Of a stretch of DNA of 64,000 bases, positions 1 through 64,000 are shown in pieces. The stretch lies in NCBI RefSeq assembly GCF_030269325.1, contig NZ_BSTD01000008.1:248001-312000 (forward strand), in the 5' to 3' direction. Made by a program: the position numbers and the translations under genes. Numbering within the stretch: the stretch's first letter is position 1; every line of letters starts with the position of its first letter. The DNA comes from Amycolatopsis sp. NBRC 101858. Its GTDB lineage: Bacteria > Actinomycetota > Actinomycetes > Mycobacteriales > Pseudonocardiaceae. The notes under the pieces were generated by a model. That model saw only the letters and a list, made by a program, of their open reading frames with translations. It was not told the origin of the DNA and made no database searches.

Positions 1-1
1 G

Positions 2-421
2 GTGCGCGTCGCGCTGGAGGTCGCCGCCGACCGCGACCGCTGGAAGCACCTGCTGCGCTACGACCCCGACGAGCGTTTCGCGACGCTCGTCGAGAAGGAC
101 GGGCAGCAGGAGGTCTGGCTGATGAGCTGGCTGCCCGGCCAGCGCACCGACCTGCACGACCACGCGTTCGCCAGTGGTGCGTTCACGCTGGTCAGCGGGC
201 ACCTGACGGAGGCGGTGGCCCGCCGCGCGCCGGGCGGGCGCGCGATCACCGAGCTGCACGCGCTCTCGGCGGGGCAGTCGCGGGTGTTCGGCCCCGGGTA
301 CGTGCACGAGGTGCGCAACGACGGCCCGGACCCGGCGATCTCGATCCACGTCTACCGCGGCGCCGAACGTGAGATGCGCTCCTACCACCTGGACCCGCTG
401 GGCGGCCCGGTCCTGGACTGA
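2..421 (+). CDS. Cysteine dioxygenase family protein (5' end probably outside window)
   Basis: The 139 visible residues form a small cupin barrel of the thiol/cysteine dioxygenase type, which oxidises cysteine or a related thiol to a sulfinate with a mononuclear iron. The first two iron ligands are in LHDHAF near residue 52 and the third is the His of GYVHEVRN near residue 101; a C-terminal IHVYRG strand is also typical. Family members usually have about 160-180 residues, and the frame is open to the first base of the window, so the GTG at position 2 is probably internal. The next gene begins 113 bp downstream. The substrate cannot be told from the sequence. Confidence 0.75.
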   Translation: MRVALEVAADRDRWKHLLRYDPDERFATLVEKDGQQEVWLMSWLPGQRTDLHDHAFASGAFTLVSGHLTEAVARRAPGGRAITELHALSAGQSRVFGPGYVHEVRNDGPDPAISIHVYRGAEREMRSYHLDPLGGPVLD

Positions 422-534
422 ACCCAGGTCGCCCGGACGGACGCGACGTGTAACACACCGTGGGCGAACGTCCGACTGCGTGAGGTGAAACCCCACCGAC
501 CGGTGGTGGGGTCGGGACGATCACCGGGAGCGCA

Positions 535-906
535 GTGACGATCGCCATCACCTTCGCGGGCAGCACCGGCCCGCACGACCTGCCCGGCTGGCTGGCCCTG
601 GACGAGGATCTGCGCGGCCACCTCCGGACGACGTCCGGGGAGCCGGCGCCCGAGACCATGGGGTGGGAAATGGTCGTCGCGGCCGGGGTCGCGGCAGTGC
701 CCGTCCTGGCGCGGTCGATCTGCGCCTACCTGGTCGAACGCGCGCGGCTTCGGCTGAGCGAGCTGCGCCTCTCCTACACCGAAAACGGCCGCACGGTGGA
801 CGTCCACCTGCACGACGAGACCGACCGGGCCGAGCTGACCCGGCTGCTCCTGGAGCACCGGTCGGTGACGATCACCCAGGACGGCGATGCGCCTACCCGT
901 CCCTGA
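535..906 (+). CDS. Effector-associated constant component EACC1-like protein
   Basis: A 123-residue protein with a GTG start, immediately upstream of and overlapping a caspase gene by 20 bp. It has an N-terminal beta-rich part (TIAITFAG), a central hydrophobic helix (about residues 46-66) and a C-terminal alpha/beta part ending in SVTITQDG. This layout, together with the adjacent caspase, matches the small actinobacterial EACC1 partner described in NTP-dependent conflict systems (family assignment from memory and context). EACC1 proteins are thought to adapt or control caspase effectors. The function here is inferred from the coupling: overlapping genes on one strand imply joint translation. 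Confidence 0.6.
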   Translation: MTIAITFAGSTGPHDLPGWLALDEDLRGHLRTTSGEPAPETMGWEMVVAAGVAAVPVLARSICAYLVERARLRLSELRLSYTENGRTVDVHLHDETDRAELTRLLLEHRSVTITQDGDAPTRP

Positions 907-2098
907 GTCCTCGCACGTCGTCCTGATCGGCACGACCACGTACTCGGGCTCGTTCGCCGCGTACCCGCTGCCCGCGGTGGCCAACAACGTCACCGACCTG
1001 GCGGCCGTGCTCACCGACGAGCAGTACGGCGGTTTCCTCGCCGAGCACTGCACGACGGTGGTGGACGAGGACGACCGCGACGTGATCCTGCGGAAGGTCC
1101 GCGCCGCCGCGACGCGGGCCACCGACGTCCTGCTGGTCTACCTCAGCGGGCACGCGCGGCCCAAAACGCTGGCGGGCAACGAGATCCACCTGTTCCTGCC
1201 CGGCAGCGACGACGGTGGCGAGGACTTCTGGTGGAACCACGCGCTGCCGTACTCCGACATCAACCTGATCGTGCGGGAGAGCCGGGCCGCGTGCCGGATG
1301 GTCGTCATCGACACCTGCTTCAGCGGCCGGGCGCTGGCCCAGGTGATGGGCCGGGCGGACGGGGAGGCGTTCGCCATCTCCGGCTCGTACGTCCTGGCCT
1401 CGGCCGGCCCCACCACCCACGCGGTGGCTCCCGCCGGGGCGCGGCACACCGCGTTCACCGGGGTGCTCATCGACCTGCTGACGAACGGCATCGAGGACCC
1501 GGTGCCGGAGCTGTCGCTGCCCAGGATCTTCCCCGTCCTGCGCCACACCCTGGTGTCGTCCGGGTACCCCGAGCCCGACCACAGCGCCACCAAGACGGTC
1601 GACCAGAAGGCGCTGGTCCGCAACCGGGCCGCGCTCATCGCCCGTGACCTGCCGCCCGAGGTGGTCGCGGACCTGGGCAGCGACGTCAACACCGTCATCG
1701 CGCGCGGCCTGCAACGCCTGGAAGACCTCTACAGCCTGGGAACCCGGCCGGTGCGCGCCCGGGTCCGGTCGGAGGTCCTGCGGTTCCTCGACCACGACAG
1801 CAAGATCGTTTCGCAGGAGGCGGGCCGCCTCTACGACCTCATCCGCGCCTGGGAGGACGACCCGGGCGGGGACGCGAAACCGGGGGCGTCGAAAGAACCC
1901 GGACGACTGCGGCAGGCGGCGGCGGACCCGTGGTCCGGCGCGTTCGCGGTGGCCTTGGCGCTCGTCGCCGGGGCGGTGCTGTGGTGGACGGGCCTCACCC
2001 CCGGGCTCGCGGCCGCGGTGGCGGCCCCGCTCGCGCTGCTCGGCTACGCCGTGGTGGTCGCGGTGAACACGTACTCGACCCGACCCGAGGAAGACTGA
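887..2098 (+). CDS. Caspase-like cysteine protease, EACC1-associated type, with C-terminal membrane anchor
   Basis: A 403-residue protein with a caspase-hemoglobinase fold (peptidase C14-like) over roughly residues 8-250. The catalytic dyad is visible: His89 in YLSGHAR and Cys144 in IDTCFSG. Residues 250-345 are helical and charged. Two hydrophobic segments (about 349-370 and 374-395) end the protein, so the protease domain is probably tethered to the cytosolic face of the membrane. It overlaps the EACC1-like gene by 20 bp and ends 5 bp before the solute-binding-protein gene, making one cassette. Caspase relatives in actinobacteria are candidates for regulated proteolysis or abortive cell death; the target and trigger are unknown. 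Confidence 0.8.
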   Translation: MRLPVPESSHVVLIGTTTYSGSFAAYPLPAVANNVTDLAAVLTDEQYGGFLAEHCTTVVDEDDRDVILRKVRAAATRATDVLLVYLSGHARPKTLAGNEIHLFLPGSDDGGEDFWWNHALPYSDINLIVRESRAACRMVVIDTCFSGRALAQVMGRADGEAFAISGSYVLASAGPTTHAVAPAGARHTAFTGVLIDLLTNGIEDPVPELSLPRIFPVLRHTLVSSGYPEPDHSATKTVDQKALVRNRAALIARDLPPEVVADLGSDVNTVIARGLQRLEDLYSLGTRPVRARVRSEVLRFLDHDSKIVSQEAGRLYDLIRAWEDDPGGDAKPGASKEPGRLRQAAADPWSGAFAVALALVAGAVLWWTGLTPGLAAAVAAPLALLGYAVVVAVNTYSTRPEED

Positions 2099-2103
2099 AC
2101 CAG

Positions 2104-3009
2104 ATGCGAAAGCGTTCCCGGTGGCTCGCCCTGAGCTCGGCGGTGCTGGCGGTGGCGGGCGCCACCGCCGCCGCGGCGATCACCCTGCACCCCAGCACCG
2201 ACGCTCCTCCGGCATCCACCCCGGTCGCCGCGGCGGTCACCCCAGCGGAGCCGTCCTCGCTGACCGGCAAGACGCTGCGGGTCGGTTTCAACGGGGAGAT
2301 CCCGGGGTGGAGCTTCCCCGCCAAGCAGCCGAAGGGATTCGACGTCGACTTGGCGAACTACCTCGCGCAGCAGCTCGGCTTCACGGTCGTGCCCGTGGCC
2401 CTCACCCCGTACGAACGGGAGGGCGCGCTGGTGAGCGGCAAGGTCGACCTGGTCATCGCGAACTACTCGATGGACGGGGTCAGCACGACCGACAAGACGA
2501 AGGCCCGGAAGGACGTCATCGACTTCGCCGGCCCCTACTTCGTCGACCGGTCCGGCCAGATGATCGACGACAAGAAGCTCAACGACATGACCGGCCAGAC
2601 GGCGCTGATAGACCCTCGGCACATCTGCGTCACCAGGGGCACGACGGCCGAGGACAAGCTCGGTGCCCGGGCGAAGGACACCCTGCAGGAGTGCCTGCAC
2701 CCCTTCTTCGACCCGGCCGACCGCCAGTTCGCGGCCGTGCAGACCGACGAGGCGATCCTGCTCTCCGTCGCCCAGTACGAAAAAGCGAGTGTCACCGACG
2801 CCCGCTGGCAGAACGGTTCCCTGATCAACCCGACCGAGCACTACGGGGTCGGCCTGCGGAAGGGCGACCGCGACACTTGCGTCGAGCTGACCGGGAAGAT
2901 CCAGGAGTTCGTGCGCTCGAAGGTGTGGGAAACGTCCTACGAGGCCCTGCACATCCCGGCGACCATCCAGCACCGGCCGATCGGGAACGAGCCTTCGTAC
3001 TGCTACTGA
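2104..3009 (+). CDS. Secreted solute-binding protein, family 3 (glutamate/amino-acid type), third gene of the caspase cassette
   Basis: A 301-residue protein. Residues 1-28 (RKR, then an Ala-rich hydrophobic run) form a signal peptide or N-terminal anchor. A Pro/Ala/Thr linker precedes a bilobal periplasmic-binding-protein type 2 fold starting at KTLRVGFNGEIPG, with the usual GFDVDLANYLA and GKVDLVIANYSM motifs. No ABC permease or ATPase genes lie nearby; instead it starts 5 bp after the caspase stop. It may therefore act as a ligand sensor for the caspase module rather than in uptake, which is an inference from context. The ATG start has only a weak Shine-Dalgarno, consistent with translational coupling. 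Its stop overlaps the 3' end of the convergent asparaginase gene by 7 bp. Confidence 0.7.
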   Translation: MRKRSRWLALSSAVLAVAGATAAAAITLHPSTDAPPASTPVAAAVTPAEPSSLTGKTLRVGFNGEIPGWSFPAKQPKGFDVDLANYLAQQLGFTVVPVALTPYEREGALVSGKVDLVIANYSMDGVSTTDKTKARKDVIDFAGPYFVDRSGQMIDDKKLNDMTGQTALIDPRHICVTRGTTAEDKLGARAKDTLQECLHPFFDPADRQFAAVQTDEAILLSVAQYEKASVTDARWQNGSLINPTEHYGVGLRKGDRDTCVELTGKIQEFVRSKVWETSYEALHIPATIQHRPIGNEPSYCY

Positions 3010-3992
3010 CGGTCCAGGTCGCCGCGGGCGCGGAACTCGCGTTCGATCGCCGCCCGGTCCGCGCCGCCCGCCAGCAGCGTGTGCAGGAGGATCCGGGACT
3101 TGCGCACGTCCAGCCAGCCGGCCATCGTCGCGCCCAGCGCGATCAGGCTCGACTCCGAACCGTGGAAGCCGTACGTCGACCGCAGCGTCGGGCCGGCGCC
3201 CGTCCGCGACGCGACGACCACCGGCAACGACGGCACCAGCTGAGCCACCACGTCGGCCGTGCCCGCCGAAACGTGGCCGACACCCGTCGCCGCCAGCACG
3301 ATTCCGCGCACTCCGGGCTGCGTAGCCGCGTGCGAGAGCACCGCGCCCGAGTCGTCCAGGCCGGCTTCGACCACCGGCACCAGCCCCGAAAAGTCCGTCC
3401 CGGCCAAGGCGGGCGAGCGCGGCGGCGACGGGTGGAAGTAGTGCACCGCCCCTTCGACGACCATGCCGAGCGGACCCGCCGGCGCCGACGAAAACGCCTC
3501 CAGGTGGCTCGAATGCGCCTTCCGCACCCAGCGCGCCGCGTGGACGTCGTCGTTCAGCGTCACCAGCACGCCGCGCCCGCGGCTGCGCGGATCGGCCGCG
3601 ACCGTCAGCGCGGTGCGCAGGTTCGCCGGGCCGTCCGGGCTGAGCAGGCCCGCGTTGCGCATCGCCCCGGTGACGACCACCGGGATCTCCGACGGCCAGC
3701 ACAGCTCCAGGAAGTACGCGGTCTCCTCCAGGGTGTCGGTGCCCTGCACGACGACGAACCCGTCGGCGTCCTGCCGCAGCCCCCACTCGCGGCACCGCAG
3801 CAGCGTCGCGAAGTCCATCGACGCGCTGCCGATCCCGGCCAGGGTCTCGGCGAGCACGTCCATCGGCAGGTCGCCGATCCCGCCGATCAGTTCCGCGGCG
3901 CCGAGCCGCGGGACGGCGCCGCCTTCGCCGCCGACGGGAGCCATGGAGATGGTGCCGCCCAATGTGGCGACCGCGATCAGGGGACGTGCCAT
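3003..3992 (-). CDS. L-asparaginase (asparaginase/glutaminase family)
   Basis: A 329-residue protein that hydrolyses asparagine to aspartate and ammonia. The two catalytic threonine motifs are present: ATLGGTI with Thr14 near the N-terminus, and VQGTDTLEETAYF with Thr85-Asp86. Lys158 in RWVRKAHSS fits the conserved catalytic lysine. There is no signal peptide, so a cytosolic type is likely. ATG at 3992 was chosen because the family begins within a few residues of the first beta strand. The gene converges on the solute-binding-protein gene and their ends overlap by 7 bp. Confidence 0.88.
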   Translation of the reverse strand: MARPLIAVATLGGTISMAPVGGEGGAVPRLGAAELIGGIGDLPMDVLAETLAGIGSASMDFATLLRCREWGLRQDADGFVVVQGTDTLEETAYFLELCWPSEIPVVVTGAMRNAGLLSPDGPANLRTALTVAADPRSRGRGVLVTLNDDVHAARWVRKAHSSHLEAFSSAPAGPLGMVVEGAVHYFHPSPPRSPALAGTDFSGLVPVVEAGLDDSGAVLSHAATQPGVRGIVLAATGVGHVSAGTADVVAQLVPSLPVVVASRTGAGPTLRSTYGFHGSESSLIALGATMAGWLDVRKSRILLHTLLAGGADRAAIEREFRARGDLDRQ

Positions 3993-4006
3993 GCCGCCCA
4001 CCCTAT

Positions 4007-4831
4007 TCAGCCGCCCTTGACCGCCTGGAGCGTGTAGCTCGCGGCCATCCGGGCGGGGGTGTCGGTCATCCGCCACTCGTCGGTGGCCTCGTCGCGGATC
4101 ATCTGCCCGGGGAGCGCGTTCCACGGGACGCTGTCGTGCTCGGTGAACGCGGTCAGCCTGAGGCCGTTGTCCAGCAGCGCGGTGATGATCTCGCCCAGCG
4201 AGTGGTTCCACGAGTGGCTGACGCTGTTCTCCAGCTTCCGGTCGACGCTGACGTACGTCTCGGGCTCGTCGAACACCAGCGGCTCGGCGTGCTCGAAGTA
4301 CGGGTAGCGCGGCCACGCCGGGTCCGCGGTCTCGTCCATCGCCCACAGCATCGGGTGGCCTTCGCGGATGAACAGCCGGCCGCCCGGCCGCAGCAGCCCG
4401 GCGACGACCGCCGCCCAGCGCGCGACCGAAGGCAGCCAGCACAACGCGCCGATTCCCGTGTAGACCAGGTCGAACCGCCCGGCACCCAGCACCTCCACGG
4501 CGTCGTAGACGTTCGCTTCGCGGAAGTCGATCTCGGCGTTCGCGGCGGCGGCGAACCGGCGCGCTTGTGCCAGCGCCGGCCCGGAAAAGTCCAAGCCCGT
4601 CACGGCGGCGCCCAGCCGGGACAGCGAGACCGTGTCCGTCCCGATGTGGCACTGGAGGTGCACCGCGCGCAGCCCGCCGAGGTCGCCCAGGCGTGGCCGG
4701 TCGAACCGCAGGACGCCGCTCAGGTGCTCCGGATCCGAGACGTAGGACTCGAAGCCGTAGTCCGGCGACGCCGCGTGCAGCACCGCGCGTTCGTCCCAGT
4801 TGGCCTTGTTGACGGCGAACGAGTCCGTCAC
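4007..4831 (-). CDS. Class I SAM-dependent methyltransferase
   Basis: A 274-residue protein with a Rossmann methyltransferase fold. Motif I is degenerate (VHLQCHIGTDTVSLSRLG), followed by VTGLDFSGPALAQAR, REANVYD and the FDLVYTGIGALCWL strand, then LLRPGGRLFIREG. The acceptor substrate is not evident. The start is a GTG (4831) that overlaps the stop of the upstream glyoxalase-fold gene by 4 bp (GTGA), so translation is coupled. It ends 14 bp upstream of the asparaginase start, and the three minus-strand genes 5208-3003 probably form one transcript. Confidence 0.82.
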   Translation of the reverse strand: MTDSFAVNKANWDERAVLHAASPDYGFESYVSDPEHLSGVLRFDRPRLGDLGGLRAVHLQCHIGTDTVSLSRLGAAVTGLDFSGPALAQARRFAAAANAEIDFREANVYDAVEVLGAGRFDLVYTGIGALCWLPSVARWAAVVAGLLRPGGRLFIREGHPMLWAMDETADPAWPRYPYFEHAEPLVFDEPETYVSVDRKLENSVSHSWNHSLGEIITALLDNGLRLTAFTEHDSVPWNALPGQMIRDEATDEWRMTDTPARMAASYTLQAVKGG

Positions 4832-5208
4832 GGCGTCGCGGCCCGCTCGGCCGCGCTGCGCAGGACGCAGAACTCGTTGCCTTCGGGGTCGGCGAGCACC
4901 GCCCAGCCCCGGCCGTCCGGCTTGCGGAGGTCGTTGACGAGTGTCGCGCCCAGGCCCAGGATGCGCTCGACCTCCTCGTCGCGCGGCTCGTCCGGCTGCA
5001 GGCAGACGTGCAGGCGGTTCTTCACCGTCTTCGGTTCCGGGACGCGCAGGAACAGCAGGTCGATCCCGCCTTCGAGCTCGATGCCGCACTCGTCGTCCCC
5101 GGGCTGGTCCTCGTCGGGGACCGGCTTTCCGGTGACCTGGCTCCAGAACTGGCAGAGCGCGTACGGGTCGGCGCAGTCGACGGACACGTGCAGGACGGAC
5201 GAAGGCAT
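4828..5208 (-). CDS. VOC family (glyoxalase/bleomycin-resistance fold) protein
   Basis: A 126-residue single-domain vicinal-oxygen-chelate protein, with N-terminal VLHVSVDCADPYALCQFW and C-terminal WAVLADPEGNEFCVL motifs typical of the paired beta-alpha-beta-beta-beta modules. Such proteins act as lyases, dioxygenases or drug-binding proteins; the ligand cannot be assigned. A good Shine-Dalgarno (GAGGAG) lies 5 nt before the ATG. It is translationally coupled to the downstream methyltransferase. Confidence 0.8.
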   Translation of the reverse strand: MPSSVLHVSVDCADPYALCQFWSQVTGKPVPDEDQPGDDECGIELEGGIDLLFLRVPEPKTVKNRLHVCLQPDEPRDEEVERILGLGATLVNDLRKPDGRGWAVLADPEGNEFCVLRSAAERAATP

Positions 5209-5271
5209 GGCACTCCTCGGCAGACGGGTGGTCCCGAGTCTGGCCGAGGGGAAGCGCCGGGGCGAACCGAT

Positions 5272-6021
5272 TTACGAAGCCAGCGCCAGGCCCGCCGTCC
5301 GGTGCACGCGGCGGCTGTCGTCGACGATGAGGATCTCGCAGTCCGGCCGGTCGGCCGCCCAGGTGATGCCCTCGGCGCCCATCGCGAACGCCGCGGTGGC
5401 CAGCGCGTCGGCGGTGACCAGGTCGCGGGCCATGACGGTGACGCTCATCAGCCCGGTCGCCGGCATCCCCGACCGGCCGTCGAGGATGTGCGAGCCGCGC
5501 TCGTAGGCCGCCGACGTGGCAATGGCGCCGTTGCGCGACTCCAGCACCGCGCACACGGCGAGGGGCTGCTCGGGGTGGCGGATGCCGACCCGCCACGGAC
5601 GTCCCGGCTGCGGCTCGCCCGCGGTGACGACGTCGCCGCCGGCGTTGAGGCAGAACGTCGTCGCGCCTTCGGCCTTGAGCATGTCGGCGGCACGCTGCAC
5701 CGCCCAGCCCTTCACCACCGCGCACGGGTCGAGGCCGCGGCCGGGCAGCCGCGCGCGGAACGCGCCGCCGGAGAGTTGCTCGTAGTACGCGCAGAGCTCC
5801 AGGACCTCCAGGAGGTCGTCGGTCAGCCCGTCCGCGGTGAGCTCGCCGCGGTCGTAGCGGCTGACTTCACTGTCTTCCTTGAACGGGCTGAACTTCGCGT
5901 CGACGTCCCGGAACCAGGCGAAGACCTCGTCGATGACGTCGGCGAAGTCGACAGTGTCCTTCTCGTCCCGCAGGTCGAGGGAGATCGGCAGGCCCATCAC
6001 CTGCTCGACGCGCGTGGTCAT
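5272..6021 (-). CDS. FAD:protein FMN transferase (ApbE family)
   Basis: A 249-residue enzyme that moves FMN from FAD to a Thr/Ser side chain of extracytosolic redox proteins. Family landmarks are FSPFKEDSEVSRYD, the substrate segment DPCAVVKGWAVQRA, NAGGDVV, ATSAAYERGSHILD and the metal/FAD motif DLVTADALATAAF. There is no signal peptide or lipobox, which is common in actinobacterial members. The start overlaps the stop of the FMN-binding-domain gene by 4 bp (ATGA), directly linking the enzyme to its likely substrate. It is the last gene of a three-gene operon. Confidence 0.9.
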   Translation of the reverse strand: MTTRVEQVMGLPISLDLRDEKDTVDFADVIDEVFAWFRDVDAKFSPFKEDSEVSRYDRGELTADGLTDDLLEVLELCAYYEQLSGGAFRARLPGRGLDPCAVVKGWAVQRAADMLKAEGATTFCLNAGGDVVTAGEPQPGRPWRVGIRHPEQPLAVCAVLESRNGAIATSAAYERGSHILDGRSGMPATGLMSVTVMARDLVTADALATAAFAMGAEGITWAADRPDCEILIVDDSRRVHRTAGLALAS

Positions 6022-6473
6022 CTGTTGCCCCGGGCGTCGATGGCCGCCTGCAGCGACGTCTTGTACGACTCGCTCGTCTCGGTCGCGCCGGTGATCGTGT
6101 CGATGTCGGCGCTCTGCGCTTTCATGGCTTCCTGCTGCAGCCGCGGCAACGCGGTGAGCGCGCGGCCGTCGTCCGGGGCCTGCAGCAGCGTGACCGCGAC
6201 CATCCGGGAGCCGGTGAACGTGACCTCGACCTGGACCGTCCCGTAGCTGCTCGACTCCGGCGTGCCCTGGGTCGTGACCGTCGCGTTCGCACTGTCCGGA
6301 GTGGACGGAACGGCCCCCGGGGACGTCGAGGCAGGCGGAGCGGGTGCGGTGGACGGAGCGGCGACGCTCGGCGGTGCGGCGACGGCGGTGTTGTGCACCG
6401 GCCCCGGCTCGAACCGCCAGACCGCGATGAACCCCGCGATCGACAGCGCGACGACGAAGATGGTCCTTTTCAT
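6018..6473 (-). CDS. Membrane-anchored FMN-binding domain protein (ApbE substrate)
   Basis: A 151-residue protein: an N-terminal hydrophobic anchor (residues 4-20), a Pro/Ala/Ser/Thr-rich extracytosolic linker (about 30-70) and a small FMN-binding domain. The flavinylation motif TGATET is present, and the final Thr133 is the expected site of covalent FMN attachment by ApbE. It is coupled by ATGA overlap to the apbE-like gene and lies 12 bp after the ferric-reductase-like gene. Together they can pass electrons across the membrane to an outside acceptor. Confidence 0.88.
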   Translation of the reverse strand: MKRTIFVVALSIAGFIAVWRFEPGPVHNTAVAAPPSVAAPSTAPAPPASTSPGAVPSTPDSANATVTTQGTPESSSYGTVQVEVTFTGSRMVAVTLLQAPDDGRALTALPRLQQEAMKAQSADIDTITGATETSESYKTSLQAAIDARGNR

Positions 6474-6485
6474 GACGACGTCCCC

Positions 6486-7841
6486 CTAGGCCGCGAGGCT
6501 GAAGCGTTCGGCGTGGACCTGGGCCTTCGGCACCCGCAGCTCCCGCAGGCTGCGCAGCACGGCGGACGTCATCCCCGGCGGGCCGCACACGAACACGTCC
6601 CGCTCGTGCACGTCCGGCACCATCATGTGCAGGTTCGCCGGGCCGAGCATCGCCCCGCGCGGGCCGACCGCCTGGTCGGATCCGGTGAGGACGCTCACCA
6701 CCGCGCCGCGGGCCTTGGCGAGCCCGTTCAGCTCGGGCAGCAGCACCGCGTCGGCCTGGGTGCGCACCCGGTAGAGGACGACGACGTGGCCGTCGATGTC
6801 CTCCAGCAGCGCGCGGATCGGCGTGATGCCGACGCCGCCCGCCACGAGCAGTGCGTTGGGCCGCTGCTGGTGGATCGTCGTGAACGCGCCGTACGGGCCT
6901 TCGGCGAACACGCGCGTCCCGATCCGCAGGCTGCGCAGCGACGCGCTGGAGTCGCCGAGCGCCTTCGCGGTCAGGCGCAGCGTGCGGCCGTCGGGCGCGG
7001 CGGACAGCGAGAACGGGTTGGCCTGGTACCAGCGGTCCTTCGTGAGGAACCGCCACAGGAAGAACTGGCCCGCCCGCGCCGGCATCTTGTCGAGGTTCTT
7101 GCCCGTCATGTACACCGAAACCACGTCCGGTGCCTCGGAAACCACGGCGGTGACGCGCAGCTGGTGGCGCAGGTTCCGCCACAGCGGGAGCACGACGCGC
7201 CCGGCGAGCACGGCGGCGCCGGCCCCGAGCCACATCGTCCACCAGTACGCCTTGGCCGTCGGCGCACTCGCGAACGACGTGCCGAGTGCGATCTGGTGCG
7301 TGAACGCCAGCACGATGGCCGCGTAGGTGTAGAGGTGGATGAAGTGCCACGTCTCGTACGCGAGCCGCTTGCGCGCGAACTTCGCCGAAGCCGCGCCCAC
7401 GATGAGGATGACGGCGAACGCGACCAGCGCCCGCAGGATCCCTTCGAGCGTGTTGGCCATTTCGACCAGCTCGTCGACGACGCCCTTGTCCGAGACCTCC
7501 GCGTACCCGAACGAGATGAACACCAGGTGCGCCAGGAGGGTCCACAGGATCGTGAAGCCGGTCCAGCGGTGCCACGTCGTGAGCCGGTCCATCCCGATCC
7601 GCCGGTCCAGCCAGGGCAGCCGGGCCACGAGCAGCAGCTGGAAGGCCATCGCCAGCGCGCCGTACATCCCGGCGAGCCTGCCGATGCTGATGAGCACGTT
7701 CTGCGACAGCCCGGCCTCGGCGTAGAACACCGTGACGGCGGCCACGTTGGCGCCCAGGAAGGTGAAGAGGCCGGATTTCGCGGCGATCCGGGGGCGGATC
7801 GCCGGGCGCGTGGCCTCGGCGGTCTGCGTCATGCTGGTCAC
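6486..7841 (-). CDS. Ferric reductase-like transmembrane protein with FAD/NAD(P)-binding reductase domain
   Basis: About 451 residues. The N-terminal half has six membrane segments with heme-ligand-type histidines in TTWHRWTG, LLAHLVF, TWHFIHLYTY and FTHQIAL. The C-terminal half is a ferredoxin-NADP reductase module with the FAD motif NPFSLS and NAD(P) motifs GVGITPIRALLED and VFVCGPPGM. It oxidises NAD(P)H inside and sends electrons outward, probably to the flavinylated FMN-binding protein encoded next. The start is uncertain: GTG at 7841 has GAGGGGG 6 nt upstream, whereas ATG at 7832 lies farther from it. It is divergent from the response regulator gene. Confidence 0.87.
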   Translation of the reverse strand: MTSMTQTAEATRPAIRPRIAAKSGLFTFLGANVAAVTVFYAEAGLSQNVLISIGRLAGMYGALAMAFQLLLVARLPWLDRRIGMDRLTTWHRWTGFTILWTLLAHLVFISFGYAEVSDKGVVDELVEMANTLEGILRALVAFAVILIVGAASAKFARKRLAYETWHFIHLYTYAAIVLAFTHQIALGTSFASAPTAKAYWWTMWLGAGAAVLAGRVVLPLWRNLRHQLRVTAVVSEAPDVVSVYMTGKNLDKMPARAGQFFLWRFLTKDRWYQANPFSLSAAPDGRTLRLTAKALGDSSASLRSLRIGTRVFAEGPYGAFTTIHQQRPNALLVAGGVGITPIRALLEDIDGHVVVLYRVRTQADAVLLPELNGLAKARGAVVSVLTGSDQAVGPRGAMLGPANLHMMVPDVHERDVFVCGPPGMTSAVLRSLRELRVPKAQVHAERFSLAA

Positions 7842-7976
7842 ACGGATCCCCCTCGGGTTCGGTTCACGACGCTCAGCCTCGCGACGCAGCCTGTGGCGAG
7901 TCTGGGTACGGGCTGTCGGATTCCTGTCGGCCCGCGCCACCGGTCGCCGCCCGCGCGTGCGCCGGGAGAAGATGGG

Positions 7977-8696
7977 GTGGTGCAGCCCTCCGAACCCGTG
8001 CGCCTGCTCGTCGTCGACGACGAGCCGCACATCGCCGACCTCGTCGCCACCGTCGCCCGGTACGAGGGCTGGCAGGCGGTCACGGCCGGGTCCGGCAAGG
8101 CGGCGCTGACCCAGGCGGCGGAGTTCGGGCCGGACATCGTCGTGCTCGACCTGATGCTGCCCGACCTGGACGGCTTCACCGTGCTCGACCGCCTCCGGGA
8201 GAACGGCAGCGCGGTGCCCGTGGTGTTCCTCACGGCCAAGGACGCGACGGCCGACCGGATCGCCGGGCTCACCCGCGGGGGTGACGACTACCTCGTGAAA
8301 CCGTTTTCCGTCGAGGAGCTGATGGCCCGGTTGCGGGCGGTGCTGCGGCGCAGCACCGGCGTCGCGCACCAGGCGGCGGCGCGCGGTGCCGTGCTGCGCG
8401 TCGGGGACCTGACCCTGGACGAGGACACCCGCGAGGTCCGCCGCGGCGACGGCCCGCCCGCCGAGCTGACCCCGACCGAGTACGAGCTGCTGCGCTACCT
8501 CATGCGCCGCTCGCCCGCGGTGCTGACGAAGGCGCAGATCCTCGACCACGTCTGGGAGTACGACTTCGGCGGCCGGTCCAATGTGGTCGAACTCGTCATC
8601 TCGCACCTGCGGCGCAAGGTCGACGCGGGCGGCGGCGAACCGCTGATCCACACCGTGCGCGGCGTCGGGTACGTCGTGCGCCAGGTCAACCGGTGA
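7977..8696 (+). CDS. OmpR/PhoB-family response regulator
   Basis: A 239-residue regulator with an N-terminal receiver domain (acidic pocket VVDDEP; phosphoacceptor Asp58 in VLDLMLPD; switch Thr and Lys in FLTAKD and LVKPFS) and a C-terminal winged helix (LTPTEYELLRYLMRR to HTVRGVGYVVR). Two adjacent GTG codons (7977, 7980) can start it; GGGAGA lies about 7 nt before the first. Its stop overlaps the start of the histidine kinase gene (GTGA), so the two form a cognate pair. The pair is divergent from the flavin electron-transfer operon, a plausible target. Confidence 0.9.
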   Translation: MVQPSEPVRLLVVDDEPHIADLVATVARYEGWQAVTAGSGKAALTQAAEFGPDIVVLDLMLPDLDGFTVLDRLRENGSAVPVVFLTAKDATADRIAGLTRGGDDYLVKPFSVEELMARLRAVLRRSTGVAHQAAARGAVLRVGDLTLDEDTREVRRGDGPPAELTPTEYELLRYLMRRSPAVLTKAQILDHVWEYDFGGRSNVVELVISHLRRKVDAGGGEPLIHTVRGVGYVVRQVNR

Positions 8697-10114
8697 AACG
8701 CTTCTTCCGCCGGTGGTACGGGGCCTGGCAGCGCACGCGGCTGGGCACCCGGATCACGCTCGGCCTCGGCGCGCTCGCGCTGGTCGTGTTCGCGGCCGTC
8801 GGCGTGACGACGGTCGGGATCATGCACGGCTACCTCGACCGGCGGCTCGACGAGCAGCTGTCCAAGAGCCAGAACAACCAGCTGCCGCAGCTGCGCGAGA
8901 CGCACGGCTCGCCGCAGTCGGTGTACTCGTGGTACTCGGCGCTGTACAAGGTGCGCGACGGCGTCGCGACGCCCCAGCCGGGCGGCCAGCTGCCCGGGGA
9001 CGCCAAGCAGCTCGCGAAGATCGCCGTCGACGCGGCGGACGGCGATGTCACGCGGACCGTCTACCTCTACGGCGACGGGCCGTACCGGGTGCGTGCGTGC
9101 CCGGTCGACAACGGTTCGGTGCTGCTGTCGGCCGCGCCGCAGAAGGACCTCGACGGCACCGTGCAGCAGCTGATCTGGGTGGAGGTCGGCGCGTTCGCGT
9201 TCGCGCTGGCCGTGCTGGTGGTCGTCGGGCGGCTGGTGCTGAGCCGGGGCCTGCGCCCGCTGGCGGACATGGCAGGCACCGCGCACGACATCGCGTCGCA
9301 CGACCTCGCGGCGAACCCCGCCCTGCCGGCCCGCGCGGCGGGGACCGGCGGCGGCGCCGAAGTCGACGAGCTGCGGACCGCGTTCAACGTGATGCTCGCG
9401 CACATCGACACGTCCCTGGCGGCGAAGACCGAGGCGAACGAGCGGCTGCGCCGGTTCGTCGCGGACGCTTCGCACGAACTGCGGACGCCGTTGACGTCGA
9501 TCCGGGGCTACGCCGACCTTTTCCGTTACGCGGCGGCGAACGAGCCGGCGGAGCGGGAAGCGCACCTGGCGAAGATCCGCTCCGAGACGGCGCGGATGAG
9601 CGTCCTCGTCGACGACCTCCTCCTGCTGGCGCGGCTCGACGCGCGGGCCGCCGAGACGCCGTTGCGCCCGGAGCGCGTCGACCTGGCCGAGCTGGCCGGC
9701 GACGCCGCGGACGCCTTCGCCGCCGGGCGGCCGGACCACCCGGTGACGTCCGCCCTCGAGGCGGCTTTCGTCCAGGCGGACCCGGTGCGGCTGCGGCAGG
9801 TGCTCGACAACCTGCTGGCCAACGCCGCCGTGCACACCCCGTCCGGGACCGCAGTGCACGTCTCGGTGGCGGCGCCGGAGGCCGAAGCCGTGGTGCAGGT
9901 GACCGACACCGGGCCGGGGATCGCCGCGGGGGACCAGGAACGGATCTTCGACCGGTTCTTCCGCGTCGACGACTCCCGCACCCGCGGCAACGGCGGCACC
10001 GGGCTCGGGCTGTCGGTGGTGCAGTCCCTGGTGACGGCGCACGGCGGCACGGTCTCGGTGTCTTCGGAGCCGGGCCGCACGACCTTTACCGTGCGGCTGC
10101 CGCTCGCCCGGTGA
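8693..10114 (+). CDS. Two-component sensor histidine kinase
   Basis: A 473-residue membrane kinase. Two membrane segments (about 20-43 and 163-184) flank an extracytosolic sensor region, followed by a HAMP linker, a HisKA dimerisation domain with phosphoacceptor His261 (DASHELRTPL) and an HATPase domain (DNLLANAAVH; DTGPGIAAGDQERIFDRFFR; GTGLGLSVV). It is translationally coupled to the response regulator. The signal sensed is unknown. Its 3' end overlaps the convergent PNPOx-like gene by 29 bp. Confidence 0.92.
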   Translation: MKRFFRRWYGAWQRTRLGTRITLGLGALALVVFAAVGVTTVGIMHGYLDRRLDEQLSKSQNNQLPQLRETHGSPQSVYSWYSALYKVRDGVATPQPGGQLPGDAKQLAKIAVDAADGDVTRTVYLYGDGPYRVRACPVDNGSVLLSAAPQKDLDGTVQQLIWVEVGAFAFALAVLVVVGRLVLSRGLRPLADMAGTAHDIASHDLAANPALPARAAGTGGGAEVDELRTAFNVMLAHIDTSLAAKTEANERLRRFVADASHELRTPLTSIRGYADLFRYAAANEPAEREAHLAKIRSETARMSVLVDDLLLLARLDARAAETPLRPERVDLAELAGDAADAFAAGRPDHPVTSALEAAFVQADPVRLRQVLDNLLANAAVHTPSGTAVHVSVAAPEAEAVVQVTDTGPGIAAGDQERIFDRFFRVDDSRTRGNGGTGLGLSVVQSLVTAHGGTVSVSSEPGRTTFTVRLPLAR

Positions 10115-10742
10115 CGTGCTCCGGCGTCGTCCAGCCGGGGGAGAGGTCGGTGGACGGCTCGGGCGCGCCGAAGACCGTCCGGACCGGGAGGACGCCGGCC
10201 CACGCCGCATCGGCGTCGAGGTCCTCCGGCTCGTCGTCCGGGCCCTCGGCGCGCATCTTCACCGACGCCTCGGCGAGGTCGAGCGCCAGCACGCTCACCG
10301 CCGCGAACTCCTTCGCGTTGACCTCGCGCGCGTGCTCCCACGAACCCGGGGCGAGGTGGTCGGTCAGCACCTTCAGGCCGTGCATCTTCGCCTCGGGGTC
10401 GGTGACCAGCGCCGCCTTCCCGAAGATGACCGCGCTGCGGTAGTTCATCGAGTGGTTGTTGACCGACCGCGAATAGACGATGCCGTCGAGCAGCGTGACC
10501 GTGACGCAGACATCGAGGTCCTGCGACGCCGTGCGCAGGCTCGACGCGCCGGTGGAGCCGTGCAGGTAGAGCGTGTCGCCGTCGCGGCCGTAGCCGGTCG
10601 GCAGGACCATCGGCGCGCCGTCGCGGACGATGCCGAGGTGGCAGATCAGGCCCTCGTCCAGGACGTCGTGCAGGGCCGAGCGGTCGGTCACGGCCCGGTG
10701 CTTCTTGCGGCCGAGCGTGGTGCGGGGCGTGGTGGACAGCAT
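10086..10742 (-). CDS. Pyridoxamine 5'-phosphate oxidase family (FMN-binding split-barrel) protein
   Basis: A 218-residue protein with a split-barrel flavin-binding fold of the PNPOx-like/nitroimidazole-reductase type. Visible landmarks are CHLGIVRDGAPMVLPTGYGR, DTLYLHGSTGASS and a YRSAVIFGKA strand. It may bind FMN or F420; the reaction is not determined. It is divergently transcribed from a MocR/PdxR-type PLP-dependent regulator over an 80-bp region with three GTCCACTT-like repeats, so control by that regulator is likely. ATG 10742 starts at the conserved MLSTTPRT segment. Confidence 0.8.
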   Translation of the reverse strand: MLSTTPRTTLGRKKHRAVTDRSALHDVLDEGLICHLGIVRDGAPMVLPTGYGRDGDTLYLHGSTGASSLRTASQDLDVCVTVTLLDGIVYSRSVNNHSMNYRSAVIFGKAALVTDPEAKMHGLKVLTDHLAPGSWEHAREVNAKEFAAVSVLALDLAEASVKMRAEGPDDEPEDLDADAAWAGVLPVRTVFGAPEPSTDLSPGWTTPEHVTGRAAAAR

Positions 10743-10779
10743 GCGACCAGCGTCTCCCAGCGCAGTGGCATCGGAAAAT

Positions 10780-10811
10780 GTCCACTTCTCGTACACTTGG
10801 GAAGTCCACTT
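10780..10811. promoter_or_regulatory. Direct repeats between the PNPOx-like and MocR genes (candidate MocR operator)
   Basis: The 80-bp divergent region contains GTCCACTT at 10780-10787, GTACACTT at 10791-10798 and GTCCACTT at 10804-10811. MocR/PdxR regulators commonly bind direct repeats next to their own gene, so this is a likely operator controlling both genes. A strong Shine-Dalgarno GAGGAGG (10812-10818) for the regulator follows directly. Confidence 0.6.
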
Positions 10812-10822
10812 GAGGAGGTCCC

Positions 10823-12193
10823 GTGACCCACGCCGACACCGCGCTCCCGGTGAGCCTCGACCGTTCGGCCGTGACGCCCTTGGCCGTCCAGCTGGCCGAC
10901 GCGCTGCGCGAAGCGGCGGCTTCCGGCCACCTGCGCGGCGGCGACCGGCTTCCTTCGACGCGGGCGCTGGCCGGCCGGCTCGGCGTCAGCCGCACGGTGA
11001 CGTCCGCGGCTTACGAGCAGCTGCACGCCGAGGGGTGGATCGCCGGGCGCCACGGCTCCGGCACGTACGTGACGACGCCACCTTCGTTTTCGGCTTCGGA
11101 GGTCCCGGCGCCCGCGGTCCCGACGCCCGAGACCGAGGCGTCGCCGCTGCTGGACCTCGGGCCCGGCACGCCGTGGGCCGACGGCTTGGACCGCGCGGCC
11201 TGGCGGCGCGCCTGGCGGGCCGCGGCCGACCCGGACCCGCTGGTCCGCGCGCACCGCGCCGGGCTGCCGGAGTACCGCGCGGCGGTGTCGGAGCACCTGC
11301 TGCGCCACCGCGGGCTGGCGGCGGGGTCGGTGCTGGCGACCGGCGGGACGACGGCGGCGGTCGTCGAGCTGGCCGCGGCGGTGCTCGAACGCGGGGACGT
11401 CGTCGCCGTCGAGGAGCCCGGGTACCAGCGGGCGGTGCAGGCGTTCCTGCGGGCGGGCATGCGGGTGGTGGGCGTGCCGGTGGACGACGAGGGGCTGCGG
11501 CCGGACGCGATCCCGCCGGGCGCGAGGGCGGTGTACTGCTCGCCGGCGCACCAGTACCCGATGGGCAGCAGGCTGAGCGCGGCGCGGCGGGTTTCGCTGG
11601 TGGAGCGGGCGCGTGCTTCGTCCATGCTGGTCATCGAGGACGACTACGACGGCGAGCTGCGCTTCGACGTGGCGCCGTTGCCGATGCTGGCTTCGCTGGC
11701 ACCGGACGTCGTGGCGCACTTGGGGACGACGTCGAAGATCCTGACGCCGACGCTGGGGGCGGGGTGGATGGTGGCCCCGGAGGCGATCACGTCGGCGGTG
11801 CTGGCGTACCGGGACTTGACGGGGACACGGCCGTCACCGGCGGGGCAGCGGGTGTTGTACGAGTTCGCGCGGAACGGGGATTTGGGCCGTCACCTGCGGA
11901 AACTCCGGCGGGAGATGGCCGAGAGGCGGACGTTGCTGGCGGGGGCGCTTTCGGGCGCGGGGGTGCCGGTGCGGGGCGATGACGCGGGGGCGCACCTGGT
12001 GGTGCCGTTCCCGTCGGCCGTGCGGGAGGCGTCGGTGATTTCGGAGGCCGAGCGGCGGGGGATCCGGCTGGACGGGCTGGCTCGGCATTTCGCGGGGGAG
12101 CCGTCTTCGCACGGGGTGGCGATCGGGTACGCGGGGTGCGGGCGGGAGGCGCTGGTGGCGGCGTTGCCGACGTTGGTGTCGTTGCTGCGCTGA
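10823..12193 (+). CDS. MocR/PdxR-family transcriptional regulator (GntR winged helix fused to aminotransferase-like domain)
   Basis: A 456-residue fusion. Residues 1-90 form a GntR winged helix ([27 protein letters not shown]). Residues 120-456 form a fold-type I aminotransferase domain with the PLP lysine Lys305 in [12 protein letters not shown] and conserved EEPGYQ and [11 protein letters not shown] segments. These proteins sense PLP or amino-compound ligands. The divergent PNPOx-like gene suggests control of vitamin B6 metabolism or of that flavoprotein. The GTG start is preceded by GAGGAGG at 4 nt. Confidence 0.9.
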
Positions 12194-12197
12194 CGCG

Positions 12198-12233
12198 CGG
12201 TTGTCCACAGCTTGGCCGCGATGTGGACAACCG
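12198..12233. repeat. Perfect inverted repeat built from two DnaA-box-like nonamers
   Basis: Arms of 12 bp at 12198-12209 and 12222-12233 are perfect reverse complements around a 12-nt spacer. Each arm contains TTGTCCACA, or its complement TGTGGACAA, which equals the actinobacterial DnaA-box consensus. It starts 5 bp after the MocR-gene stop. It could be a DnaA-binding site or simply a terminator hairpin for the regulator gene; the two readings are not exclusive. Confidence 0.55.
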
Positions 12234-12352
12234 GGCTCTGGCGAGGGCTTTTCCCGATTTTCGTCGGTCGGCCTCGGTACGCTGGAGCGGGGATGGTCCC
12301 CAGGGAGGGCGGGTGCTGTCCTGGGGCCGGGCTGTTCGCCGAGGTCACCGGG

Positions 12353-12358
12353 TACGGT
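12353..12358 (+). promoter_or_regulatory. Putative -10 box for leaderless ddl mRNA
   Basis: TACGGT lies 8 nt upstream of the ddl ATG, and no Shine-Dalgarno is present. A TANNNT box at this distance is the usual signature of leaderless transcription in actinobacteria. Confidence 0.5.
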
Positions 12359-12366
12359 GGCTCACC

Positions 12367-13461
12367 ATGAGCGAGAAGATCCGGGTGGCGGTCGTGTTCG
12401 GCGGGCGCAGCAGTGAGCACACCATCTCCTGCCTGTCCGCCGGCAGCGTCCTGGGGAACCTCGATCCGGAACGCTTCGAAGCCGTCCCGGTCGGCATCAC
12501 CCGCGCCGGCCGGTGGGTGCTCGGGACCGGGGACTCCGCCCAGCTCGCCATCCGGGGCCGCGAACTGCCTTCCGTCGACGACGGCAAGGGCCTCGTGCTC
12601 GCCGGTGACCCCTCCAGCCAGGGGCTCGTCGCCGTCGAAGGCGGGCGGGAAAGCGAACTTCTCTCCCAGGTGGACGTCGTCTTCCCCGTGCTGCACGGGG
12701 CCTTCGGCGAGGACGGCACCATCCAGGGCCTCCTCGAGCTCGCCGGCATTCCCTACGTCGGTCCCGGCGTTCTCGCCAGCGCCGCCGCCATGGACAAGGA
12801 GACCGCGAAGAAACTCCTTGCCGCCGAAGGGCTTCCGGTCGGCACCTTCGCCGCCCTCAACCGAAACCAGTCCACTTTGGACGACGAGGACAAGGTCCGG
12901 CTCGGCCTGCCCGTCTTCGTCAAGCCGTCGCGTGCCGGGTCGTCCGTCGGCATCAGCCGCGTGACGGACTGGGACGACCTCGACGCCGCCATCGAACTCG
13001 CCCGCGCCACCGATCCCAAGGTTCTCGTCGAGGCTGCCGTCGTCGGCCGTGAGGTCGAATGCGGGGTGCTCGAGTTCCCGGACGGCCGCGTCGAAGCCTC
13101 GCTGCCCGCCGAGATCCGCGTGCTCTCCGAGGACGAAAACGCTTGGTACGACTTCGAAACCAAGTACCTCGGCGACGACGCGGAGCTGGACATCCCCGCC
13201 AAGCTCGACGACGCGCTCACCGAGAAGCTCCGCGCCATGGCCGTCAAGGCGTTCCAGGCGCTCGACTGCCAGGGCCTCGCCCGCGTCGACTTCTTCGTCG
13301 GCGCCGACGGCGAGCTGACCATCAACGAGGTCAACACCATGCCCGGCTTCACGACGAAGTCGGCCTACCCGAAGATGTGGGAGGTCACCGGCGTGGACTA
13401 CGCGACGCTGCTGACCACCCTCATCGAGACGGCCGTCGCCCGCGGCACCGGCCTGCGCTAG
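12367..13461 (+). CDS. ddl: D-alanine--D-alanine ligase
   Basis: A 364-residue cytosolic ATP-grasp enzyme that makes D-Ala-D-Ala for peptidoglycan. Landmarks are the N-terminal [54 protein letters not shown] and the metal-binding [10 protein letters not shown] near the C-terminus. Length is normal. Its TAG stop shares the palindrome CTAG (13458-13461) with the stop of the convergent DUF3515 gene. The ddl-DUF3515-thiL order is typical of actinobacteria. No vanHAX-type partners are nearby, so this is the housekeeping enzyme. Confidence 0.95.
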
Positions 13462-14006
13462 GAGAACCGCAGCGGACGCGGGGGCAGCTTCGCCGCGACC
13501 GTGTCCGAGATCTGCTGCAGCGGCCCCGTCCCGGCGCTGTCCGGCACTGTCAGAGCCGCGTAGACCTCACGGTCCACGACGTACCACGTCGACGAGCCGT
13601 CGCCCGGCACCTGCAGCCACTGCACCTTGTTCACCAGCCGCAGCGCCGCCGTCGGCGTCAGCTCCGGGGGCCGGTCCAGCCCGCAGCGCAGGACGAGCGG
13701 GTCGGCCGAGCCCCAGGCCACCGTCGCGGGCGGCGCCGGGTCGGCCAGGGTGCGCACCTTCAGAGAAGTCCCGTTCGACGTCAGCTCCGTGGGCACCGCG
13801 CTCAGCAGCGTCGTGCAGCCCGCGGCCGTGGCGAAGGGCGCCGGCACCGGGACGAGCGGCAACGGGCCGGAATCAGCGGAGTCTGTGGAGTCTTCGGAGC
13901 GCAGGGTCAGCGCGAAGACGGCGACGGCGACCGCCAAGGCCACGGCGAGGGCAGCCGCGGTGACGAGCACCACCCTGGGCGGAGCACCGGTGTCGGAATC
14001 TGGCAC
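13458..14006 (-). CDS. DUF3515 family membrane protein
   Basis: A 182-residue protein with one N-terminal membrane segment (about residues 11-35) and an extracytosolic domain. Conserved elements include [37 protein letters not shown] and [20 protein letters not shown], the usual DUF3515 landmarks. The family sits beside ddl and thiL throughout actinobacteria; its function is unknown, though the context hints at the cell envelope. It converges on ddl and shares a CTAG stop site with it. Confidence 0.85.
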
Positions 14007-14073
14007 CCCTTCACTACACCACCGGAGTCTTTTCGGGGGGTCTGGGGGGTCGTCCCCCCAGGAATGACGCAGC

Positions 14074-14307
14074 TCAGAGATGCACGACCGGGCAGGTCAG
14101 GGTCCGCGTGATGCCTTCCACGTTCTGCACCTTCGCGACCACGAGCTGGCCCAGCTGGTCGACGCTGTCGGCGGCCGCGCGGACGATCACGTCGTACGGT
14201 CCGGTGACATCCTCCGAACTGGTGACGCCCGCGATGCTGGAGATCTCGGCCGCCACCGCGGCCGCCTTGCCGACCTCGGTCTGGATGAGGATGTATGCGT
14301 GGACCAC
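14074..14307 (-). CDS. Stand-alone Lrp/AsnC ligand-binding (RAM) domain protein
   Basis: A 77-residue protein consisting only of the effector-binding domain of Lrp/AsnC regulators (HAYILIQTEVGKAAAVAAEI, GVTSSEDVTGPYDVIV, VVAKVQNVEGITRTLTCPVV), with no helix-turn-helix. Such proteins form ring-like oligomers that bind amino acids and may modulate full-length Lrp proteins. It is divergent from thiL across 124 bp. The ATG is the only sensible start. Confidence 0.87.
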   Translation of the reverse strand: MVHAYILIQTEVGKAAAVAAEISSIAGVTSSEDVTGPYDVIVRAAADSVDQLGQLVVAKVQNVEGITRTLTCPVVHL

Positions 14308-14431
14308 GGCGCGCCCTTTCGTCGGGATCGGTCAGCTCAGGTAGGAACGTATAGCCAGCTCACCGAAAAACATAGGGCATCCGACTATCGGTGATCGATC
14401 TTTGTCCCGGTAGAGAAAGCAGAGGTGACCG

Positions 14432-15388
14432 GTGTCACCGAACGACGCGACGGTCGCCGAGACCGGCGAGTTCGCGCTCATCCGCGCCGTCACCGAAGGA
14501 CGGCGCCAGCCCCCGGGCACGCTGCTCGGCCCGGGCGACGACGCCGCCGTCGTCGCCGCCCCCGACGGCCGGGTGGTCGCCAGCACCGACGTGCTCGTCC
14601 AGGGCGTCCACTTCCGGCTCGACTGGTCGCCGCCCGAGTACGTCGGGCGCAAGGCCGTCGCGGTCAACCTGGCCGACATCGCGGCCATGGGCGCCACCCC
14701 GACCACCGTCCTGGTCGGCCTCGCCTGCCCGCCCGACACCCCGCGCGAGCTCGTCACCGCGCTCGCCGACGGCATGTGGGCCGAGGCCGAGCGCGCCGGC
14801 ATCGGCGTCTCCGGCGGCGACATGGTCCGCGCCGACCAGCTCGTGATCAGCATCACCGCGCTCGGCGACCTCGGCGACCGCGAACCCGTGACGCGCTCGG
14901 GCGCCCGGCCCGGCGACGTCGTCGCGGTCTGCGGGAAGCTCGGGTGGGCCGCCGCCGGCCTGGCCGTGCTCGGGCGCGGGTTCCGCTCCCCGGTCGGCGT
15001 CGTCAACGCCCAGCGCTGCCCGGAACCGCCCTACGACGCCGGCCCGCGCGCCGCCCTGGCCGGGGCCACCGCGATGATCGACGTCTCCGACGGCCTGCTG
15101 GCCGACCTCGCCCACATCGGCGAGGCCTCCGGCGTCGGCCTCGACATCCGGACCGCCGACCTCGACGTCCCCGCGCGGCTCACCGAAGTCGGCGCCGCGC
15201 TGGGCGCCGACCCCCTGGACTGGGTGCTCACCGGGGGCGAGGACCACGCGCTGGTGGCCACCTTCCCGCCGTTCGCCGAGCTGCCCGAGGGCTGGCGCAC
15301 CATCGGCGTCGCGACCATGCCGGACTCCGGGATCACCGTGGACGGGAAACCGTTTTCGCGAGAAGCCGGATGGACGCACTGGCGCTGA
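14432..15388 (+). CDS. thiL: Thiamine-monophosphate kinase
   Basis: A 318-residue enzyme that phosphorylates thiamine phosphate to the cofactor thiamine diphosphate using ATP. Landmarks are the N-terminal GEFALIRAVT, the nucleotide/metal loop GPGDDAAVVA, STDVLVQGVHF, AVNLADIAAMGA, GVSGGDMV, the MIDVSDGLLADL motif and TGGEDHALVATFP. It has a GTG start with AGAGG upstream. It is followed 16 bp later by a GNAT gene that has its own TAGGCT box. Confidence 0.93.
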   Translation: MSPNDATVAETGEFALIRAVTEGRRQPPGTLLGPGDDAAVVAAPDGRVVASTDVLVQGVHFRLDWSPPEYVGRKAVAVNLADIAAMGATPTTVLVGLACPPDTPRELVTALADGMWAEAERAGIGVSGGDMVRADQLVISITALGDLGDREPVTRSGARPGDVVAVCGKLGWAAAGLAVLGRGFRSPVGVVNAQRCPEPPYDAGPRAALAGATAMIDVSDGLLADLAHIGEASGVGLDIRTADLDVPARLTEVGAALGADPLDWVLTGGEDHALVATFPPFAELPEGWRTIGVATMPDSGITVDGKPFSREAGWTHWR

Positions 15389-15390
15389 TC

Positions 15391-15396
15391 TAGGCT
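15391..15396 (+). promoter_or_regulatory. Putative -10 box for leaderless GNAT mRNA
   Basis: TAGGCT ends 8 nt before the GTG of the acetyltransferase gene at 15405. The same hexamer with the same spacing precedes the uracil-DNA glycosylase gene at 17667-17672. Confidence 0.5.
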
Positions 15397-15404
15397 CGGA
15401 AAGC

Positions 15405-15884
15405 GTGAGAATCGTTCCGGTCCCCTTCGACCATCCCGACGCGGTCACGCTCATGGCCGCGGTGCAGCAGGTGTACGTCGAGCGCTACGGCAGCGAAGAC
15501 GCCACCCCGATGAGCCCGGCGGACTTCGACCCGCCGCAGGGCGTTTTCCTCGTCGGCTACCAAGGCGAAGAGGCCGTCGCCTGCGGTGCGTGGCGCGCCC
15601 ACGACGGCCCGGCGCCGGACTTCCAGGACGGCGACGCCGAGTTCAAGCGGATGTACGTCGCCGATTCGGCCCGCGGCCGCGGGTTCGCGCGGATGATCCT
15701 GTCCGAGCTGGAGCGCACGGCGGCGCTGTGCGGCCGCAAGCGCGCGATCCTGGAAACGGGGACCAAGCAGCCCGAAGCCATCGCGCTGTACACCTCGTCG
15801 GGCTACACCGAGATCCCGAAGTTCGGCGTCTACAAGGGAGAGCCCGAAAGCCGCTGCTACGGCAAGGACCTCACCTCGGTGTGA
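15405..15884 (+). CDS. GNAT family N-acetyltransferase
   Basis: A 159-residue single GNAT domain. The acetyl-CoA-binding signature is ARGRGFARMILSELE near residue 88, following the FKRMYVA strand, and the late motif AIALYTSSGYTEIPKFG is typical. The acceptor is unknown. The GTG at 15405 was chosen because it lies 8 nt downstream of a TAGGCT -10 box. The 3' end overlaps the convergent GH27 gene by 14 bp. Confidence 0.85.
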   Translation: MRIVPVPFDHPDAVTLMAAVQQVYVERYGSEDATPMSPADFDPPQGVFLVGYQGEEAVACGAWRAHDGPAPDFQDGDAEFKRMYVADSARGRGFARMILSELERTAALCGRKRAILETGTKQPEAIALYTSSGYTEIPKFGVYKGEPESRCYGKDLTSV

Positions 15885-17106
15885 GCTTGAGGAAGGCCGC
15901 GGCGTGCGGCCGCAGCGACGCGGAGACGTCCGTTCCGACGTCCTGGTGGGCCCACAGGTCCCGGACGGTCCACGCGCCCGGGATGGCCGCGGAGACGGTC
16001 GCGGTGGTGGTGCCGGTGTTGAGCAGCACCACCGCGAACCCGCCGCCGGTCAGCGGCTTGCCCCACACCTGGTAGCCGGGCCCGGACGTGAGCTGCCGGC
16101 CCTGCCCGCCCGCGAAGTCCTGGTCGACGGCGATCGCCTCGGGATTCCCCAGCGTCGCGAGGTCGGCGTCGCTCAGCTTCGCCGGGTCGGTGCCGGCGAA
16201 CAGCGGCGCGTTCAGCACCGCCCAGACGCTGAAGTGCGCGCGGGCCTCGTCCGCGGTCAGCGTGCCGTTGCCGACCTGCAGCATGTCCGGGTCGTTCCAG
16301 CCGCCCGGCGAGCCGCTGTGGGTCGCGACGGTGGCCTGCTGGTCGATCGTCGCGAGCACCGACTCCCAGGTCGCGGTCAGGTCGTAGGTGGTCCGCCACA
16401 GGTTCGCCACCGGCCGCGCCCAGGTCCACGGGCTGGAGACGCCGTACTCGGAGATCGCGTAGACGATCGGGCGGGGCAGCGCGGCCAGCTCGTCGCGCAT
16501 CTTCTCGAAGGCCGTCTTGCGGTCGAGGCCGTCGACGGTGTCGGCGTTGCACCAGTCGTACTTGAGGTAGTCGACGCCCCAGCGGCCGAACGTCTCGGCG
16601 TCCTGCTGCTCGTGGCCCAGCGAGCCGATGCCGGACGCGGGGTAGGCGTCGTTGGCCATCGCGCAGGTCCGGCTGCCCGGCACGGCGTAGATGCCGAACA
16701 GCAGGCCGCGGGAGTGGACGTAGTCGGCGAGGTCGGCGATGCCGTGCGGGAACCGGGTGGGATCGGCCGCCAGCGAGCCGTCGGCGGCGCGCTTCGGGGC
16801 CTGCCAGCAGTCGTCGACGACGACGTAGCGGTACCCGGCGTCCCGCAGGCCGGTGTCCGCCAGCGCGTCGGCCGCCTTCTTGACGACGTCCTCGGTCAGG
16901 TCGTAGCAGCGGACCTGGTTCCAGCTGTTCCAGCCCATCGGCGGGGTCGCGGCCAGGCCGTTCGCCAGCGCGGGGGACGCGGTCGGCAGGCTGAGCAGCC
17001 AGGTCAGCACGATCAGCAGGAGCACGAGTGCGGTGCTCCCGGTACTGGCGTTCCGGTTCGCGGCGATGGCGTGATCCAATCGCACGGGAAGTGAAACCGC
17101 GGTCAC
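15871..17106 (-). CDS. Secreted glycoside hydrolase family 27 alpha-galactosidase-type enzyme
   Basis: About 411 residues from GTG 17106. A signal peptide spans roughly residues 20-50 and ends near SPALANGL. The mature enzyme begins with TPPMGWNSWN, the GH27 hallmark. Other landmarks are YVVVDDCWQ, the nucleophile Asp in YLKYDWCNAD, and GGWNDPDMLQVGN; a C-terminal beta domain starts at GYQVWGKPL. It probably removes terminal alpha-galactosyl (or beta-arabinopyranosyl) residues outside the cell. The start is uncertain: ATG 17127 would overlap the divergent gene by 8 bp and GTG 17085 is another option. No regulator or transporter is adjacent. Confidence 0.87.
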   Translation of the reverse strand: MTAVSLPVRLDHAIAANRNASTGSTALVLLLIVLTWLLSLPTASPALANGLAATPPMGWNSWNQVRCYDLTEDVVKKAADALADTGLRDAGYRYVVVDDCWQAPKRAADGSLAADPTRFPHGIADLADYVHSRGLLFGIYAVPGSRTCAMANDAYPASGIGSLGHEQQDAETFGRWGVDYLKYDWCNADTVDGLDRKTAFEKMRDELAALPRPIVYAISEYGVSSPWTWARPVANLWRTTYDLTATWESVLATIDQQATVATHSGSPGGWNDPDMLQVGNGTLTADEARAHFSVWAVLNAPLFAGTDPAKLSDADLATLGNPEAIAVDQDFAGGQGRQLTSGPGYQVWGKPLTGGGFAVVLLNTGTTTATVSAAIPGAWTVRDLWAHQDVGTDVSASLRPHAAAFLKLTPR

Positions 17107-17119
17107 CCACGGAGGCGGC

Positions 17120-17650
17120 ATGCCCATCTACGCGCTCGGTTCGCTCGAACCGGCGATCCACCCCGACGCCTACGTCCACCCGGACGCGACGGTGATCGGC
17201 GACGTCCGGATCGGCGCGTTCGCGTCGGTGTGGCCCCAGACGGTGCTGCGCGGCGACCACGGCCACATCGAGATCGGCGACCGCTCCAACGTCCAGGACG
17301 GCTGCGTCCTGCACTGCACGGAGAGGCACCCGACGATCCTCGGGCCGTCGTCGGCGATCGGCCACGCGGTGCACGTCGAAGGCGCGACGATCGGCACCGG
17401 CTGCCTGATCGCGTCCGGCTCGGTGGTGCTGAACGGCTCGGTGATCGAGGACGGCGGGATGGTCGGCGCCGGCGCGGTGCTGTCGTACGGCTCCCACGTG
17501 AAGACCGGCGAGATCGCGCTGGGCGTGCCCGCGAAGACGCGGGAGAACACGTCGTTCAGCGCGGAGAACATCGCGCTGGTGGTGGATTCCTACGTCGGAC
17601 GCGGGCAGCGGTTCAAGACCGAGCTGAGGCGGCTCGACCCGCTCGGGTGA
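17120..17650 (+). CDS. Gamma-carbonic-anhydrase-like left-handed beta-helix protein
   Basis: A 176-residue trimeric hexapeptide-repeat protein of the gamma carbonic anhydrase/PaaY/YrdA class, with RGD (44-46), SNVQDG and VLHCT carrying His65, the first zinc ligand. The second ligand His82 is in IGHAVHVEG, but the position normally held by the third zinc His is Glu87 (GHxxxxHG has become GHAVHVEG). Metal binding or carbonic anhydrase activity is therefore doubtful and a scaffold or acyl-transfer role is possible. GGAGG lies 5 nt before the ATG. Confidence 0.82.
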   Translation: MPIYALGSLEPAIHPDAYVHPDATVIGDVRIGAFASVWPQTVLRGDHGHIEIGDRSNVQDGCVLHCTERHPTILGPSSAIGHAVHVEGATIGTGCLIASGSVVLNGSVIEDGGMVGAGAVLSYGSHVKTGEIALGVPAKTRENTSFSAENIALVVDSYVGRGQRFKTELRRLDPLG

Positions 17651-17666
17651 CGCCGGCCACGCCCGG

Positions 17667-17672
17667 TAGGCT
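17667..17672 (+). promoter_or_regulatory. Putative -10 box for leaderless uracil-DNA glycosylase mRNA
   Basis: TAGGCT lies 8 nt before the GTG at 17681. This favours GTG 17681 over the in-frame TTG at 17672 as the start of the downstream gene. Confidence 0.5.
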
Positions 17673-17680
17673 TGCGCGCC

Positions 17681-18358
17681 GTGACCGCACGACCGCTGCA
17701 GGACATCGTCGAGGCAGGCTGGGCCGAGGCCCTCGAACCGGTGGCGCCGCAGGTCGCCGCCATGGGGGAGTTCCTCCGCGCGGAGATCGCCGCCGGCCGG
17801 ACCTACCTCCCGGCGGGTGAGCACGTGCTGCGGGCGTTCAAGCAGCCGTTCCACGACGTCCGGGTGCTGATCGTCGGGCAGGACCCGTACCCGACGCCCG
17901 GGCACGCCGTCGGCCTGAGCTTCTCGGTGGCGCCGGACGTCCGGCCGATCCCCAAGAGCCTGGTCAACATCTACAAGGAGTACGCCGAGGACCTCGGCCA
18001 CCCGCTGCCGGCCAACGGCGACCTGACGCCGTGGGCCGACCAGGGCGTCCTGCTGCTCAACAGGGCCCTGACGGTGCAGCCCGGCAAGTCGAATTCGCAC
18101 CAGGGCAAGGGCTGGGAAGACGTCACCGAGCAGGCGATCAAGGCTCTCGCGGCCCGGCCGGAGCCGATGGTCGCGATCCTGTGGGGCCGCAACGCCCGCA
18201 ACCTGCGCCCGATGCTGGGTGAGGTGCCGTGCATCGAGTCGGCGCACCCGAGCCCGCTCTCGGCGCACAACGGCTTCTTCGGGTCGCGGCCGTTCAGCCG
18301 CGCAAACCAGCTGCTGGAGAAGCAGGGCGCGGCGCCGGTGGACTGGAAACTCCCGTAG
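17681..18358 (+). CDS. ung: Uracil-DNA glycosylase (family 1)
   Basis: A 225-residue DNA repair enzyme that excises uracil from DNA. The water-activating motif [18 protein letters not shown] has catalytic Asp68; the C-terminal minor-groove loop [18 protein letters not shown] has His189. Length is normal for family 1. The start is set by a TAGGCT box 8 nt upstream of GTG 17681. No DNA-repair neighbours are adjacent, although recG lies 3 kb downstream. Confidence 0.94.
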
Positions 18359-18422
18359 GTTCGGTGTCCGGATCCGCGTGACGGCTCCGACCAGGGGGAA
18401 ACGAACCCTTTCCGGAGGCATC

Positions 18423-19193
18423 ATGAACGTCACATCGGCGGACGGCACGTCCCTCTTCTTCGAACAGCGCGGCACGGGTGCGCCGGTGATCCTGGTCGGC
18501 GGCGCGTTCAACGACCGGACCACGGTCGCCGGCCTGGCCGAAGTCCTGGCCGGCGACTTCACGACGATCGCCTACGACCGGCGCGGCCGCGGGGACTCCG
18601 GCGACGCGTCTTCGTACGCGTTCGAGCGCGAGATCGAGGACATCGCGGCACTGATCACCGAGGTCGGCGGGACGGCGTCGGTGTTCGGCCACTCGTCGGG
18701 CGCGGTCCTCGCCCTGGAGGCGGCCGCTGCGGGCATCGGCATCGACAAGCTGGTCGCCTACGAACCGCCGTACGCGACCCCGGACCAAGACCGGGGCGAC
18801 GTCCTCGAGCAGGTGCAAGCCCAGCTGGCAGCGGGTGATCGCGACGGCGCCGTGAAGACGTTCCTGATGGTCGCGGGCACGCCGGAAGAGATGGTCGACG
18901 GCATGAAGCAGGCCCCGGTGTGGGGCTGGTTCACGGGCCTGGCGCACACGCTCCCGTACGACCTGACGATCTGCGGCCCGGGCGCCCGCCCGCGGCTGGA
19001 CCACCTGGCGAAGATCGCGGTCCCGGCGCTGGTGATCGGCGGCGGCGCGAGCCCGGAGGAACTCCAGGCAGGCGCGCGCGTGGCCGCCGAGGCGGTCCCG
19101 GGGGCCCGCCATGAGACGCTGGAAGGGCAGGACCACGGGGTCCTCCAGTACCCGGAGACCCTCAAGCCGCTCCTGACGGACTTCTTGAAGTAA
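18423..19193 (+). CDS. Alpha/beta hydrolase
   Basis: A 256-residue protein with an alpha/beta hydrolase fold. The nucleophile elbow GHSSGA contains Ser91; the oxyanion region is VILVGGAFND, YDRRGRGDSG follows, and the late EGQDHGVLQ carries the likely catalytic His. The substrate is unknown. GGAGG lies 4 nt before the ATG. A perfect bidirectional terminator follows 7 bp after the stop. Confidence 0.85.
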   Translation: MNVTSADGTSLFFEQRGTGAPVILVGGAFNDRTTVAGLAEVLAGDFTTIAYDRRGRGDSGDASSYAFEREIEDIAALITEVGGTASVFGHSSGAVLALEAAAAGIGIDKLVAYEPPYATPDQDRGDVLEQVQAQLAAGDRDGAVKTFLMVAGTPEEMVDGMKQAPVWGWFTGLAHTLPYDLTICGPGARPRLDHLAKIAVPALVIGGGASPEELQAGARVAAEAVPGARHETLEGQDHGVLQYPETLKPLLTDFLK

Positions 19194-19200
19194 GCGCACG

Positions 19201-19236
19201 AAAATGGCGGGTGCTCCGGAGAGCACCCGCCATTTT
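19201..19236. terminator. Perfect 16-bp-stem bidirectional terminator
   Basis: Arms at 19201-19216 and 19221-19236 are perfect reverse complements around the loop CGGA, with A-rich and T-rich ends (AAAATGG and CCATTTT). It can act on both strands, serving the hydrolase gene (+) and rpmB (-). Confidence 0.88.
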
Positions 19237-19251
19237 CGAACTCTTCTCGCC

Positions 19252-19443
19252 TCAGCCGCGAACGACCTTGCCCGCCTTGATGCACGAGGTGCACACGTTC
19301 AGGCGCTTGCGCTGGGACACACCCACCTTGGCGTGGACGGTCTGGATGTTCGGGTTCCACCGGCGGTTGGTACGGCGGTGGGAGTGCGAGACCGACTTGC
19401 CGAAGCCGGGTCCCTTGCCACAGACGTCGCACACGGCAGCCAC
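19252..19443 (-). CDS. rpmB: 50S ribosomal protein L28
   Basis: A 63-residue ribosomal protein of the zinc-ribbon type, with paired cysteines in [11 protein letters not shown] and [10 protein letters not shown]. The central [16 protein letters not shown] motif is diagnostic. The GTG start (19443) is preceded by AAAGGAG on the minus strand. It is monocistronic, with a terminator just downstream. A TACTAT box on the minus strand (around 19505-19510) is a possible -10 element. Confidence 0.96.
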
Positions 19444-19576
19444 GTCGAACTCCTTTGGATCTGGGTCATAGAGATGAGCCCAGATGCACTGGGCAACTCG
19501 ACCATAGTAACTACTGGCTTCGCGAGGTTCCGCACCGGGTCGATACGCTGCCTCGGACCGGTCAGGAGGTTACGGG

Positions 19577-21154
19577 GTGCGGGTGCTGGACACGGCGGCG
19601 GTGTCGGCCTGGGCGACGGGCTGCGTGCACAGTCTCGCGAGCCTGCGGCCGGCCATCGACGAGATCAACGTCTACCCCGTCGCGGACTCCGACACCGGCT
19701 CCAACATGCTCTTCACGATGACCGGCGCGGCCCGCGAACTCGAGGCCGCCGAGCCGGGAAGCGCTGCCGAAGCGCTGAAGGTCCTCGCGCGCGGCGCGGT
19801 GGCTTCGGCCAAGGGCAACTCCGGCGTGATCCTCTCCCAAGTCGTGCGTGGGCTGGCCGACCGCGCCGAAGGCGACCTGGACGGCGCGTGGCTGGCCGAC
19901 GCGCTCGGGCACGCCGACGAGGTCGCCACCGGCGCCGTCAGCCGCCCGGTCGCCGGGACGATCCTCACCGTCCTGCACGCCGTGGCCCTCGCCGTGCGCG
20001 GCGACACCCGGTCCCTGACCGAAGTCGCGCAGGAGGCCGCGCAAGAAGCCGCGCACGCCCTCGAGAAGACGCCCCTGCAGCTGCCCGCGCTGGCCAAGGC
20101 CGGGGTCGTCGACGCCGGGGCCCGCGGGCTCGTCGCCGTGCTCGACGCCCTGGTCGGCGTGCTCACCGGCACCGCGCTCGAGCAGTTCCACGCCCTCGAG
20201 GTGCACGCGGACCCGCTCGCCGAGGCTTTCGCCTGGGAGGTCATGTACCTGCTCGACGGCGTCGAGGAAGCAAGCCTGCCGACCCTGCGCAAGGAGCTGA
20301 GCGGCCTCGGCGACAGCGTCACCGTGGCCGGCGACGGCTCGGGCAGCCACGCCGTGCACGTCCACTGCGCCGACATCGGTGCCGCCATCGAGGCCGGGCT
20401 CGCGCTGGGCCGCCCGCGCAAGATCCGCGTCGAGCCGCTGCTGACGCCGACGCCGATCGAGCCCGGTGGCGGGCTCGACCGCACGGTCGTCGCCGTCGTG
20501 CACGGCGGCGAGCTGGCCGAGCTGCTGCGTGCCGAGAGCATCCCGGTGCTGGCCGTGCCCGACGGCGAAACCCCCAGCGTCGAGGACGTGATCGGCCTGC
20601 TCAACGAAGCCGCCGGCCGGCACGTCACCGTGCTGCCGGGCAGCGTCGCGCTCACCGCGGCGGCCGACACCGCGGCCGGGCACGCGATGGCCGCCGACCG
20701 GGACGTCGTGGTCATCCCGTGCGTCTCGCCGGTGCAGGTCCTGGCCGCCCTCGCGGTGCACGACGCCGGGCGCCGCACCAACGACGACGTCGTCGCGATG
20801 GCCGAAGCGGCCGCCGCGACCAGGCGTGGCGAACTCCGGATCGCGCGCGAGGAATCGCTAACCTGGGTGGGCCGGGCCCAGTCCGGCGACGTGGTCGGCC
20901 TGGTCGACGACGAGGTGGTGCTGATCGAACCGGCACCGGCGTCGGAGACGAACCTGGTCGCGGCCGCGATGAAGGTGCTGAACCGGATGCTGGCGCTCGG
21001 CGGCGAGCTGGTGACGGTGCTGAGCGGGGACGCCGCCCCGCCCGGGGTCGCCGAGGAGCTCGCCGAGCAGCTGCGGGTGGAGCACCCGGAGGTGGAGCTG
21101 ACGAGCTACGCCGGCGGCCAGGTGGAGGCCGTGCTGCTGATGGGAGTCGAATAG
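19577..21154 (+). CDS. DAK2-domain protein, FakA/YloV-like (fatty acid kinase-type)
   Basis: A 525-residue protein. The N-terminal DhaL/DAK2 kinase domain has the ATP/Mg motif INVYPVADSDTGSNM and AKGNSGVILSQVVRGLAD; the middle and C-terminal parts (about 210-525) match the FakA extension. In firmicutes FakA phosphorylates fatty acids bound to FakB/DegV proteins for phospholipid synthesis; a degV-like gene is not visible here. It lies 3 bp upstream of recG, the usual actinobacterial pairing. The GTG start is preceded by AGGAGG at 7 nt. Confidence 0.87.
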   Translation: MRVLDTAAVSAWATGCVHSLASLRPAIDEINVYPVADSDTGSNMLFTMTGAARELEAAEPGSAAEALKVLARGAVASAKGNSGVILSQVVRGLADRAEGDLDGAWLADALGHADEVATGAVSRPVAGTILTVLHAVALAVRGDTRSLTEVAQEAAQEAAHALEKTPLQLPALAKAGVVDAGARGLVAVLDALVGVLTGTALEQFHALEVHADPLAEAFAWEVMYLLDGVEEASLPTLRKELSGLGDSVTVAGDGSGSHAVHVHCADIGAAIEAGLALGRPRKIRVEPLLTPTPIEPGGGLDRTVVAVVHGGELAELLRAESIPVLAVPDGETPSVEDVIGLLNEAAGRHVTVLPGSVALTAAADTAAGHAMAADRDVVVIPCVSPVQVLAALAVHDAGRRTNDDVVAMAEAAAATRRGELRIAREESLTWVGRAQSGDVVGLVDDEVVLIEPAPASETNLVAAAMKVLNRMLALGGELVTVLSGDAAPPGVAEELAEQLRVEHPEVELTSYAGGQVEAVLLMGVE

Positions 21155-21157
21155 CCG

Positions 21158-23311
21158 ATGGCCGGACTGCGCGACAAGCTGCCGCTGCTGCTGGGCGCCA
21201 AGACGGCGAAGGCGCTCGCCACGGCGTTGGACATCGAGACGGTCAGCGACCTGCTGCGCCACTACCCGCGCCGCTACGCCGAGCGCGGCGAGCTCACCGA
21301 CATCGCGGGCCTCGAGCTCGGCGAGCACGCCACCGTGCTGGCGCGCGTGGAAAAGGTGAGCAAGCGGCGGATGAAGTCCCGCAACGGGACCATCCTCGAC
21401 ATGGTGATCACCGACGGGAAACGCCGGCTCACCTGCGCCTTCTTCAACCAGGCCTGGCGCGAGAAGGACCTCGTCCCCGGCAAGACCGGCCTGTTCGCCG
21501 GCAAGGTGTCCGCTTTCCGCGACACCCTGCAGCTGACCAACCCCGAGTACGAGCTGTTCGAGGCCGACCGCGAGGCCGAGGCGATGGACGACTTCCTCGC
21601 CGCGATCATCCCGGTGTACCCGGCGGCGCAGGGCATGCCGACGTGGTCGATCGCGAAGTGCGTGCGCCAGGTGCTCGACGTCCTCGAGGTCGACGAAGAC
21701 CCGATGCCGGCGGAGCTGCGGCGGCTGCACAAGCTGTCCGACCTCGATACCGCGCTGCACGGCATCCACCGCCCGGCCAACTGGGCGCACCTGGAGGCGT
21801 CGAAGAAACGCCTCAAGTGGGACGAGGCCATGGCCGTCCAGCTGATCTTCGCGCAGCGGCGCCACTCGGCCATCTCGCGGCCGGCGAAGGCGAACCCGCA
21901 CGTCAGCGGCGGCCTGATGGACGCCTTCGACAAGCGGCTGCCGTTCGACCTGACCGCGGGCCAGCGGGGCATCGGCGACGAGATCGCCACCGACCTCGCC
22001 TCCGAGCACCCGATGAACCGGCTGCTGCAGGGCGAGGTCGGCTCCGGCAAGACGATCGTCGCGCTGCGGGCGATGCTGCAGGTCGTCGACAACGGGCGGC
22101 AGACGGCCATGCTGGCGCCGACCGAGGTCCTTGCCGCCCAGCACGCGCGGTCGCTGCGGGAGATGCTCGGCGACCTCGGCCAGGCGGGTGAGCTGGGCGC
22201 GGCGGAGAACGCCACCAAGGTCACGCTGCTCACCGGGTCGATGGGCGCGAAGGAGCGCAAGAAGTCGCTGCTGGAGATCGTCAGCGGGGAAGCGGGCATC
22301 GTCGTCGGCACGCACGCGCTGATCCAGGACCACGTCGAGTTCGCCGACCTCGGCCTCGCCGTCGTCGACGAGCAGCACCGGTTCGGCGTCGAGCAGCGGG
22401 ACGCGCTGCGCACCCGCGGCGCCGGCGACACCAGCCCGCACGTCCTCGTCATGACCGCGACGCCGATCCCGCGCACGGTCGCGATGACCGTCTACGGCGA
22501 CCTGGAAGTGTCCGCGCTGCGCGAGATGCCGGTCGGGCGGTCGCCGATCTCGACCACGGTCGTGCCGGTCGCCGAAAAGCCGGCCTGGTTCGACCGGATC
22601 TGGCAGCGGGTCCGCGAAGAAGTCGGCAAGGGGCACCAGGGGTACGTCGTGTGCCCGCGGATCGGCGACGAGCCGCCGTCGGACAAGAGCGACAAGCGGC
22701 CGCCGCTCGCGGTCCTCGACGTCGCGCCCGACCTGGAGCACGGCGCGTTGCAGGGGCTGAAGATCGGCGTGCTGCACGGCCGGATGCCGCCCGACGAGAA
22801 GGACGCCGTGATGCGTGCGTTCTCGGCGGCGCAGCTCGACGTCCTCGTGGCCACCACGGTGATCGAAGTCGGCGTCAACGTCCCGAACGCGACCGCGATG
22901 GTGATCATGGACGCCGACCGCTTCGGCGTCAGCCAGCTGCACCAGCTGCGCGGCCGCGTCGGCCGGGGCAGCAACCCTGGCGTCTGCCTGCTGGTCACCG
23001 AGGCCCTCGACGGCACCGCGACGCGCGAGCGCCTGGCGGCGGTCGAGTCGACGACCGACGGTTTCGAGCTGTCGCGCCTCGACCTGGAGCTGCGCCGCGA
23101 GGGTGACATCCTCGGTGCCGCGCAGTCCGGGAAGCGGTCCGGGCTCAAGCTGCTTTCGCTGCTGCGCGACGAGGACGTGATCGCCGCGTCGCGGGAGAGC
23201 GCCCAGGAGATCGTCGAGAAAGACCCGGACCTGAAGAAGTACCGCGGCCTGGCGCAGATGGTCGCCGACGTCGTCGACGTCGAGCGCGCGGAGTACCTGG
23301 AGAAGACATGA
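21158..23311 (+). CDS. recG: ATP-dependent DNA helicase RecG
   Basis: A 717-residue helicase that remodels stalled forks and Holliday junctions. It has an N-terminal wedge/OB domain (about residues 50-150), then helicase motifs: GEVGSGKTIVALRAML (Walker A), VVDEQHRFGVEQR (DEQH), TATPIPRTVAMT and the C-terminal RGRVGRGSNPGVCLL. Length is normal. The gene follows the DAK2 gene by 3 bp and overlaps the next GNAT gene by 4 bp (ATGA), so all three are co-transcribed. Confidence 0.95.
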   Translation: MAGLRDKLPLLLGAKTAKALATALDIETVSDLLRHYPRRYAERGELTDIAGLELGEHATVLARVEKVSKRRMKSRNGTILDMVITDGKRRLTCAFFNQAWREKDLVPGKTGLFAGKVSAFRDTLQLTNPEYELFEADREAEAMDDFLAAIIPVYPAAQGMPTWSIAKCVRQVLDVLEVDEDPMPAELRRLHKLSDLDTALHGIHRPANWAHLEASKKRLKWDEAMAVQLIFAQRRHSAISRPAKANPHVSGGLMDAFDKRLPFDLTAGQRGIGDEIATDLASEHPMNRLLQGEVGSGKTIVALRAMLQVVDNGRQTAMLAPTEVLAAQHARSLREMLGDLGQAGELGAAENATKVTLLTGSMGAKERKKSLLEIVSGEAGIVVGTHALIQDHVEFADLGLAVVDEQHRFGVEQRDALRTRGAGDTSPHVLVMTATPIPRTVAMTVYGDLEVSALREMPVGRSPISTTVVPVAEKPAWFDRIWQRVREEVGKGHQGYVVCPRIGDEPPSDKSDKRPPLAVLDVAPDLEHGALQGLKIGVLHGRMPPDEKDAVMRAFSAAQLDVLVATTVIEVGVNVPNATAMVIMDADRFGVSQLHQLRGRVGRGSNPGVCLLVTEALDGTATRERLAAVESTTDGFELSRLDLELRREGDILGAAQSGKRSGLKLLSLLRDEDVIAASRESAQEIVEKDPDLKKYRGLAQMVADVVDVERAEYLEKT

Positions 23312-23775
23312 TCCGGCCGGCTGTGGCCGCGGACGCCGCGGCGATCGGCGAAGTCCACGTGCGCTCCTGGCAGGCGGCCTACGCGGGGCTGATCCCGGCG
23401 GACTTCCTCGCCGGCCTCTCGGTGGAGCCACGCGCGGCGTCGTGGGCCCGGCGCATCGAAGCCGGCGGCCCGGTCCTGGTCGCCGAGGAAGACGGCGCCA
23501 TCGCGGGGTTCGCCGCGTACGGCGACGGCCGGCTCTACGCGCTGTACCTGCTGCCGGAGTACTGGGGGCGGGGCCTCGGCCGGGCGTTGCACGACCGGGT
23601 CGTCGAAGAGCTGCCCGGCGAAAGCGCCATCCTGTGGGTGCTGTCGACGAACGAGCGCGCGAAGAACTTCTACGTCCGGCAGGGCTGGGTGGACGACGGC
23701 GCCACCCAGACCGAGACGATCGACGAAGGCCGGGTCACGCTGGAGGAGCGGCGGTTCCGGCGTTCGCTGCCGTGA
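23308..23775 (+). CDS. GNAT family N-acetyltransferase
   Basis: A 155-residue acetyltransferase of the RimI-like type. The N-terminal IGEVHVRSWQAAYAGLIP and GRGLGRALHDRVVEELP (acetyl-CoA loop) are clear, with the late FYVRQGWVDDGA strand. The substrate is unknown. Its start overlaps the recG stop (ATGA). The 3' end overlaps the convergent TetR gene by 41 bp. Confidence 0.86.
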   Translation: MIRPAVAADAAAIGEVHVRSWQAAYAGLIPADFLAGLSVEPRAASWARRIEAGGPVLVAEEDGAIAGFAAYGDGRLYALYLLPEYWGRGLGRALHDRVVEELPGESAILWVLSTNERAKNFYVRQGWVDDGATQTETIDEGRVTLEERRFRRSLP

Positions 23776-24370
23776 ACACGCCCGCTTTCGCGGCGGCCGC
23801 GGCGGCTTTCGCGGCGAGATCGGCGTCCGCCGGCGTCACGCCCTCGCGGGAGACGAACAGGCGGTAGAAGATCGGGCCGCACGCCACCCGCACGACTTCG
23901 ACGGCGTCCGTGCCGGCCGGGACTTCGCCGCGGTCGACGGCCCGGTCGACCACCACCGCCGAGCGCGCGTGGCGGTCGACGTAGAACTCCTGCAGGGCGT
24001 CCGCCGCGCGGGAGGAGAGGAACGCCGCCGAGATCGACGCCGTCGGGAGCTCGCGCTCGCCCGGCGAGGTGAAGTAGTGCACCAGCTCGAGGTTGATCCC
24101 GCGCAGGTCGCCTTCCAGGGAGCCGGTGTCCGGGGCCGTCCACTCCTGCTCGGTCCCCATCAGCAGGGCCGCCGCGACCAGGCCTTCGGCGGACTCCCAG
24201 CGGCGGTACAGCGTCGTCTTGTGCACGCCGGAGCGGTCGGCGACCGCCTCGACGGTCAGCTCCGCGTACCCGCGTTCGCCGAGCAGCTCGAGGGTGGCGT
24301 TCAGGGCGGCGAGGCGGGTCCGCTCGGTGCGTCCGCCCGGCCGTCTCGTGCCGGAAATCTCGGTTGCCAA
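23735..24370 (-). CDS. TetR family transcriptional regulator
   Basis: A 211-residue repressor with an N-terminal TetR helix-turn-helix (RLAALNATLELLGERGYAEL; VADRSGVHKTTLYRRWES) and a C-terminal ligand/dimerisation domain resembling the TetR_C_11 type. The C-terminus is an Ala-rich tail. It starts with TTG at 24370, preceded by GGAG at 6 nt on its strand. It is divergent from the erythromycin-esterase-like gene only 31 bp away, so it very likely represses that gene and itself. CAAC/GTTG outer arms in the gap are the only symmetry seen. Confidence 0.88.
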   Translation of the reverse strand: MATEISGTRRPGGRTERTRLAALNATLELLGERGYAELTVEAVADRSGVHKTTLYRRWESAEGLVAAALLMGTEQEWTAPDTGSLEGDLRGINLELVHYFTSPGERELPTASISAAFLSSRAADALQEFYVDRHARSAVVVDRAVDRGEVPAGTDAVEVVRVACGPIFYRLFVSREGVTPADADLAAKAAAAAAKAGVFTAANAGTAAPPA

Positions 24371-24388
24371 CTGCTACTCCTGTTGCGT

Positions 24389-24394
24389 TAGTGT
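24389..24394 (+). promoter_or_regulatory. Putative -10 box of the esterase-like gene
   Basis: TAGTGT lies 7 nt before the ATG at 24402 in the 31-bp gap to the divergent TetR gene. No Shine-Dalgarno precedes the ATG, consistent with a leaderless mRNA. TetR binding in this gap would block both promoters. Confidence 0.5.
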
Positions 24395-24401
24395 GCCCAG
24401 T

Positions 24402-25568
24402 ATGCCAGAACCGGAGTCCGTCGACGTCACGTCCATCGCCGCCCTGATCGGCGCCGCCGAGGTCGTCGCGATCGGCGAGAACAACCATCACATCCGGGAG
24501 TTCGGGGTGCTGCGCGATCGTCTCCTGCGTCACCTCGTCTCCGAGTGCGGGTTCACCGTGCTGGGGTTCGAGGGTGGGTTTCCCGAAGGGCACCTGGTCG
24601 ACACGTGGCTGTCCGGCGGCCCGGGTGACGTCGCCGACATCGCGCGGGACGGCTTCACGTTCGGCCTCGGCGATTCGGCCGAGGTGCACGCGATGCTGAC
24701 CTGGCTGCGCGGCCGGGGTGTCCGGTTCGCCGGTCTGGACGTGCCGAGTTCGGCGGGGTCGCCGGTGCCGTCGCTGCAGGCTCTCCGTGAGCACGTCCTG
24801 CGCGTGGACCCGGCCAACGTGTCGCTTGTGGACACGGCGTTGGCGGCGTGCGAGCCGTACGCGTCGGTGAGCAGCGCGGTCGCTCCCGGGCGGTACCAGG
24901 AGATGAGCACTTCGGCGCGGGATGCGGCGACGGTGGCCCTGACTGTCCTGTGTGGACATGTCGCGGCGCTCGGTTATGGCGACGTTGCCGCCCACCACGC
25001 CGAGGGTGCGCTGCGGATCGACCTCTACCTGCGGGAGCTGGACGCGTTGATGGCGGGGCGCGCGCCCGAGCCGCAGAGTTCGTCACGGGACACGTACATG
25101 GCCGCGACCGTACGGCTGCTGCGGCGGCTGTACCCGGGCGAGAAGATCGTCCTGATGCTCCACAACGGACATCTGCAGCGCGTGCCGTTCTCGCCGATGC
25201 CCGGCATGACAGCGCCGTCCGCGGGGACGCATCTGGCCGCCGAGCTGGGGGAGAAGTACTTCGCGCTCGCGCTGACCGCCGTCTCGGGGACGACGACCGG
25301 CCTGGCGCCCGACCCGGACGCGCGGCTCGGGTTCCGGATGTACGAGCAGGCTCTGGAGGCACCCGCGGAAGGCAGCGTCGAGGCGGCGCTGGCTTCTCGG
25401 GCGCCGTGCGTGGTCGCGCACCCCGCGGCGTCGAGCATCCGGCACGCGCACATGGCGCCGGCGGTCGACGTGGCGTCAGCCTTCGACGCCGTTGTGTGCC
25501 TGAAGGAGCAGGAAACGATTTTCCAGGCAGCCGCCGATCAGGTGCGCCCGTTCGGCTGCTTGCCGTAG
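24402..25568 (+). CDS. Erythromycin esterase family protein
   Basis: A 388-residue protein of the Ere-like hydrolase superfamily. The N-terminal signature GENNHHIREFGVLRDRLLRH corresponds to the GExxHxxxEF motif, followed by VLGFEGGFPEG and a late MLHNGHLQRV segment with the conserved His. True macrolide esterases share the fold, but many members have other roles, so resistance cannot be asserted. The adjacent divergent TetR gene suggests induction by a small molecule. Confidence 0.78.
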   Translation: MPEPESVDVTSIAALIGAAEVVAIGENNHHIREFGVLRDRLLRHLVSECGFTVLGFEGGFPEGHLVDTWLSGGPGDVADIARDGFTFGLGDSAEVHAMLTWLRGRGVRFAGLDVPSSAGSPVPSLQALREHVLRVDPANVSLVDTALAACEPYASVSSAVAPGRYQEMSTSARDAATVALTVLCGHVAALGYGDVAAHHAEGALRIDLYLRELDALMAGRAPEPQSSSRDTYMAATVRLLRRLYPGEKIVLMLHNGHLQRVPFSPMPGMTAPSAGTHLAAELGEKYFALALTAVSGTTTGLAPDPDARLGFRMYEQALEAPAEGSVEAALASRAPCVVAHPAASSIRHAHMAPAVDVASAFDAVVCLKEQETIFQAAADQVRPFGCLP

Positions 25569-25595
25569 TGCGCGGGGTGGGCGTTTCCTACCGGT

Positions 25596-28190
25596 ATGGC
25601 CGGGCGGAGGCGGGCGCTGATCGTCGCCAACGGCGAGTACGACAACGCGGGGCTCCAGCGGCTGGGCTCGCCCGCGGCGGACGCGGACGCCCTCGTGGAG
25701 GTGCTGTCCGACCGGGCGATCAGCGACTTCGAGGTGCGGGTGGTCCGCAACGAGACCGCGCACGTCGTCCAGGCGGAGATCGAAGACCTGTGCGCGGAGG
25801 GCCGTCCCGACGACGTCCTGCTGATGCACTTTTCCTGCCACGGCTTGAAGGACGACTCGGGCGGCCTGTACTTCGCCGCGCGCAACACCCGGCCCGACCG
25901 GCTGCGGTCCTCGGCCGTGCCCGCGCAGTTCGTGCAGCAGTGCTTGCGGCAGAGCCGCTCGCGCAGTGTGGTGCTGCTGCTGGACTGCTGCTACGGCGGG
26001 GCGTTCGGGCAGGGCGTGGCGGTGCGGGCGTCGGGCGACGCGAACGTGCTGGACAGTTTCCGCGGCGGCCGCGGCCGGGCGGTCATCACGGCGTCGAACT
26101 CGATCGAGTACGCCTTCGAGGGCGCGACGCTGGCTTCGGACGAGCCGGCGCAGCCATCGGTGTTCACGGCGGCGCTGGTGGAGGGGCTGCGCACGGGCGA
26201 GGCCGACCGCGACGAGGACGGCTGGATCGCGCTGGGGGAGCTGTACGAGTACCTGTTCGACCGCGTACGCGAGCGCAACCCGAAGCAGACGCCGAGCCGC
26301 GACATCGAGATGCAGGGCGAGCTGTACCTGGCGAAGAGCCGGCGTCGCCGGATCAAGCCGTCCCCGATCCCGGCCGACCTCGCGGGCGCGATCACGGCGG
26401 AGAACCCGTTCACGAGGCTGGGAGCGGTGGCGGAGCTGAGACGCCGCCTGGCGAGCGACAACCTCCCGGTGGCAATGGGGGCGTTCGAGGCGTTGAAGTC
26501 CATGGCGGCCACGGACATCCAGCACGTCGCGGCGGCGGCTTCGGACGCGCTCGGGTTCGCGGTGGTCCGGGTGGACGTGCCTTCGGTGAGGTTGTCGGCG
26601 GTTTCCGGTGCGCGTGCCTCGGCGTCGCTGCGGGTGGCGGGCCCGCCGGTGGCGCGGGAGGTGCGGTTCGAGGCATCGCACGCGTGGATTTCGGTGACGC
26701 AGACGGCTTCGGGCGCGGACCTGTCGGTGACGGCGGGCGAGCCGGGAGTGCGGCGCGGGAGGGTGGTGGTCACCGGTCCGACCGGGGACGCGGTGGTGGA
26801 GGTGGAGATCGAGGCGGTCCCGGAGCCGGAGCCGGGGCCGGCGGGTGAGCCGGTGGCGGCAGCGGCGCCGGTTGCCGGAGAGTCGGCCGGCGGGCCCGGG
26901 CCGGTTCCGGAGCCGGTTGCCGAAGAGGGGAACTTGCCGGAACCCGCAGCGACCGGTCCGGCGCCCAAGGGGCTGGCATCCGCGCCGGTTGTCTCCGAAC
27001 CAGCGCCCGCCATCGAAGGTGCGGTTGCCGCGCAACCCGCATCGAAGTCCGCCGGTGTGCCGGGACCCCGGCCGGCGGCAGCTGGGGGACCGCCGCCCGA
27101 AGCCGCGGTCTCCGCCGAACCCGCGCCGGAGCCTGTCGACGCGGAACGCGCCACCGCCGCGGAAGCCGAAGGCGGGCCGGCCGCAGAGCTCGGGGTGCTT
27201 GCCGGGGGAGCCGGGGATGGGCCGGCCGCAGAGCTCGGGGTCGCCGCGGGGCCTGCTGGGGAAGCCGGAGATGGGCCGGCCGCAGAACTCGCCGTCGCCG
27301 CTGGGGAAGCCGGGGACCCGCCGGCCGCCGCAGATCTCGCCGCCGCAGAGGTGCAAGACCGGCCGGCCGCCCGGGAACCCGCTCCCTCCGTGGCCGATCC
27401 CGTTGCCGGTACCGCCGGGCTCCTCGGGATCGCCGCCGCCGTCTTCGCGGTCGCCGGGCTGGCCCTCGACTACTACTACAGCGAATCCCTCGCCGTCTAC
27501 CGGCCGGGGATGCACCTCTACGTCGTGGTCGTCGCCGTCTGTGCCGTTGTCGCCGGGGTGCTCACCCTCGTCTCGCGGACGCGCCGGACCGGGGCGGCCT
27601 TGCTGTTCGGTGTCGGCTTCGCCGGACTCTTCGGACTGCTGCGGTTCGCCGCCGAAGGGGTTGTCGTCTCGGCCGCCACCAGCGATGTCGTGCTGGGTGC
27701 GGGGTTCACCTTCGAACTGATCGCGCATGCCGCGCTGGTTGTCGCCGGTCTGTTCGGGCTCGTGGCCGTGCGCCGGACCGCCGGCGGCCTCGGTGCCGGG
27801 ATGGTGCGCGGCCGGGAAGCCTGGGTGGCCGTCGGGCTCGGCATGCTCGTCGCGGCCGGGTGGCTGGCCCAGCTCTCCGAACTGGCCGGGTACGACCCCA
27901 GCGAAAGCGGACGGGTCTCGGCCTACTTCACCCTCGGCGCCGTGCTCGCCGTCGCGCTGCCCGTCGTCGCGGCGATCCTGCGCCCGGCGGCCGTCGGCTG
28001 TGCCGTGCTGGCGGCCGGGACCGCCGGGCTCGCGGGCGTGCTCGGGCCGACCTTCGGCGCCCTCGGCGACTACAGCTCCCTGACCTTCGCCGGGCTCCTC
28101 ACCGCGGTCACCGGCCTCGTGCTCCTGCTCGTCGACGCCGTCGTCTGGGGCGTCCGGCTGCGGAATCAGCCGATCGAGCGACAATCCTGA
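25596..28190 (+). CDS. Caspase-like protease with C-terminal polytopic membrane region
   Basis: An 864-residue multidomain protein. Residues 5-245 form a caspase-like fold with His82 in FSCHGLK and catalytic Cys132 in LLDCCYGG. Residues 250-330 form a helical repeat-like segment. Residues 330-405 look like a beta-sandwich (SASLRVAG... HAWISVTQTASGADLSV), reminiscent of BACON/Ig modules. Residues 406-605 are low-complexity Pro/Ala/Glu/Gly with three imperfect GPAAEL(G/A)V repeats. Residues 606-855 have about seven hydrophobic helices. The arrangement suggests a membrane-tethered protease with a cytosolic head. No EACC1 partner is adjacent, unlike the caspase at 887. Confidence 0.8.
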   Translation: MAGRRRALIVANGEYDNAGLQRLGSPAADADALVEVLSDRAISDFEVRVVRNETAHVVQAEIEDLCAEGRPDDVLLMHFSCHGLKDDSGGLYFAARNTRPDRLRSSAVPAQFVQQCLRQSRSRSVVLLLDCCYGGAFGQGVAVRASGDANVLDSFRGGRGRAVITASNSIEYAFEGATLASDEPAQPSVFTAALVEGLRTGEADRDEDGWIALGELYEYLFDRVRERNPKQTPSRDIEMQGELYLAKSRRRRIKPSPIPADLAGAITAENPFTRLGAVAELRRRLASDNLPVAMGAFEALKSMAATDIQHVAAAASDALGFAVVRVDVPSVRLSAVSGARASASLRVAGPPVAREVRFEASHAWISVTQTASGADLSVTAGEPGVRRGRVVVTGPTGDAVVEVEIEAVPEPEPGPAGEPVAAAAPVAGESAGGPGPVPEPVAEEGNLPEPAATGPAPKGLASAPVVSEPAPAIEGAVAAQPASKSAGVPGPRPAAAGGPPPEAAVSAEPAPEPVDAERATAAEAEGGPAAELGVLAGGAGDGPAAELGVAAGPAGEAGDGPAAELAVAAGEAGDPPAAADLAAAEVQDRPAAREPAPSVADPVAGTAGLLGIAAAVFAVAGLALDYYYSESLAVYRPGMHLYVVVVAVCAVVAGVLTLVSRTRRTGAALLFGVGFAGLFGLLRFAAEGVVVSAATSDVVLGAGFTFELIAHAALVVAGLFGLVAVRRTAGGLGAGMVRGREAWVAVGLGMLVAAGWLAQLSELAGYDPSESGRVSAYFTLGAVLAVALPVVAAILRPAAVGCAVLAAGTAGLAGVLGPTFGALGDYSSLTFAGLLTAVTGLVLLLVDAVVWGVRLRNQPIERQS
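27174..27295 (+). repeat. In-frame imperfect tandem repeat inside the caspase-like gene
   Basis: A 23-bp core beginning GGGCCGGCCGCAGA occurs at 27174, 27219 and, with changes, 27273, spaced 45 and 54 bp apart. Both spacings keep the frame and encode GPAAEL(G/A)V units in the flexible linker. The length is likely to vary between strains. Confidence 0.75.
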
Positions 28191-28227
28191 GTTGTCGCCC
28201 CGCCGGGGCCGGGGTACCACGACGATC

Positions 28228-29130
28228 ATGAGGATGCTGCTCGCCGCCGTGGCCATCGTGTTCGCCGGACAGACGCCGGCCGTCGCCGCCGGTGGGGTGC
28301 AGCCCGATCCGCCCAGCTGGGGGCTGGACCGGATCGACCAGCGCGCCGGGCTCGACCACGCCTACCACTACGCGAGCGACGCTTCGGGCGTCACGATCTA
28401 CGTGATCGACAGCGGCGTCGACGCGCGGCACCCCGACTTCGAGGGCCGCGTCGCGCCCGGGCGGGACTTCCTGAACGGCGGCTCCGACACCTCCGACACC
28501 AACGGCCACGGCACGCGCCTCGCCGGGATCGCCGCCGGCAAGGACTACGGCGTCGCGAAGGGTGCGCAGATCGTGCCGGTGCGGGTGCTCGACAAGGACG
28601 GCGGCGGCGCCACGGACCAGATCATCGCGGGCATCGATTGGGTCGCGCAGAACGCCCAGCAGCCCGCGGTCGCCGTCCTCGGCATCGGCGGCGTGCCGAA
28701 CGACCGGCTCGACGCGGCGGTCAAGCGGCTGGCGGCGGTGGTCCCGGTCGCGGTCCCGGCGGGCAGCGAGACGGCGGACGCGAGCGGGTTCTCCCCGGGC
28801 CGCGTCACCGAGGCGCTGACGGTCGGGGCCACCGACGCCCAGGACCACCCCGACAAGGCGTCGAACTTCGGCCAGGACGTCGACCTGTACGCGCCGGGCG
28901 TCGAGGTCCCGGCGCCGATCGCGGGCGGCACGGGCGCGGGCCCGGAGTCGGGCACGTCGATGGCGGCGGCGTTCGCGGCGGGAGTGGCGGCGCTGTACCG
29001 CGCCCAGCACCCGGAAGCGGCGCCCGACCAGGTGGACCAAGCGCTTGTTCAGGCGGCGACCCCGGACGCGCTCAAGGGAGTTCCGGACGGCACGGCCAAC
29101 CGGCTCCTTTACGCACCCGCGGGATCCTGA
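28228..29130 (+). CDS. Secreted S8 family subtilisin-like protein with atypical oxyanion region
   Basis: A 300-residue protein with a signal peptide (residues 1-21) and a single S8 domain but no I9 propeptide. The triad is intact: Asp61 in YVIDSGVD, His94 in NGHGTRLAG and Ser244 in GTSMAAAFAAG. However, the position normally held by the oxyanion Asn (AAGNxN) reads PAGS with Ser180, and the substrate-binding SLGG reads GIGG. Activity may be weak or specialised. It follows the membrane caspase-like gene by 37 bp on the same strand, so co-expression is possible. ATG 28234 is an alternative start. Confidence 0.83.
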   Translation: MRMLLAAVAIVFAGQTPAVAAGGVQPDPPSWGLDRIDQRAGLDHAYHYASDASGVTIYVIDSGVDARHPDFEGRVAPGRDFLNGGSDTSDTNGHGTRLAGIAAGKDYGVAKGAQIVPVRVLDKDGGGATDQIIAGIDWVAQNAQQPAVAVLGIGGVPNDRLDAAVKRLAAVVPVAVPAGSETADASGFSPGRVTEALTVGATDAQDHPDKASNFGQDVDLYAPGVEVPAPIAGGTGAGPESGTSMAAAFAAGVAALYRAQHPEAAPDQVDQALVQAATPDALKGVPDGTANRLLYAPAGS

Positions 29131-29263
29131 GAAGCTGCCCAGACGCGCTCCCGGCCAATCTTCCGCGGCGCATGATGTCCATCACCTGGTACTGAACTCC
29201 CGCAGAGCGGGAAGAACCGGGTAACGTGCGTTGACTTACCGATCCATACGGGAAGGACCGGGC

Positions 29264-32200
29264 ATGTTCCGCAAGGTGCTGGTGGCCAACCGCGGCGAGA
29301 TCGCCATCCGCGCGTTCCGCGCCGGCTTCGAACTGGGCGCGGGCACGGTCGCCGTGTTCCCCCACGAAGACCGCAACTCGCTGCACCGGCTGAAGGCCGA
29401 CGAGGCGTACGAGATCGGCGAACCCGGTCACCCCGTGCGCGCCTACCTCTCGGTGGACGAGATCGTCAGCGCGGCGAAGAAGGCCGGGGCCGACGCCGTC
29501 TACCCCGGTTACGGCTTCCTCTCCGAGAACCCCGATCTCGCGCGCGCGTGCGAAGAAGCGGGCATCACCTTCGTCGGGCCGAGCGCCGACATCCTCGAGC
29601 TCACCGGCAACAAGGCCCGCGCGGTCAAGGCCGCGCGGGAGGCCGGCGTGCCGGTGCTCGGGTCGTCCGAGCCCTCCAGCGACGTCGACGCGCTGGTCGC
29701 GGCCGCCGACGACCTGGGCTTCCCCGTGTTCGTGAAGGCCGTCGCCGGCGGTGGCGGGCGCGGCATGCGCCGCGTCGAGGACCCCGCCCAGCTGCGCGAG
29801 TCCATCGAGGCCGCCGCGCGCGAGGCCGAGTCCGCCTTCGGCGACCCGACCGTCTTCCTCGAGAAGGCCGTCGTCGAGCCGCGGCACATCGAGGTGCAGA
29901 TCCTCGCCGACGGCGAGGGCAACATCATCCACCTCTACGAGCGCGACTGCTCGGTGCAGCGGCGCCACCAGAAGGTCGTCGAGCTGGCCCCGGCGCCGAA
30001 CCTCGACCCCGAGCTGCGCGACCGGATCTGCGCGGACGCCGTCAAGTTCGCGAAGCAGATCGGCTACCGCAACGCCGGCACCGTCGAGTTCCTGCTCGAC
30101 AAGCAGGGCAACCACGTCTTCATCGAGATGAACCCGCGCATCCAGGTCGAGCACACGGTCACCGAGGAGGTCACCGACGTCGACCTCGTGCAGTCGCAGC
30201 TGCGGATCGCGTCCGGCGAGACCTTGGACGACCTCGGCCTGAGCCAGGACAAGATCTACCTGCGCGGCGCGGCGCTCCAGTGCCGGATCACCACGGAAGA
30301 CCCGGCCAACGGCTTCCGCCCGGACACCGGGATGATCTCCGCCTACCGCTCGCCGGGCGGGTCGGGCATCCGGCTCGACGGCGGCACCGCCTTCTCCGGC
30401 ACCGAGATCAGCGCCCACTTCGACTCGCTGCTGGTGAAGCTCACCTGCCGTGGCCGCGACTTCAAGACCGCCGTCGGCCGCGCCCGCCGCGCCGTCGCCG
30501 AGTTCCGGATCCGCGGGGTCGCGACGAACATCCCGTTCCTGCAGGCGGTTCTCGACGACGAGGACTTCCGCGCCGGGCGCGTCACGACGTCGTTCATCGA
30601 GGAGCGCCCGCAGCTGCTCACCGCGCGGCAGTCCGCCGACCGCGGCACGCGCCTGCTCACCTACCTCGCCGACCAGACGGTCAACAAGCCGAACGGCGAG
30701 CGCCCGAAGACCCCGGACGCGACGCTGAAGCTGCCGAAGCTCGCGAAGGACGCCCAGCCGGCCGACGGCTCGAAGCAGAAGCTCGTCGAGCTGGGCCCGG
30801 GCGGGTTCGCGGAGTGGCTGCGGAAGTCGCCGCACATCGGCGTCACGGACACGACGTTCCGCGACGCGCACCAGTCGCTGCTCGCCACCCGCGTCCGCAC
30901 GAAGGACCTCCTCGCGGTCGCGCCGGTCGTCGCGAACACCCTCCCCGGATTGCTGTCGCTGGAGTGCTGGGGCGGCGCGACCTACGACGTCGCGCTGCGG
31001 TTCCTCGCCGAGGACCCGTGGGAGCGCCTCGCCGCGCTGCGCGAAGCCGTGCCGAACATCTGCCTCCAGATGCTGCTGCGCGGGCGCAACACCGTCGGCT
31101 ACACGCCGTACCCGACCGAGGTGACCACCGCCTTCGTCGAGGAGGCGACGAAGACCGGCATCGACATCTTCCGGATCTTCGACGCTCTCAACGACGTCGA
31201 GCAGATGCGCCCGGCCATCGAGGCGGTGCGCGAGACCGGCTCCGCCGTCGCCGAGGTGGCGCTCTGCTACACCTCGGACCTGTCGGACCCGGGCGAGAAG
31301 CTCTACACGCTCGACTACTACCTGAAGCTGGCCGAACAGATCGTCGGCGCCGGGGCGCACGTCCTGGCGATCAAGGACATGGCCGGGCTGCTGCGCGCGC
31401 CCGCGGCGACCCGGCTGGTCACCGCGCTGCGCAAGGAGTTCGACCTGCCGGTGCACATCCACACCCACGACACCGCGGGCGGCCAGCTGGCCACCTACCT
31501 CGCGGCGATCAACGCGGGCGCGGACGCCGTCGACGGCGCGGTGTCGTCGATGGCGGGCACGACGTCGCAGCCGTCGCTGTCGTCGATCGTGGCGGCCACC
31601 GACCACTCCGACCGCACGACCGGGCTGAGCCTGGACGCGATCGGCGAGCTGGAGCCGTACTGGGAGAGCGTGCGCAAGATCTACGCGCCGTTCGAGGCCG
31701 GGCTGGCCTCGCCGACCGGGCGCGTCTACCACCACGAGATCCCCGGCGGGCAGCTGTCGAACCTGCGCACCCAGGCCATCGCGCTGGGCCTGGGCGACCG
31801 GTTCGAGGACATCGAGGCGATGTACGCCGCGGCCGACAAGATCCTCGGGCACCTGGTGAAGGTGACGCCGTCGTCGAAGGTCGTCGGCGACCTCGCGCTG
31901 CACCTGGTCGGCGCGGGCGTCTCGCCGGCCGACTTCGAGGCGGAGCCGAACAAGTTCGACATCCCCGACTCGGTGATCGGCTTCCTGCGCGGTGAGCTCG
32001 GCGACCCGCCGGGCGGCTGGCCGGAGCCGTTCCGCACCAAGGCCCTGGAGGGGCGCGCGGCGGCGAAGCCGGTCGCCGAACTGTCCGAAGAGGACCGTTC
32101 CGCGCTGGCGGAGCACCCGCGCCGGACGCTCAACCGGCTGCTGTTCCCGGCGCCCACCAAGGAGTTCGAGACGCACCGCGAGGCCTACGGCGACACGTCC

Positions 32201-32641
32201 GTGCTGCCCAGCAAGGACTTCTTCTACGGGCTGCGGCCGGGGGAGGAGTACCAGGTCGACCTCGAGCCGGGCGTGCGGCTGCTCATCGAGCTGGAGGCGA
32301 TCGGCGAGGCCGACGAGCGCGGCGTGCGCACGGTGATGTCGACGCTCAACGGCCAGCTGCGCCCGATCCAGATCCGCGACCGGTCGATCGCGTCGGACAT
32401 CCCGGCGACCGAGAAGGCGGAGAAGGGCAACCCGAAGCAGGTCGCGGCGCCGTTCGCCGGCGTGGTCACGCTGCAGGTCTCCGAGGGCGACACGGTCGAG
32501 GCCGGCGCGACGGTCGCGACGATCGAGGCCATGAAGATGGAGGCGTCGATCACCGCCTCCGCCGGGGGCAAGGTCGGCCGGCTGGCGATCACCTCCGTCC
32601 AGCAGGTCGAGGGCGGTGACCTGCTGCTGGTGCTGGAGTGA
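29264..32641 (+). CDS. pyc: Pyruvate carboxylase
   Basis: A 1125-residue biotin enzyme converting pyruvate and bicarbonate to oxaloacetate. The order is biotin carboxylase (VLVANRGEIAIRAFRAGFE; GGGGRGMRRV; EMNPRIQVEHTVTEE), carboxyltransferase from about residue 530 (DTTFRDAHQSLLATRVRT; ECWGGATYDVALRFL), and a C-terminal biotinyl domain with Lys1091 in IEAMKMEASI. Length is standard. GGAAGGA precedes the ATG. It is coupled by GTGA overlap to the arginase-family gene. Confidence 0.96.
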   Translation: MFRKVLVANRGEIAIRAFRAGFELGAGTVAVFPHEDRNSLHRLKADEAYEIGEPGHPVRAYLSVDEIVSAAKKAGADAVYPGYGFLSENPDLARACEEAGITFVGPSADILELTGNKARAVKAAREAGVPVLGSSEPSSDVDALVAAADDLGFPVFVKAVAGGGGRGMRRVEDPAQLRESIEAAAREAESAFGDPTVFLEKAVVEPRHIEVQILADGEGNIIHLYERDCSVQRRHQKVVELAPAPNLDPELRDRICADAVKFAKQIGYRNAGTVEFLLDKQGNHVFIEMNPRIQVEHTVTEEVTDVDLVQSQLRIASGETLDDLGLSQDKIYLRGAALQCRITTEDPANGFRPDTGMISAYRSPGGSGIRLDGGTAFSGTEISAHFDSLLVKLTCRGRDFKTAVGRARRAVAEFRIRGVATNIPFLQAVLDDEDFRAGRVTTSFIEERPQLLTARQSADRGTRLLTYLADQTVNKPNGERPKTPDATLKLPKLAKDAQPADGSKQKLVELGPGGFAEWLRKSPHIGVTDTTFRDAHQSLLATRVRTKDLLAVAPVVANTLPGLLSLECWGGATYDVALRFLAEDPWERLAALREAVPNICLQMLLRGRNTVGYTPYPTEVTTAFVEEATKTGIDIFRIFDALNDVEQMRPAIEAVRETGSAVAEVALCYTSDLSDPGEKLYTLDYYLKLAEQIVGAGAHVLAIKDMAGLLRAPAATRLVTALRKEFDLPVHIHTHDTAGGQLATYLAAINAGADAVDGAVSSMAGTTSQPSLSSIVAATDHSDRTTGLSLDAIGELEPYWESVRKIYAPFEAGLASPTGRVYHHEIPGGQLSNLRTQAIALGLGDRFEDIEAMYAAADKILGHLVKVTPSSKVVGDLALHLVGAGVSPADFEAEPNKFDIPDSVIGFLRGELGDPPGGWPEPFRTKALEGRAAAKPVAELSEEDRSALAEHPRRTLNRLLFPAPTKEFETHREAYGDTSVLPSKDFFYGLRPGEEYQVDLEPGVRLLIELEAIGEADERGVRTVMSTLNGQLRPIQIRDRSIASDIPATEKAEKGNPKQVAAPFAGVVTLQVSEGDTVEAGATVATIEAMKMEASITASAGGKVGRLAITSVQQVEGGDLLLVLE

Positions 32642-33429
32642 CGCTGGTCAACGCGGTCCCGCAGCGCCAGGGCGCGGTGGGACCGCGGGCGGCGGAGCTG
32701 CCGGACGGCTGCCTGGCGCTCGCGGAGCTGGCCGGGCACGTGCTCGGCCGGCCGGTGCACCACGTCCGGCAGACGCGTTCGGTGTCCGAAGTGGACCGCG
32801 GGGTTTCTTCGCGCGCGGAACTGACGGGCCCGAACCGCGCCGCCCAGCTGGCGGCACTGGAGTCGCCCGGCGGCCCGGTCCTGACGATCGGCGGTGACTG
32901 CGGGGTCGAGCTGGTCCCGATCGGCGTCGCCCGCTTCCGGTACGGCCCGGGCCTGGGTGTCGCGTGGTTCGACGCGCACGCCGACCTGAACACGGCCGAG
33001 TCGTCGCCTTCGGGGGCGTTCCACGGCATGGTGCTGCGGTCGCTGTTCGGCGAGGGCGACCCTGAGTTCGCCGCGGCGCCCGCGGTGGAGCCGGGCCGGG
33101 CCGCGCTGCTGGGGACCCGCGTGTTCGACCCGGAGGAACGGGCGGCGGTCGCGCGGGGGCTCGCGGTCACGTCGGTGGATGCCTTGGCGGGCGTGGAGAA
33201 GCTGTACGTCCACGTGGACCTGGACGTGCTCGATCCGGCGGAGTTCCCCGGCCTCAACTACCCGGAGCCGGACGGCTGGACGATCGAGCGGCTGGTGGCC
33301 GAGCTGGACGCCCTGGCCGGGTACGAGGTCGTGGGCGCGGGCATCACCGAGTGCGTGGGCACGTCCCGTGAGGTCGAGGTGCTCACGCCGATTCTGGAAG
33401 CGGTGGGCCGGCTGCTCGTGAGTGGCTGA
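32638..33429 (+). CDS. Arginase/agmatinase/formiminoglutamase (ureohydrolase) family protein
   Basis: A 263-residue ureohydrolase-fold protein. Metal motifs DAHAD (Asp112, His114, Asp116) and DLDVLDP (Asp194, Asp196) are intact. The first metal site, normally GGDH, is GGDCG with Cys88, so one manganese ligand is changed. The substrate is therefore uncertain and the protein may bind one metal or have another role. The GTG start overlaps the pyc stop by 4 bp, an unexpected pairing. Confidence 0.8.
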   Translation: MTLVNAVPQRQGAVGPRAAELPDGCLALAELAGHVLGRPVHHVRQTRSVSEVDRGVSSRAELTGPNRAAQLAALESPGGPVLTIGGDCGVELVPIGVARFRYGPGLGVAWFDAHADLNTAESSPSGAFHGMVLRSLFGEGDPEFAAAPAVEPGRAALLGTRVFDPEERAAVARGLAVTSVDALAGVEKLYVHVDLDVLDPAEFPGLNYPEPDGWTIERLVAELDALAGYEVVGAGITECVGTSREVEVLTPILEAVGRLLVSG

Positions 33430-33434
33430 AGCCG

Positions 33435-33794
33435 TCACGACCAGGCCGCGCGGACCGCGTTCAGGGCGGTGTCCAGGTCGGCGCCGAGGTCGCGGGCCTG
33501 GGCCAGGTAGGCGGTGGCCGCGGCGAGCAGCAGCTCCGCGGGAGCCGGGCTGCCGGCCGGGATCGTCACCACCGTGCCGCGTGCGCGGGCCGTCGCCACC
33601 CAGCCCGCCGCCTCCAGCTCGCGGTACGCGCGGGCCACCGTTCCGGACGCCAGTCCCAGGTCCCGGGCCAGCTGGCGGATCGGCGGCAGCCGCGCCCCCT
33701 CCGGCAGCGCTCCGGTCGTGATCGCGTGGATCACCTGGTCGTGCACCTGCCGCCACGGCGCGAGCCCGTTCTCCGTGTCGACGACGATCTTCAC
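33435..33794 (-). CDS. GntR family regulator, short YtrA-like type
   Basis: A 119-residue protein. Residues 8-75 form a GntR winged helix (PWRQVHDQVIHAITTGALPE; RQLARDLGLASGTVARAYRE; RARGTVVTIPAG), followed only by a short helical tail, as in the YtrA subfamily. Its GTG start overlaps the stop of the membrane-protein gene 33791-34486 by 4 bp. A perfect palindrome upstream of that gene (34501-34526) is the likely operator, implying autoregulation of the two-gene operon. Confidence 0.88.
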   Translation of the reverse strand: MKIVVDTENGLAPWRQVHDQVIHAITTGALPEGARLPPIRQLARDLGLASGTVARAYRELEAAGWVATARARGTVVTIPAGSPAPAELLLAAATAYLAQARDLGADLDTALNAVRAAWS

Positions 33795-34486
33795 GCGGCC
33801 GCCGGCAGCCGTTTCACCGGAGCGGTCACCGCCAGGAACGCCGCCACCCCGACGACCACGACCACCAGCGAGCCGAGGTTGCCCGCCGGCCAGCCGAGGG
33901 CGGCGCAGGTGCCGATGCCCAGCCCGATCGCGACGCGCCCGCTGCGGCGGCGCAGCGCGAGGTCGGCGCGCGGTTCCCCGACCGCCGGGCGGCGCACGGC
34001 GAGCGCGGTGATCACCCAGCAGAGCAGCGTGGTGCCCGCCGCGATGGCCAGCAGCGTCCACTGCCGGGTCCAGGCCAGGTGCGCGATCGCGCCCGCCGAA
34101 GCCAGCCCGCTGAGCACCAGCGCCCAGACCGGTACGACGTCGCGCAGCGTGCGCGGCACCAGGGCGGCTTCCCGGCGCGGGCCGCGCGCGGGGCGCTGGG
34201 CGAACAGCTCGGCGATCAGGCCGCCGAGCAGCAGCGTCGCGACGATCGTGCCGGCCCCGGTGCCGTCGAGGACCGGCGGGATGACCAGGAACAGCCACGG
34301 GTACCAGATCCGGCGCCGCTTGAGGTACCGGACGGCGAGCGCCACTTCGGCGGCGTCCGGGTCCGGGACGCCCCAGCGTTCGAGCAAGCGCTTTCCGTGC
34401 TTCTCGCCGGGCCACAGCACGATCAGGATCGCCAGGCCGATCAGCCCGGTGAAGAGCGCGACCGCCAGCACGTTGTCCCACGGCAT
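33791..34486 (-). CDS. Polytopic membrane protein of unknown function
   Basis: A 231-residue protein with about six hydrophobic segments (around 6-24, 60-78, 84-98, 118-140, 142-162 and 190-222) separated by Arg-rich loops. It is not confidently assigned; it resembles the small membrane partners that accompany YtrA-type GntR regulators (SdpI/DUF1648-like proteins are one possibility). It is the first gene of a two-gene operon with the GntR gene. GAGGAGG precedes the ATG, immediately downstream of the palindromic operator. Confidence 0.7.
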   Translation of the reverse strand: MPWDNVLAVALFTGLIGLAILIVLWPGEKHGKRLLERWGVPDPDAAEVALAVRYLKRRRIWYPWLFLVIPPVLDGTGAGTIVATLLLGGLIAELFAQRPARGPRREAALVPRTLRDVVPVWALVLSGLASAGAIAHLAWTRQWTLLAIAAGTTLLCWVITALAVRRPAVGEPRADLALRRRSGRVAIGLGIGTCAALGWPAGNLGSLVVVVVGVAAFLAVTAPVKRLPAAA

Positions 34487-34500
34487 GTCCGGACCTCCTC

Positions 34501-34526
34501 GCTTGTATCAAGCACACGATACAAGC
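34501..34526. promoter_or_regulatory. Perfect 9-bp inverted repeat, likely GntR operator
   Basis: GCTTGTATC (34501-34509) and GATACAAGC (34518-34526) are exact reverse complements around 8 nt. The site lies 15-40 bp upstream of the first gene of the membrane protein-GntR operon and within 44 bp of intergenic DNA. Position and symmetry fit autoregulation by the GntR protein. Confidence 0.75.
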
Positions 34527-34530
34527 GAGC

Positions 34531-35166
34531 TCAGCTCGCCGCGACCCGGTGGGCCTCGATCACGGGCCGCAGCGGGCGCATCCGCAGCCGCGTGACCACC
34601 ACGGCCAGCACGAACACGACGACGAGCGGCACTTGGGAAAGCCACACCGACTCGTCCACGCGCTCGGGCGGCAGGCTGTAGACGACCACGACACGCAGGA
34701 CCGCGTCGAGCGCGAAGGCGCCGGCCCACACCGCCGTCACGCCGCGGACCGTGCGGCGGAACCGGTCCGAGTGGGTCCACGCGCGTTCGTAGGCGTCGGC
34801 GAGCGCGGGATCGCCGCGGGTGGCGAACGGCTTGCCCGAGTCCAGCACCAGCGGCCGCCCGGTGAAGCAGGTCACCAGCGCGTACACGGCGGCGACCGCG
34901 AGGTAGAGCGCCGGTTTCGCCAGCACGATCCGCGGGTCGCCGCTGACGAACAGCAGTGCTGCCGACAGGCCCATCTCCAGGAAGATCAGCACGCCGAGCG
35001 CGTCCACCTTGCCCCGGCGGAGCGTGGTGACCAGCGCGTGGACGCCGGTGGCCGCGCCGGCGATCGTGAGCGACCAGAACGCGCTCAGCCCGAAACCGGA
35101 GTGCAGCAGGAAGTAGCCGCCGATCGGCAGGACGAGGTCGAGGACGACCGGGAGGAGGGCGCGCAT
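34531..35166 (-). CDS. VC0807-like membrane protein
   Basis: A 211-residue protein with six hydrophobic segments and the pattern LDLVLPIGGYFLLHSGFGLS, then GPR-type RPLVLDSGKPFAT and YERAWTHSDRFRRTVRGVT, which I recognise as the VC0807/DUF3159-like inner-membrane family of unknown function. The start ATG overlaps the stop of the upstream MarR gene by 1 bp, so the two are co-translated and the membrane protein is probably the target of MarR control. Confidence 0.72.
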   Translation of the reverse strand: MRALLPVVLDLVLPIGGYFLLHSGFGLSAFWSLTIAGAATGVHALVTTLRRGKVDALGVLIFLEMGLSAALLFVSGDPRIVLAKPALYLAVAAVYALVTCFTGRPLVLDSGKPFATRGDPALADAYERAWTHSDRFRRTVRGVTAVWAGAFALDAVLRVVVVYSLPPERVDESVWLSQVPLVVVFVLAVVVTRLRMRPLRPVIEAHRVAAS

Positions 35167-35633
35167 CAGTCCGCCTCCCGCTGCCAGCGCCGCCCGGGAC
35201 CCGGCCGTTTCTTGGCTGCCGCAACCGAAGTCTCCAGCCGGGCCAGCAGTTCGCCGAGCCGGCGGACGTCCTCGGGGGACCAGTCGCGCAGGAAGTCGGC
35301 GAAGCGGTCGAGCCCGAGCTTCGTCAGGCGGCGCACCTCGTCCCAGCCCGGCTCGGTGAGTGAGATCAAGCAGGATCGCCGGTCTTCCGGATCGGCCTCG
35401 AGCCGCACGTGCCCGGCGTCTTCCAGGGCCCGTGTCTGCCGGGTGATCGACGACTGGTGCACGTCGAGCTCCGCGGCGACCTCCGACGGCCGGACGCGGC
35501 CCTTGCCCGCGGCCAGCCGCAGGATCGCGACGCGGGTCGGGTCGGCCGCGCGCGATTGGGCGCGGCGCAGTGCTTCGCTGATCCGCGTCAGGGGGTAGAC
35601 GACGCTCTCGAGGTCCTCGTGGCTGTGCGGCAT
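35166..35633 (-). CDS. MarR family transcriptional regulator
   Basis: A 155-residue winged-helix regulator (ILRLAAGKGRVRPSEVAAEL; VHQSSITRQTRALEDAGHV; wing DPEDRRSCLISLTEPG). ATG 35633 was chosen because a TACCGT -10 box lies 7 nt upstream on its strand, suggesting a leaderless mRNA; an in-frame ATG at 35666 would sit inside the operator. A perfect palindrome just upstream (35654-35666) suggests autorepression. The VC0807-like gene follows in the same operon. Confidence 0.88.
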   Translation of the reverse strand: MPHSHEDLESVVYPLTRISEALRRAQSRAADPTRVAILRLAAGKGRVRPSEVAAELDVHQSSITRQTRALEDAGHVRLEADPEDRRSCLISLTEPGWDEVRRLTKLGLDRFADFLRDWSPEDVRRLGELLARLETSVAAAKKRPGPGRRWQREAD

Positions 35634-35653
35634 GACGACGACGGTAGGGCTAC

Positions 35654-35666
35654 TTGCGTCACGCAA
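35654..35666. promoter_or_regulatory. 13-bp palindrome, likely MarR operator
   Basis: TTGCGTCACGCAA is a perfect palindrome around one central base, typical of MarR-family sites. It lies 8 bp upstream of the MarR-gene -10 box, where binding would block transcription of the MarR-VC0807 operon. Confidence 0.72.
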
Positions 35667-35796
35667 ACAAGTGGTTGGCGAGAATCTCAGGGATGTCCCG
35701 GAGGGCTCCGGCTCTGGAGGAGTTCGGCCGTTCGTACGTACAATCGTGAGCAGTCGGCGGGGTGGTTGTCAGCGTTCCGCAGTCCGACCTCGTGAA

Positions 35797-35816
35797 CTTG
35801 TCACGAAGATGACAAG
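35797..35816. promoter_or_regulatory. 7-bp inverted repeat upstream of the PucR gene
   Basis: CTTGTCA (35797-35803) and TGACAAG (35810-35816) are perfect inverted repeats with a 6-nt spacer, 120 bp upstream of the PucR-type gene. It could be an operator for that gene; nothing else explains it. Confidence 0.5.
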
Positions 35817-35937
35817 AAATCGGTTTCCCTTCGAAGGTGTGACACGTTCCGGACTACTTTTTCGATGTGTCCGGTGTCACCCCGCATCAGGCGGGGTGCG
35901 CGGGCACGGGGTCCCGGGGCGGAGCAAAGGAGCTGCG

Positions 35938-37218
35938 ATGTCGGTGGAGCGCGGATTCGATCACGCTGCGCCACCACCCGCTGCACTACCCCGCAAGCTC
36001 GCCGACATCCTGCGTCCCGAGCTGGCCAGCCTCGCCGCGGAGATCGTCGACGAGATCCGCGCGACCATCCCGGCCTACGCCCGCCCGCTCGACGGCCCCT
36101 ACGGCAAGTCGATCCGCGCCGGCGTCGAGTACGCGATCACGTTGTTCGTCGCGCAGATCGCCGACCCGACGGTGTCCAAGGAACAGTCCCACGAGGTGCA
36201 CCACCGCTTGGGGCAGAACGAAATGCGCGAAGGCCGCAGCCTCGACACGCTGCAGTCGGCGTACCGGGTCGGCGCGCGCGTGTCGTGGCGGCGGATCATG
36301 CGAGTGGGGCGGAGGAGCGGGCTCTCGTCGGCGGTGATGTCGCAGCTGGCCGACGCGATGCTGGCGTTCATGGACGAACTCGCCTCCGTCGCGCTCGACG
36401 GCTACCTGGAGGCGAAGGCGCGCACGGCGGGAGCGCTCGACACCTGGCGCCGCAAGCTCTTGCACCTCATCCTCGAGACGCCGCCCGCGTCCCCCAAGGC
36501 GATCGCCGAGCTGGCCCAGCTGATCGGCTGGCCGGTACCGACCGACGCGACGCCGGTGGCGGTCTGCCCGGCCGACGGCGTCGCCCCGGCCCGCCGCCAC
36601 GCGGGGCTGGACGCGGACATCCTCGCCGAGCTCGACACGCCCGACCCGAAGCTGGTGGTCCCCGGCGAGCTCGGCGGCGCGCGGCTGGCGACGCTGCAGG
36701 TGGCCCTGCCGGACTGCCGGCTCTCGATCGGCCCGTGCGTCCCGCTCGCGTCGGTCGCGGATTCCCTGCGCTGGGCCCGGAACGCCCTGCACCTGGCCGA
36801 GCGCGGCGTGCTGATGCCCCGCCCGGTGCTGCGCGCCGAGGAGCACCTGGCGACGCTGCTGGTCAACTCCGACACGGGTCTGGTCGGCACGCTGCGCCAC
36901 CGCCTGTTCGCGCCGCTGTCGGACATGACGGGCAAGCAGCAGGAGCGGCTGCTGGAGACGCTGCGGGCGTGGCTCGACAGCCAGGGCAACGTGGTGGAGA
37001 TCGCGGAGCGCCTGGGTGTCCACCCCCAGACGGTCCGCTACCGCATGAGACAGCTGCAGGCCACCTTCGGCGACAGCCTGCGTGACCCGGCAGCGCGGTT
37101 CGAGATGGAACTGGCCCTGCGCGCAGGCGCGGCGCCGTTGCCACTGCGGTACCCGGTCACCGAGCTGCTCCCGGCCCCGCGCAGCGGCGGGTTGCATCCA
37201 CAGTGGACGCCGCGGTAG
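35938..37218 (+). CDS. PucR/CdaR-type helix-turn-helix regulator
   Basis: A 426-residue regulator. The N-terminal half (about 15-160) is all-helical with a globin-like sensory look (HEVHHRLGQNEMREGRSLDT), followed by a GGDEF-like central part (residues 170-320) and a C-terminal PucR HTH domain (LLETLRAWLDSQGNVVEIAE; LGVHPQTVRYRMRQL). Members often control catabolic or envelope genes. The ATG has a good AAAGGAG. It reads away from the ALF operon end; the target is not evident. Confidence 0.85.
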   Translation: MSVERGFDHAAPPPAALPRKLADILRPELASLAAEIVDEIRATIPAYARPLDGPYGKSIRAGVEYAITLFVAQIADPTVSKEQSHEVHHRLGQNEMREGRSLDTLQSAYRVGARVSWRRIMRVGRRSGLSSAVMSQLADAMLAFMDELASVALDGYLEAKARTAGALDTWRRKLLHLILETPPASPKAIAELAQLIGWPVPTDATPVAVCPADGVAPARRHAGLDADILAELDTPDPKLVVPGELGGARLATLQVALPDCRLSIGPCVPLASVADSLRWARNALHLAERGVLMPRPVLRAEEHLATLLVNSDTGLVGTLRHRLFAPLSDMTGKQQERLLETLRAWLDSQGNVVEIAERLGVHPQTVRYRMRQLQATFGDSLRDPAARFEMELALRAGAAPLPLRYPVTELLPAPRSGGLHPQWTPR

Positions 37219-37246
37219 CCGGGACAGTCCCGGCCACCGCGAGCGG

Positions 37247-38701
37247 TCAGGGGACGTCGATCTGCCAGGAGACGTCGGCCGCGTAGCCGGTCGGCGTGTC
37301 GTACGGGTGCAGGCCGCTGGAGTCGGCCGCCCACACCTGCGTCGTGTACTGGCGGGCGAACCTTCCCTTGGCACCGAACGACTCCAGCGTGACACCGGCG
37401 CCGGAGAGCCCGGCCTTCGAGCACCAGGTCGCGTCGGCGTGGAACTGGTCGGTCCCGTCGGACGCGGCGAGCACCACCCGCAGCCCCTGCTGGCGCAGGT
37501 AGTACTCGGGGTGCGCCACCGACTCGAACGAATGGCACGTCGAGTCGGCCTTGCCCGGCACGACCCGCCACGCCGTGTCCGCGCCGGACCCCGCGCCGAC
37601 GAGGGCGTCGGTCAGGCCGCGCAGGTACCAGCCGGAAGTGCCGGTGCTCTGTGAGCGGATCGACTGGACCAGCACCGCGTCCTCGTACTGGCCGAGCCGC
37701 AGGAAGCGGTCGACGTCGTCGTCCGTGCCGGCCATGGCGGTGTTCGCCCCGGCGACCAGCGCGGGGTGCACGCGGCTCTGCTCGGCGCGCGTCCGCAGCT
37801 CGAACAGCAGCCGCCGGTCCGCCTCGCCCTTCTTCCGGATCCAGGTGAACCAGTCCTGCAGGTTCGCGCTGTGGATGCCGGTGCCGACGTAGGCCCGCAG
37901 CTGGACGTCGTCCATCGTCCGCAGGGCGCGCTCGGCCGCGGCGCGTACCTCGGTGCCCGCTTTCGCGGCCTGCCAGAGGTCGAGCACGAAGTTGACGTCC
38001 GGTTCGACGAGCTGGCCTTCGGTCGGCACGACGGCGACCACCGCCGCGGCCCGGACCCGCGCGTCCCGCGCTGCTCTGGCCACCCGCTCCGCTTCGATCG
38101 CGTCCTGCTGGTCGGCCGCGCGGGCGGTGAAGATCCCGGTGAGGATGAAGTCCCGCTGCGCGGCGGCGTCACCCTGGTAGGCGGCCAGCGCCGCGAGCTT
38201 CAGCTTCGGCCCGGAAGGGTTCTCCCACATGGCGAAGGCGAACTCGCGGTCGCTCTGGATCAGCAGCACCGGCGACGGCACCATGTTGTTGACCAGCGCC
38301 GCCCGCTGCTTGGCCTCGCGCGCCGCCCGCGCGACGGCGTCGTCACGCAGGATGCGGGCCTGGTCGCGGGCGTTCGCGTCGTGGACGCCGGTCTTGATCC
38401 ACTGCGTCCACTCCGCTTCGACACCCGCGTAGGCGAGCTGCGCCGACGCCCGCACCTCGGTGCCGGTCGCCCGCTGCCACAGCGCGAACACGAAGTTCCG
38501 GTCGGTGAGGATCAGCAGGTCGGGACTCGCGACGAGGCCGATCTCCTGCGCGGCCCGGACCTTGTCGTCCTGGGTGGCGCTCCGGGGCGCGTCCGCCGTG
38601 GCCGCGGCTTCGGCCCGCGGGACGAGCACCGGAGCCGTCGTCCCGATCAGTGCGAGGGCCACGGCGCCCGCCGCGAGCCCCAGCCGGGTTCTGCTTGTCA
38701 T
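37247..38701 (-). CDS. Secreted ALF-repeat protein with C-terminal AbfB-like module
   Basis: A 484-residue protein: signal peptide (1-33, ending near AEA), three ALF-type short repeats (EVRASAQLAYAG..., KLKLAALAAYQG..., EVRAAAERALRT..., about residues 80-290), then a beta-trefoil AbfB-like domain (about 350-445) with the motifs SFESVAHPEYYLRQQ and WCSKAGL. AbfB domains bind arabinofuranosyl glycans. The C-terminal tail is a beta-rich extension ending WQIDVP. It is the last gene of the ALF operon, 12 bp after the preceding one, with AAGGAG before the ATG. It may dock the toxin system on arabinose-containing cell-wall polymers (inference). Confidence 0.8.
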   Translation of the reverse strand: MTSRTRLGLAAGAVALALIGTTAPVLVPRAEAAATADAPRSATQDDKVRAAQEIGLVASPDLLILTDRNFVFALWQRATGTEVRASAQLAYAGVEAEWTQWIKTGVHDANARDQARILRDDAVARAAREAKQRAALVNNMVPSPVLLIQSDREFAFAMWENPSGPKLKLAALAAYQGDAAAQRDFILTGIFTARAADQQDAIEAERVARAARDARVRAAAVVAVVPTEGQLVEPDVNFVLDLWQAAKAGTEVRAAAERALRTMDDVQLRAYVGTGIHSANLQDWFTWIRKKGEADRRLLFELRTRAEQSRVHPALVAGANTAMAGTDDDVDRFLRLGQYEDAVLVQSIRSQSTGTSGWYLRGLTDALVGAGSGADTAWRVVPGKADSTCHSFESVAHPEYYLRQQGLRVVLAASDGTDQFHADATWCSKAGLSGAGVTLESFGAKGRFARQYTTQVWAADSSGLHPYDTPTGYAADVSWQIDVP

Positions 38702-38713
38702 CGCCGTGCTCCT

Positions 38714-40732
38714 TCAGCTCGCGGGGTAGACGGTCGCCACGCCGGTGGCGGTGTCGTAGTCGATGCGGCCGCGTTCGAACGTGCTGCGGCGGCCGCCGGG
38801 GATGGTGACCTCGTCGGAGGTCGGGTAGCCGAGCGTGGACTTCTCCCCGCCGACGGAGAGCCACTTGGCGCGGATCTCGCCGAGCACGGCGTGCGCGCCC
38901 GCGCGGTCGACCGAGTAGATCGAGCCGCCGCCGGCGAAGTTCACGAACCGGCCCGCTTTGTCGGACGTGCAGGCTTCGTCCGTGATCGGGACGCCGAGCG
39001 CCGGGTGCCCGCCCAGGCGCAGGTAGGCGGCGAGGATCTCCGGTGACGCGCACGCGGCGCCGCGTCCGGTGGTCAGCGGGTGCACCGCGCCGCCGCGGCT
39101 CCAGTAGCTGCGGAAGGCGACCTGCCCGGGCGCGGTCCGGCGCTGGAAGTCCCGGTACCGCACGGCGCCGTCGACCCGCTCCGGCCCCAGCGGCGAGACC
39201 AGCAGGTCGGTGTAGGGGTCGTAGTCGGGCAGGTACTTGTTGAGCCAGTTCACCGTGATCTCGGTCGAGTCCGGCAGCGGTTCGGTGACCCACCAGTAGA
39301 ACTCGATGCCGAGCCCGGCCCGGCCGTCGGACTGCCGCGTCAGGAAGTCCGCGCCGCCGCGCAGGGTCACCCCGGCGCCGGGCAGGATGTTGTCGACGCA
39401 CCAGGTGGCGTTCCAGCCGAAGTCGACGGTCCCGTCCGCGGGCCGCACCCCGACCTGCGTCTTGGCGCCGTCGAAGTACCGCGCCAGGTAGTAGTTCGGT
39501 TTGCTGGGTGACTCGAGGGAGAAGCAGTCCTCGCCGGCCAGCCCGGCGACGACCCGCCAGGTCGCGTCGAGCCCTTCGCCCGCAACGGGTTCCGCGGCGC
39601 CGGGTTTGACGACCACGCCGCCGGCGGTCTCGCGCAGGTACTGCCCGGCGATGTTGCCGTTGATGGCGTTGCGGCTGAAGGACTGCGTCAGCGCGTCGTA
39701 CTGCCCCTGGTCGAGGAACGCGCGGACGGCGTCGACCCCGCCGGCGAGCGCCTGCTCGGCCGCCCGCGCGAGCCGCGGCTGGATACCGCCCACGACGGCC
39801 TTGTGCCGGATGTCGTCGACCAGCGCCCGGTCGGCCTCGGCCTTCTGCGCCAGCACGGCGGCGACGTCCCGCCAGTTCGCCGCGTAGACGCCGGTGTCGA
39901 TGAACTGCTTCCAGTCGGCGCGGACGCGGCTGCGCAACGCCGTGACGGCGGCCTTTTCGATCTCACTGCCCGGCCGCGCGCCATCGGCGATGACCCGGAG
40001 GACGTCGTCGTCGGGCAGGCTCACGATGTCGGGCGTCGGGATCACCCGCACCACGGACACGGCGCGTCCCCGGGCTGCTTCGGCGGCCTTGCGCAGCCTT
40101 TCGGCCTCGGTGGCCTGCTGGTCGGCGTCGATGGCGTCCTGCTGGTCACCGGCGTGCGCGGTGCGGAGGCCGTCGGTGATGAGCGCCCGCTGGTCGGCCG
40201 CGGAGGCGGTGAGGGTGGCGATGATGGCGGCCCGCACCCGCGGCCCGCTCACCCGGCCGAGCACGGTGACGAGGAAGTCGCGGTCGTTCTGGATCAGCAG
40301 CTCGGGCTCGGGCGTGACGCCCAGCACGATCAGGGCGGCTTCCTTCGCCTCCCGCGCGACCCGCGCGGCCTCGGCGTCCCGCATCTGCTGCTGCTGGTCC
40401 CGCTCGTTGGCGGCGATGATCCCGGACTTGATCCATTCGGTGCAGGCGAGATCGGTGCCCGCGAAGGCGAGTTCAGCGGAGGCGCGCACTTCGGAGCCGG
40501 TGGCTTGACGCCAGAGGGCGATGACGAATTCCTTGTCCCGCAACAGCATCATGGCATCGGTGGGGACGACGCCGAGGGTCCGGGCGGCGCGGAGCTTTTC
40601 GGACTCACTGGCGACGGGCGGCACCTCGGCGGCGGCGGTGACGCGCGTAGGTGCGGGGGTCGCTTCCGCGGCGGGAACGACGAGCGCGGTCGCCGCCACG
40701 ACGGCGACGGCCAGGGTGGCGAGTGCTCTCAC
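38714..40732 (-). CDS. Secreted ALF-repeat protein with AbfB-like and LGFP modules
   Basis: A 672-residue protein: signal peptide (1-24), three ALF repeats (about 80-295), an AbfB-like beta-trefoil (about 380-470; SLESPSKPNYYLARY, WCVDNILPGAGV) and C-terminal LGFP repeats (about 560-660; HPALGVPITDEA, KWLSVGGEKSTLGYPTSDE), modules linked to cell-wall attachment. Its N-terminal two-thirds is paralogous to the protein at 37247. The GTG start overlaps the stop of the small preceding gene (GTGA). Its likely role is carbohydrate or cell-wall anchoring of the toxin system (inference). Confidence 0.82.
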   Translation of the reverse strand: MRALATLAVAVVAATALVVPAAEATPAPTRVTAAAEVPPVASESEKLRAARTLGVVPTDAMMLLRDKEFVIALWRQATGSEVRASAELAFAGTDLACTEWIKSGIIAANERDQQQQMRDAEAARVAREAKEAALIVLGVTPEPELLIQNDRDFLVTVLGRVSGPRVRAAIIATLTASAADQRALITDGLRTAHAGDQQDAIDADQQATEAERLRKAAEAARGRAVSVVRVIPTPDIVSLPDDDVLRVIADGARPGSEIEKAAVTALRSRVRADWKQFIDTGVYAANWRDVAAVLAQKAEADRALVDDIRHKAVVGGIQPRLARAAEQALAGGVDAVRAFLDQGQYDALTQSFSRNAINGNIAGQYLRETAGGVVVKPGAAEPVAGEGLDATWRVVAGLAGEDCFSLESPSKPNYYLARYFDGAKTQVGVRPADGTVDFGWNATWCVDNILPGAGVTLRGGADFLTRQSDGRAGLGIEFYWWVTEPLPDSTEITVNWLNKYLPDYDPYTDLLVSPLGPERVDGAVRYRDFQRRTAPGQVAFRSYWSRGGAVHPLTTGRGAACASPEILAAYLRLGGHPALGVPITDEACTSDKAGRFVNFAGGGSIYSVDRAGAHAVLGEIRAKWLSVGGEKSTLGYPTSDEVTIPGGRRSTFERGRIDYDTATGVATVYPAS

Positions 40733-41118
40733 GGTGTCTCTTCTTCCTCCGCTGGGTCGCGGACTTCCCAGCCGGACCAGTCCCGGTACTCGTGGTGGTG
40801 GGCGGTGAACCCCACGGCCTGCAAGACCTTCACCAGGGCTTCTTCCATGACGTCCTTGACCGCCAAGAAGCGCAGGCCGTCGGCCTCGTCGGCGCGCTCG
40901 ACGACCTGCCGGCTCCAGGACGGGTGCACGTACCAGAACAGGAACACCCCCGGCGCGTAGCGCACCTTCTTGACCTCGACTTCGACCCCGCCCGCCGCCG
41001 TGGGGTCGGAGGGCACGGCGAAGCCCGCGATGCGCAGCTGCTCGGTCACCTGCTCGGCGAGCAGGTTCAGCCGCCGCACGTGGGCGTCGTCGACGAAGAG
41101 CTCGGGGTTCAGCATCAC
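40729..41118 (-). CDS. Small cytosolic protein after the toxin gene (candidate immunity protein)
   Basis: A 129-residue protein without signal peptide or membrane segments; I do not recognise the family. It is predicted alpha/beta with an acidic C-terminus (WEVRDPAEEEETP) and the segment PGVFLFWYVHPSWSRQVVER. It overlaps the toxin-like gene by 4 bp (GTG at 41118, or ATG at 41115) and the next gene by 4 bp. A small cytosolic protein directly following a polymorphic-toxin gene is usually its immunity protein; the deaminase-fold C-terminus upstream makes this the best explanation. Confidence 0.65.
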   Translation of the reverse strand: MMLNPELFVDDAHVRRLNLLAEQVTEQLRIAGFAVPSDPTAAGGVEVEVKKVRYAPGVFLFWYVHPSWSRQVVERADEADGLRFLAVKDVMEEALVKVLQAVGFTAHHHEYRDWSGWEVRDPAEEEETP

Positions 41119-44100
41119 GGCCGTCTTCCGGTCGAGGTGGGAGTGGCGAGGGGGACCGGCTCGCGGCCGAGGGGCGCCACCGGCACGTCGCCGGGCTGGA
41201 TGACGATCTTCAGCGCGAACCCGAGTCCTCGCCGCCGCTTGGCGGTGGTGATGTAGCTCTTGAGGAGGTTCTTCGCGCCCGACTGCTCGGCCCTCGACTC
41301 ACCCCACGGCACCGACCAGGAGATCTTCGCGTTCGGGTTGTCCCGCAACGCCTCTTGTAGCGCGCTGCGGCACGACTTGCACGGCGCGCGTTCGGTGTAC
41401 AAACCCTGGACCTGGTTCGGGGAGACGCCTCGCGCCCTCAGCTGGTCGAGGATCTGGATCTCCGAGTCGCCACCGGCGCCGCTGGACGCGACGACCATGT
41501 TCGGGTAGGGCCCGTACGACCAGCCGGGCACGTAGGCGACCGCGATGTTGTGGTCCGCGTCGAAGAACCCCATCGCGATGCGGGCTTCGAAAGCGGTCGT
41601 GCTGAGCAGGTCGCTGTCGTAGGCGATGATGCCGCAGCTGAAGTCCGGGATGTCCGACGTCGCCGAGGGTGGTGCCTCGGCCGCAGCTTCGGAAGGAGCG
41701 AAGCCGCCACCGCCACTGCCGAGGACACTGAGCCAGCTGCAGTACTTGTGCAGCCGGTTGAGGAGGTTCAGCACCTTCGCGGCCAGCTTCTCGAGCCGTT
41801 CGGAGCGCAGGACCCACTTGCCGATGTTCGCGACCACCGTGGTGATCGCCTTCACGATCGCCTTGCCCTTGATGAACGGCAGCACCAGGCCGACCACGTT
41901 CACGACGCTCCAGAGGCAGGCCCCGATGTCGCCGTCGCCGAAGCAGCGCTTGAAGTCCTCGACGCCGATGTACTCCAGCAGGACCTCGGCGCCGATCTCG
42001 AGCAGGAAGTCGACGACGTCCCGGCCGGCGAGGCAGTCGGCCGCCGCGGTCCGGTACTCCGCGAGCGTGGCCCGTCCTTCCGGGTCGGAGTTGAGCAGTT
42101 CGGCGTCCTGGATCGTGAGGTCGGGCAGGCACCCGGACGCGATCAGGCTCTCGAGGCCCCGGTGCTCCGCTTCCCGTTGCCGTTCGTCGATTTCAGCCTG
42201 GTCGGCGGCGCGTTGTGCGTCGGCGGCGGCCTCACGCGCCCGTTGTGCCGCGTTCGACGTCTCCTGGGCGTGGTTCCTCGCCCGTTCCGCCGCGGCCGCC
42301 GCTTCGGCGGCGTAACCCTGGGCCGTCGTGGCGGCGTCCCGGGCTGCGGTGGCGTCCGCCTCAGCCCGGGTGGCGGCACCGCGCGCGGCGGTCGCCTGGC
42401 CTTCGGCGGCGTCCGCGGCCAGTCCGGCGATCGCCGCGTCCGCGCGCGCGTTGTTCGCCTCCTGGCGGGCTTGGGTGGCGTTCCGATGGGCTGTCGCGTC
42501 GCTGTCGTTCGCGCTGTCCGCCGCGGCCCGGGCGAAATACGCCTCTGTGGCCGCGTTGGCCGCCGACCGCTGCGCCTCGGCCACGGACTGCGCGGCCTGC
42601 CAGGCCGACTTCGCCGCGTTCGCCGCCGCTTGGAACGCCGCCTTCGTTTCGGCGGCGGCGTTGTCGGCGGCCTGCTGGGCCTGCGTCGCGGCGACCTGGG
42701 CCTCGCCCGCCCGGGCCTGTGCGGCTTGCGCCTGCTCGTCGCCCACGGCCTGGGCCTGCGCCGCGACCTCGGCGACGAAGTCGGCGTCGAGGTCGGCTCC
42801 GGTGAACGGGGCCACCACGACGATCGCGGTGTTCGCCGGTGCGGTGATGGCGGCCGACGACTGCCGGGCCGCGAGCGCCGCCCGGCCGGCGAGGTTCGCC
42901 TGGGTCGCGGCGGAAACGGCCTCGCCGAACGACTCGTTCGCGCTCTGCCCGGCCCGGACGGCGTCGACCGTCGCCAGCCGGGCCTGTTCCGTCGCCTGCT
43001 CGGCGAGCGCGGCCGCGTTGCGAGCGGCGTCGGCGGCGTTGACCTCTTCGGCTGTTGCCGTGGCAGCCGCGGCGTTCGCGCGCATGGCGGCCAGGTGGGT
43101 GTCGGCGGCCGCGGATTCGGCCCGGCCCGCGGCCAGGTCCGCGTTCGCCGCGGCGGTCTCCGCGTCCTGCGCCGCGGCACGGGAGGCCGCGGCGGCCGCA
43201 GTCGCCTTGGTAGCCGCTTCGCGGGCCCGCGCGGCGGCACCGGTCGCCCGGTTGGCGGCATCCTGCGCACCCCGGGCCGCATCCGCCGCGTCGCGGGCGT
43301 CTCGGCGAGCTTCCTGGGCGGCTGCCCAGGCGGGTGCCTCCTGCGCGGTTCCCCTCGCCGCCGCCGCGGAGGCTTCGAGTGCCTGCGCCCGGGCTTCGGC
43401 GGCGTTCCCGGCCCGCTGGGCCGCCCACGCCGTGTCCCGCGCGGTCTTGGCGTTCGCCTCTTCCTGCCGTGCGGTGCTCTCGCAGCCGGCCGCGATGCCC
43501 TCCTGGGTGAGGGCGCGCGACAGGGCCGCGGCCGCTTCCCGCTTCTTCGCCTCGGCCTCACCGCGCGCCCTGCTCGCCTCGGCCGCGGCCGAGTCGGCTT
43601 GCTGGCGGTAACGGGCGGCTTCGTCGCGCTGGCGCTCGGCCTCCGCACGGGCGTTGCGAGCCTTGCCCGCCTGGTCCTGCGCCTCCCGGAGTGCGTCGTA
43701 GCTGCGTTGCATGCCCTGGTAGGCCTCGTCGCGGGCCACCTGGGCGGACACCCGGGCCTGCCTGGCCCGCTCGGCGGCGTCCTTCGCCGCCTTGGCCTGG
43801 TCCGCGGCCGCCGCGGCCAGGGACGCCGCCTGGGCGGCGTGTTCGTCCGCGTGCAGACGCCACTGCCGCGCCTCCTCCGCCCGGGCCGCGGCCTCGTTCT
43901 GGTGGCCGATCGCCGCATCCGTGGCCATGGTCGCGTCGAGGGCGTGCTGGGCCGTCTGGACCGCGAGTACCGCCGCCTGCGACGCGGACGCCATGCCGCG
44001 GGCCAGCTGCGCCCAGTCGGCGCCGTACGGCAGGCCCACCTCGACCAGGATGTTCGCTTCCGCCGTCGCCGCCACCGAGGCGTTCTGGGCTTCCGTCGCC

Positions 44101-45080
44101 GCCTGGCCCGCGAGATCGAGCTGCCGCTGGACTTCCTGGCGCGCCAGGCTGAACGTCTCGGGGGAGTGGTGGCCGCCCGCGGTGTTCGCGGCCAGGATCT
44201 GCGCCGCCTGGCGGGCCGCGGTGCCCGCCGAGACCATCGCGTTCGCCGCGCGCTGCAGCGACCGGACGCCGCGGCCGTTCGCGACCAGGAGGTTCTGCCG
44301 GGCCCGGGACGCCCGGGCGGCGCGCTGGGCCAGGTCGCTCGCCGCCTCGGCGGCCTTGTTCCGCTCTTCGAGGTCCTTCAGGTACTGCTCGCGGTTGGCG
44401 GCGTCGCGCTGCGCGGCCGCGACGTACCCGCCGTTGAAGAACGCCACGATCGCCGCGTCCCCGGCCGCGAGCGCCTGCTGCGCGGCGAGCTTGACCTCCG
44501 GGCCGACCGAGCCCACCAGCGCCGTCACCCGCGCTCGCAGCTCGTCGGCGCGGGCCTGGGTGTTCCGCCGGGTGCGCTCGTCCCGCTCGGTGGCGATGCC
44601 CCGGCCGTAGTCCAGGAACGCGGCACGGTCGGCGTCCGACCCGGACAGCACCCGCTCGACCTCGGCGTTGAAGATCGGGCCGCCGGTGCCACGCAGGTCC
44701 AGCACGGCTTCGCGGTTCAGCCGGGCCGTCTCGTTGCGGCGAGCCTCGGCCCGCTGCTGCGCTTCGACCTCGCCGGTGTCGAGGAACTCCCAGATCGCGT
44801 CCTCGGTCCCGGCGTCCAGCGCGGCCTGCGCCGCCTCCCGGACCTCGGGCTCTTCGGACAGCTGCGCGATGTCGGACACGAGCTTCCACAGCCGGGGGTC
44901 GAGCGCCTCGCCCATCCCCGTTTCGCCGTCCCAGCCCGGGTACTCGGTGTGCGGGATCGGCCGTGGGTCTTCGGCGGTTACCGCGACGGGGGCCGGCGTG
45001 AGGGCGTTGACGTCGGTGGTGGCGAACACGGTGAACGCCAGCACCAGGGCGAGCACCTTCGTGACGATTCCGTGCGGCAT
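41115..45080 (-). CDS. Giant secreted ALF-repeat/coiled-coil polymorphic toxin with C-terminal deaminase-fold domain
   Basis: A 1321-residue protein. Residues 1-26 form a signal peptide. Residues 57-230 contain three ALF repeats (EVREAAQAALDAG..., FNAEVERVLSGS..., VKLAAQQALAAG...). Residues 230-965 are an Ala/Glu/Arg/Gln-rich coiled coil. Residues 965-1125 form a pre-toxin region (CLPDLTIQDAELLNSDPEG; DGDIGACLWSVV) with hydrophobic helices. Residues 1145-1300 have a deaminase fold: GGDSEIQIL (Asp1205-x-Glu1207 in place of the usual HxE) and ERAPCKSC (Pro1233-Cys1234-x-x-Cys1237). It is the second gene of the operon and overlaps the small candidate immunity gene. The target (nucleic acid, nucleotide or other) is unknown. 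Composition is highly Ala-rich, which produces long antisense shadow frames. Confidence 0.8.
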   Translation of the reverse strand: MPHGIVTKVLALVLAFTVFATTDVNALTPAPVAVTAEDPRPIPHTEYPGWDGETGMGEALDPRLWKLVSDIAQLSEEPEVREAAQAALDAGTEDAIWEFLDTGEVEAQQRAEARRNETARLNREAVLDLRGTGGPIFNAEVERVLSGSDADRAAFLDYGRGIATERDERTRRNTQARADELRARVTALVGSVGPEVKLAAQQALAAGDAAIVAFFNGGYVAAAQRDAANREQYLKDLEERNKAAEAASDLAQRAARASRARQNLLVANGRGVRSLQRAANAMVSAGTAARQAAQILAANTAGGHHSPETFSLARQEVQRQLDLAGQAATEAQNASVAATAEANILVEVGLPYGADWAQLARGMASASQAAVLAVQTAQHALDATMATDAAIGHQNEAAARAEEARQWRLHADEHAAQAASLAAAAADQAKAAKDAAERARQARVSAQVARDEAYQGMQRSYDALREAQDQAGKARNARAEAERQRDEAARYRQQADSAAAEASRARGEAEAKKREAAAALSRALTQEGIAAGCESTARQEEANAKTARDTAWAAQRAGNAAEARAQALEASAAAARGTAQEAPAWAAAQEARRDARDAADAARGAQDAANRATGAAARAREAATKATAAAAASRAAAQDAETAAANADLAAGRAESAAADTHLAAMRANAAAATATAEEVNAADAARNAAALAEQATEQARLATVDAVRAGQSANESFGEAVSAATQANLAGRAALAARQSSAAITAPANTAIVVVAPFTGADLDADFVAEVAAQAQAVGDEQAQAAQARAGEAQVAATQAQQAADNAAAETKAAFQAAANAAKSAWQAAQSVAEAQRSAANAATEAYFARAAADSANDSDATAHRNATQARQEANNARADAAIAGLAADAAEGQATAARGAATRAEADATAARDAATTAQGYAAEAAAAAERARNHAQETSNAAQRAREAAADAQRAADQAEIDERQREAEHRGLESLIASGCLPDLTIQDAELLNSDPEGRATLAEYRTAAADCLAGRDVVDFLLEIGAEVLLEYIGVEDFKRCFGDGDIGACLWSVVNVVGLVLPFIKGKAIVKAITTVVANIGKWVLRSERLEKLAAKVLNLLNRLHKYCSWLSVLGSGGGGFAPSEAAAEAPPSATSDIPDFSCGIIAYDSDLLSTTAFEARIAMGFFDADHNIAVAYVPGWSYGPYPNMVVASSGAGGDSEIQILDQLRARGVSPNQVQGLYTERAPCKSCRSALQEALRDNPNAKISWSVPWGESRAEQSGAKNLLKSYITTAKRRRGLGFALKIVIQPGDVPVAPLGREPVPLATPTSTGRRP

Positions 45081-45115
45081 TTTTCCGCGTCCTGTCGTAA
45101 GAGAAGGGAAAGCGC

Positions 45116-46195
45116 TTACCGAACCGTCGCGAATTGCGGATTCCGCATCCGGGTTTCGCCGTCGGCGGCTTGGGCGAGCAAACCGGCCCAGAACCCGGCC
45201 TGCTCGGCCGCCCAGTCCTGTTCGGCCGCCCAGGCAGCTCGGGTGGGATCGGCCGCATCGCGCACGGCCCGCCAGTTCGGCCCGGTCGCGGCCTGCGCGG
45301 CGGCGGCGATCGCGGCCCAGTTCGCGGCCTGGTCACGCGCGACCTGCCCGGCCTCCGCCCACGCCGTGCGCGGTGGCCCGGTCTGGGCACCGACCCGCTG
45401 CCACGCCCGCGCGGCGGCGTCCCGCAACTGGGCCTCGACCTCGTCGGCGGCGTCGAGCGCAGCGCGTTCCGCTTCCTGGGCGTCGACGATCAGCCGCCGC
45501 ACCGTGGCCAGCCAGCGTGCTTCCTGCTCGGCGTCGCGCAGGCGGTGGGCTTCGAGGTCCAGTTCCGCGCCGGTCGCCCAGCCGTAGGCGAAGAACTCGA
45601 CGATGTCGGCGTCGGTGGCGTCCGGCCGCGTCGCCCACGCGGCGGCGGCGCGCACCTGGGCGCCGGGGTCGTGCGTGGCGAGCGTGCGGACGTACTGCCG
45701 GTCCGCTTCGACGATGGCCTGCGCCTGTTCGCCGTCCGCTTCCCGGGCGAGCCGGTCACGCTGCTCCGCGGCCGCGAAACCACTGCGCACGAAAAGTTCC
45801 CGGTCCGAGTCGGTGCCGAGCAACGCCCGTTGCGCGGCGGCGTTGACCTCCGGTGCGTAGGCCGCGGTGTAGGTCAGGAGCACCCGACGGCAGAAGTCGG
45901 CGTCGGCCGAAGCGGTCTCCGCGGCGCGCTGTTCCGCGGCGGCGAGCCCGAAGTCGAGGAAGTCGTAGACGACGTCGTCGTTCTCGTCGGCCCAGGCGAC
46001 CCAGGCGTCGGCCCGCACCGCGGCTCGCGGATCCTTGCCGGCCAGCCGCCGGACGAGTTTCCGCGCGGTGGCGGCGGGATCGGCGACCTGAACCCTGCTG
46101 TCTACAATGGACACAGCGGTGGCCGGAACTTCACAGAACCCGGGTGTCACGGCGGCGACCAGCGCACCGCACAACAGGACGCGCAGACGGCCCAT
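45116..46195 (-). CDS. Secreted ALF-repeat helical protein, first gene of the toxin operon
   Basis: A 359-residue protein: signal peptide (1-26), three ALF-type repeats (AVRADAWVAWADEN..., EVNAAAQRALLGT..., QVRAAAAWATRP..., about 55-200), then an Ala/Trp-rich helical region ending WAAEQDWAAEQAGFWAGLLA. It has no recognised enzymatic domain, so it may be a partner or chaperone for the large toxin, with which it shares its repeat module. The ATG is preceded by GGGGGGAT. It ends 35 bp before the toxin start; a good promoter lies upstream (46245-46274). Confidence 0.75.
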   Translation of the reverse strand: MGRLRVLLCGALVAAVTPGFCEVPATAVSIVDSRVQVADPAATARKLVRRLAGKDPRAAVRADAWVAWADENDDVVYDFLDFGLAAAEQRAAETASADADFCRRVLLTYTAAYAPEVNAAAQRALLGTDSDRELFVRSGFAAAEQRDRLAREADGEQAQAIVEADRQYVRTLATHDPGAQVRAAAAWATRPDATDADIVEFFAYGWATGAELDLEAHRLRDAEQEARWLATVRRLIVDAQEAERAALDAADEVEAQLRDAAARAWQRVGAQTGPPRTAWAEAGQVARDQAANWAAIAAAAQAATGPNWRAVRDAADPTRAAWAAEQDWAAEQAGFWAGLLAQAADGETRMRNPQFATVR

Positions 46196-46244
46196 CTGTA
46201 TCCCCCCAGTGGCCAACGGCGGGCAAACCGCCCAAGCCACGTGA

Positions 46245-46274
46245 ACGTAACACCGGGTGAAGGCAGGCATCAAT
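46245..46274 (-). promoter_or_regulatory. Putative promoter of the ALF/toxin operon
   Basis: On the minus strand TTGATG (46269-46274) and TTACGT (46245-46250) are separated by 18 bp, close to sigma-70-type -35 and -10 elements. The predicted leader to the ATG at 46195 would be about 40 nt. Confidence 0.45.
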
Positions 46275-46342
46275 CGTCCGTTCGGTCCTGTGCGGAAAAT
46301 TTGTCGGAATCGGATGAAAAACGGCCGGAGTCCCGAACTTCC

Positions 46343-46372
46343 TTGTGCCGCTGTCGTTTTCGTGGCTAGCCT
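46343..46372 (+). promoter_or_regulatory. Putative promoter of the paralog-protease-isoprenoid operon
   Basis: TTGTGC (46343-46348) and TAGCCT (46367-46372) are separated by 18 bp on the plus strand, 30 bp upstream of the ATG at 46403, with GGGGGGAG as ribosome-binding site. It is back-to-back with the ALF operon promoter. Confidence 0.45.
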
Positions 46373-46402
46373 CCGCAAAGGGCGGTTCCGGGGGGAGTCA
46401 CG

Positions 46403-47011
46403 ATGAAATCCGTGTTCGGCAGGCGTGCGGCACTGCGCGGCGCCGCGGTGCTCGCGGCCGCGACGGCTCTCCCGCCGGGGACCGCCGAAGCGGCCGAGTC
46501 CGGCGAGCTGACCTGGCTGGTCCCGGTCGCGCCCCTGACCCCGCAGCGGATGCGGACCCGCCTGCTCGCCGGGATCCCGGCGGTGATCGAGTACGGCCGT
46601 CCGGTGACGGTCGGGCCGGTGACCGTCCAGGCCATCGGCGACGAGCACCTCGGGATGATCATCTACGCGGCCGGCTACCAGGCGGTCTCCGCGATCGTCA
46701 CCGCGTCCGTCGTCGTCGCGGACGCACGCGGGCTGTCCGGCCGGCTGCCGATCACCGTCACGTTCCCGCGCACCCCGGTGCCCACGACGCAGGCGGAGTT
46801 CGTGCTCACCGGCACGGCGATCCTGACCGGCACGCCCGTCCTGCCGTCCGCGCGCAACCCGGGTGTCACGACCATCGCGCTCGACCCGGACCCGGCCGCC
46901 GTCCTGACCTTCTACCGCCGGGGGAGCGGGGCACCCACCGAGGTCACGGGCGCACCCCGGCTGAACCCGGCGCAGCAGGACACCGTCGTCGCCCGGATCG
47001 AGGTGCGGTGA
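46403..47011 (+). CDS. Secreted beta-sandwich protein, paralog 1 (DUF6801-like)
   Basis: A 202-residue protein with a twin-arginine-like signal (FGRRAALRG plus hydrophobic run, residues 5-30). The mature part is beta-rich with GPVTVQAIGDEHLG, AGYQAVSAIVTASVVVADAR, GLSGRLPITVTFPRTPVP and FVLTGTAILTG. The same order recurs in the next two genes. It resembles DUF6801-type Ig-fold secreted proteins (weak, from pattern). The stop overlaps the next ATG. First gene of a six-gene operon; function unknown. Confidence 0.7.
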   Translation: MKSVFGRRAALRGAAVLAAATALPPGTAEAAESGELTWLVPVAPLTPQRMRTRLLAGIPAVIEYGRPVTVGPVTVQAIGDEHLGMIIYAAGYQAVSAIVTASVVVADARGLSGRLPITVTFPRTPVPTTQAEFVLTGTAILTGTPVLPSARNPGVTTIALDPDPAAVLTFYRRGSGAPTEVTGAPRLNPAQQDTVVARIEVR

Positions 47012-47601
47012 TGGCCTTCGGCAGACGGACGGCCTTGCGCGGGGCCGCGGTGTTCGCCGCCGGCGCGGCCGTGCCGGGGCGAGCCGGCGCGGGGACCCGC
47101 GAACTCACGTGGGAGCTGCACTCGACCCACATCGGCGGTGTCGGCCCCCTGCGGTCGCGGATCGTCTCCGGGGTGCCCGAGGTGGTCCGCTACGGGGAGC
47201 CGGTGGTGTTCGGCCCGGTGATCGTGCAGCTCGTCGGGAAGGACCTCCTCGGCGGCATGGCCAGGGCGGCCGGGTACGACGCGGTGTCGGCGAAGGTCAC
47301 CGCGCACGTCGTGGTCACCGACGCCCGGCAGCTGTCCGGCCGGCTCCCGGTGGCCGTGGAGTTTCCCCGGACGGTGGTCCCCGACGAGCGGGCGGAACTG
47401 GTCCTCACCGGCACGGCGACGCTCGCCGAGCCGGCGTCCGGGCCGCGCAACGCCGGGCCGATGACCGTCGCGGCCACGTCCGGAGCCGCCGGGGTGCTGA
47501 CCCTGTACCGGACCGGTTCGGGCGCCGCGACCCCACTCGGCTTCGAGGCCGGGCTCGCCTCGGACCAGGATCCGCTGCTCGCGACGCTCGAGGTGCGCTG
47601 A
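47011..47601 (+). CDS. Secreted beta-sandwich protein, paralog 2
   Basis: A 196-residue paralog of the preceding protein, with Tat-like FGRRTALRGAAV signal, GPVIVQLVGKDLLGG, AGYDAVSAKVTAHVVVTDAR, QLSGRLPVAVEFPRTVVP, VLTGTATL and the end motif DPLLATLEVR. It overlaps the previous gene by 1 bp (TGATG; GTG 47008 is an alternative start) and is followed 1 bp later by paralog 3. The three copies probably arose by tandem duplication and have diverged in the loops. Confidence 0.7.
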   Translation: MAFGRRTALRGAAVFAAGAAVPGRAGAGTRELTWELHSTHIGGVGPLRSRIVSGVPEVVRYGEPVVFGPVIVQLVGKDLLGGMARAAGYDAVSAKVTAHVVVTDARQLSGRLPVAVEFPRTVVPDERAELVLTGTATLAEPASGPRNAGPMTVAATSGAAGVLTLYRTGSGAATPLGFEAGLASDQDPLLATLEVR

Positions 47602-47602
47602 G

Positions 47603-48196
47603 ATGGCCCCCTTCGGCAGGCGCACCGCGTTGCGCGGAGCGGCCGTCCTCGCCGGGTCGGGCCTGCTCACCGGAGCCGCGGCCGGTGTCCTGGACGAGCT
47701 GCGCTGGGACCTCGACGCCGGACCGATGAGCGGCGAGGTGCTCCGGACGCGGATCCTCTCGGGCATCCCCGCTTCCGTCGCCTACGGGCAGCCGGTGACG
47801 CTCGGTCCGGTCACGGTCCAGCTGATCTGCAGCGACCAGGTCAGCGCCGGGGCGTGGGCGACCGGCCACAACGTCCTTTCCGCGGTGTTCCCGGTGACGG
47901 TCGTGGTGACCGACGCGCGCGGGCTGTCCGGCCGGTTCGGTGTCGACGTCACGATCCCGCGCACCCCGGTCCCCGTGGAGGAAGGGGACTTCGTGCTCAC
48001 CGGCACGGCGACGCTGTCCGGCGGGAACACCCCGGCGGCGCGGAACCCGGGGCCGATGACGGTCGCCGTCGAACCCGCCGCGTCCGGGTTCGTCGTGCTC
48101 TATTCGGCGCGGACCGGCGAGGCGGAGCCGCTCGAGTGCTGGCTGCGCCTCCAGCCCGGCCAAGACCCCCTGCTCGCGACGATCGAGGTGCACTGA
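47603..48196 (+). CDS. Secreted beta-sandwich protein, paralog 3
   Basis: A 197-residue third paralog (FGRRTALRGAAV signal; GPVTVQLICSDQVSAG; FPVTVVVTDARGLSGR; TIPRTPVPVEEGDFVLTGTA; ends DPLLATIEVH). It starts 1 bp after the previous stop and is followed 2 bp later by the protease gene. It has two cysteines (in QLICS and LECWL), unlike the other copies. Confidence 0.7.
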   Translation: MAPFGRRTALRGAAVLAGSGLLTGAAAGVLDELRWDLDAGPMSGEVLRTRILSGIPASVAYGQPVTLGPVTVQLICSDQVSAGAWATGHNVLSAVFPVTVVVTDARGLSGRFGVDVTIPRTPVPVEEGDFVLTGTATLSGGNTPAARNPGPMTVAVEPAASGFVVLYSARTGEAEPLECWLRLQPGQDPLLATIEVH

Positions 48197-48198
48197 AC

Positions 48199-49695
48199 GT
48201 GTTCATGGAACCGAAGACCGCGGCCGCGCTCGACGAGGCGAAGGCCGTCCTCGCCGCCGGACACCTCGGTGACCCCAACGTGGTCGGCGTCGCGAAGGGC
48301 TTCCGCACCCGTGACGGCGAGCTCACCGAAGAGCCGGTGGTCATCGCGCTGGTCCGCAAGAAGCGCCGCGCCGCACTGGTTTCCCGGCGACGGCTGCTGC
48401 CCGCCACCATCGGCGGGCACGGCGTCGACGTCGTCGAGACCGGCGAGTTCCGGTTCTCCGGCGCCACCAAGGCGGCCGCGGCCACGCCGATCGCCGAGCG
48501 GTTCCGGCCGCCGCTGCAGGGCGGCAGCCTCGGCTCGCTCGCCGACGGCACACTGGGCACGCTCGGCTGCCTGGTGCGGGACCGCACCGATGGCTCGATC
48601 TGCGTGCTGTCGGCCAACCACGTCCTGGCGAATTTCGGCGTCGCCGCGCAGGGTGCCGCGATCGTGCAGCCCGCGCCGCTGGACGGCGGAGCGGCCGAAG
48701 CCAACACCGTCGCCCGGCTCAAGCGATCCATCCCGCTCACCCAGGACGGCCCGAACACCGCCGACGCGGCGATCGCGCAGCTCGAGCCGGGCATCGGCGT
48801 GAGCTCGACGGTGGCCCGCAACCTGATGGCGCCGATCTCCGCGACCCACCCGGCGATCGGGCTGGCGTTCCTCGCCAGCGTCCACGGCGGGACGTTCATG
48901 GCCAAGATCGGCCCGGTGCTGGAGCAACTGGACGTCGAGCTGCTCACCGCGAACTCCACCGCCGTCGCCGTCGAGGGCCGCCGGATCGAGAAGGTCGGCC
49001 GCAGCTCGGGCTACACGTCGAGCGTGGTGCTGGACACCACCGCGACCGTGGTCGTCGACGGCTACCGGTTCACCGACCTGATCTACGCGCAGCGGTTCTC
49101 GCTCGTCGGCGACTCCGGCGCGGTCGTCTGCGAAGGCGGCAACGGGAAGACGTTCACCCCGCTGCCCGCGATCGCCTGCCGGATGCTCGGCGCCGCCGGC
49201 GCGTTCTACGACCTGCCGCTCGCCGGCGACAACGCGCTCGCCGACCAGGCGCGCGACGAGTTCCTCGGCGAGAGCCTGGTCGGGAACCTGGTCGTCCAGC
49301 TGGTCTACAAGAACCTCGACCTCGCGGTGAACCGGCTCGAAGCCGCGACCGCGAGCCCGGAGGAGAAGGCCGAAGCCCGGCGGTTCTACGACAAGTACCG
49401 GACGCTCGTGGCGTCCGTGCTCGGTGATCCCGCCTCGCCGGTCGCGCTGACCCAGGAGCACCTGGACGACGTCCGCACCATCTTCGCCGGGATCTCGCCG
49501 GACCTGGTCACCCTGGCGGAGAAGCAGGCGCTGTGGGTGATCTTCGACGACGTCGTCGCGCCGGCGCTCGGCAAGAACCGCGCCCAGCTGCTCGAGTACA
49601 TGAACGACCTGGCGGTGTACCGGCAAGTCGTGACGAGCCTGCGGGAGATCCCCGGCCTCGACGTCGACGGCACCTACGGGTTCTCCTCGCGGTGA
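48199..49695 (+). CDS. Trypsin-fold serine protease without signal peptide
   Basis: A 498-residue protein (GTG 48199; ATG 48205 is also possible). An N-terminal alpha/beta region (DPNVVGVAKGFRTRDGELTE, about 25-90) precedes a chymotrypsin-like domain (about 100-330) with His in VLSANHVLAN, Asp in TADAAIAQL and Ser in LVGDSGAVV. A C-terminal helical domain (about 360-498) follows. There is no signal peptide, so it is probably cytosolic, odd for a gene between secreted proteins and isoprenoid enzymes. Its stop overlaps the next start (GTGA). Confidence 0.78.
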   Translation: MFMEPKTAAALDEAKAVLAAGHLGDPNVVGVAKGFRTRDGELTEEPVVIALVRKKRRAALVSRRRLLPATIGGHGVDVVETGEFRFSGATKAAAATPIAERFRPPLQGGSLGSLADGTLGTLGCLVRDRTDGSICVLSANHVLANFGVAAQGAAIVQPAPLDGGAAEANTVARLKRSIPLTQDGPNTADAAIAQLEPGIGVSSTVARNLMAPISATHPAIGLAFLASVHGGTFMAKIGPVLEQLDVELLTANSTAVAVEGRRIEKVGRSSGYTSSVVLDTTATVVVDGYRFTDLIYAQRFSLVGDSGAVVCEGGNGKTFTPLPAIACRMLGAAGAFYDLPLAGDNALADQARDEFLGESLVGNLVVQLVYKNLDLAVNRLEAATASPEEKAEARRFYDKYRTLVASVLGDPASPVALTQEHLDDVRTIFAGISPDLVTLAEKQALWVIFDDVVAPALGKNRAQLLEYMNDLAVYRQVVTSLREIPGLDVDGTYGFSSR

Positions 49696-50612
49696 CGGCG
49701 ACCGCGGACCCGGTCCGGTACCACCTCGGCCGGCTCGCCGGCGGGCTTTCCGCGCCGCTGCGCGACACCGTCGGCGGGCTCGTCGACCGGCCCGGCAAGC
49801 TGCTGCGGTCGCGGCTGCTCACCGCCTGCGCCGGATACGGCCGCTCCGACGGCGAGCGGGTGGCACGGCTCGGCGCGGTGGTCGAGCTGGTGCACCTGGC
49901 CTCCCTCGTGCACGACGACGTGATCGACCGCGCATCGATCCGGCGAGGCGGGCCGGCCGCGCACCGCACGGCCGGGCCGGAGCTCGCGGTCCTCGCCGGC
50001 CTGGCCTGCCTCGCGGCGGCCGGGACCGAAGCCGCCGATCTCGGCCAGGGGGTCGCCACGGCGGTGAGCCGGACGGTGGCCGACCTCGCGCACGGCGAGC
50101 TGCTCGACGTCGAGCGCGGCTTCGACACGGGGTTGTCCCTGCCGGACTACGTGGACCTGGTGCGGCGCAAGACCGGTGTGCTGTTCCGGTTGTGCTGCCT
50201 GCTCGGCGCGGCGGAGTCCGGCGTGGACAGCGCGGTCGTCGCGGCGCTCGCCGAGTTCGGCGTGGAGTGGGGGATCGCGTTCCAGGTCCTCGACGACTGC
50301 CTCGACCTCGAAGCCGCGGGCGACGACAAGCCGGCCGGGACCGACCACCTGCTCGGCCTGTTCGGCGCACCGACCCTGGCGGCCCTGCGCGCCGACACCA
50401 CGGGCGAGCTGCACCGGCTGCTGCTCGCGCCGTCGTTTTCGAGCGGTGACCTGGCACGGGTGCGAGAGCTGGTCACGGCCCACGGTGGCCTCCGGGCGGC
50501 TCGTACCTTGGCAGGTGTCCACTTCGGACATGCACAGGCGGCGCTGGCCCGCACCCCGGACGGCCCGGCGCGGCGCGCGCTGGCGGGGATGCTCGAAGCG
50601 AGCCGTTCTTGA
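49692..50612 (+). CDS. Polyprenyl diphosphate synthase (trans-isoprenyl diphosphate synthase)
   Basis: A 306-residue all-helical enzyme that condenses isopentenyl diphosphate with allylic diphosphates. Both aspartate-rich motifs are present: HDDVID (Asp75, Asp76, Asp79) and FQVLDDCLD (Asp201, Asp202, Asp205), with RPGKLLRS upstream binding the diphosphate. Chain length cannot be fixed. It overlaps the protease gene (GTGA) and the downstream reductase fusion (TTGA), so all are co-translated. The partner at 50609 carries a degenerate synthase-like domain, suggesting a heteromeric enzyme. Confidence 0.88.
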   Translation: MTATADPVRYHLGRLAGGLSAPLRDTVGGLVDRPGKLLRSRLLTACAGYGRSDGERVARLGAVVELVHLASLVHDDVIDRASIRRGGPAAHRTAGPELAVLAGLACLAAAGTEAADLGQGVATAVSRTVADLAHGELLDVERGFDTGLSLPDYVDLVRRKTGVLFRLCCLLGAAESGVDSAVVAALAEFGVEWGIAFQVLDDCLDLEAAGDDKPAGTDHLLGLFGAPTLAALRADTTGELHRLLLAPSFSSGDLARVRELVTAHGGLRAARTLAGVHFGHAQAALARTPDGPARRALAGMLEASRS

Positions 50613-52549
50613 GCCACGCGGTGGTGCTCGGCGCCGGACCGGCCGGCGCGGTGACCGCGGCCGTGCTCGCCCGCGGTGGCCTGCCGGTCGTGCTGGCCGG
50701 GCGGGAGGATGCTGCCCCGCGGCACGACGTCCTGGTCGGCGGCCCGGCGCGGGAGATCCTGCGGTCGATCGGGGTGGCGGTGGACGCCTGGCCGGTGCTC
50801 CCGGTGGCGATCGCCTTCGACGCCAGGACCGTTCACGACGTGGTGGATGCCGGGTATTCCGTGGTGGATGGTGCGGTGCTGCGGGAGACACTGCGGGAGC
50901 ACGCCGTCCGGTGCGGGGCCGAATACCGCACGGCGGTGGCGGAGGTTACGCCCGGCGCCGGAGGGGTGGAAGCGCTCGGACCCGTGGTCCCGGCAGCTCC
51001 GCACATCGTCCTGGCCGGCGGCCCCGCCCACCTCGGCACCACACCGCCGTACAGCACCGGCCTCGTCTGCGCCCGGCGCTTCACCGGTCCCGTCCCCGGC
51101 GAGCGCGTCCTCCTCCACCTCCTCGCCCCGCCGGCGGACGACCGGCGCGGGAAGCCGCGCTGTGCCTGGCTCGCCCCCACCCCCGACGGCTGCACGATCG
51201 GCGCGTCCGCCCTCGGCGACGTCGATGCGGACGCCCTCCTCGACGCGGCCGTCGCGGCGCTCGCCGAGATCGAACCGCGGGTGCTGGAGTGCGTCCCGGC
51301 GGGCCCCGCGGCGGCCGGCGCGCTGCACAGCGGCTTCAGCCCCGCGTCGGCCGCGAGCCGCCGGGGGCTGCGGGTCGGCGACGCGGCCGGCCTGGTCAAC
51401 CCCTTCACCGGCGAGGGGCTGAGCAACGCCGTCCAGTCGGGACAGCTGGCCGCGCGGGCGATCCTGGCCGGGAAGAACGACCCGGCCGCCGCCCGGCGGG
51501 AGTACGAACGCCTGCTGGGGTCGGCGTTCGTCGGCTACTTCGAGACCGCGCACCACGCCGCCCGCCGGTACCACCTCGCCTGGCGCGTGCTGGCCGCCGG
51601 CGCGGGCAGCGAACGGCCGTTCTTCGCCAAGGGACGGCGAGCCGTCGTGCTGCCCGAAGGCATCTCGGCGCTCGCCGGGGCCGAACCCCTGGACCTGCCG
51701 GCCGGGGTGCGGGCTCCGCTACTGCCGTTCCTCGCGGCCTGCGACGAAGTGGCCGTGTCCTGCGTCCGCGGCGAATGGCCGTTCCTGGCCCGGATGTTCG
51801 CCGCCGGCCACGAGGACGTGCGGCTGCGGCCCGCGATCGGGTTCTTCGCGGCACTCGTGTCCGGTGGGGACGCCCCGGCCCGCGGTGCCGCGACGGTCGC
51901 GGCGGCCATCGAGCTGGCCACGCTCGGCGCGCTGGCGTTCCTCGGCCCGGCGGTCACCCCGCGCGAAGTGCGCGGCGTGGACTGGGAGTCCGCGGCGACC
52001 GTCCTCGCCGGCGACTACCTGCTGGGCCAGGCATCGCGGCTGATCACCGAGGCCGCGCCGGAGCTGGCGTGGTCCTTTTCGGACTGGCTGGGTGAACTGG
52101 CCGCGTTGCGCGCCGACGCCGTGACGACCGGTGCCGGCGCCGAGGCGGTCTTCGCGTCGCTGTTCGAGTTCCCGTTGCGGATCGGAGCGGCAATGGCCGG
52201 GGTGGCCGCGGAGCCGTTCCGGGACTACGGCGCCGCGCTGGGCCGGGCCTTCCTCCGGGGCGAGGACGTGCTCGCCCTGCGCGGCGAGCGCACCCGCCTC
52301 GACGCGACGCTTGCCGACCTGCTCGACGGCCGGATCTCGGCGTTGCCGGAGCTGCTGGCGACTCCCGGGCTGACCGCGGATTCCCTTCCGCAGCAAGCAC
52401 TTCCGACCGCCATCGAAGCGGGACGACGGGCGCGCGCCGAACTCGAGCCGGCGTGCGCAGCGGTGGACCATCCCGTCGCGCGAGAGCTGTTGCGTGCGGT
52501 GGCGGACTTCGTGACCGGTCCGGTCAGAGGATCGGCAGCGTCGGGCTGA
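50609..52549 (+). CDS. Geranylgeranyl-reductase-like flavoprotein fused to a degenerate prenyl-synthase-like domain
   Basis: A 646-residue fusion with a TTG start overlapping the preceding stop. Residues 1-340 form an FAD-dependent reductase: GAGPAG (8-13) and RVGDAAGLVNPFTGEGLSNA. Residues 385-640 resemble a trans-prenyl synthase (RPAIGFFAALVSGGDAPARG; TVLAGDYLLGQASRLITEA; LGRAFLRGEDVLAL) but lack both DDxxD motifs, so this part is probably inactive and structural. It may pair with the active synthase at 49692 and saturate its product. I know no common family with this order. Its 3' end overlaps the convergent secreted-protein gene by 26 bp. Confidence 0.78.
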   Translation: MSHAVVLGAGPAGAVTAAVLARGGLPVVLAGREDAAPRHDVLVGGPAREILRSIGVAVDAWPVLPVAIAFDARTVHDVVDAGYSVVDGAVLRETLREHAVRCGAEYRTAVAEVTPGAGGVEALGPVVPAAPHIVLAGGPAHLGTTPPYSTGLVCARRFTGPVPGERVLLHLLAPPADDRRGKPRCAWLAPTPDGCTIGASALGDVDADALLDAAVAALAEIEPRVLECVPAGPAAAGALHSGFSPASAASRRGLRVGDAAGLVNPFTGEGLSNAVQSGQLAARAILAGKNDPAAARREYERLLGSAFVGYFETAHHAARRYHLAWRVLAAGAGSERPFFAKGRRAVVLPEGISALAGAEPLDLPAGVRAPLLPFLAACDEVAVSCVRGEWPFLARMFAAGHEDVRLRPAIGFFAALVSGGDAPARGAATVAAAIELATLGALAFLGPAVTPREVRGVDWESAATVLAGDYLLGQASRLITEAAPELAWSFSDWLGELAALRADAVTTGAGAEAVFASLFEFPLRIGAAMAGVAAEPFRDYGAALGRAFLRGEDVLALRGERTRLDATLADLLDGRISALPELLATPGLTADSLPQQALPTAIEAGRRARAELEPACAAVDHPVARELLRAVADFVTGPVRGSAASG

Positions 52550-53096
52550 AGGTCCCGATCTGACCGGCGCTCAGCGTGCAGGCCATGGTCCAGTTCGTCC
52601 ACGTGTTGTTCGACGCCTTGTGGAACTGGAGGGCGAACGAGGCCGGCGAGCCGGTGCTGAACGTGATCGTTCCCGCCGCACCGGCGACGAACGACTGGCT
52701 CGCGCCGAAGAACGGGATCGTCGCCGGCATGCCCCAGGTGGTCGTCGGGACCGTGCCGCCGGTGCCACCGGCGGGCGTCGCGTTCGTTGCGGTGACGGGG
52801 ATCGCGCCGCTGCCGCGGACACTGTCGTAACCGATGGCGATCAGCAGCGAACGAGTGGCGGTGGACAGCGCGAGACTGCCGGAAATCCCGGTGATGGTGA
52901 ACGTCGCGCCGGGCGCGACCGTGCTCGGCCCGTCGAACGTCTCGGTGACCGGAGTCGCCTGCGCCGAGATGCCGGGGAAGGTGCAGCGGTACCCGACCGG
53001 TCCCGCGTTGTACGTCGTGAGCGCGGCCGCCGGCCCGGCGACCGCGACGAGGGCGGCCACCGCCGCCGGAACGAGGATCAGGAGACGACGGAACAC
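52524..53096 (-). CDS. Secreted DUF6801-like protein
   Basis: A 190-residue protein: signal peptide (1-25, AAA end), then a beta-rich domain beginning YRCTFPGI. The end carries ALQFHKASNNTWTNWTMACT, nearly identical to the tail of the protein at 54650. Cys pairs (YRC, MAC) may form a disulfide. Function is unknown; it is secreted and probably surface-exposed. It converges on the reductase fusion with a 26-bp overlap. Confidence 0.72.
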   Translation of the reverse strand: MFRRLLILVPAAVAALVAVAGPAAALTTYNAGPVGYRCTFPGISAQATPVTETFDGPSTVAPGATFTITGISGSLALSTATRSLLIAIGYDSVRGSGAIPVTATNATPAGGTGGTVPTTTWGMPATIPFFGASQSFVAGAAGTITFSTGSPASFALQFHKASNNTWTNWTMACTLSAGQIGTFSPTLPIL

Positions 53097-53138
53097 GGTC
53101 CCTCCACTTCGGATCTTCGGATCGTCGGGCTGAAGGCG

Positions 53139-54560
53139 TCAGCGGCTCTGGCGGAAGACCTCCGCGGGGACCGGCACGACCGGCGGGCAGTTGCGGTGGT
53201 CGGTCTCCATGCACAGCTGGATCAACGACAGGCGCGCCGAGGCCTGGTTGCCGGGGCCGGAGTTCTGGCCGGTGAACAGCGAGCTCAGCTTCTCCGCCGC
53301 GCCGCAGTTCTTGAACGGCGGCAGCGTGAAACCGCGGAACTTGGGGTCGGGGTTGTCCGGGTCGGTGCCGATGAGACCGCCCAGGAACGGGTCGTACTCG
53401 CCGATCATGTCGATCGACATCGGGGTCGCCGAGACGCAGTCCGGACCGGCGTCCAGTGGCACCCCGTTGACCTTGACATCGCTCAGCCGGGAGACCACGT
53501 CGAGGTGGTTGCGCAGGATCCCGTCGAACAGGGTCCCGAACGAGTGGATCATCTTGCCGGTCCGGTAGTCGGCAGGCAGGAACTCGACGGTCGCGCTGAT
53601 CGGCAGGAAGCCGTAACCCAGATAGGAGACCGTCACCGGGGTGAAGCCGACCTCGCCGGTGATCTCACTCCTGAGCGGGAACCCGTTCACGTCGGTGATC
53701 CGGAACCAGACGCCGTTGACCAGCGCGGCCGGTGCACTGTGGATGACGCTGCCGGTCTTGGTGATCGTGGCCGTGTTGTCGATCTGGTTCGGCTGCAGCG
53801 GCAGCACCAGCGTGACGTTGTCGTCGGGCGGTGGCTCGTCGTCCAGCAGCGAGTGCTTCTGGGAGCCGTTCGGCCGCGGTGCGGGGGTGGCCTTCTTCTG
53901 CGGCGTGGGTTTCCCGGCCGGCGGCGCGGTGGCGGCGAGGACGGCGACCGAGCCGAAGGAGAGGTCCTGCCCGGCGTCGGGGGTGCAGGCCACCTGCTCG
54001 GCGGACTGGTTCGCCGGCGCGCCCGTGGGACCGATGGCGAGTTTCGGTGCGCTCAGCCGGATGCGGAGCACGCCCGCGGCGGACGGCGAGAACGCCGCCA
54101 GCTTCCCCTTGGCCACCAGGGGGACGTCCCCTTCGGCAGGCAGCGGGGTCGCGGCGATGGTCAGCGGGACGGCGAGGGTGTCCTTGACCTTGCCCTGCTC
54201 CAGCAGCAGCTGGAAGGTCAGCCCGCCTTCGAGCGTGCTGCCCGCACCGAGCAGCTGCTGCGCGGCCGCGCGGGGCAGCGAGAACGACACGGCCAGTCCG
54301 TCGATCGTCGCGGGCCGGCCCGTGGTCATCGAGGCGGGCAGCGTGGCCGCGGTGGTCACGTCGAGCTTCAGCGGCCCGACCGGGTCGGCGAAGGGACACG
54401 ACGCCGTGATCGTCTTGGTGATGTCACGGCCGCCCGCTCCCGCGTCCGGGGCCGGGGCGCCGGGAGCGGCGGACCCGGTCCCGGTGAACGCGCCGGTGAC
54501 CACCGACACCGCGCACGCCAGCGCGAGCGCGCCTCGGGTCGCTGTCCGCCGAGCTGGCAT
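53139..54560 (-). CDS. Secreted protein with DUF6801-like domain and Pro-rich linker
   Basis: A 473-residue protein: signal peptide (1-31), an N-terminal beta-sandwich similar to DUF6801 (about 48-205; ASCPFADPVGPLKLDVTTAA ... AEQVACTPDAG with terminal cysteines), a Pro/Lys/Thr linker (213-247; ATAPPAGKPTPQKKATPAP) and a C-terminal beta-rich domain (255-470) ending in a Cys-containing segment (LCMETDHRNCPPVVPVPAE). The function is not recognised; architecture suggests an adhesin-like or wall-exposed protein. Confidence 0.72.
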   Translation of the reverse strand: MPARRTATRGALALACAVSVVTGAFTGTGSAAPGAPAPDAGAGGRDITKTITASCPFADPVGPLKLDVTTAATLPASMTTGRPATIDGLAVSFSLPRAAAQQLLGAGSTLEGGLTFQLLLEQGKVKDTLAVPLTIAATPLPAEGDVPLVAKGKLAAFSPSAAGVLRIRLSAPKLAIGPTGAPANQSAEQVACTPDAGQDLSFGSVAVLAATAPPAGKPTPQKKATPAPRPNGSQKHSLLDDEPPPDDNVTLVLPLQPNQIDNTATITKTGSVIHSAPAALVNGVWFRITDVNGFPLRSEITGEVGFTPVTVSYLGYGFLPISATVEFLPADYRTGKMIHSFGTLFDGILRNHLDVVSRLSDVKVNGVPLDAGPDCVSATPMSIDMIGEYDPFLGGLIGTDPDNPDPKFRGFTLPPFKNCGAAEKLSSLFTGQNSGPGNQASARLSLIQLCMETDHRNCPPVVPVPAEVFRQSR

Positions 54561-54594
54561 GTCGTGCTCCTGTCCGTGCGACTGGGGGAACGGG

Positions 54595-54630
54595 CCGCGG
54601 GGATGGCCGGTGCACCGGCCATCCCCGCGG
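54595..54630. terminator. Perfect 36-bp palindrome (terminator hairpin)
   Basis: Arms 54595-54610 and 54615-54630 (CCGCGGGGATGGCCGG and its complement) flank TGCA. It lies 20 bp past the stop of the minus-strand gene 54650-55267, before the next gene's ribosome-binding site. It has no U-tract, as is common for actinobacterial terminators. Confidence 0.8.
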
Positions 54631-54649
54631 TCTTGCTACACCCCGCCGA

Positions 54650-55267
54650 TCACGTGATGGTGAAGGTCGGCGAGAACGCCAGGTTCTGCACCGGGCTGGT
54701 CTTCGGCGTGCAGGTCATGTTCCAGTTCGCCCAGGTGTTGTTGGACGCCTTGTGGAACTGCAGGGCCGCGGTGATCGGCGTGCCGAGCGACAGCGTGTCC
54801 GTGCCCGCGGTCGCCGGGGCCGTGTAGGTCGGGATCGACGAGGTCGCCACCTGGTTGATGTTGACCGTGATCGAGCCGCCCGCCGGGTAGATCACCTCGG
54901 GGATGTTGAGCCCGGACGCGGGCCCGGAGACCGAGCCGCGGGCCGCGGTGACCGGCACCGTCGCCGTGCCGCGGATGCCGTCGTAGCCGACCGCGGTCAG
55001 CAGCGAGTGGACCGCGGCCGAGATCGTCGCGGTGCCCCCGACCGCCGTCGGCACGGCCGTGCCGCCGGCCGCGATCGAGTCCGGCCCGGTGAGGGTCGCG
55101 GTGATCCCGACGTCCTGCTGCGGGATGCCCGGGAACGTGCACCGGTACGTGGCGGCCGCGTTGTACGGTTGATCGGCCGACGCCACGCCGGCGAAGACCA
55201 TGCCGAGCGCGCTGACGGCCGCGGCGGTCGTGACCGCCTTGAGGGACAGGTTCTTGAGTCGGGTCAT
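54650..55267 (-). CDS. Secreted DUF6801-like protein
   Basis: A 205-residue protein: signal peptide (residues 1-32, ASA end), then a beta-sandwich beginning YRCTFPGIPQQDVG, with a repetitive Thr/Val/Ala core. The tail ALQFHKASNNTWANWNMTCT matches the protein at 52524. ATG 55267 is chosen because AAGGAGA lies 9 nt upstream, whereas the TTG at 55276 directly abuts it. A palindrome terminates the gene. Function unknown. Confidence 0.75.
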   Translation of the reverse strand: MTRLKNLSLKAVTTAAAVSALGMVFAGVASADQPYNAAATYRCTFPGIPQQDVGITATLTGPDSIAAGGTAVPTAVGGTATISAAVHSLLTAVGYDGIRGTATVPVTAARGSVSGPASGLNIPEVIYPAGGSITVNINQVATSSIPTYTAPATAGTDTLSLGTPITAALQFHKASNNTWANWNMTCTPKTSPVQNLAFSPTFTIT

Positions 55268-55627
55268 GACTGTCAATCTCCTTCGATCATCCAGTTGACG
55301 TCTCGACGGGCGCTGCCCAAGCGCCCCGCGGGCCGAAGCGGCACCGCGAATTCCCCCGGTGTTTCCCTGGTGCAGCCGGAACCCTCGCGAGGTGGCTGTG
55401 AGAAATAAGGTTACTCGTGAGTCGGTTGCGCAACAAGGATGTCATCCGGCCGGTTTTCACGGCCACCCCCGAGAGTGCTTTCTTGTCAGCGCCGGAGTAG
55501 TCGCCGGACGATGTTGGTGCGGTTTTGACAAATACTCCGGGGGGTCCCGATCGGCAGTTGTGCGGGTTACTATCGATACCACGCGCGCAGCGTGCCCGCG
55601 AGAATCGATTCAGCGAAAGAGGACGCC
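55268..55627. other. 360-bp divergent intergenic region
   Basis: No gene seen. It contains a good minus-strand promoter (55408-55436) for the DUF6801-like gene with a leader of about 130 nt, and on the plus strand TTGACA (55525-55530) and TACTAT (55568-55573), whose spacing is not canonical. The leader has no recognisable riboswitch fold by eye. Confidence 0.55.
55408..55436 (-). promoter_or_regulatory. Putative promoter of the DUF6801-like gene
   Basis: On the minus strand TTGTTG (55431-55436) and TAACCT (55408-55413) are separated by 17 bp. Transcription would start near 55401, leaving a leader of about 130 nt before the ATG at 55267. Confidence 0.5.
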
Positions 55628-56575
55628 GTGGGTCCCCGTTTCCGCAGTGCCCCCCGCCGGGCTTCCGTGCTGCTCGCCGTCACCCTGGTCACCGTTCCGG
55701 TGGTGTCGGGCGCGGCCGCCTCCGCACAGGCGCCGAGCGTCGGCGGCGTGGTCGAATGGGGGTTCTCGAACTACATCCTGGGGCCGCCCCCGGAAGCGTC
55801 CGAAGGCGTCGGCGCGGTCTCCATGGGCGGGATGGACGCCATGGGCCTCAAGGCGGGCCAGGTCCTGGTGTGGGGCGACAACAACTTCGGCCAGACGGAG
55901 GTGCCGGAGGCGGCGATGTCCGGCGTCAGCGCGATCGCCGCCGGCTGGGGGCACGAGCTCGCGCTGAAGAACGGCGGCGTCCTGGCCTGGGGAAACGATT
56001 GGTACGGCCAGACGCAGGTGCCTGCCGACGCGAAGTCCGGTGTGGTCGCCATCTCGACCAGCGCGATGCACAACCTCGCGCTCAAGGCGGGTGGGCGCGT
56101 GATCGCCTGGGGCCTGCGCTCGGACGTCCCGGCCGCGGCGACGTCCGGCGTCACCGCGATTTCCGCCGGGGGCGACCACAGCCTGGCGATCAAGAACGGC
56201 GGGGTGCTCGCCTGGGGCGCCGACGAGCACGGCCAGACCGACGTGCCTGCCGACGCGAAGTCGGGCGTCACCGCGGTTTCCGCCGGTCACCAGCACAGTC
56301 TCGCGCTCAAGGACGGCCGGGTGCTCGCCTGGGGCCGCAACGACGACCACCAGATCGAGGTCCCGGACGCCGCGCTGTCGGACGTCGTCGCGATCGACGC
56401 CGGGTGGACCTTCAACTACGCGCTCAAGAGCAACGGTGACTTCGTCGCCTGGGGCTCCAACGACGTGACCGAAAGCGACCCGTCGAGCTGGGGGGTCTGC
56501 GGGCCGTTCCTGACCGTCTCCGCGGGCGACCGGTTCGTCGTCGCGCTGAAGGAAGATCCCGCCGCACCCTGCTGA
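55628..56575 (+). CDS. Secreted RCC1-repeat beta-propeller protein
   Basis: A 315-residue protein: signal peptide (about 1-36), then six or so RCC1-type repeats of about 40 residues with the core SGVxAISAGxxHSLALKxGxVLAWG and GQTxVP, expected to fold into a propeller. The GTG start (55628) is preceded by AGAGGA. Eukaryotic RCC1 is a Ran exchange factor, but secreted bacterial copies are probably protein- or glycan-binding. It is flanked by unrelated secreted proteins and ends at a palindromic terminator. Confidence 0.83.
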   Translation: MGPRFRSAPRRASVLLAVTLVTVPVVSGAAASAQAPSVGGVVEWGFSNYILGPPPEASEGVGAVSMGGMDAMGLKAGQVLVWGDNNFGQTEVPEAAMSGVSAIAAGWGHELALKNGGVLAWGNDWYGQTQVPADAKSGVVAISTSAMHNLALKAGGRVIAWGLRSDVPAAATSGVTAISAGGDHSLAIKNGGVLAWGADEHGQTDVPADAKSGVTAVSAGHQHSLALKDGRVLAWGRNDDHQIEVPDAALSDVVAIDAGWTFNYALKSNGDFVAWGSNDVTESDPSSWGVCGPFLTVSAGDRFVVALKEDPAAPC

Positions 56576-56587
56576 CCAGGCACGAAA

Positions 56588-56617
56588 AGAGGGGCGCACC
56601 GGCCGGTGCGCCCCTCT
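56588..56617. terminator. Perfect 30-bp palindrome (bidirectional terminator)
   Basis: AGAGGGGCGCACCGG (56588-56602) is the exact reverse complement of 56603-56617. It lies 13 bp after the RCC1-gene stop and 15 bp before the stop of the convergent gene at 56632, so it can serve both. Confidence 0.83.
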
Positions 56618-56631
56618 CGTCGTGCCCCGGC

Positions 56632-57300
56632 TCAGCCTTCGGTCTTGGCCGCCAGGTCCAGCGAAATCGTGTTGCCCGGCCCGGAGATCAGCGCGCCCAG
56701 CGCCAGGTCGGCGATGAAGCAGTTCTTGAACTCCGGGATGGTGTACGTGCCCGTGACGGTGATCTTCGGGCCGAAGATGTCGACGTCCTTGGCACTCAGG
56801 TCGAGGTCGAGCGGCTTGCTCGCCTTGCAGCTGCCCGGCACCGTCGGGATCGGGATGACCGGCACGATCAGGCCGGCCCAGATGTCGTAGATCTCCATGT
56901 TGGCCTGGGCGTGCGTGGTCAGCGTGGCGTCCGCGATGGTGCCGGTGGCCGGGCCGGTCGGGGTGATCTTGACCTTCGCCTTGATCCGGAAGATGCCCGA
57001 CACCAGCGAGATGTCGGCCTGCGACGGCGGCAGGCTCAGGTTGGCCCGCAGGCCGACCGAGCCGGTCTGGTCGTCGATGATCAGCGCACCGTCGAGGGTG
57101 CCGGGGCCCAGTGCCATCGAGCCGCCGGTCTTCTTCACCACGGTGCTGCCGGTGACCGTGTAGCCCACCGGGATCTCGACCACGTCGGCCGACGCGGGCA
57201 CGGCGGTGACGACGCTCAGCGCGACGCCGGCGACCGCCGTGACCGCGGCCGCGCGTGCCCATTTCCGGCCGTTCTTCCGAGTGCGCGACAAAACAGGCAT
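56632..57300 (-). CDS. Secreted protein of unknown function
   Basis: A 222-residue protein: signal peptide (1-38, ASA end), then an all-beta domain of alternating hydrophobic strands (GSMALGPGTLDGALIID; ADISLVSGIFRIKAKVKI; ANMEIYDIWAGLIVPVIPIP). It has two cysteines (GSCKAS, KNCFIA). The family is not recognised. It lies 40 bp upstream of the 3' end of the mce operon on the same strand but has its own spacing, so it may be separate. Confidence 0.65.
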   Translation of the reverse strand: MPVLSRTRKNGRKWARAAAVTAVAGVALSVVTAVPASADVVEIPVGYTVTGSTVVKKTGGSMALGPGTLDGALIIDDQTGSVGLRANLSLPPSQADISLVSGIFRIKAKVKITPTGPATGTIADATLTTHAQANMEIYDIWAGLIVPVIPIPTVPGSCKASKPLDLDLSAKDVDIFGPKITVTGTYTIPEFKNCFIADLALGALISGPGNTISLDLAAKTEG

Positions 57301-57340
57301 GCCAACTCTCCTTCGAATTGTGCAGCGGTGGAAAACGGGG

Positions 57341-57949
57341 TCAGCGGGGGGTCAACCCGGTAATTTTCCAGGCATTGCCCTCACGTTCCGCGGTCACCGA
57401 AAGCTGGGCGGCCGCGGAACTGCTGGAATTGTTGTCGGCGCGCGTGGCGGCTTGGTCCAGGAACACGAGGAGCCGGGCATGCCCTTCGCGGAGATCCTGC
57501 ACCGCGGATGACGTCACCCGCGTCGTCAGCACCAGTTTCTGGGCCGGTGCCTTTTCCTTCACCTGGGCGAACAGCCGGTCGTAGGTGGTGAGTGCGTCGC
57601 CGCGCAGGACGTCCCGCGCGGCCTGTTCCGTGATCTCGGTCTTGTCGTAGGAGTAGGAGAAGATCCGGTTGAGCGCCAGCGTCACCGCCGACGTGACGTC
57701 GGCGGTCGCCCCGACGTCGGTGAGTGCGTGGTTGGCCGCGGCCGGATCGTCCGCCGCCGAGCGCGCCGCCAGCGTGAACAGCACACCGGCGGCCGCCAGC
57801 AGTACCGAGACGACGACCAGCAGCGGCAGCAGGAGCGGCCGGCGCCGAGGCGGTTCGGCCACTTCGTCGGAGGAGGCGGGGACGTCGTCGTCGGAGGAGG
57901 CCGTCACTTCGGCCTCTTCCTCAGCTGTCGGCAGCGCGTCGGTGCTCAT
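57341..57949 (-). CDS. Mce-associated membrane protein
   Basis: A 202-residue protein: acidic cytosolic N-terminus (SSDDDVPASSDE), one membrane segment (about 41-60), then an extracytosolic NTF2-like domain (TYDRLFAQVKEKAPAQK; SAVQDLREGHARLLVFLDQ; WKITGLTPR). This is the usual layout of Mce-associated (Mam/Tcr-like) proteins at the end of mce operons, which stabilise the lipid importer. Its start overlaps the previous gene (ATGA). Confidence 0.82.
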   Translation of the reverse strand: MSTDALPTAEEEAEVTASSDDDVPASSDEVAEPPRRRPLLLPLLVVVSVLLAAAGVLFTLAARSAADDPAAANHALTDVGATADVTSAVTLALNRIFSYSYDKTEITEQAARDVLRGDALTTYDRLFAQVKEKAPAQKLVLTTRVTSSAVQDLREGHARLLVFLDQAATRADNNSSSSAAAQLSVTAEREGNAWKITGLTPR

Positions 57950-58563
57950 CTCGCCCCCACCGGCAGCTCGTCGAGGGCGCTGAGCTTCCAGCCGCCGTCG
58001 GTCCGGGTCAGTCCCGCGGCGAACCGGTTGCGCTTGGTCGCCGGCGCGACCCCTTCCTTCAGCGCGGTGATCTCCACCGAGGCCAGCAGCTTGGCGGTGC
58101 CCGCGTGCTCGTCGAGCTCGCTCAGCGCCGCGTCCAGCACCTTGCCGGTGGACACCGTCGCGTCCTGGGTGAGGGTCTTCTTCGTGGCTTCGTCGGTGTG
58201 GGCCAGCCGGTCGTGCAGCGGCCCGGTCGACGCGTCGAGCCACTGCGCGAGCCCCTGATCGAGCTGGTGGTAGTCGAGGGTGCACAGCAGCGCGACCAGC
58301 TGGCGGCCGCTGGAGAGCGCTTCGTCGCGGGCGGTCCCGTAGGTCAGCGTTTCGCTGTGCGCCGTGCGGTACCAGCCGATCCCCGCCCAGGCCGCGAAGG
58401 CCGCGGTGACGACCACGGCCGCGACCGCGGCCCGCAACCGCCACTTCCTGTGCCTTTTGTGACCGATCCGACCACAGTCACGGCCGAATGGCTGCGTGGC
58501 AACGGTTACGTGCCGCGGGGCGGTCGGCCTGCTTTTGGCCGGATCGGTCACTTTCCCAGCCAC
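57946..58563 (-). CDS. Mce-associated membrane protein
   Basis: A 205-residue protein with a basic cytosolic N-terminus (RIGHKRHRKWRLR), one membrane segment (about 44-65) and an extracytosolic domain related to the next protein (QLDQGLAQWLDASTGPLHDR; DGGWKLSALDEL). It overlaps the mceF-like gene by 16 bp and the following Mce-associated gene by 4 bp. GTG 58563 is the first start; later GTGs are possible. Confidence 0.78.
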   Translation of the reverse strand: MAGKVTDPAKSRPTAPRHVTVATQPFGRDCGRIGHKRHRKWRLRAAVAAVVVTAAFAAWAGIGWYRTAHSETLTYGTARDEALSSGRQLVALLCTLDYHQLDQGLAQWLDASTGPLHDRLAHTDEATKKTLTQDATVSTGKVLDAALSELDEHAGTAKLLASVEITALKEGVAPATKRNRFAAGLTRTDGGWKLSALDELPVGAR

Positions 58564-59753
58564 AGCATCTCCTCGAGGGTCGGGGAATCCGGCTGGCCGG
58601 CGGACACGGTCAGCGGGGTCCCGGAGCCGGGCACCGCGGCGGGCGGCACCGGCGGGTGCGGCGCGTTCTGCGAGCCGCGCACCGACGTCGCGTCGCCCTT
58701 CTCGAGCGTGCAGGACGCGCCCGTGTTGAACGGCAGCGGTGTGGTGTCCGTGCTCGGCCGGTACTGCGTGCCTTCGTACCCGGCCCGGCAGGGCAGCGGG
58801 TCGTAGAACGTCAGCGCCATGCCGAGGTTGCCGTCGCCCCCGCCGAAGACCGTCGACGCCGTCGCGACCGCCTTCGGGGTCGCGACGAGCAGCTGTTCCA
58901 GCTGGCCGGTGCGAGCCTGGAACACCTGCGCCGTGGTGAGCAGGTTGGCGAGCAGGATCGGCAGCCCCGGGTCGGTGTCCTTCAGCAGGCTGCCCAGCTC
59001 GGACGCGGCCGGCGGCGCGGTCGCGATCAGCCGCCTCAGGTCACCGTCCGAACTCGACAGCTGCGCGGCGAACAGCTTGGCGTTGCTCGTGAACGAGCGC
59101 CACTCGGCGGCGGAGTCGAGCTGGGTGCGCAGCACGGTCGAGCCGTCGTCGATCAGCTTCGTGGTCTGCGGCAGGTTGGCCGAAGCGTCCTTGGTGAACG
59201 ACGTCGCGGTGTCCAGCAGGACCTGCAGGTCGGGCCCGGTGCCGCGCAGCGCGTCGTCGAGCTCGTCGACCACCGTGCGCAGGTCGCCGGTCGGCACCGA
59301 CGCGGCCAGCGAGTCGAGGTCGCCGAGCAGGTTCTGCACCGGCATCGGCAGTGTCGTCTTCTCACGCGGGATGACCGAGCCGCCGGTCAGGTAGGGGCCG
59401 TCGCCGGTCCGCGGCTGCAGGTCCACGTACTGCTCGCCGACCGCGGAACGGTTCGCCACCACGGCCTGGGCGTTCGACGGGATCGGCGGGGCCGAGTCGT
59501 CGATGACCAGGTCCGCCTCCATCCCGGACGGCGTGAGCCGCAGCTCGCCGATCCGCCCGACGGCGACCCCGCGGTAGGTCACCTCGCCGTTGGTGAAGAT
59601 GCCGCCGCCCTCGGCGAGCTCCAGCTTCACCGTGTACCCGCTGCCGCCGAAGAGCCTGCCGATGCCCGCGTAGTTCGCGCCGACGAACGCGACCGTGACC
59701 AGCGAGATGACCACGAACGCGATCACCTGGACGCGGACCCTGGTGGTCAGCAT
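58548..59753 (-). CDS. mceF: MCE family protein, MceF position
   Basis: A 401-residue protein with an N-terminal membrane helix (about 8-28), an MCE/MlaD domain (about 38-120; YTVKLELAEGGGIFTNGEVT, YRGVAVGRIGELRL) and a long helical region (about 150-320) that forms the lipid-transport needle. The C-terminus is Pro-rich, as in MceF. It shares TGATG with the preceding gene. The subunit letter rests on gene order. Confidence 0.88.
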   Translation of the reverse strand: MLTTRVRVQVIAFVVISLVTVAFVGANYAGIGRLFGGSGYTVKLELAEGGGIFTNGEVTYRGVAVGRIGELRLTPSGMEADLVIDDSAPPIPSNAQAVVANRSAVGEQYVDLQPRTGDGPYLTGGSVIPREKTTLPMPVQNLLGDLDSLAASVPTGDLRTVVDELDDALRGTGPDLQVLLDTATSFTKDASANLPQTTKLIDDGSTVLRTQLDSAAEWRSFTSNAKLFAAQLSSSDGDLRRLIATAPPAASELGSLLKDTDPGLPILLANLLTTAQVFQARTGQLEQLLVATPKAVATASTVFGGGDGNLGMALTFYDPLPCRAGYEGTQYRPSTDTTPLPFNTGASCTLEKGDATSVRGSQNAPHPPVPPAAVPGSGTPLTVSAGQPDSPTLEEMLWLGK

Positions 59754-60835
59754 CAGCGCCCTCCCGACGTCGTGACGCCGCTGGCCGGCAGCGGCAGGGT
59801 CGGCAGGCCGGGCGGGACGCCTTCGCCGGGCGGCGGCAGCGGGACCCCGGGCGCCGGGATCACCGACGCGTAGACGTTGAGGTAGTCGCCCTTGATCGCC
59901 GGGATGACCGCGTCGGTGTACGGGAAGGACGGCAGGATCTCCAGCGACTTCGGCAGCGACGCCCCGGCGTCGGCGAGCCGGTGCAGGATCGGCGCGAGCG
60001 CGGTCAGGTCGGCGACCAGGTCGTCCTTGCTCTTGTGGATGACGTCGGTGGCGACACCGGAAAGCTGGTCGAGGGACTGGAGCATGGCCACGAGCTGGGT
60101 GCGCTGGTCGGTCAAGGTGCGCAGGCCCGGCGTGAGGTCGGTGAGCGCGCCGGACACCTGCGCGTCGCGGTCGGCGAGCGTGGTCGCCAGCTGGTTGACC
60201 CCTTCCAGGGCCGCGGTGATGTCCTGGCGGTGCGCGTCCAGGTCGGTGGCGAGGGTGTTGACCCCGGACAGGAACGAGCGGATCTGCGTCTCGTTCCCGG
60301 TCATCACCTTGGACAGCTCGCGGTTGATCGTCTGCAGCTGCCCGATGCCGCCGCCGTTGAGCAGCAGCGAAAGCGCGCCGAAGACCTCTTCGAACTCGGG
60401 GTTGCGGTTGGTGCGCGACACCGGGATCACGGCGTTGTCGGCCAGCCGCGCGCTCTGCGGCGGCTGCGTCCCGTCCGGGGCGGCGAGTTCGACGAACTTC
60501 TCGCCGAGCAGGCTGGACTGCCGCAGCCGCGCGACGGCGTCGGCGGGCAGCACGACGTCGCCGTTGACCTCGACGACGGCCTCCGCGGTCCAGCCGTCGG
60601 AGCCGAGCCGGATGGTCTGGACGCGTCCGACCGGGACGTCGCCGACCTTCACCGCGGCCTGCGGCACCAGGTCGAGGACGTCGGCGAACTGCACGGTGAC
60701 GTGGTACGGGTGGTCGCCGACGTCCGCGCCGCCGGGCAGCGGCAGGTCGTAGACCCCCTTGAACTCGCCCGAGCAGGCGGTCAGCACCAGGCAGCAGCCG
60801 GCGGCCAGGGCCGTCATGCGTCGCAACGGTTTCAT
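59753..60835 (-). CDS. mceE: MCE family lipoprotein, MceE position
   Basis: A 360-residue lipoprotein with lipobox LTACSG (Cys20 likely lipidated), an MCE domain (YHVTVQFADVLDLVPQAAVK, GDVPVGRVQTIRL), a coiled-coil region and a Pro-rich C-terminus. MceE is the lipoprotein of mce operons, which fits. It overlaps the mceD-like gene by 4 bp (ATGA). Confidence 0.9.
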   Translation of the reverse strand: MKPLRRMTALAAGCCLVLTACSGEFKGVYDLPLPGGADVGDHPYHVTVQFADVLDLVPQAAVKVGDVPVGRVQTIRLGSDGWTAEAVVEVNGDVVLPADAVARLRQSSLLGEKFVELAAPDGTQPPQSARLADNAVIPVSRTNRNPEFEEVFGALSLLLNGGGIGQLQTINRELSKVMTGNETQIRSFLSGVNTLATDLDAHRQDITAALEGVNQLATTLADRDAQVSGALTDLTPGLRTLTDQRTQLVAMLQSLDQLSGVATDVIHKSKDDLVADLTALAPILHRLADAGASLPKSLEILPSFPYTDAVIPAIKGDYLNVYASVIPAPGVPLPPPGEGVPPGLPTLPLPASGVTTSGGR

Positions 60836-61839
60836 CTGCCGCCCGCCTCGTTCGTGTAGACGGATCCGGTCACCGGCAGCGGCAGGTAGTCGAGCAGGTC
60901 GGTGCGGCTCTGCAGGGCACCGGTGGCGGGGTCGACCGTCTGGAGCAGGTTGGTCGCGGCCAGCGGAGCCGTCTCCAGGGTCTCGGCCAGCGACGCGCGC
61001 TGGTCGACGAGGGTCTGCGTGGTCACCGCCAGCTTGTCCACATTGGACTTGATCAGCGCGCGGTTGTCCTTGATGAACCCCTGGATGTCGGCGAGCGCGC
61101 TGCCGAGCGAGCGCAGTGCCGTGGCGAGCTCGTCGCGGTTGGCCGACAGCGTGCCCGACACCGCGGCGAGCTGCTGGTTGACCTGGGTGACCTGGTTGTC
61201 GTTGGCGGCCAGCATGCTGGTGAACTGCTGCAGCTCCCGCACGGTGGTGAACAGGTCGCCGGAGTTGCCGGCCAGGGTCCGCGCCAGCTCCGAGAGCTGC
61301 TTGACGGAGTCGTTGAACGCGGTCCCGTTGCCCTGCAGGTTGCGGGCGCCGGTCTTCAGCAGGTCCGACAGCGCGCCGTTCTTGTTCGCGCCGTCCGGCC
61401 CGAGCGCCTTGGTGAGCGAGTCGAGGCTGGCGTAGAGCTGGTCCAGCTCGACCGGGGTCGCGCTGCGGTCGACGCCGATGGTGGCGTTGTCGACGAGCCG
61501 CGGCCCGCCGCGCGCGGGCTTGGAGAACTGGACGTACCGGTCGGCGACCACGCTCGGCGCGATGACGACGACGTCGGTGTCGGCCGCGATCGGCGCGGAA
61601 CCGTCGTAGGTCAGCGTCACCTCGACCTGCTCGCCGCGCGGGGTCACCGACTCGACCTGGCCGATCCGGACGCCGAGGAGCCGGACGTCGGAGCCGCTGT
61701 AGACACCGACCGCGCGGGAGAAGAGCACGGTCGCGCGATCGAGCCCGGTGCCGGAGAAGATCCACCACAGCCCGGGCACGACGACCAGCGCCGTGACGAC
61801 CGCCGCGGCGAGGAACCGGTAGGTGCGGGTCGCGTTCAC
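60832..61839 (-). CDS. mceD: MCE family protein, MceD position
   Basis: A 335-residue protein with one N-terminal membrane helix (about 8-28), an MCE domain (VLFSRAVGVYSGSDVRLLGV, GQVESVTPRGEQVEVTLTYD) and a long helical region (LAGNSGDLFTTVRELQQFTS). GTG start overlapping the mceC-like stop (GTGA). Confidence 0.88.
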   Translation of the reverse strand: MNATRTYRFLAAAVVTALVVVPGLWWIFSGTGLDRATVLFSRAVGVYSGSDVRLLGVRIGQVESVTPRGEQVEVTLTYDGSAPIAADTDVVVIAPSVVADRYVQFSKPARGGPRLVDNATIGVDRSATPVELDQLYASLDSLTKALGPDGANKNGALSDLLKTGARNLQGNGTAFNDSVKQLSELARTLAGNSGDLFTTVRELQQFTSMLAANDNQVTQVNQQLAAVSGTLSANRDELATALRSLGSALADIQGFIKDNRALIKSNVDKLAVTTQTLVDQRASLAETLETAPLAATNLLQTVDPATGALQSRTDLLDYLPLPVTGSVYTNEAGGR

Positions 61840-62828
61840 TTCGGGGCTCCCGACTGCTTCGGCGGCACACACGGGTCGCGGTTTTCGGGCAGCAGGCCGC
61901 AGAGGTAGGAGTCGAGCCAGCGGCCGTTGCCGAGGGCGTTGTTCGCCAGCCGGAAGTACGGCCCGGCGGCGGCGAGGCTCTTGGCCAGGTTGTCGTTCTG
62001 CCGCGTCAGCAGGTCGGTCACGGTGTTCAGCTGGCTCAACGCCGGCTTGAGCGCGTCGGTGTTGTCCTTGACCAGGCCGGAGAGCTGGGTGGCCAGCGCC
62101 TGCGCGCCGGTCAGCAGGTCGTGGATGGCCTGGCGGCGCCGGTCGAGCTCGCCGAGCAGCAGGTTGCCGTCGGAGAGCAGCTGCTCGAAGTCCTCGTTCG
62201 AGTTCGCCAGCGTCGTGGTGATCTTCTTGGCGTTGGCCAGCAGGCCGGCGAGCTGGTCGTCGCGCGAGGACACCGTCTTCGAGAGGGCGGACAACCCGTC
62301 CAGCGCGGTGCGGACGTGCGCCGGGGCGTTCCGGAACGTGTCGCTGATCGCGGTGAAGCTGTCGGCGAGCTGCTCGGTGTCGATCTGGCCGGCGGTGTTC
62401 GCGAGGCCGTTGAACGCCTCGGTGACGTCGTACGGCGTGACCGTCCGGCTCCGCGGGATCGCCTGGTCCGGGTCCTGCACGCCGTCGCCGGTCGGCTTGA
62501 GCGCGAGGAACTTGCGGCCCAGCAACGTCTTGATCCGGATCTCCACCGACGTCCGGTCGCCGACCCACGCGTCCTTCACGCGGAAGGTGACGAGCACGTG
62601 GTCGTCGGCCAGCTCGACGTCGCGGACCTCGCCGACCTTGATGCCGGCGACGCGGACCTCGTCGTCGGCCTGCAGCCCGGCCGCCTCGGAGAACTCGGCG
62701 TGGTAGGTGGTGCCGCCGCCGACGATCGGCAGGTTGTCGTAGTTGAACGTCACGGTCAGCAGCGCGGCCAGCACGACGCTCCCGGCGATGCCGAGGCCGA
62801 GCGGATTGCGTTCCTTGAAGGACTTCAC
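61836..62828 (-). CDS. mceC: MCE family protein, MceC position
   Basis: A 330-residue protein with FKERNPLGLG and a membrane helix at the N-terminus, an MCE domain (YHAEFSEAAGLQADDEVRVA, GIKVGEVRDVELADDHVL), a coiled-coil needle region and a C-terminal Cys pair (LCGLLPENRDPCVPP). GTG start (62828) overlapping the mceB-like stop. Confidence 0.9.
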   Translation of the reverse strand: MKSFKERNPLGLGIAGSVVLAALLTVTFNYDNLPIVGGGTTYHAEFSEAAGLQADDEVRVAGIKVGEVRDVELADDHVLVTFRVKDAWVGDRTSVEIRIKTLLGRKFLALKPTGDGVQDPDQAIPRSRTVTPYDVTEAFNGLANTAGQIDTEQLADSFTAISDTFRNAPAHVRTALDGLSALSKTVSSRDDQLAGLLANAKKITTTLANSNEDFEQLLSDGNLLLGELDRRRQAIHDLLTGAQALATQLSGLVKDNTDALKPALSQLNTVTDLLTRQNDNLAKSLAAAGPYFRLANNALGNGRWLDSYLCGLLPENRDPCVPPKQSGAPK

Positions 62829-63832
62829 GCGCCGCACCTCTCCGCCGTGACCGGCGTCCCGCGCGGGGGCGTGGTCTGCAGGGTGGCGCTGCACAGGTAG
62901 AAGTTCATCCACGAGCCGTAGGAGCTGATCCGGCCCAGCCCGTTCAGCTTTTCCGGCAGCGTGCTGAGCGTCTGCTCGAGACCGGGCAGGGTGTCCTCGT
63001 CCGCCAGGTTCTTCGTGACGCGGTCGAGCCCGGTGACGCTGTCCTTCAACGGGGTCCGCACGTCGCCGAGCAGGCCCGCGGTGGCCGTGGACAGGTCACC
63101 GAGGCCGCCGATCGCGTCACCGATGACGGCCCGGTCCGAGGCCAGGCCGGAAACGAGCTCCCGCAGGGTCGAAATCAACGTCGTCAGCGCGGTTCCCTTG
63201 CTGTTCACCGTGCCGAGCACGTGGTTGAGGTTGGTGATCACCTCGCCGATGAGCTGGTCGCGGCTGGCGAGCGTCGAGGTCAGCGAGCCGGTGTGCGCGA
63301 GCAGCTCCTCGACCGTGCCGCCTTCGCCCTGCAGCACCTGCACGATCTCGCCGGAGAGCTGGTTGACGTCGGTGGGGGAGAGCGCCTGGAACAGCGGCTT
63401 GAAGCCGTTGAACAGGTCGGTCAGGTCGAGCGCGGGTGTGGTGCGGTTCAGCGGGATCTCGCCGCCGACCGGGAGGGTGCCCCGGCCGCCGGCACCACGC
63501 TCGAGCGCGATGTAGCGCTGGCCGACCATGTTGCGGTACTTGATGACCGCGCCGACGTCGGCGGGCAGCTGCCGGCCTTCGTCGAGGGAGAACCGGATGT
63601 GCGCCAGGCTGTGGTCGGCGATCTCGAGCTCCTCGACCTGCCCGACGCGGACCCCGGAGATCCGGACGTCGTCCCCGACGTTCAGCGAGGTCGCGTCGGT
63701 GAACGTGGCGCCGTAGAGGTCGGTCCGGCCGACGCCGGTGCCGGCGATGGAGATCGCCAAGAGCACGGTCGCGGCGGTGGTGACCAGGATGAAGATCAGG
63801 CTCTTGACCAGCGGGGCGGCGAACTTCCTCAC
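62825..63832 (-). CDS. mceB: MCE family protein, MceB position
   Basis: A 335-residue protein: N-terminal membrane helix (about 9-30), MCE domain (DLYGATFTDATSLNVGDDVR, GVRVGQVEELEIADH), helical region (LFNGFKPLFQALSPTDVNQL) and a C-terminus with two Cys (YLCSATLQ, ERCGA). It has a GTG start overlapping the mceA-like stop by 4 bp. Confidence 0.9.
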   Translation of the reverse strand: MRKFAAPLVKSLIFILVTTAATVLLAISIAGTGVGRTDLYGATFTDATSLNVGDDVRISGVRVGQVEELEIADHSLAHIRFSLDEGRQLPADVGAVIKYRNMVGQRYIALERGAGGRGTLPVGGEIPLNRTTPALDLTDLFNGFKPLFQALSPTDVNQLSGEIVQVLQGEGGTVEELLAHTGSLTSTLASRDQLIGEVITNLNHVLGTVNSKGTALTTLISTLRELVSGLASDRAVIGDAIGGLGDLSTATAGLLGDVRTPLKDSVTGLDRVTKNLADEDTLPGLEQTLSTLPEKLNGLGRISSYGSWMNFYLCSATLQTTPPRGTPVTAERCGA

Positions 63833-64000
63833 TTGAGCGTCACCTCCGTGCCGCGGTAGAGCGGGCCGACCAGCACGCTGCTCCAGTCCGCGACGTCCTT
63901 GGTGGGCACGCCCAGCTGCGGCGCGAGCACGGTGGCGAGCAGCTCGCGTTCCTGCGGCGAGTTCGCGACGCCGAGGTCGTCACGGGTGCCGACCAGCAGC
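63829..64000 (-). CDS. mceA: MCE family protein, MceA position (C-terminal 56 residues; 5' part beyond window)
   Basis: Only the end is visible: 56 residues beginning LLVGTRDDLGVANSPQEREL and ending YRGTEVTLK, the usual MceA tail, then TGA. It is the first mce gene of the visible cluster; yrbE permease genes would be expected further upstream, outside the window. It overlaps mceB by 4 bp. Confidence 0.82.
   Translation of the reverse strand, partial: LLVGTRDDLGVANSPQERELLATVLAPQLGVPTKDVADWSSVLVGPLYRGTEVTLK

Follow-up and report, generated by a model that had tools for sequence, protein, structure and literature searches.

Human PDSS1/PDSS2 is a heteromeric trans-prenyl diphosphate synthase. 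As far as the excerpted literature describes them, M. luteus HexA/HexB, the heptaprenyl synthase of B. subtilis and the mint GPPS likewise combine a synthase carrying both DDxxD motifs with a second subunit. Excerpts of one article indicate that heteromers having a subunit without DDxxD are known, and that the small subunit of mint GPPS lacks this motif (PMC7839719). We analysed a 64,000-nucleotide stretch of DNA (the window) from Amycolatopsis sp. NBRC 101858 that resembles these systems, since it encodes a motif-less synthase fold next to a complete synthase (Table 1). Unlike the heteromeric synthases, its non-catalytic partner bears an N-terminal flavoprotein domain of the geranylgeranyl reductase (GGR) type, and a protease gene joins the pair. 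Synthase-fold subunits that steer prenyl synthases are known; in this case one is joined to a prenyl-reductase-family flavoprotein, a fusion of which we found no mention among the matches listed from the open PMC literature (titles and abstract openings, with subscription papers and preprints outside this scope). The nearest parallel in gene order that we considered is in M. tuberculosis, where Rv0562 (GrcC1) presumably adjoins Rv0561c (MenJ), placing a synthase beside a GGR-family gene; we take these to be separate genes, with no dead synthase domain on the reductase.

Table 1. Features of the window locus (positions in the window).
Feature	Position	Strand	Basis
DUF6801 protein, RR near N-terminus (by eye)	47603..48196	+	PF20611 28.7 bits, cut-off 26
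NARROW LEAF 1-like trypsin-fold protease, 498 aa	48199..49695	+	PF25608, 7y77, triad columns
Intact trans-polyprenyl diphosphate synthase, 306 aa	49692..50612	+	PF00348 165 bits
Fusion gene, GGR-type FAD domain and non-catalytic polyprenyl diphosphate synthase (PPS) domain, 646 aa	50609..52549	+	TTG start, TGA stop
GGR-type flavoprotein domain, N-terminal, residues ~1-345	50609..51643	+	TIGR02032, 3oz2 fold match, motif table
Non-catalytic PPS domain, residues ~359-640	51683..52528	+	PF00348 and fold matches
Lost first Asp-rich motif, L445 G446 P A V449	51941..51955	+	Joint alignment
Reduced second Asp-rich motif, E552 D553 V L A556	52262..52276	+	Joint alignment

The fusion gene runs from TTG at 50609 to TGA at 52549, exactly as an earlier note on this DNA had placed it. 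It opens with TTGA, four bases that it shares with the end of the synthase gene and that contain the synthase stop codon; the synthase gene in turn overlaps its own upstream gene by GTGA. An assembly or frameshift artefact is ruled out, since fusions are present in many genera. Judged by its position, the DUF6801 gene probably belongs to the same transcription unit as the protease, synthase and fusion genes; in 20 other loci a different small-protein family lies upstream of or near the protease gene. Gene calls were made with a simple codon-usage caller trained on the window genes. One cassette (L066) was missed by this caller and is visible in the list of open reading frames.

PF00348 matches the 266-aa C-terminal fragment of the fusion protein at 27.0 bits (E 3e-6; cut-off 27) and the whole protein at 23.9 bits, below that cut-off. 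Searching the PDB with the C-terminal part using phmmer returned the octaprenyl-diphosphate synthase 4jxn (1.9e-6), and a profile built from 26 fusion-type C-terminal domains matched stand-alone synthase frames with E values down to 4e-24. Sequence comparison thus indicates homology to prenyl synthases beyond chance. In the AF2 model of the whole fusion (pLDDT 85.5, pTM 0.83), the PPS part (model residues 344-639) matches 9imr with Z 23.8; modelled alone (AF2 pLDDT 87.1), the domain aligns with 9imr over 235 residues (Z 19.9, rmsd 3.2). Foldseek ranked rice OsSPS3 best, the 50 matches listed having TM-scores (query) of 0.52-0.66, VIA-align put Rv0562 among the tied best matches, and the fold-search matches include the heteromeric-synthase chains 3aqb_B, 3krf_D and 9kp1_B. 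The C-terminus is therefore predicted to fold as a prenyl synthase, as the earlier note required for its reading to stand, and the landmarks by which the earlier note had recognised it are all present (RPAIGFF, 407-413; VLAGDYLLGQA, 465-475; LGRAF, 544-548).

Both DDxxD motifs are absent, as had been claimed: the first site reads L445-G446-x-x-V449 and the second E552-D553-x-x-A556, leaving an acidic pair at the latter site. In the joint alignment, none of 37 fusion domains has Asp at any of the three first-motif columns, whereas the acidic pair of the second motif is retained in 37/37 and its third Asp in 0/37. Lys160, Lys213 and Asp205 are all missing from the same 37 domains. In the window, the columns of the substrate-binding lysines K160 (KTxxLF) and K36 (GKxxR) both hold Val; the Arg of GKxxR (R39 column) is retained there and in 37/37. 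By sequence and predicted structure, the fusion C-terminus appears to have the fold of a catalytic trans-prenyl diphosphate synthase (PF00348) and not its catalytic motifs. By eye, the Rhodococcus form has D-E-x-x-D as its second motif and Lys at the KTxxLF site, with the first motif gone.

The neighbouring synthase is intact, again in agreement with the earlier note, having HDDVID and LDDCLD motifs and complete Lys and Arg columns. Across the family, the first Asp-rich motif is kept in 34/34 usable partner synthases, and 33 of these 34 keep all 16 columns read, the remaining one having Asp205Glu. In the window's synthase, the residue five positions ahead of the first Asp-rich motif is Ala, which suggests a product of C20 or longer. 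One could imagine that this synthase works as a homodimer, and that the dead domain, instead of regulating synthesis, uses its former tunnel to bind the completed polyprenyl diphosphate and hands it to the flavin domain. The partner active site, complete by the columns read, would suit such channelling, as would the retained helical fold, in which the second-motif acidic pair and the R39-column Arg (37/37 each) could bind diphosphate. However, with the first motif, Lys160 and Lys213 lost in every one of the 37 domains, we infer that diphosphate binding would be weak, and we consider this explanation unlikely.

Loss of catalytic motifs in both halves of the protein, together with truncated remnants at G027 and L074, is what might be expected if two dying genes had fused and been retained by chance. 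However, the dead domain has dN/dS values of 0.23-0.40, with purifying selection in 11/11 pairs (picked from 14 loci), and the GGR half has values of 0.21-0.50 in the same pairs; moreover, about 40 relatives are open frames across many genera and co-occur with the synthase. Hence, we reject a pseudogene, and consider neutral decay scarcely credible.

Roughly 40 GGR-PPS fusions, open frames in many genera, were identified in Actinomycetota. Among 100 related genomes, a partner synthase (E <= 1e-40) was detected in 8, and a full-length fusion in the same 8. The one truncated fusion among these genomes (G027) has neither such a synthase in its genome nor a protease within its 17-kb locus; L074 also holds a truncated fusion remnant. 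Absences in the wider genome searches are weak, as no more than 2-6 candidates were scored in each genome. The synthase is present in 34/39 loci and a NARROW LEAF 1-like protease gene in 31/39, with a subtilase in its place in two. An exception is Kribbella L067, where an intact fusion domain (292 bits) stands beside a broken synthase, a 191-aa frame that is missing most of the first-motif region and has DETSD as its second motif. In four Actinomadura loci the synthase and fusion lie on opposite strands, ~4.8 kb apart. Each of A3 and A4 includes, besides the window, 25 loci from the set of 32 (L045-L076). A plasmid-borne cassette was rejected, since a search of 72,556 plasmid records at E <= 1e-5 gave a single match, to a Rhodococcus megaplasmid. 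An SCP2-like lipid carrier was considered for the 150-aa protein of L172/L174; this was a guess, without Pfam, NCBIfam or PDB support, and was dropped.

Phylogenetic trees grouped the dead domains on a single side of a branch supported at 98 in a 30-row tree and at 100/99 in a tree of 20 fusion domains (of 41), 20 partners and 15 references whose bootstrap had not settled. The pair L172 and L174 is weakly placed on the fusion side (88/67). Partner synthases do not form a supported clade (47/34 in the tree of 20 fusion domains; two changes in the 30-row tree, which omitted the fusion domains of L052 and L075, the partners of L052 and L067, and some references).

The N-terminal half resembles the GGR and menaquinone reductases (TIGR02032, archaeal GGR, MenJ) in having their FAD fold and both FAD motifs. 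Its model matches the GGR 3oz2 with Z 30.1 and rmsd 3.0 over 323 residues, and the window retains GAGPAG (GxGxxG) and GDAAGLVNPFTGEG (GDAxG). Unlike GGR and MenJ, it has neither the Cys motif nor the Tyr and Phe of PxxYxWxFP, and it matches TIGR02032 (E 4e-14) with 52.9 bits against a curated cut-off of 158.8. In S. acidocaldarius GGR the Cys of PRxKxCGD is essential, according to the available part of one article (PMC10821996). In the window this motif is absent, the site reading APRHDVLVGGPA, and the cavity motif is degenerate (PRCAWLAP), keeping Trp and Pro and losing Tyr and Phe. The flavin domain thus appears from its sequence to be diverged, its GGR catalytic signature being degenerate too.

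The earlier note had suggested that the fused reductase could saturate the product. Such an active prenyl reductase would act on the product of the neighbouring synthase in the manner of MenJ or archaeal GGR; this is compatible with a heteromer. The GGR fold and the intact FAD motifs speak for such activity, and early-branching relatives keep the Cys motif. However, these keepers are only 7 of 40 fusions with a readable region, and the motif is gone from the window and 32 others; a saturating reductase is therefore unproven in the window. Comparison flavoproteins, a set biased to Cys forms because it was chosen with L174, itself a Cys form, have the motif in 13/15, and the two without it score 120 and 119 bits, below the TIGR02032 cut-off. 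Moreover, the same genome encodes a separate GGR (238 bits, over the cut-off; C5:280118), which also makes identity of the fusion with a housekeeping MenJ unlikely. We consider an active prenyl reductase rather unlikely.

A PPS fold without catalytic motifs, an intact neighbour and co-inheritance match what is predicted for a heteromer with a non-catalytic subunit. We therefore favour, with some reserve, the interpretation that the fusion serves a heteromeric trans-polyprenyl diphosphate synthase as its non-catalytic subunit and carries a diverged flavin domain, as the sequences, models and known analogues suggest. The likeness to heteromeric synthases drawn in the earlier note thus stands as to the motif-less fold and the adjacent intact synthase, and is joined by co-inheritance; the regulatory role would follow by inference, and the fused saturating reductase is weakened. 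In the proposed heteromer, the 49692 synthase would build the chain. The dead domain would bind it at the face by which synthases usually dimerise (helices E and F) and would stabilise it or determine chain length, a role also put forward for HexA and plant small subunits. In favour of this, helices E, F1 and F2 sit at the synthase homodimer interface, according to the available part of one study (PMC7261888). The GGR-derived flavin domain would then take over the prenyl chain, presumably saturating it in those early-branching relatives whose GGR signature is intact. In the window's clade, this domain more likely binds lipid or performs altered flavin chemistry, since it has lost the catalytic Cys along with most of the cavity motif. 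The protease gene would belong to the same unit as the synthase and fusion.

Several observations count against a heteromer. Positions at least 96% identical make up 9/48 in helices E and F, 4/17 in helix D and 30/259 in residues 381-639 (helix letters in the fusion domain being given by order); conservation thus does not appear to single out the helix E/F interface. The intact partner, by the columns read, appears to keep every residue that an ordinary homodimer needs. The broken L067 neighbour, the opposite-strand Actinomadura loci, the unsupported partner clade and the weakly placed L172/L174 pair also count against it.

The finding in the earlier note made no mention of the protease gene that accompanies the synthase-fusion pair. 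PF25608 (NAL1_N) matches this protease at 28.5 bits (cut-off 27), the Nal1_C model at 23.1 bits, below its cut-off of 26.1, and the rice NAL1 structure 7y77 with E 3e-12; the His/Asp/Ser triad of serine proteases is present (NHV, NTAD, GDSG). It therefore resembles the plant NARROW LEAF 1 proteases in its matches to PF25608 and to rice NAL1 structures. Unlike them, it is bacterial and coupled to prenyl-lipid genes. The Rhodococcus subtilase scores 38.9 bits against a cut-off of 900 for the anti-phage peptidase IteS, and better for mycosin (132 against 278.75). PADLOC, a weak test, gave no match for the five cassette proteins, and a role in anti-phage defence was set aside. Protease (of the NAL1-like kind or, in two loci, a subtilase), synthase and doubly degenerate fusion might form one device, in which the fusion holds the synthase off or chain-length-limited until the protease releases or matures it. 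We regard this as improbable; if true, a protease would gate a prenyl synthase and so place the production of a special prenyl lipid under proteolytic control. The same matches listed from the open PMC literature (titles and abstract openings; subscription papers and preprints outside) gave no sign of a lipid pathway under proteolytic control.

The locus looks like an undescribed two-subunit lipid-making machine, inherited as a pair and usually with a protease gene. The fusions form a graded series. At one end the Cys motif is intact and the synthase half-decayed (Rhodococcus L174, G938 L172); at the other, both signatures are gone (Amycolatopsis, Actinomadura). The succession of steps by which a catalytic pair would turn into a regulator is therefore directly testable. 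The frequent company of a protease, swapped for an unrelated protease in two loci, hints at proteolytic control of a lipid pathway.

The fusion gene overlaps the adjoining polyprenyl synthase gene, because its TTG start sits inside the TTGA that holds the synthase stop, and the synthase gene overlaps its upstream neighbour, which encodes a NARROW LEAF 1 (NAL1)-like protease, in like manner (GTGA); the genome that carries the window (on contig C8) is 11.16 Mb. The N-terminal half of the fusion matches the geranylgeranyl reductase (GGR) subfamily model TIGR02032 with an E-value of 4e-14, its score of 52.9 bits lying far below the cut-off of 158.8. The C-terminal region, described as synthase-like in an earlier note, scores 27.0 bits against PF00348 as a fragment of 266 residues, which is exactly the cut-off, and matches octaprenyl synthase structures (E 2e-6), while a profile built from 26 such C-terminal domains finds stand-alone synthase frames with E-values down to 4e-24. 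The best of these frames (L143) has intact catalytic columns; it is one of our 31 reference synthases, across which the Asp205 column is not identical. The C-terminus is homologous to prenyl synthases, as claimed.

Coordinates of the fusion cassette, its surroundings and related loci
Feature	Sequence	Coordinates	Strand	Remarks
Fusion ORF	Window	50609-52549	+	646 aa
Partner synthase gene	Window	49692-50612
NAL1-like protease gene	Window	48199-49695
DUF6801 proteins and relatives	Window	46403-48196	+
DUF6801 proteins and relatives	Window	52524-57291	-
MlaD/Mce4 protein	Window	58551-59753		MCE operon protein checked
Protein with deaminase domain	Window	41118-45080	-	1321 aa
Truncated fusion frame	L040	7962-9260		Genome G027, same genus
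Fusion with broken synthase	L067	7353-9902		Kribbella catacumbae
Cassette beside recombinase-like gene	L066	4888-12401		Prauserella alba
Variant subtilase cassette	L174	5393-10326		Rhodococcus plasmid pRB98

Structure prediction, which the earlier note had proposed as a check, returned a prenyl synthase fold. Modelled alone with AlphaFold2, the C-terminal domain reached a pLDDT of 87.1 and a pTM of 0.84 (residues 1-22 below 50), and all 50 matches listed were prenyl synthases or prenyltransferase domains, including Rv0562 (9imr; Z 19.9, rmsd 3.2, 235 residues; tied with others). By Foldseek the top match was rice OsSPS3 (E 2.7e-6), and query TM-scores span 0.52-0.66 among the 50 matches listed. 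Chains of heteromeric synthases also appear among the matches listed (3aqb_B and 3krf_D, and 9kp1_B by Foldseek). The model of the whole fusion, computed from an alignment of 26 fusions, has a pLDDT of 85.5 and a pTM of 0.83; VIA-align superimposed its first part on the GGR 3oz2 (Z 30.1, rmsd 3.0, 323 residues) and residues 344-639 on 9imr (Z 23.8, rmsd 3.3, 269 residues).

We aligned 37 fusion domains together with 34 partner synthases (a set that excludes L067's broken partner and loci that have none) and the 31 references, and scored 16 catalytic columns. The neighbouring gene does supply an intact synthase, as proposed: all 16 columns are kept in 33 of the 34 partners, and the remaining one has Asp205Glu. 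In the 37 fusion domains, the three first-motif columns contain no Asp at all, so the reported loss of the first DDxxD stands, and Lys160, Lys213 and Asp205 are each absent from all 37. The second DDxxD is likewise absent from the window fusion, though an acidic pair (Glu/Asp followed by Asp/Glu) remains at its site in 37/37; the Arg of GKxxR is also universal. Inspected by eye, four further fusions (L174, L189, L190 and L191) have no first motif either, and in L174 the second motif still reads D-E-x-x-D and the KTxxLF site retains a Lys.

The window fusion retains the GGR fold and intact FAD motifs and has lost PRxKxCGD and the Tyr and Phe of PxxYxWxFP. Across 42 fusions, PRxKxCGD is present in seven (L162, L171, L172, L174, L189, L190 and L191), missing from 33, the window among them, and unreadable in two (L040, L070). 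It is found in 13 of 15 stand-alone flavoproteins, a set that leans towards the motif since it was chosen with the motif-bearing L174; the two others (L106 and L107) score 120 and 119 bits against TIGR02032, below the cut-off. Archaeal GGRs are described as conserving this Cys, which the S. acidocaldarius enzyme requires, and several paralogs lack it (PMC10821996). A different Cys, residue 378, lies in the linker helix (FLAACDEV) and is conserved to at least 96% among 26 fusions though the GGR Cys is lost. With these motifs and those of the synthase gone, the window fusion, judged by its residues, has lost the catalytic signatures of both parent enzymes.

Nine of 100 related genomes have fusion matches above 270 bits (the window's own, G017, G057, G043, G027, G063, G025, G038 and G042); the next best match scores 51 bits. 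The partner synthase occurs at E <= 1e-40 in eight, the same set minus G027, where the match is limited to fusion residues 229-642. In this genome the open frame covers no more than the last two thirds of the fusion, and neither the partner synthase (genome-wide, at 1e-40) nor the protease (in the locus) was found. A GTDB species scan gave 58 loci: 26 match solely within residues 1-336, and 32 (L045-L076) are fusion-type, the non-catalytic ("dead") domain being located in 30 of them, and L074 and L075 being partial. The 32 come from Amycolatopsis, Kibdelosporangium, Nonomuraea, Actinomadura, Streptosporangium, Actinosynnema, Rugosimonospora, Patulibacter, Prauserella, Kribbella, Herbihabitans, Conexibacter and a Streptosporangiaceae MAG. 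In samples where few candidates were scored per genome, matches occurred in 2/394 genomes at class level (the window's own included), 5/295 in the genus of genome G267 (three full fusions, G267 among them) and 14/397 at order level (three extending into the synthase domain).

We compared 39 loci (the window, L040-L042, L045-L076, L162, L171 and L172). The partner synthase is present in 34, missing from L040 (truncated fusion), L062 and L070 (contig ends), L067 (broken frame) and L074 (fragment). The NAL1-like protease is present in 31, missing from those five and from L061, L075 (short contig) and L172. Kribbella L067 is a real exception to the pairing of fusion and intact synthase: its fusion domain is intact, and the adjoining 191-aa synthase frame has lost most of the first-motif region and has DETSD as second motif. 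In four Actinomadura loci (L050, L052, L053 and L073) synthase and protease lie on the opposite strand. An S8 subtilase (PF00082, 187 and 173 bits) replaces the protease in L172 (genome G938) and in L174, which is outside the 39, accompanied by a 150-aa protein that matched no known family; L189-L191 again combine NAL1-like protease, synthase and fusion. Among 32 proteases with a readable region (L065 is cut off, and one of two L056 copies was read), the Asp of the triad is kept in all 32, the His and the Ser in 30 each, and the complete triad in 29.

A small-protein family occurs in 20 loci, mostly immediately upstream of the protease among those listed, and several members, judged by eye, carry an RR motif close to the N-terminus. 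DUF6801 proteins occupy this place in the window; with their relatives they cluster round the cassette, adjoin an MCE lipid-transport operon and, in neighbour clustering, are confined to Amycolatopsis-type loci and Kibdelosporangium. Also in the window, a protein that ends in an XOO_2897-like deaminase domain (53.8 bits) adjoins ALF-repeat proteins and looks like a polymorphic-toxin-type protein. The L066 cassette, which lies beside a gene that looks recombinase-like by eye, differs in codon usage, since a codon-usage gene caller missed it, and is possibly a recently acquired island.

In unrooted trees a branch separates the dead domains from the other sequences, with support of 98 (30 rows) and 100/99 (20 rows, including early forms of the L162, L171, L172, L174, L189 and L191 type). 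Main-group partners form one group (100 and 100/100, respectively); the union of all partners is unsupported (47/34 in the 20-row tree, two changes in the 30-row tree). L162 pairs with L171 and L189 with L191 in both fusion and partner parts, and L172 with L174 firmly on the partner side (99/97) and weakly on the fusion side (88/67). The motif states of the early forms suggest that loss of the first Asp motif preceded that of the second motif and Lys, and that the GGR signature disappeared last, an undated order read from living sequences. Nei-Gojobori dN/dS is 0.23-0.40 for the dead domain in 11/11 pairs, 0.21-0.50 for the GGR half, 0.11-0.44 for the synthase and 0.15-0.65 for the protease.

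Main-clade partners have in common an unusual GTDHxLGLFGxPTL-like stretch in place of the GKD...GKxTLP usual in other synthases. Partner Ala70, which precedes the first motif by five residues, is invariant in our alignment with the partner synthase, and the best family model is solanesyl synthase (138.7 bits, below the cut-off of 383.2). A small residue at that position is associated with longer products, though not strictly (PMC6214179). Since this rule is not strict and the solanesyl model falls under its cut-off, a product of C20 or more is a guess.

In CrtE the homodimer interface includes helices E, F1 and F2 (PMC7261888), and the dead domain has helices at the E/F positions (459-482 and 484-507), which its conservation does not single out. 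Heteromers have precedents in HexA/HexB, heptaprenyl synthase and mint GPPS (PMC7839719). On the most economical account, the fusion would serve as the non-catalytic subunit of a heteromeric synthase.
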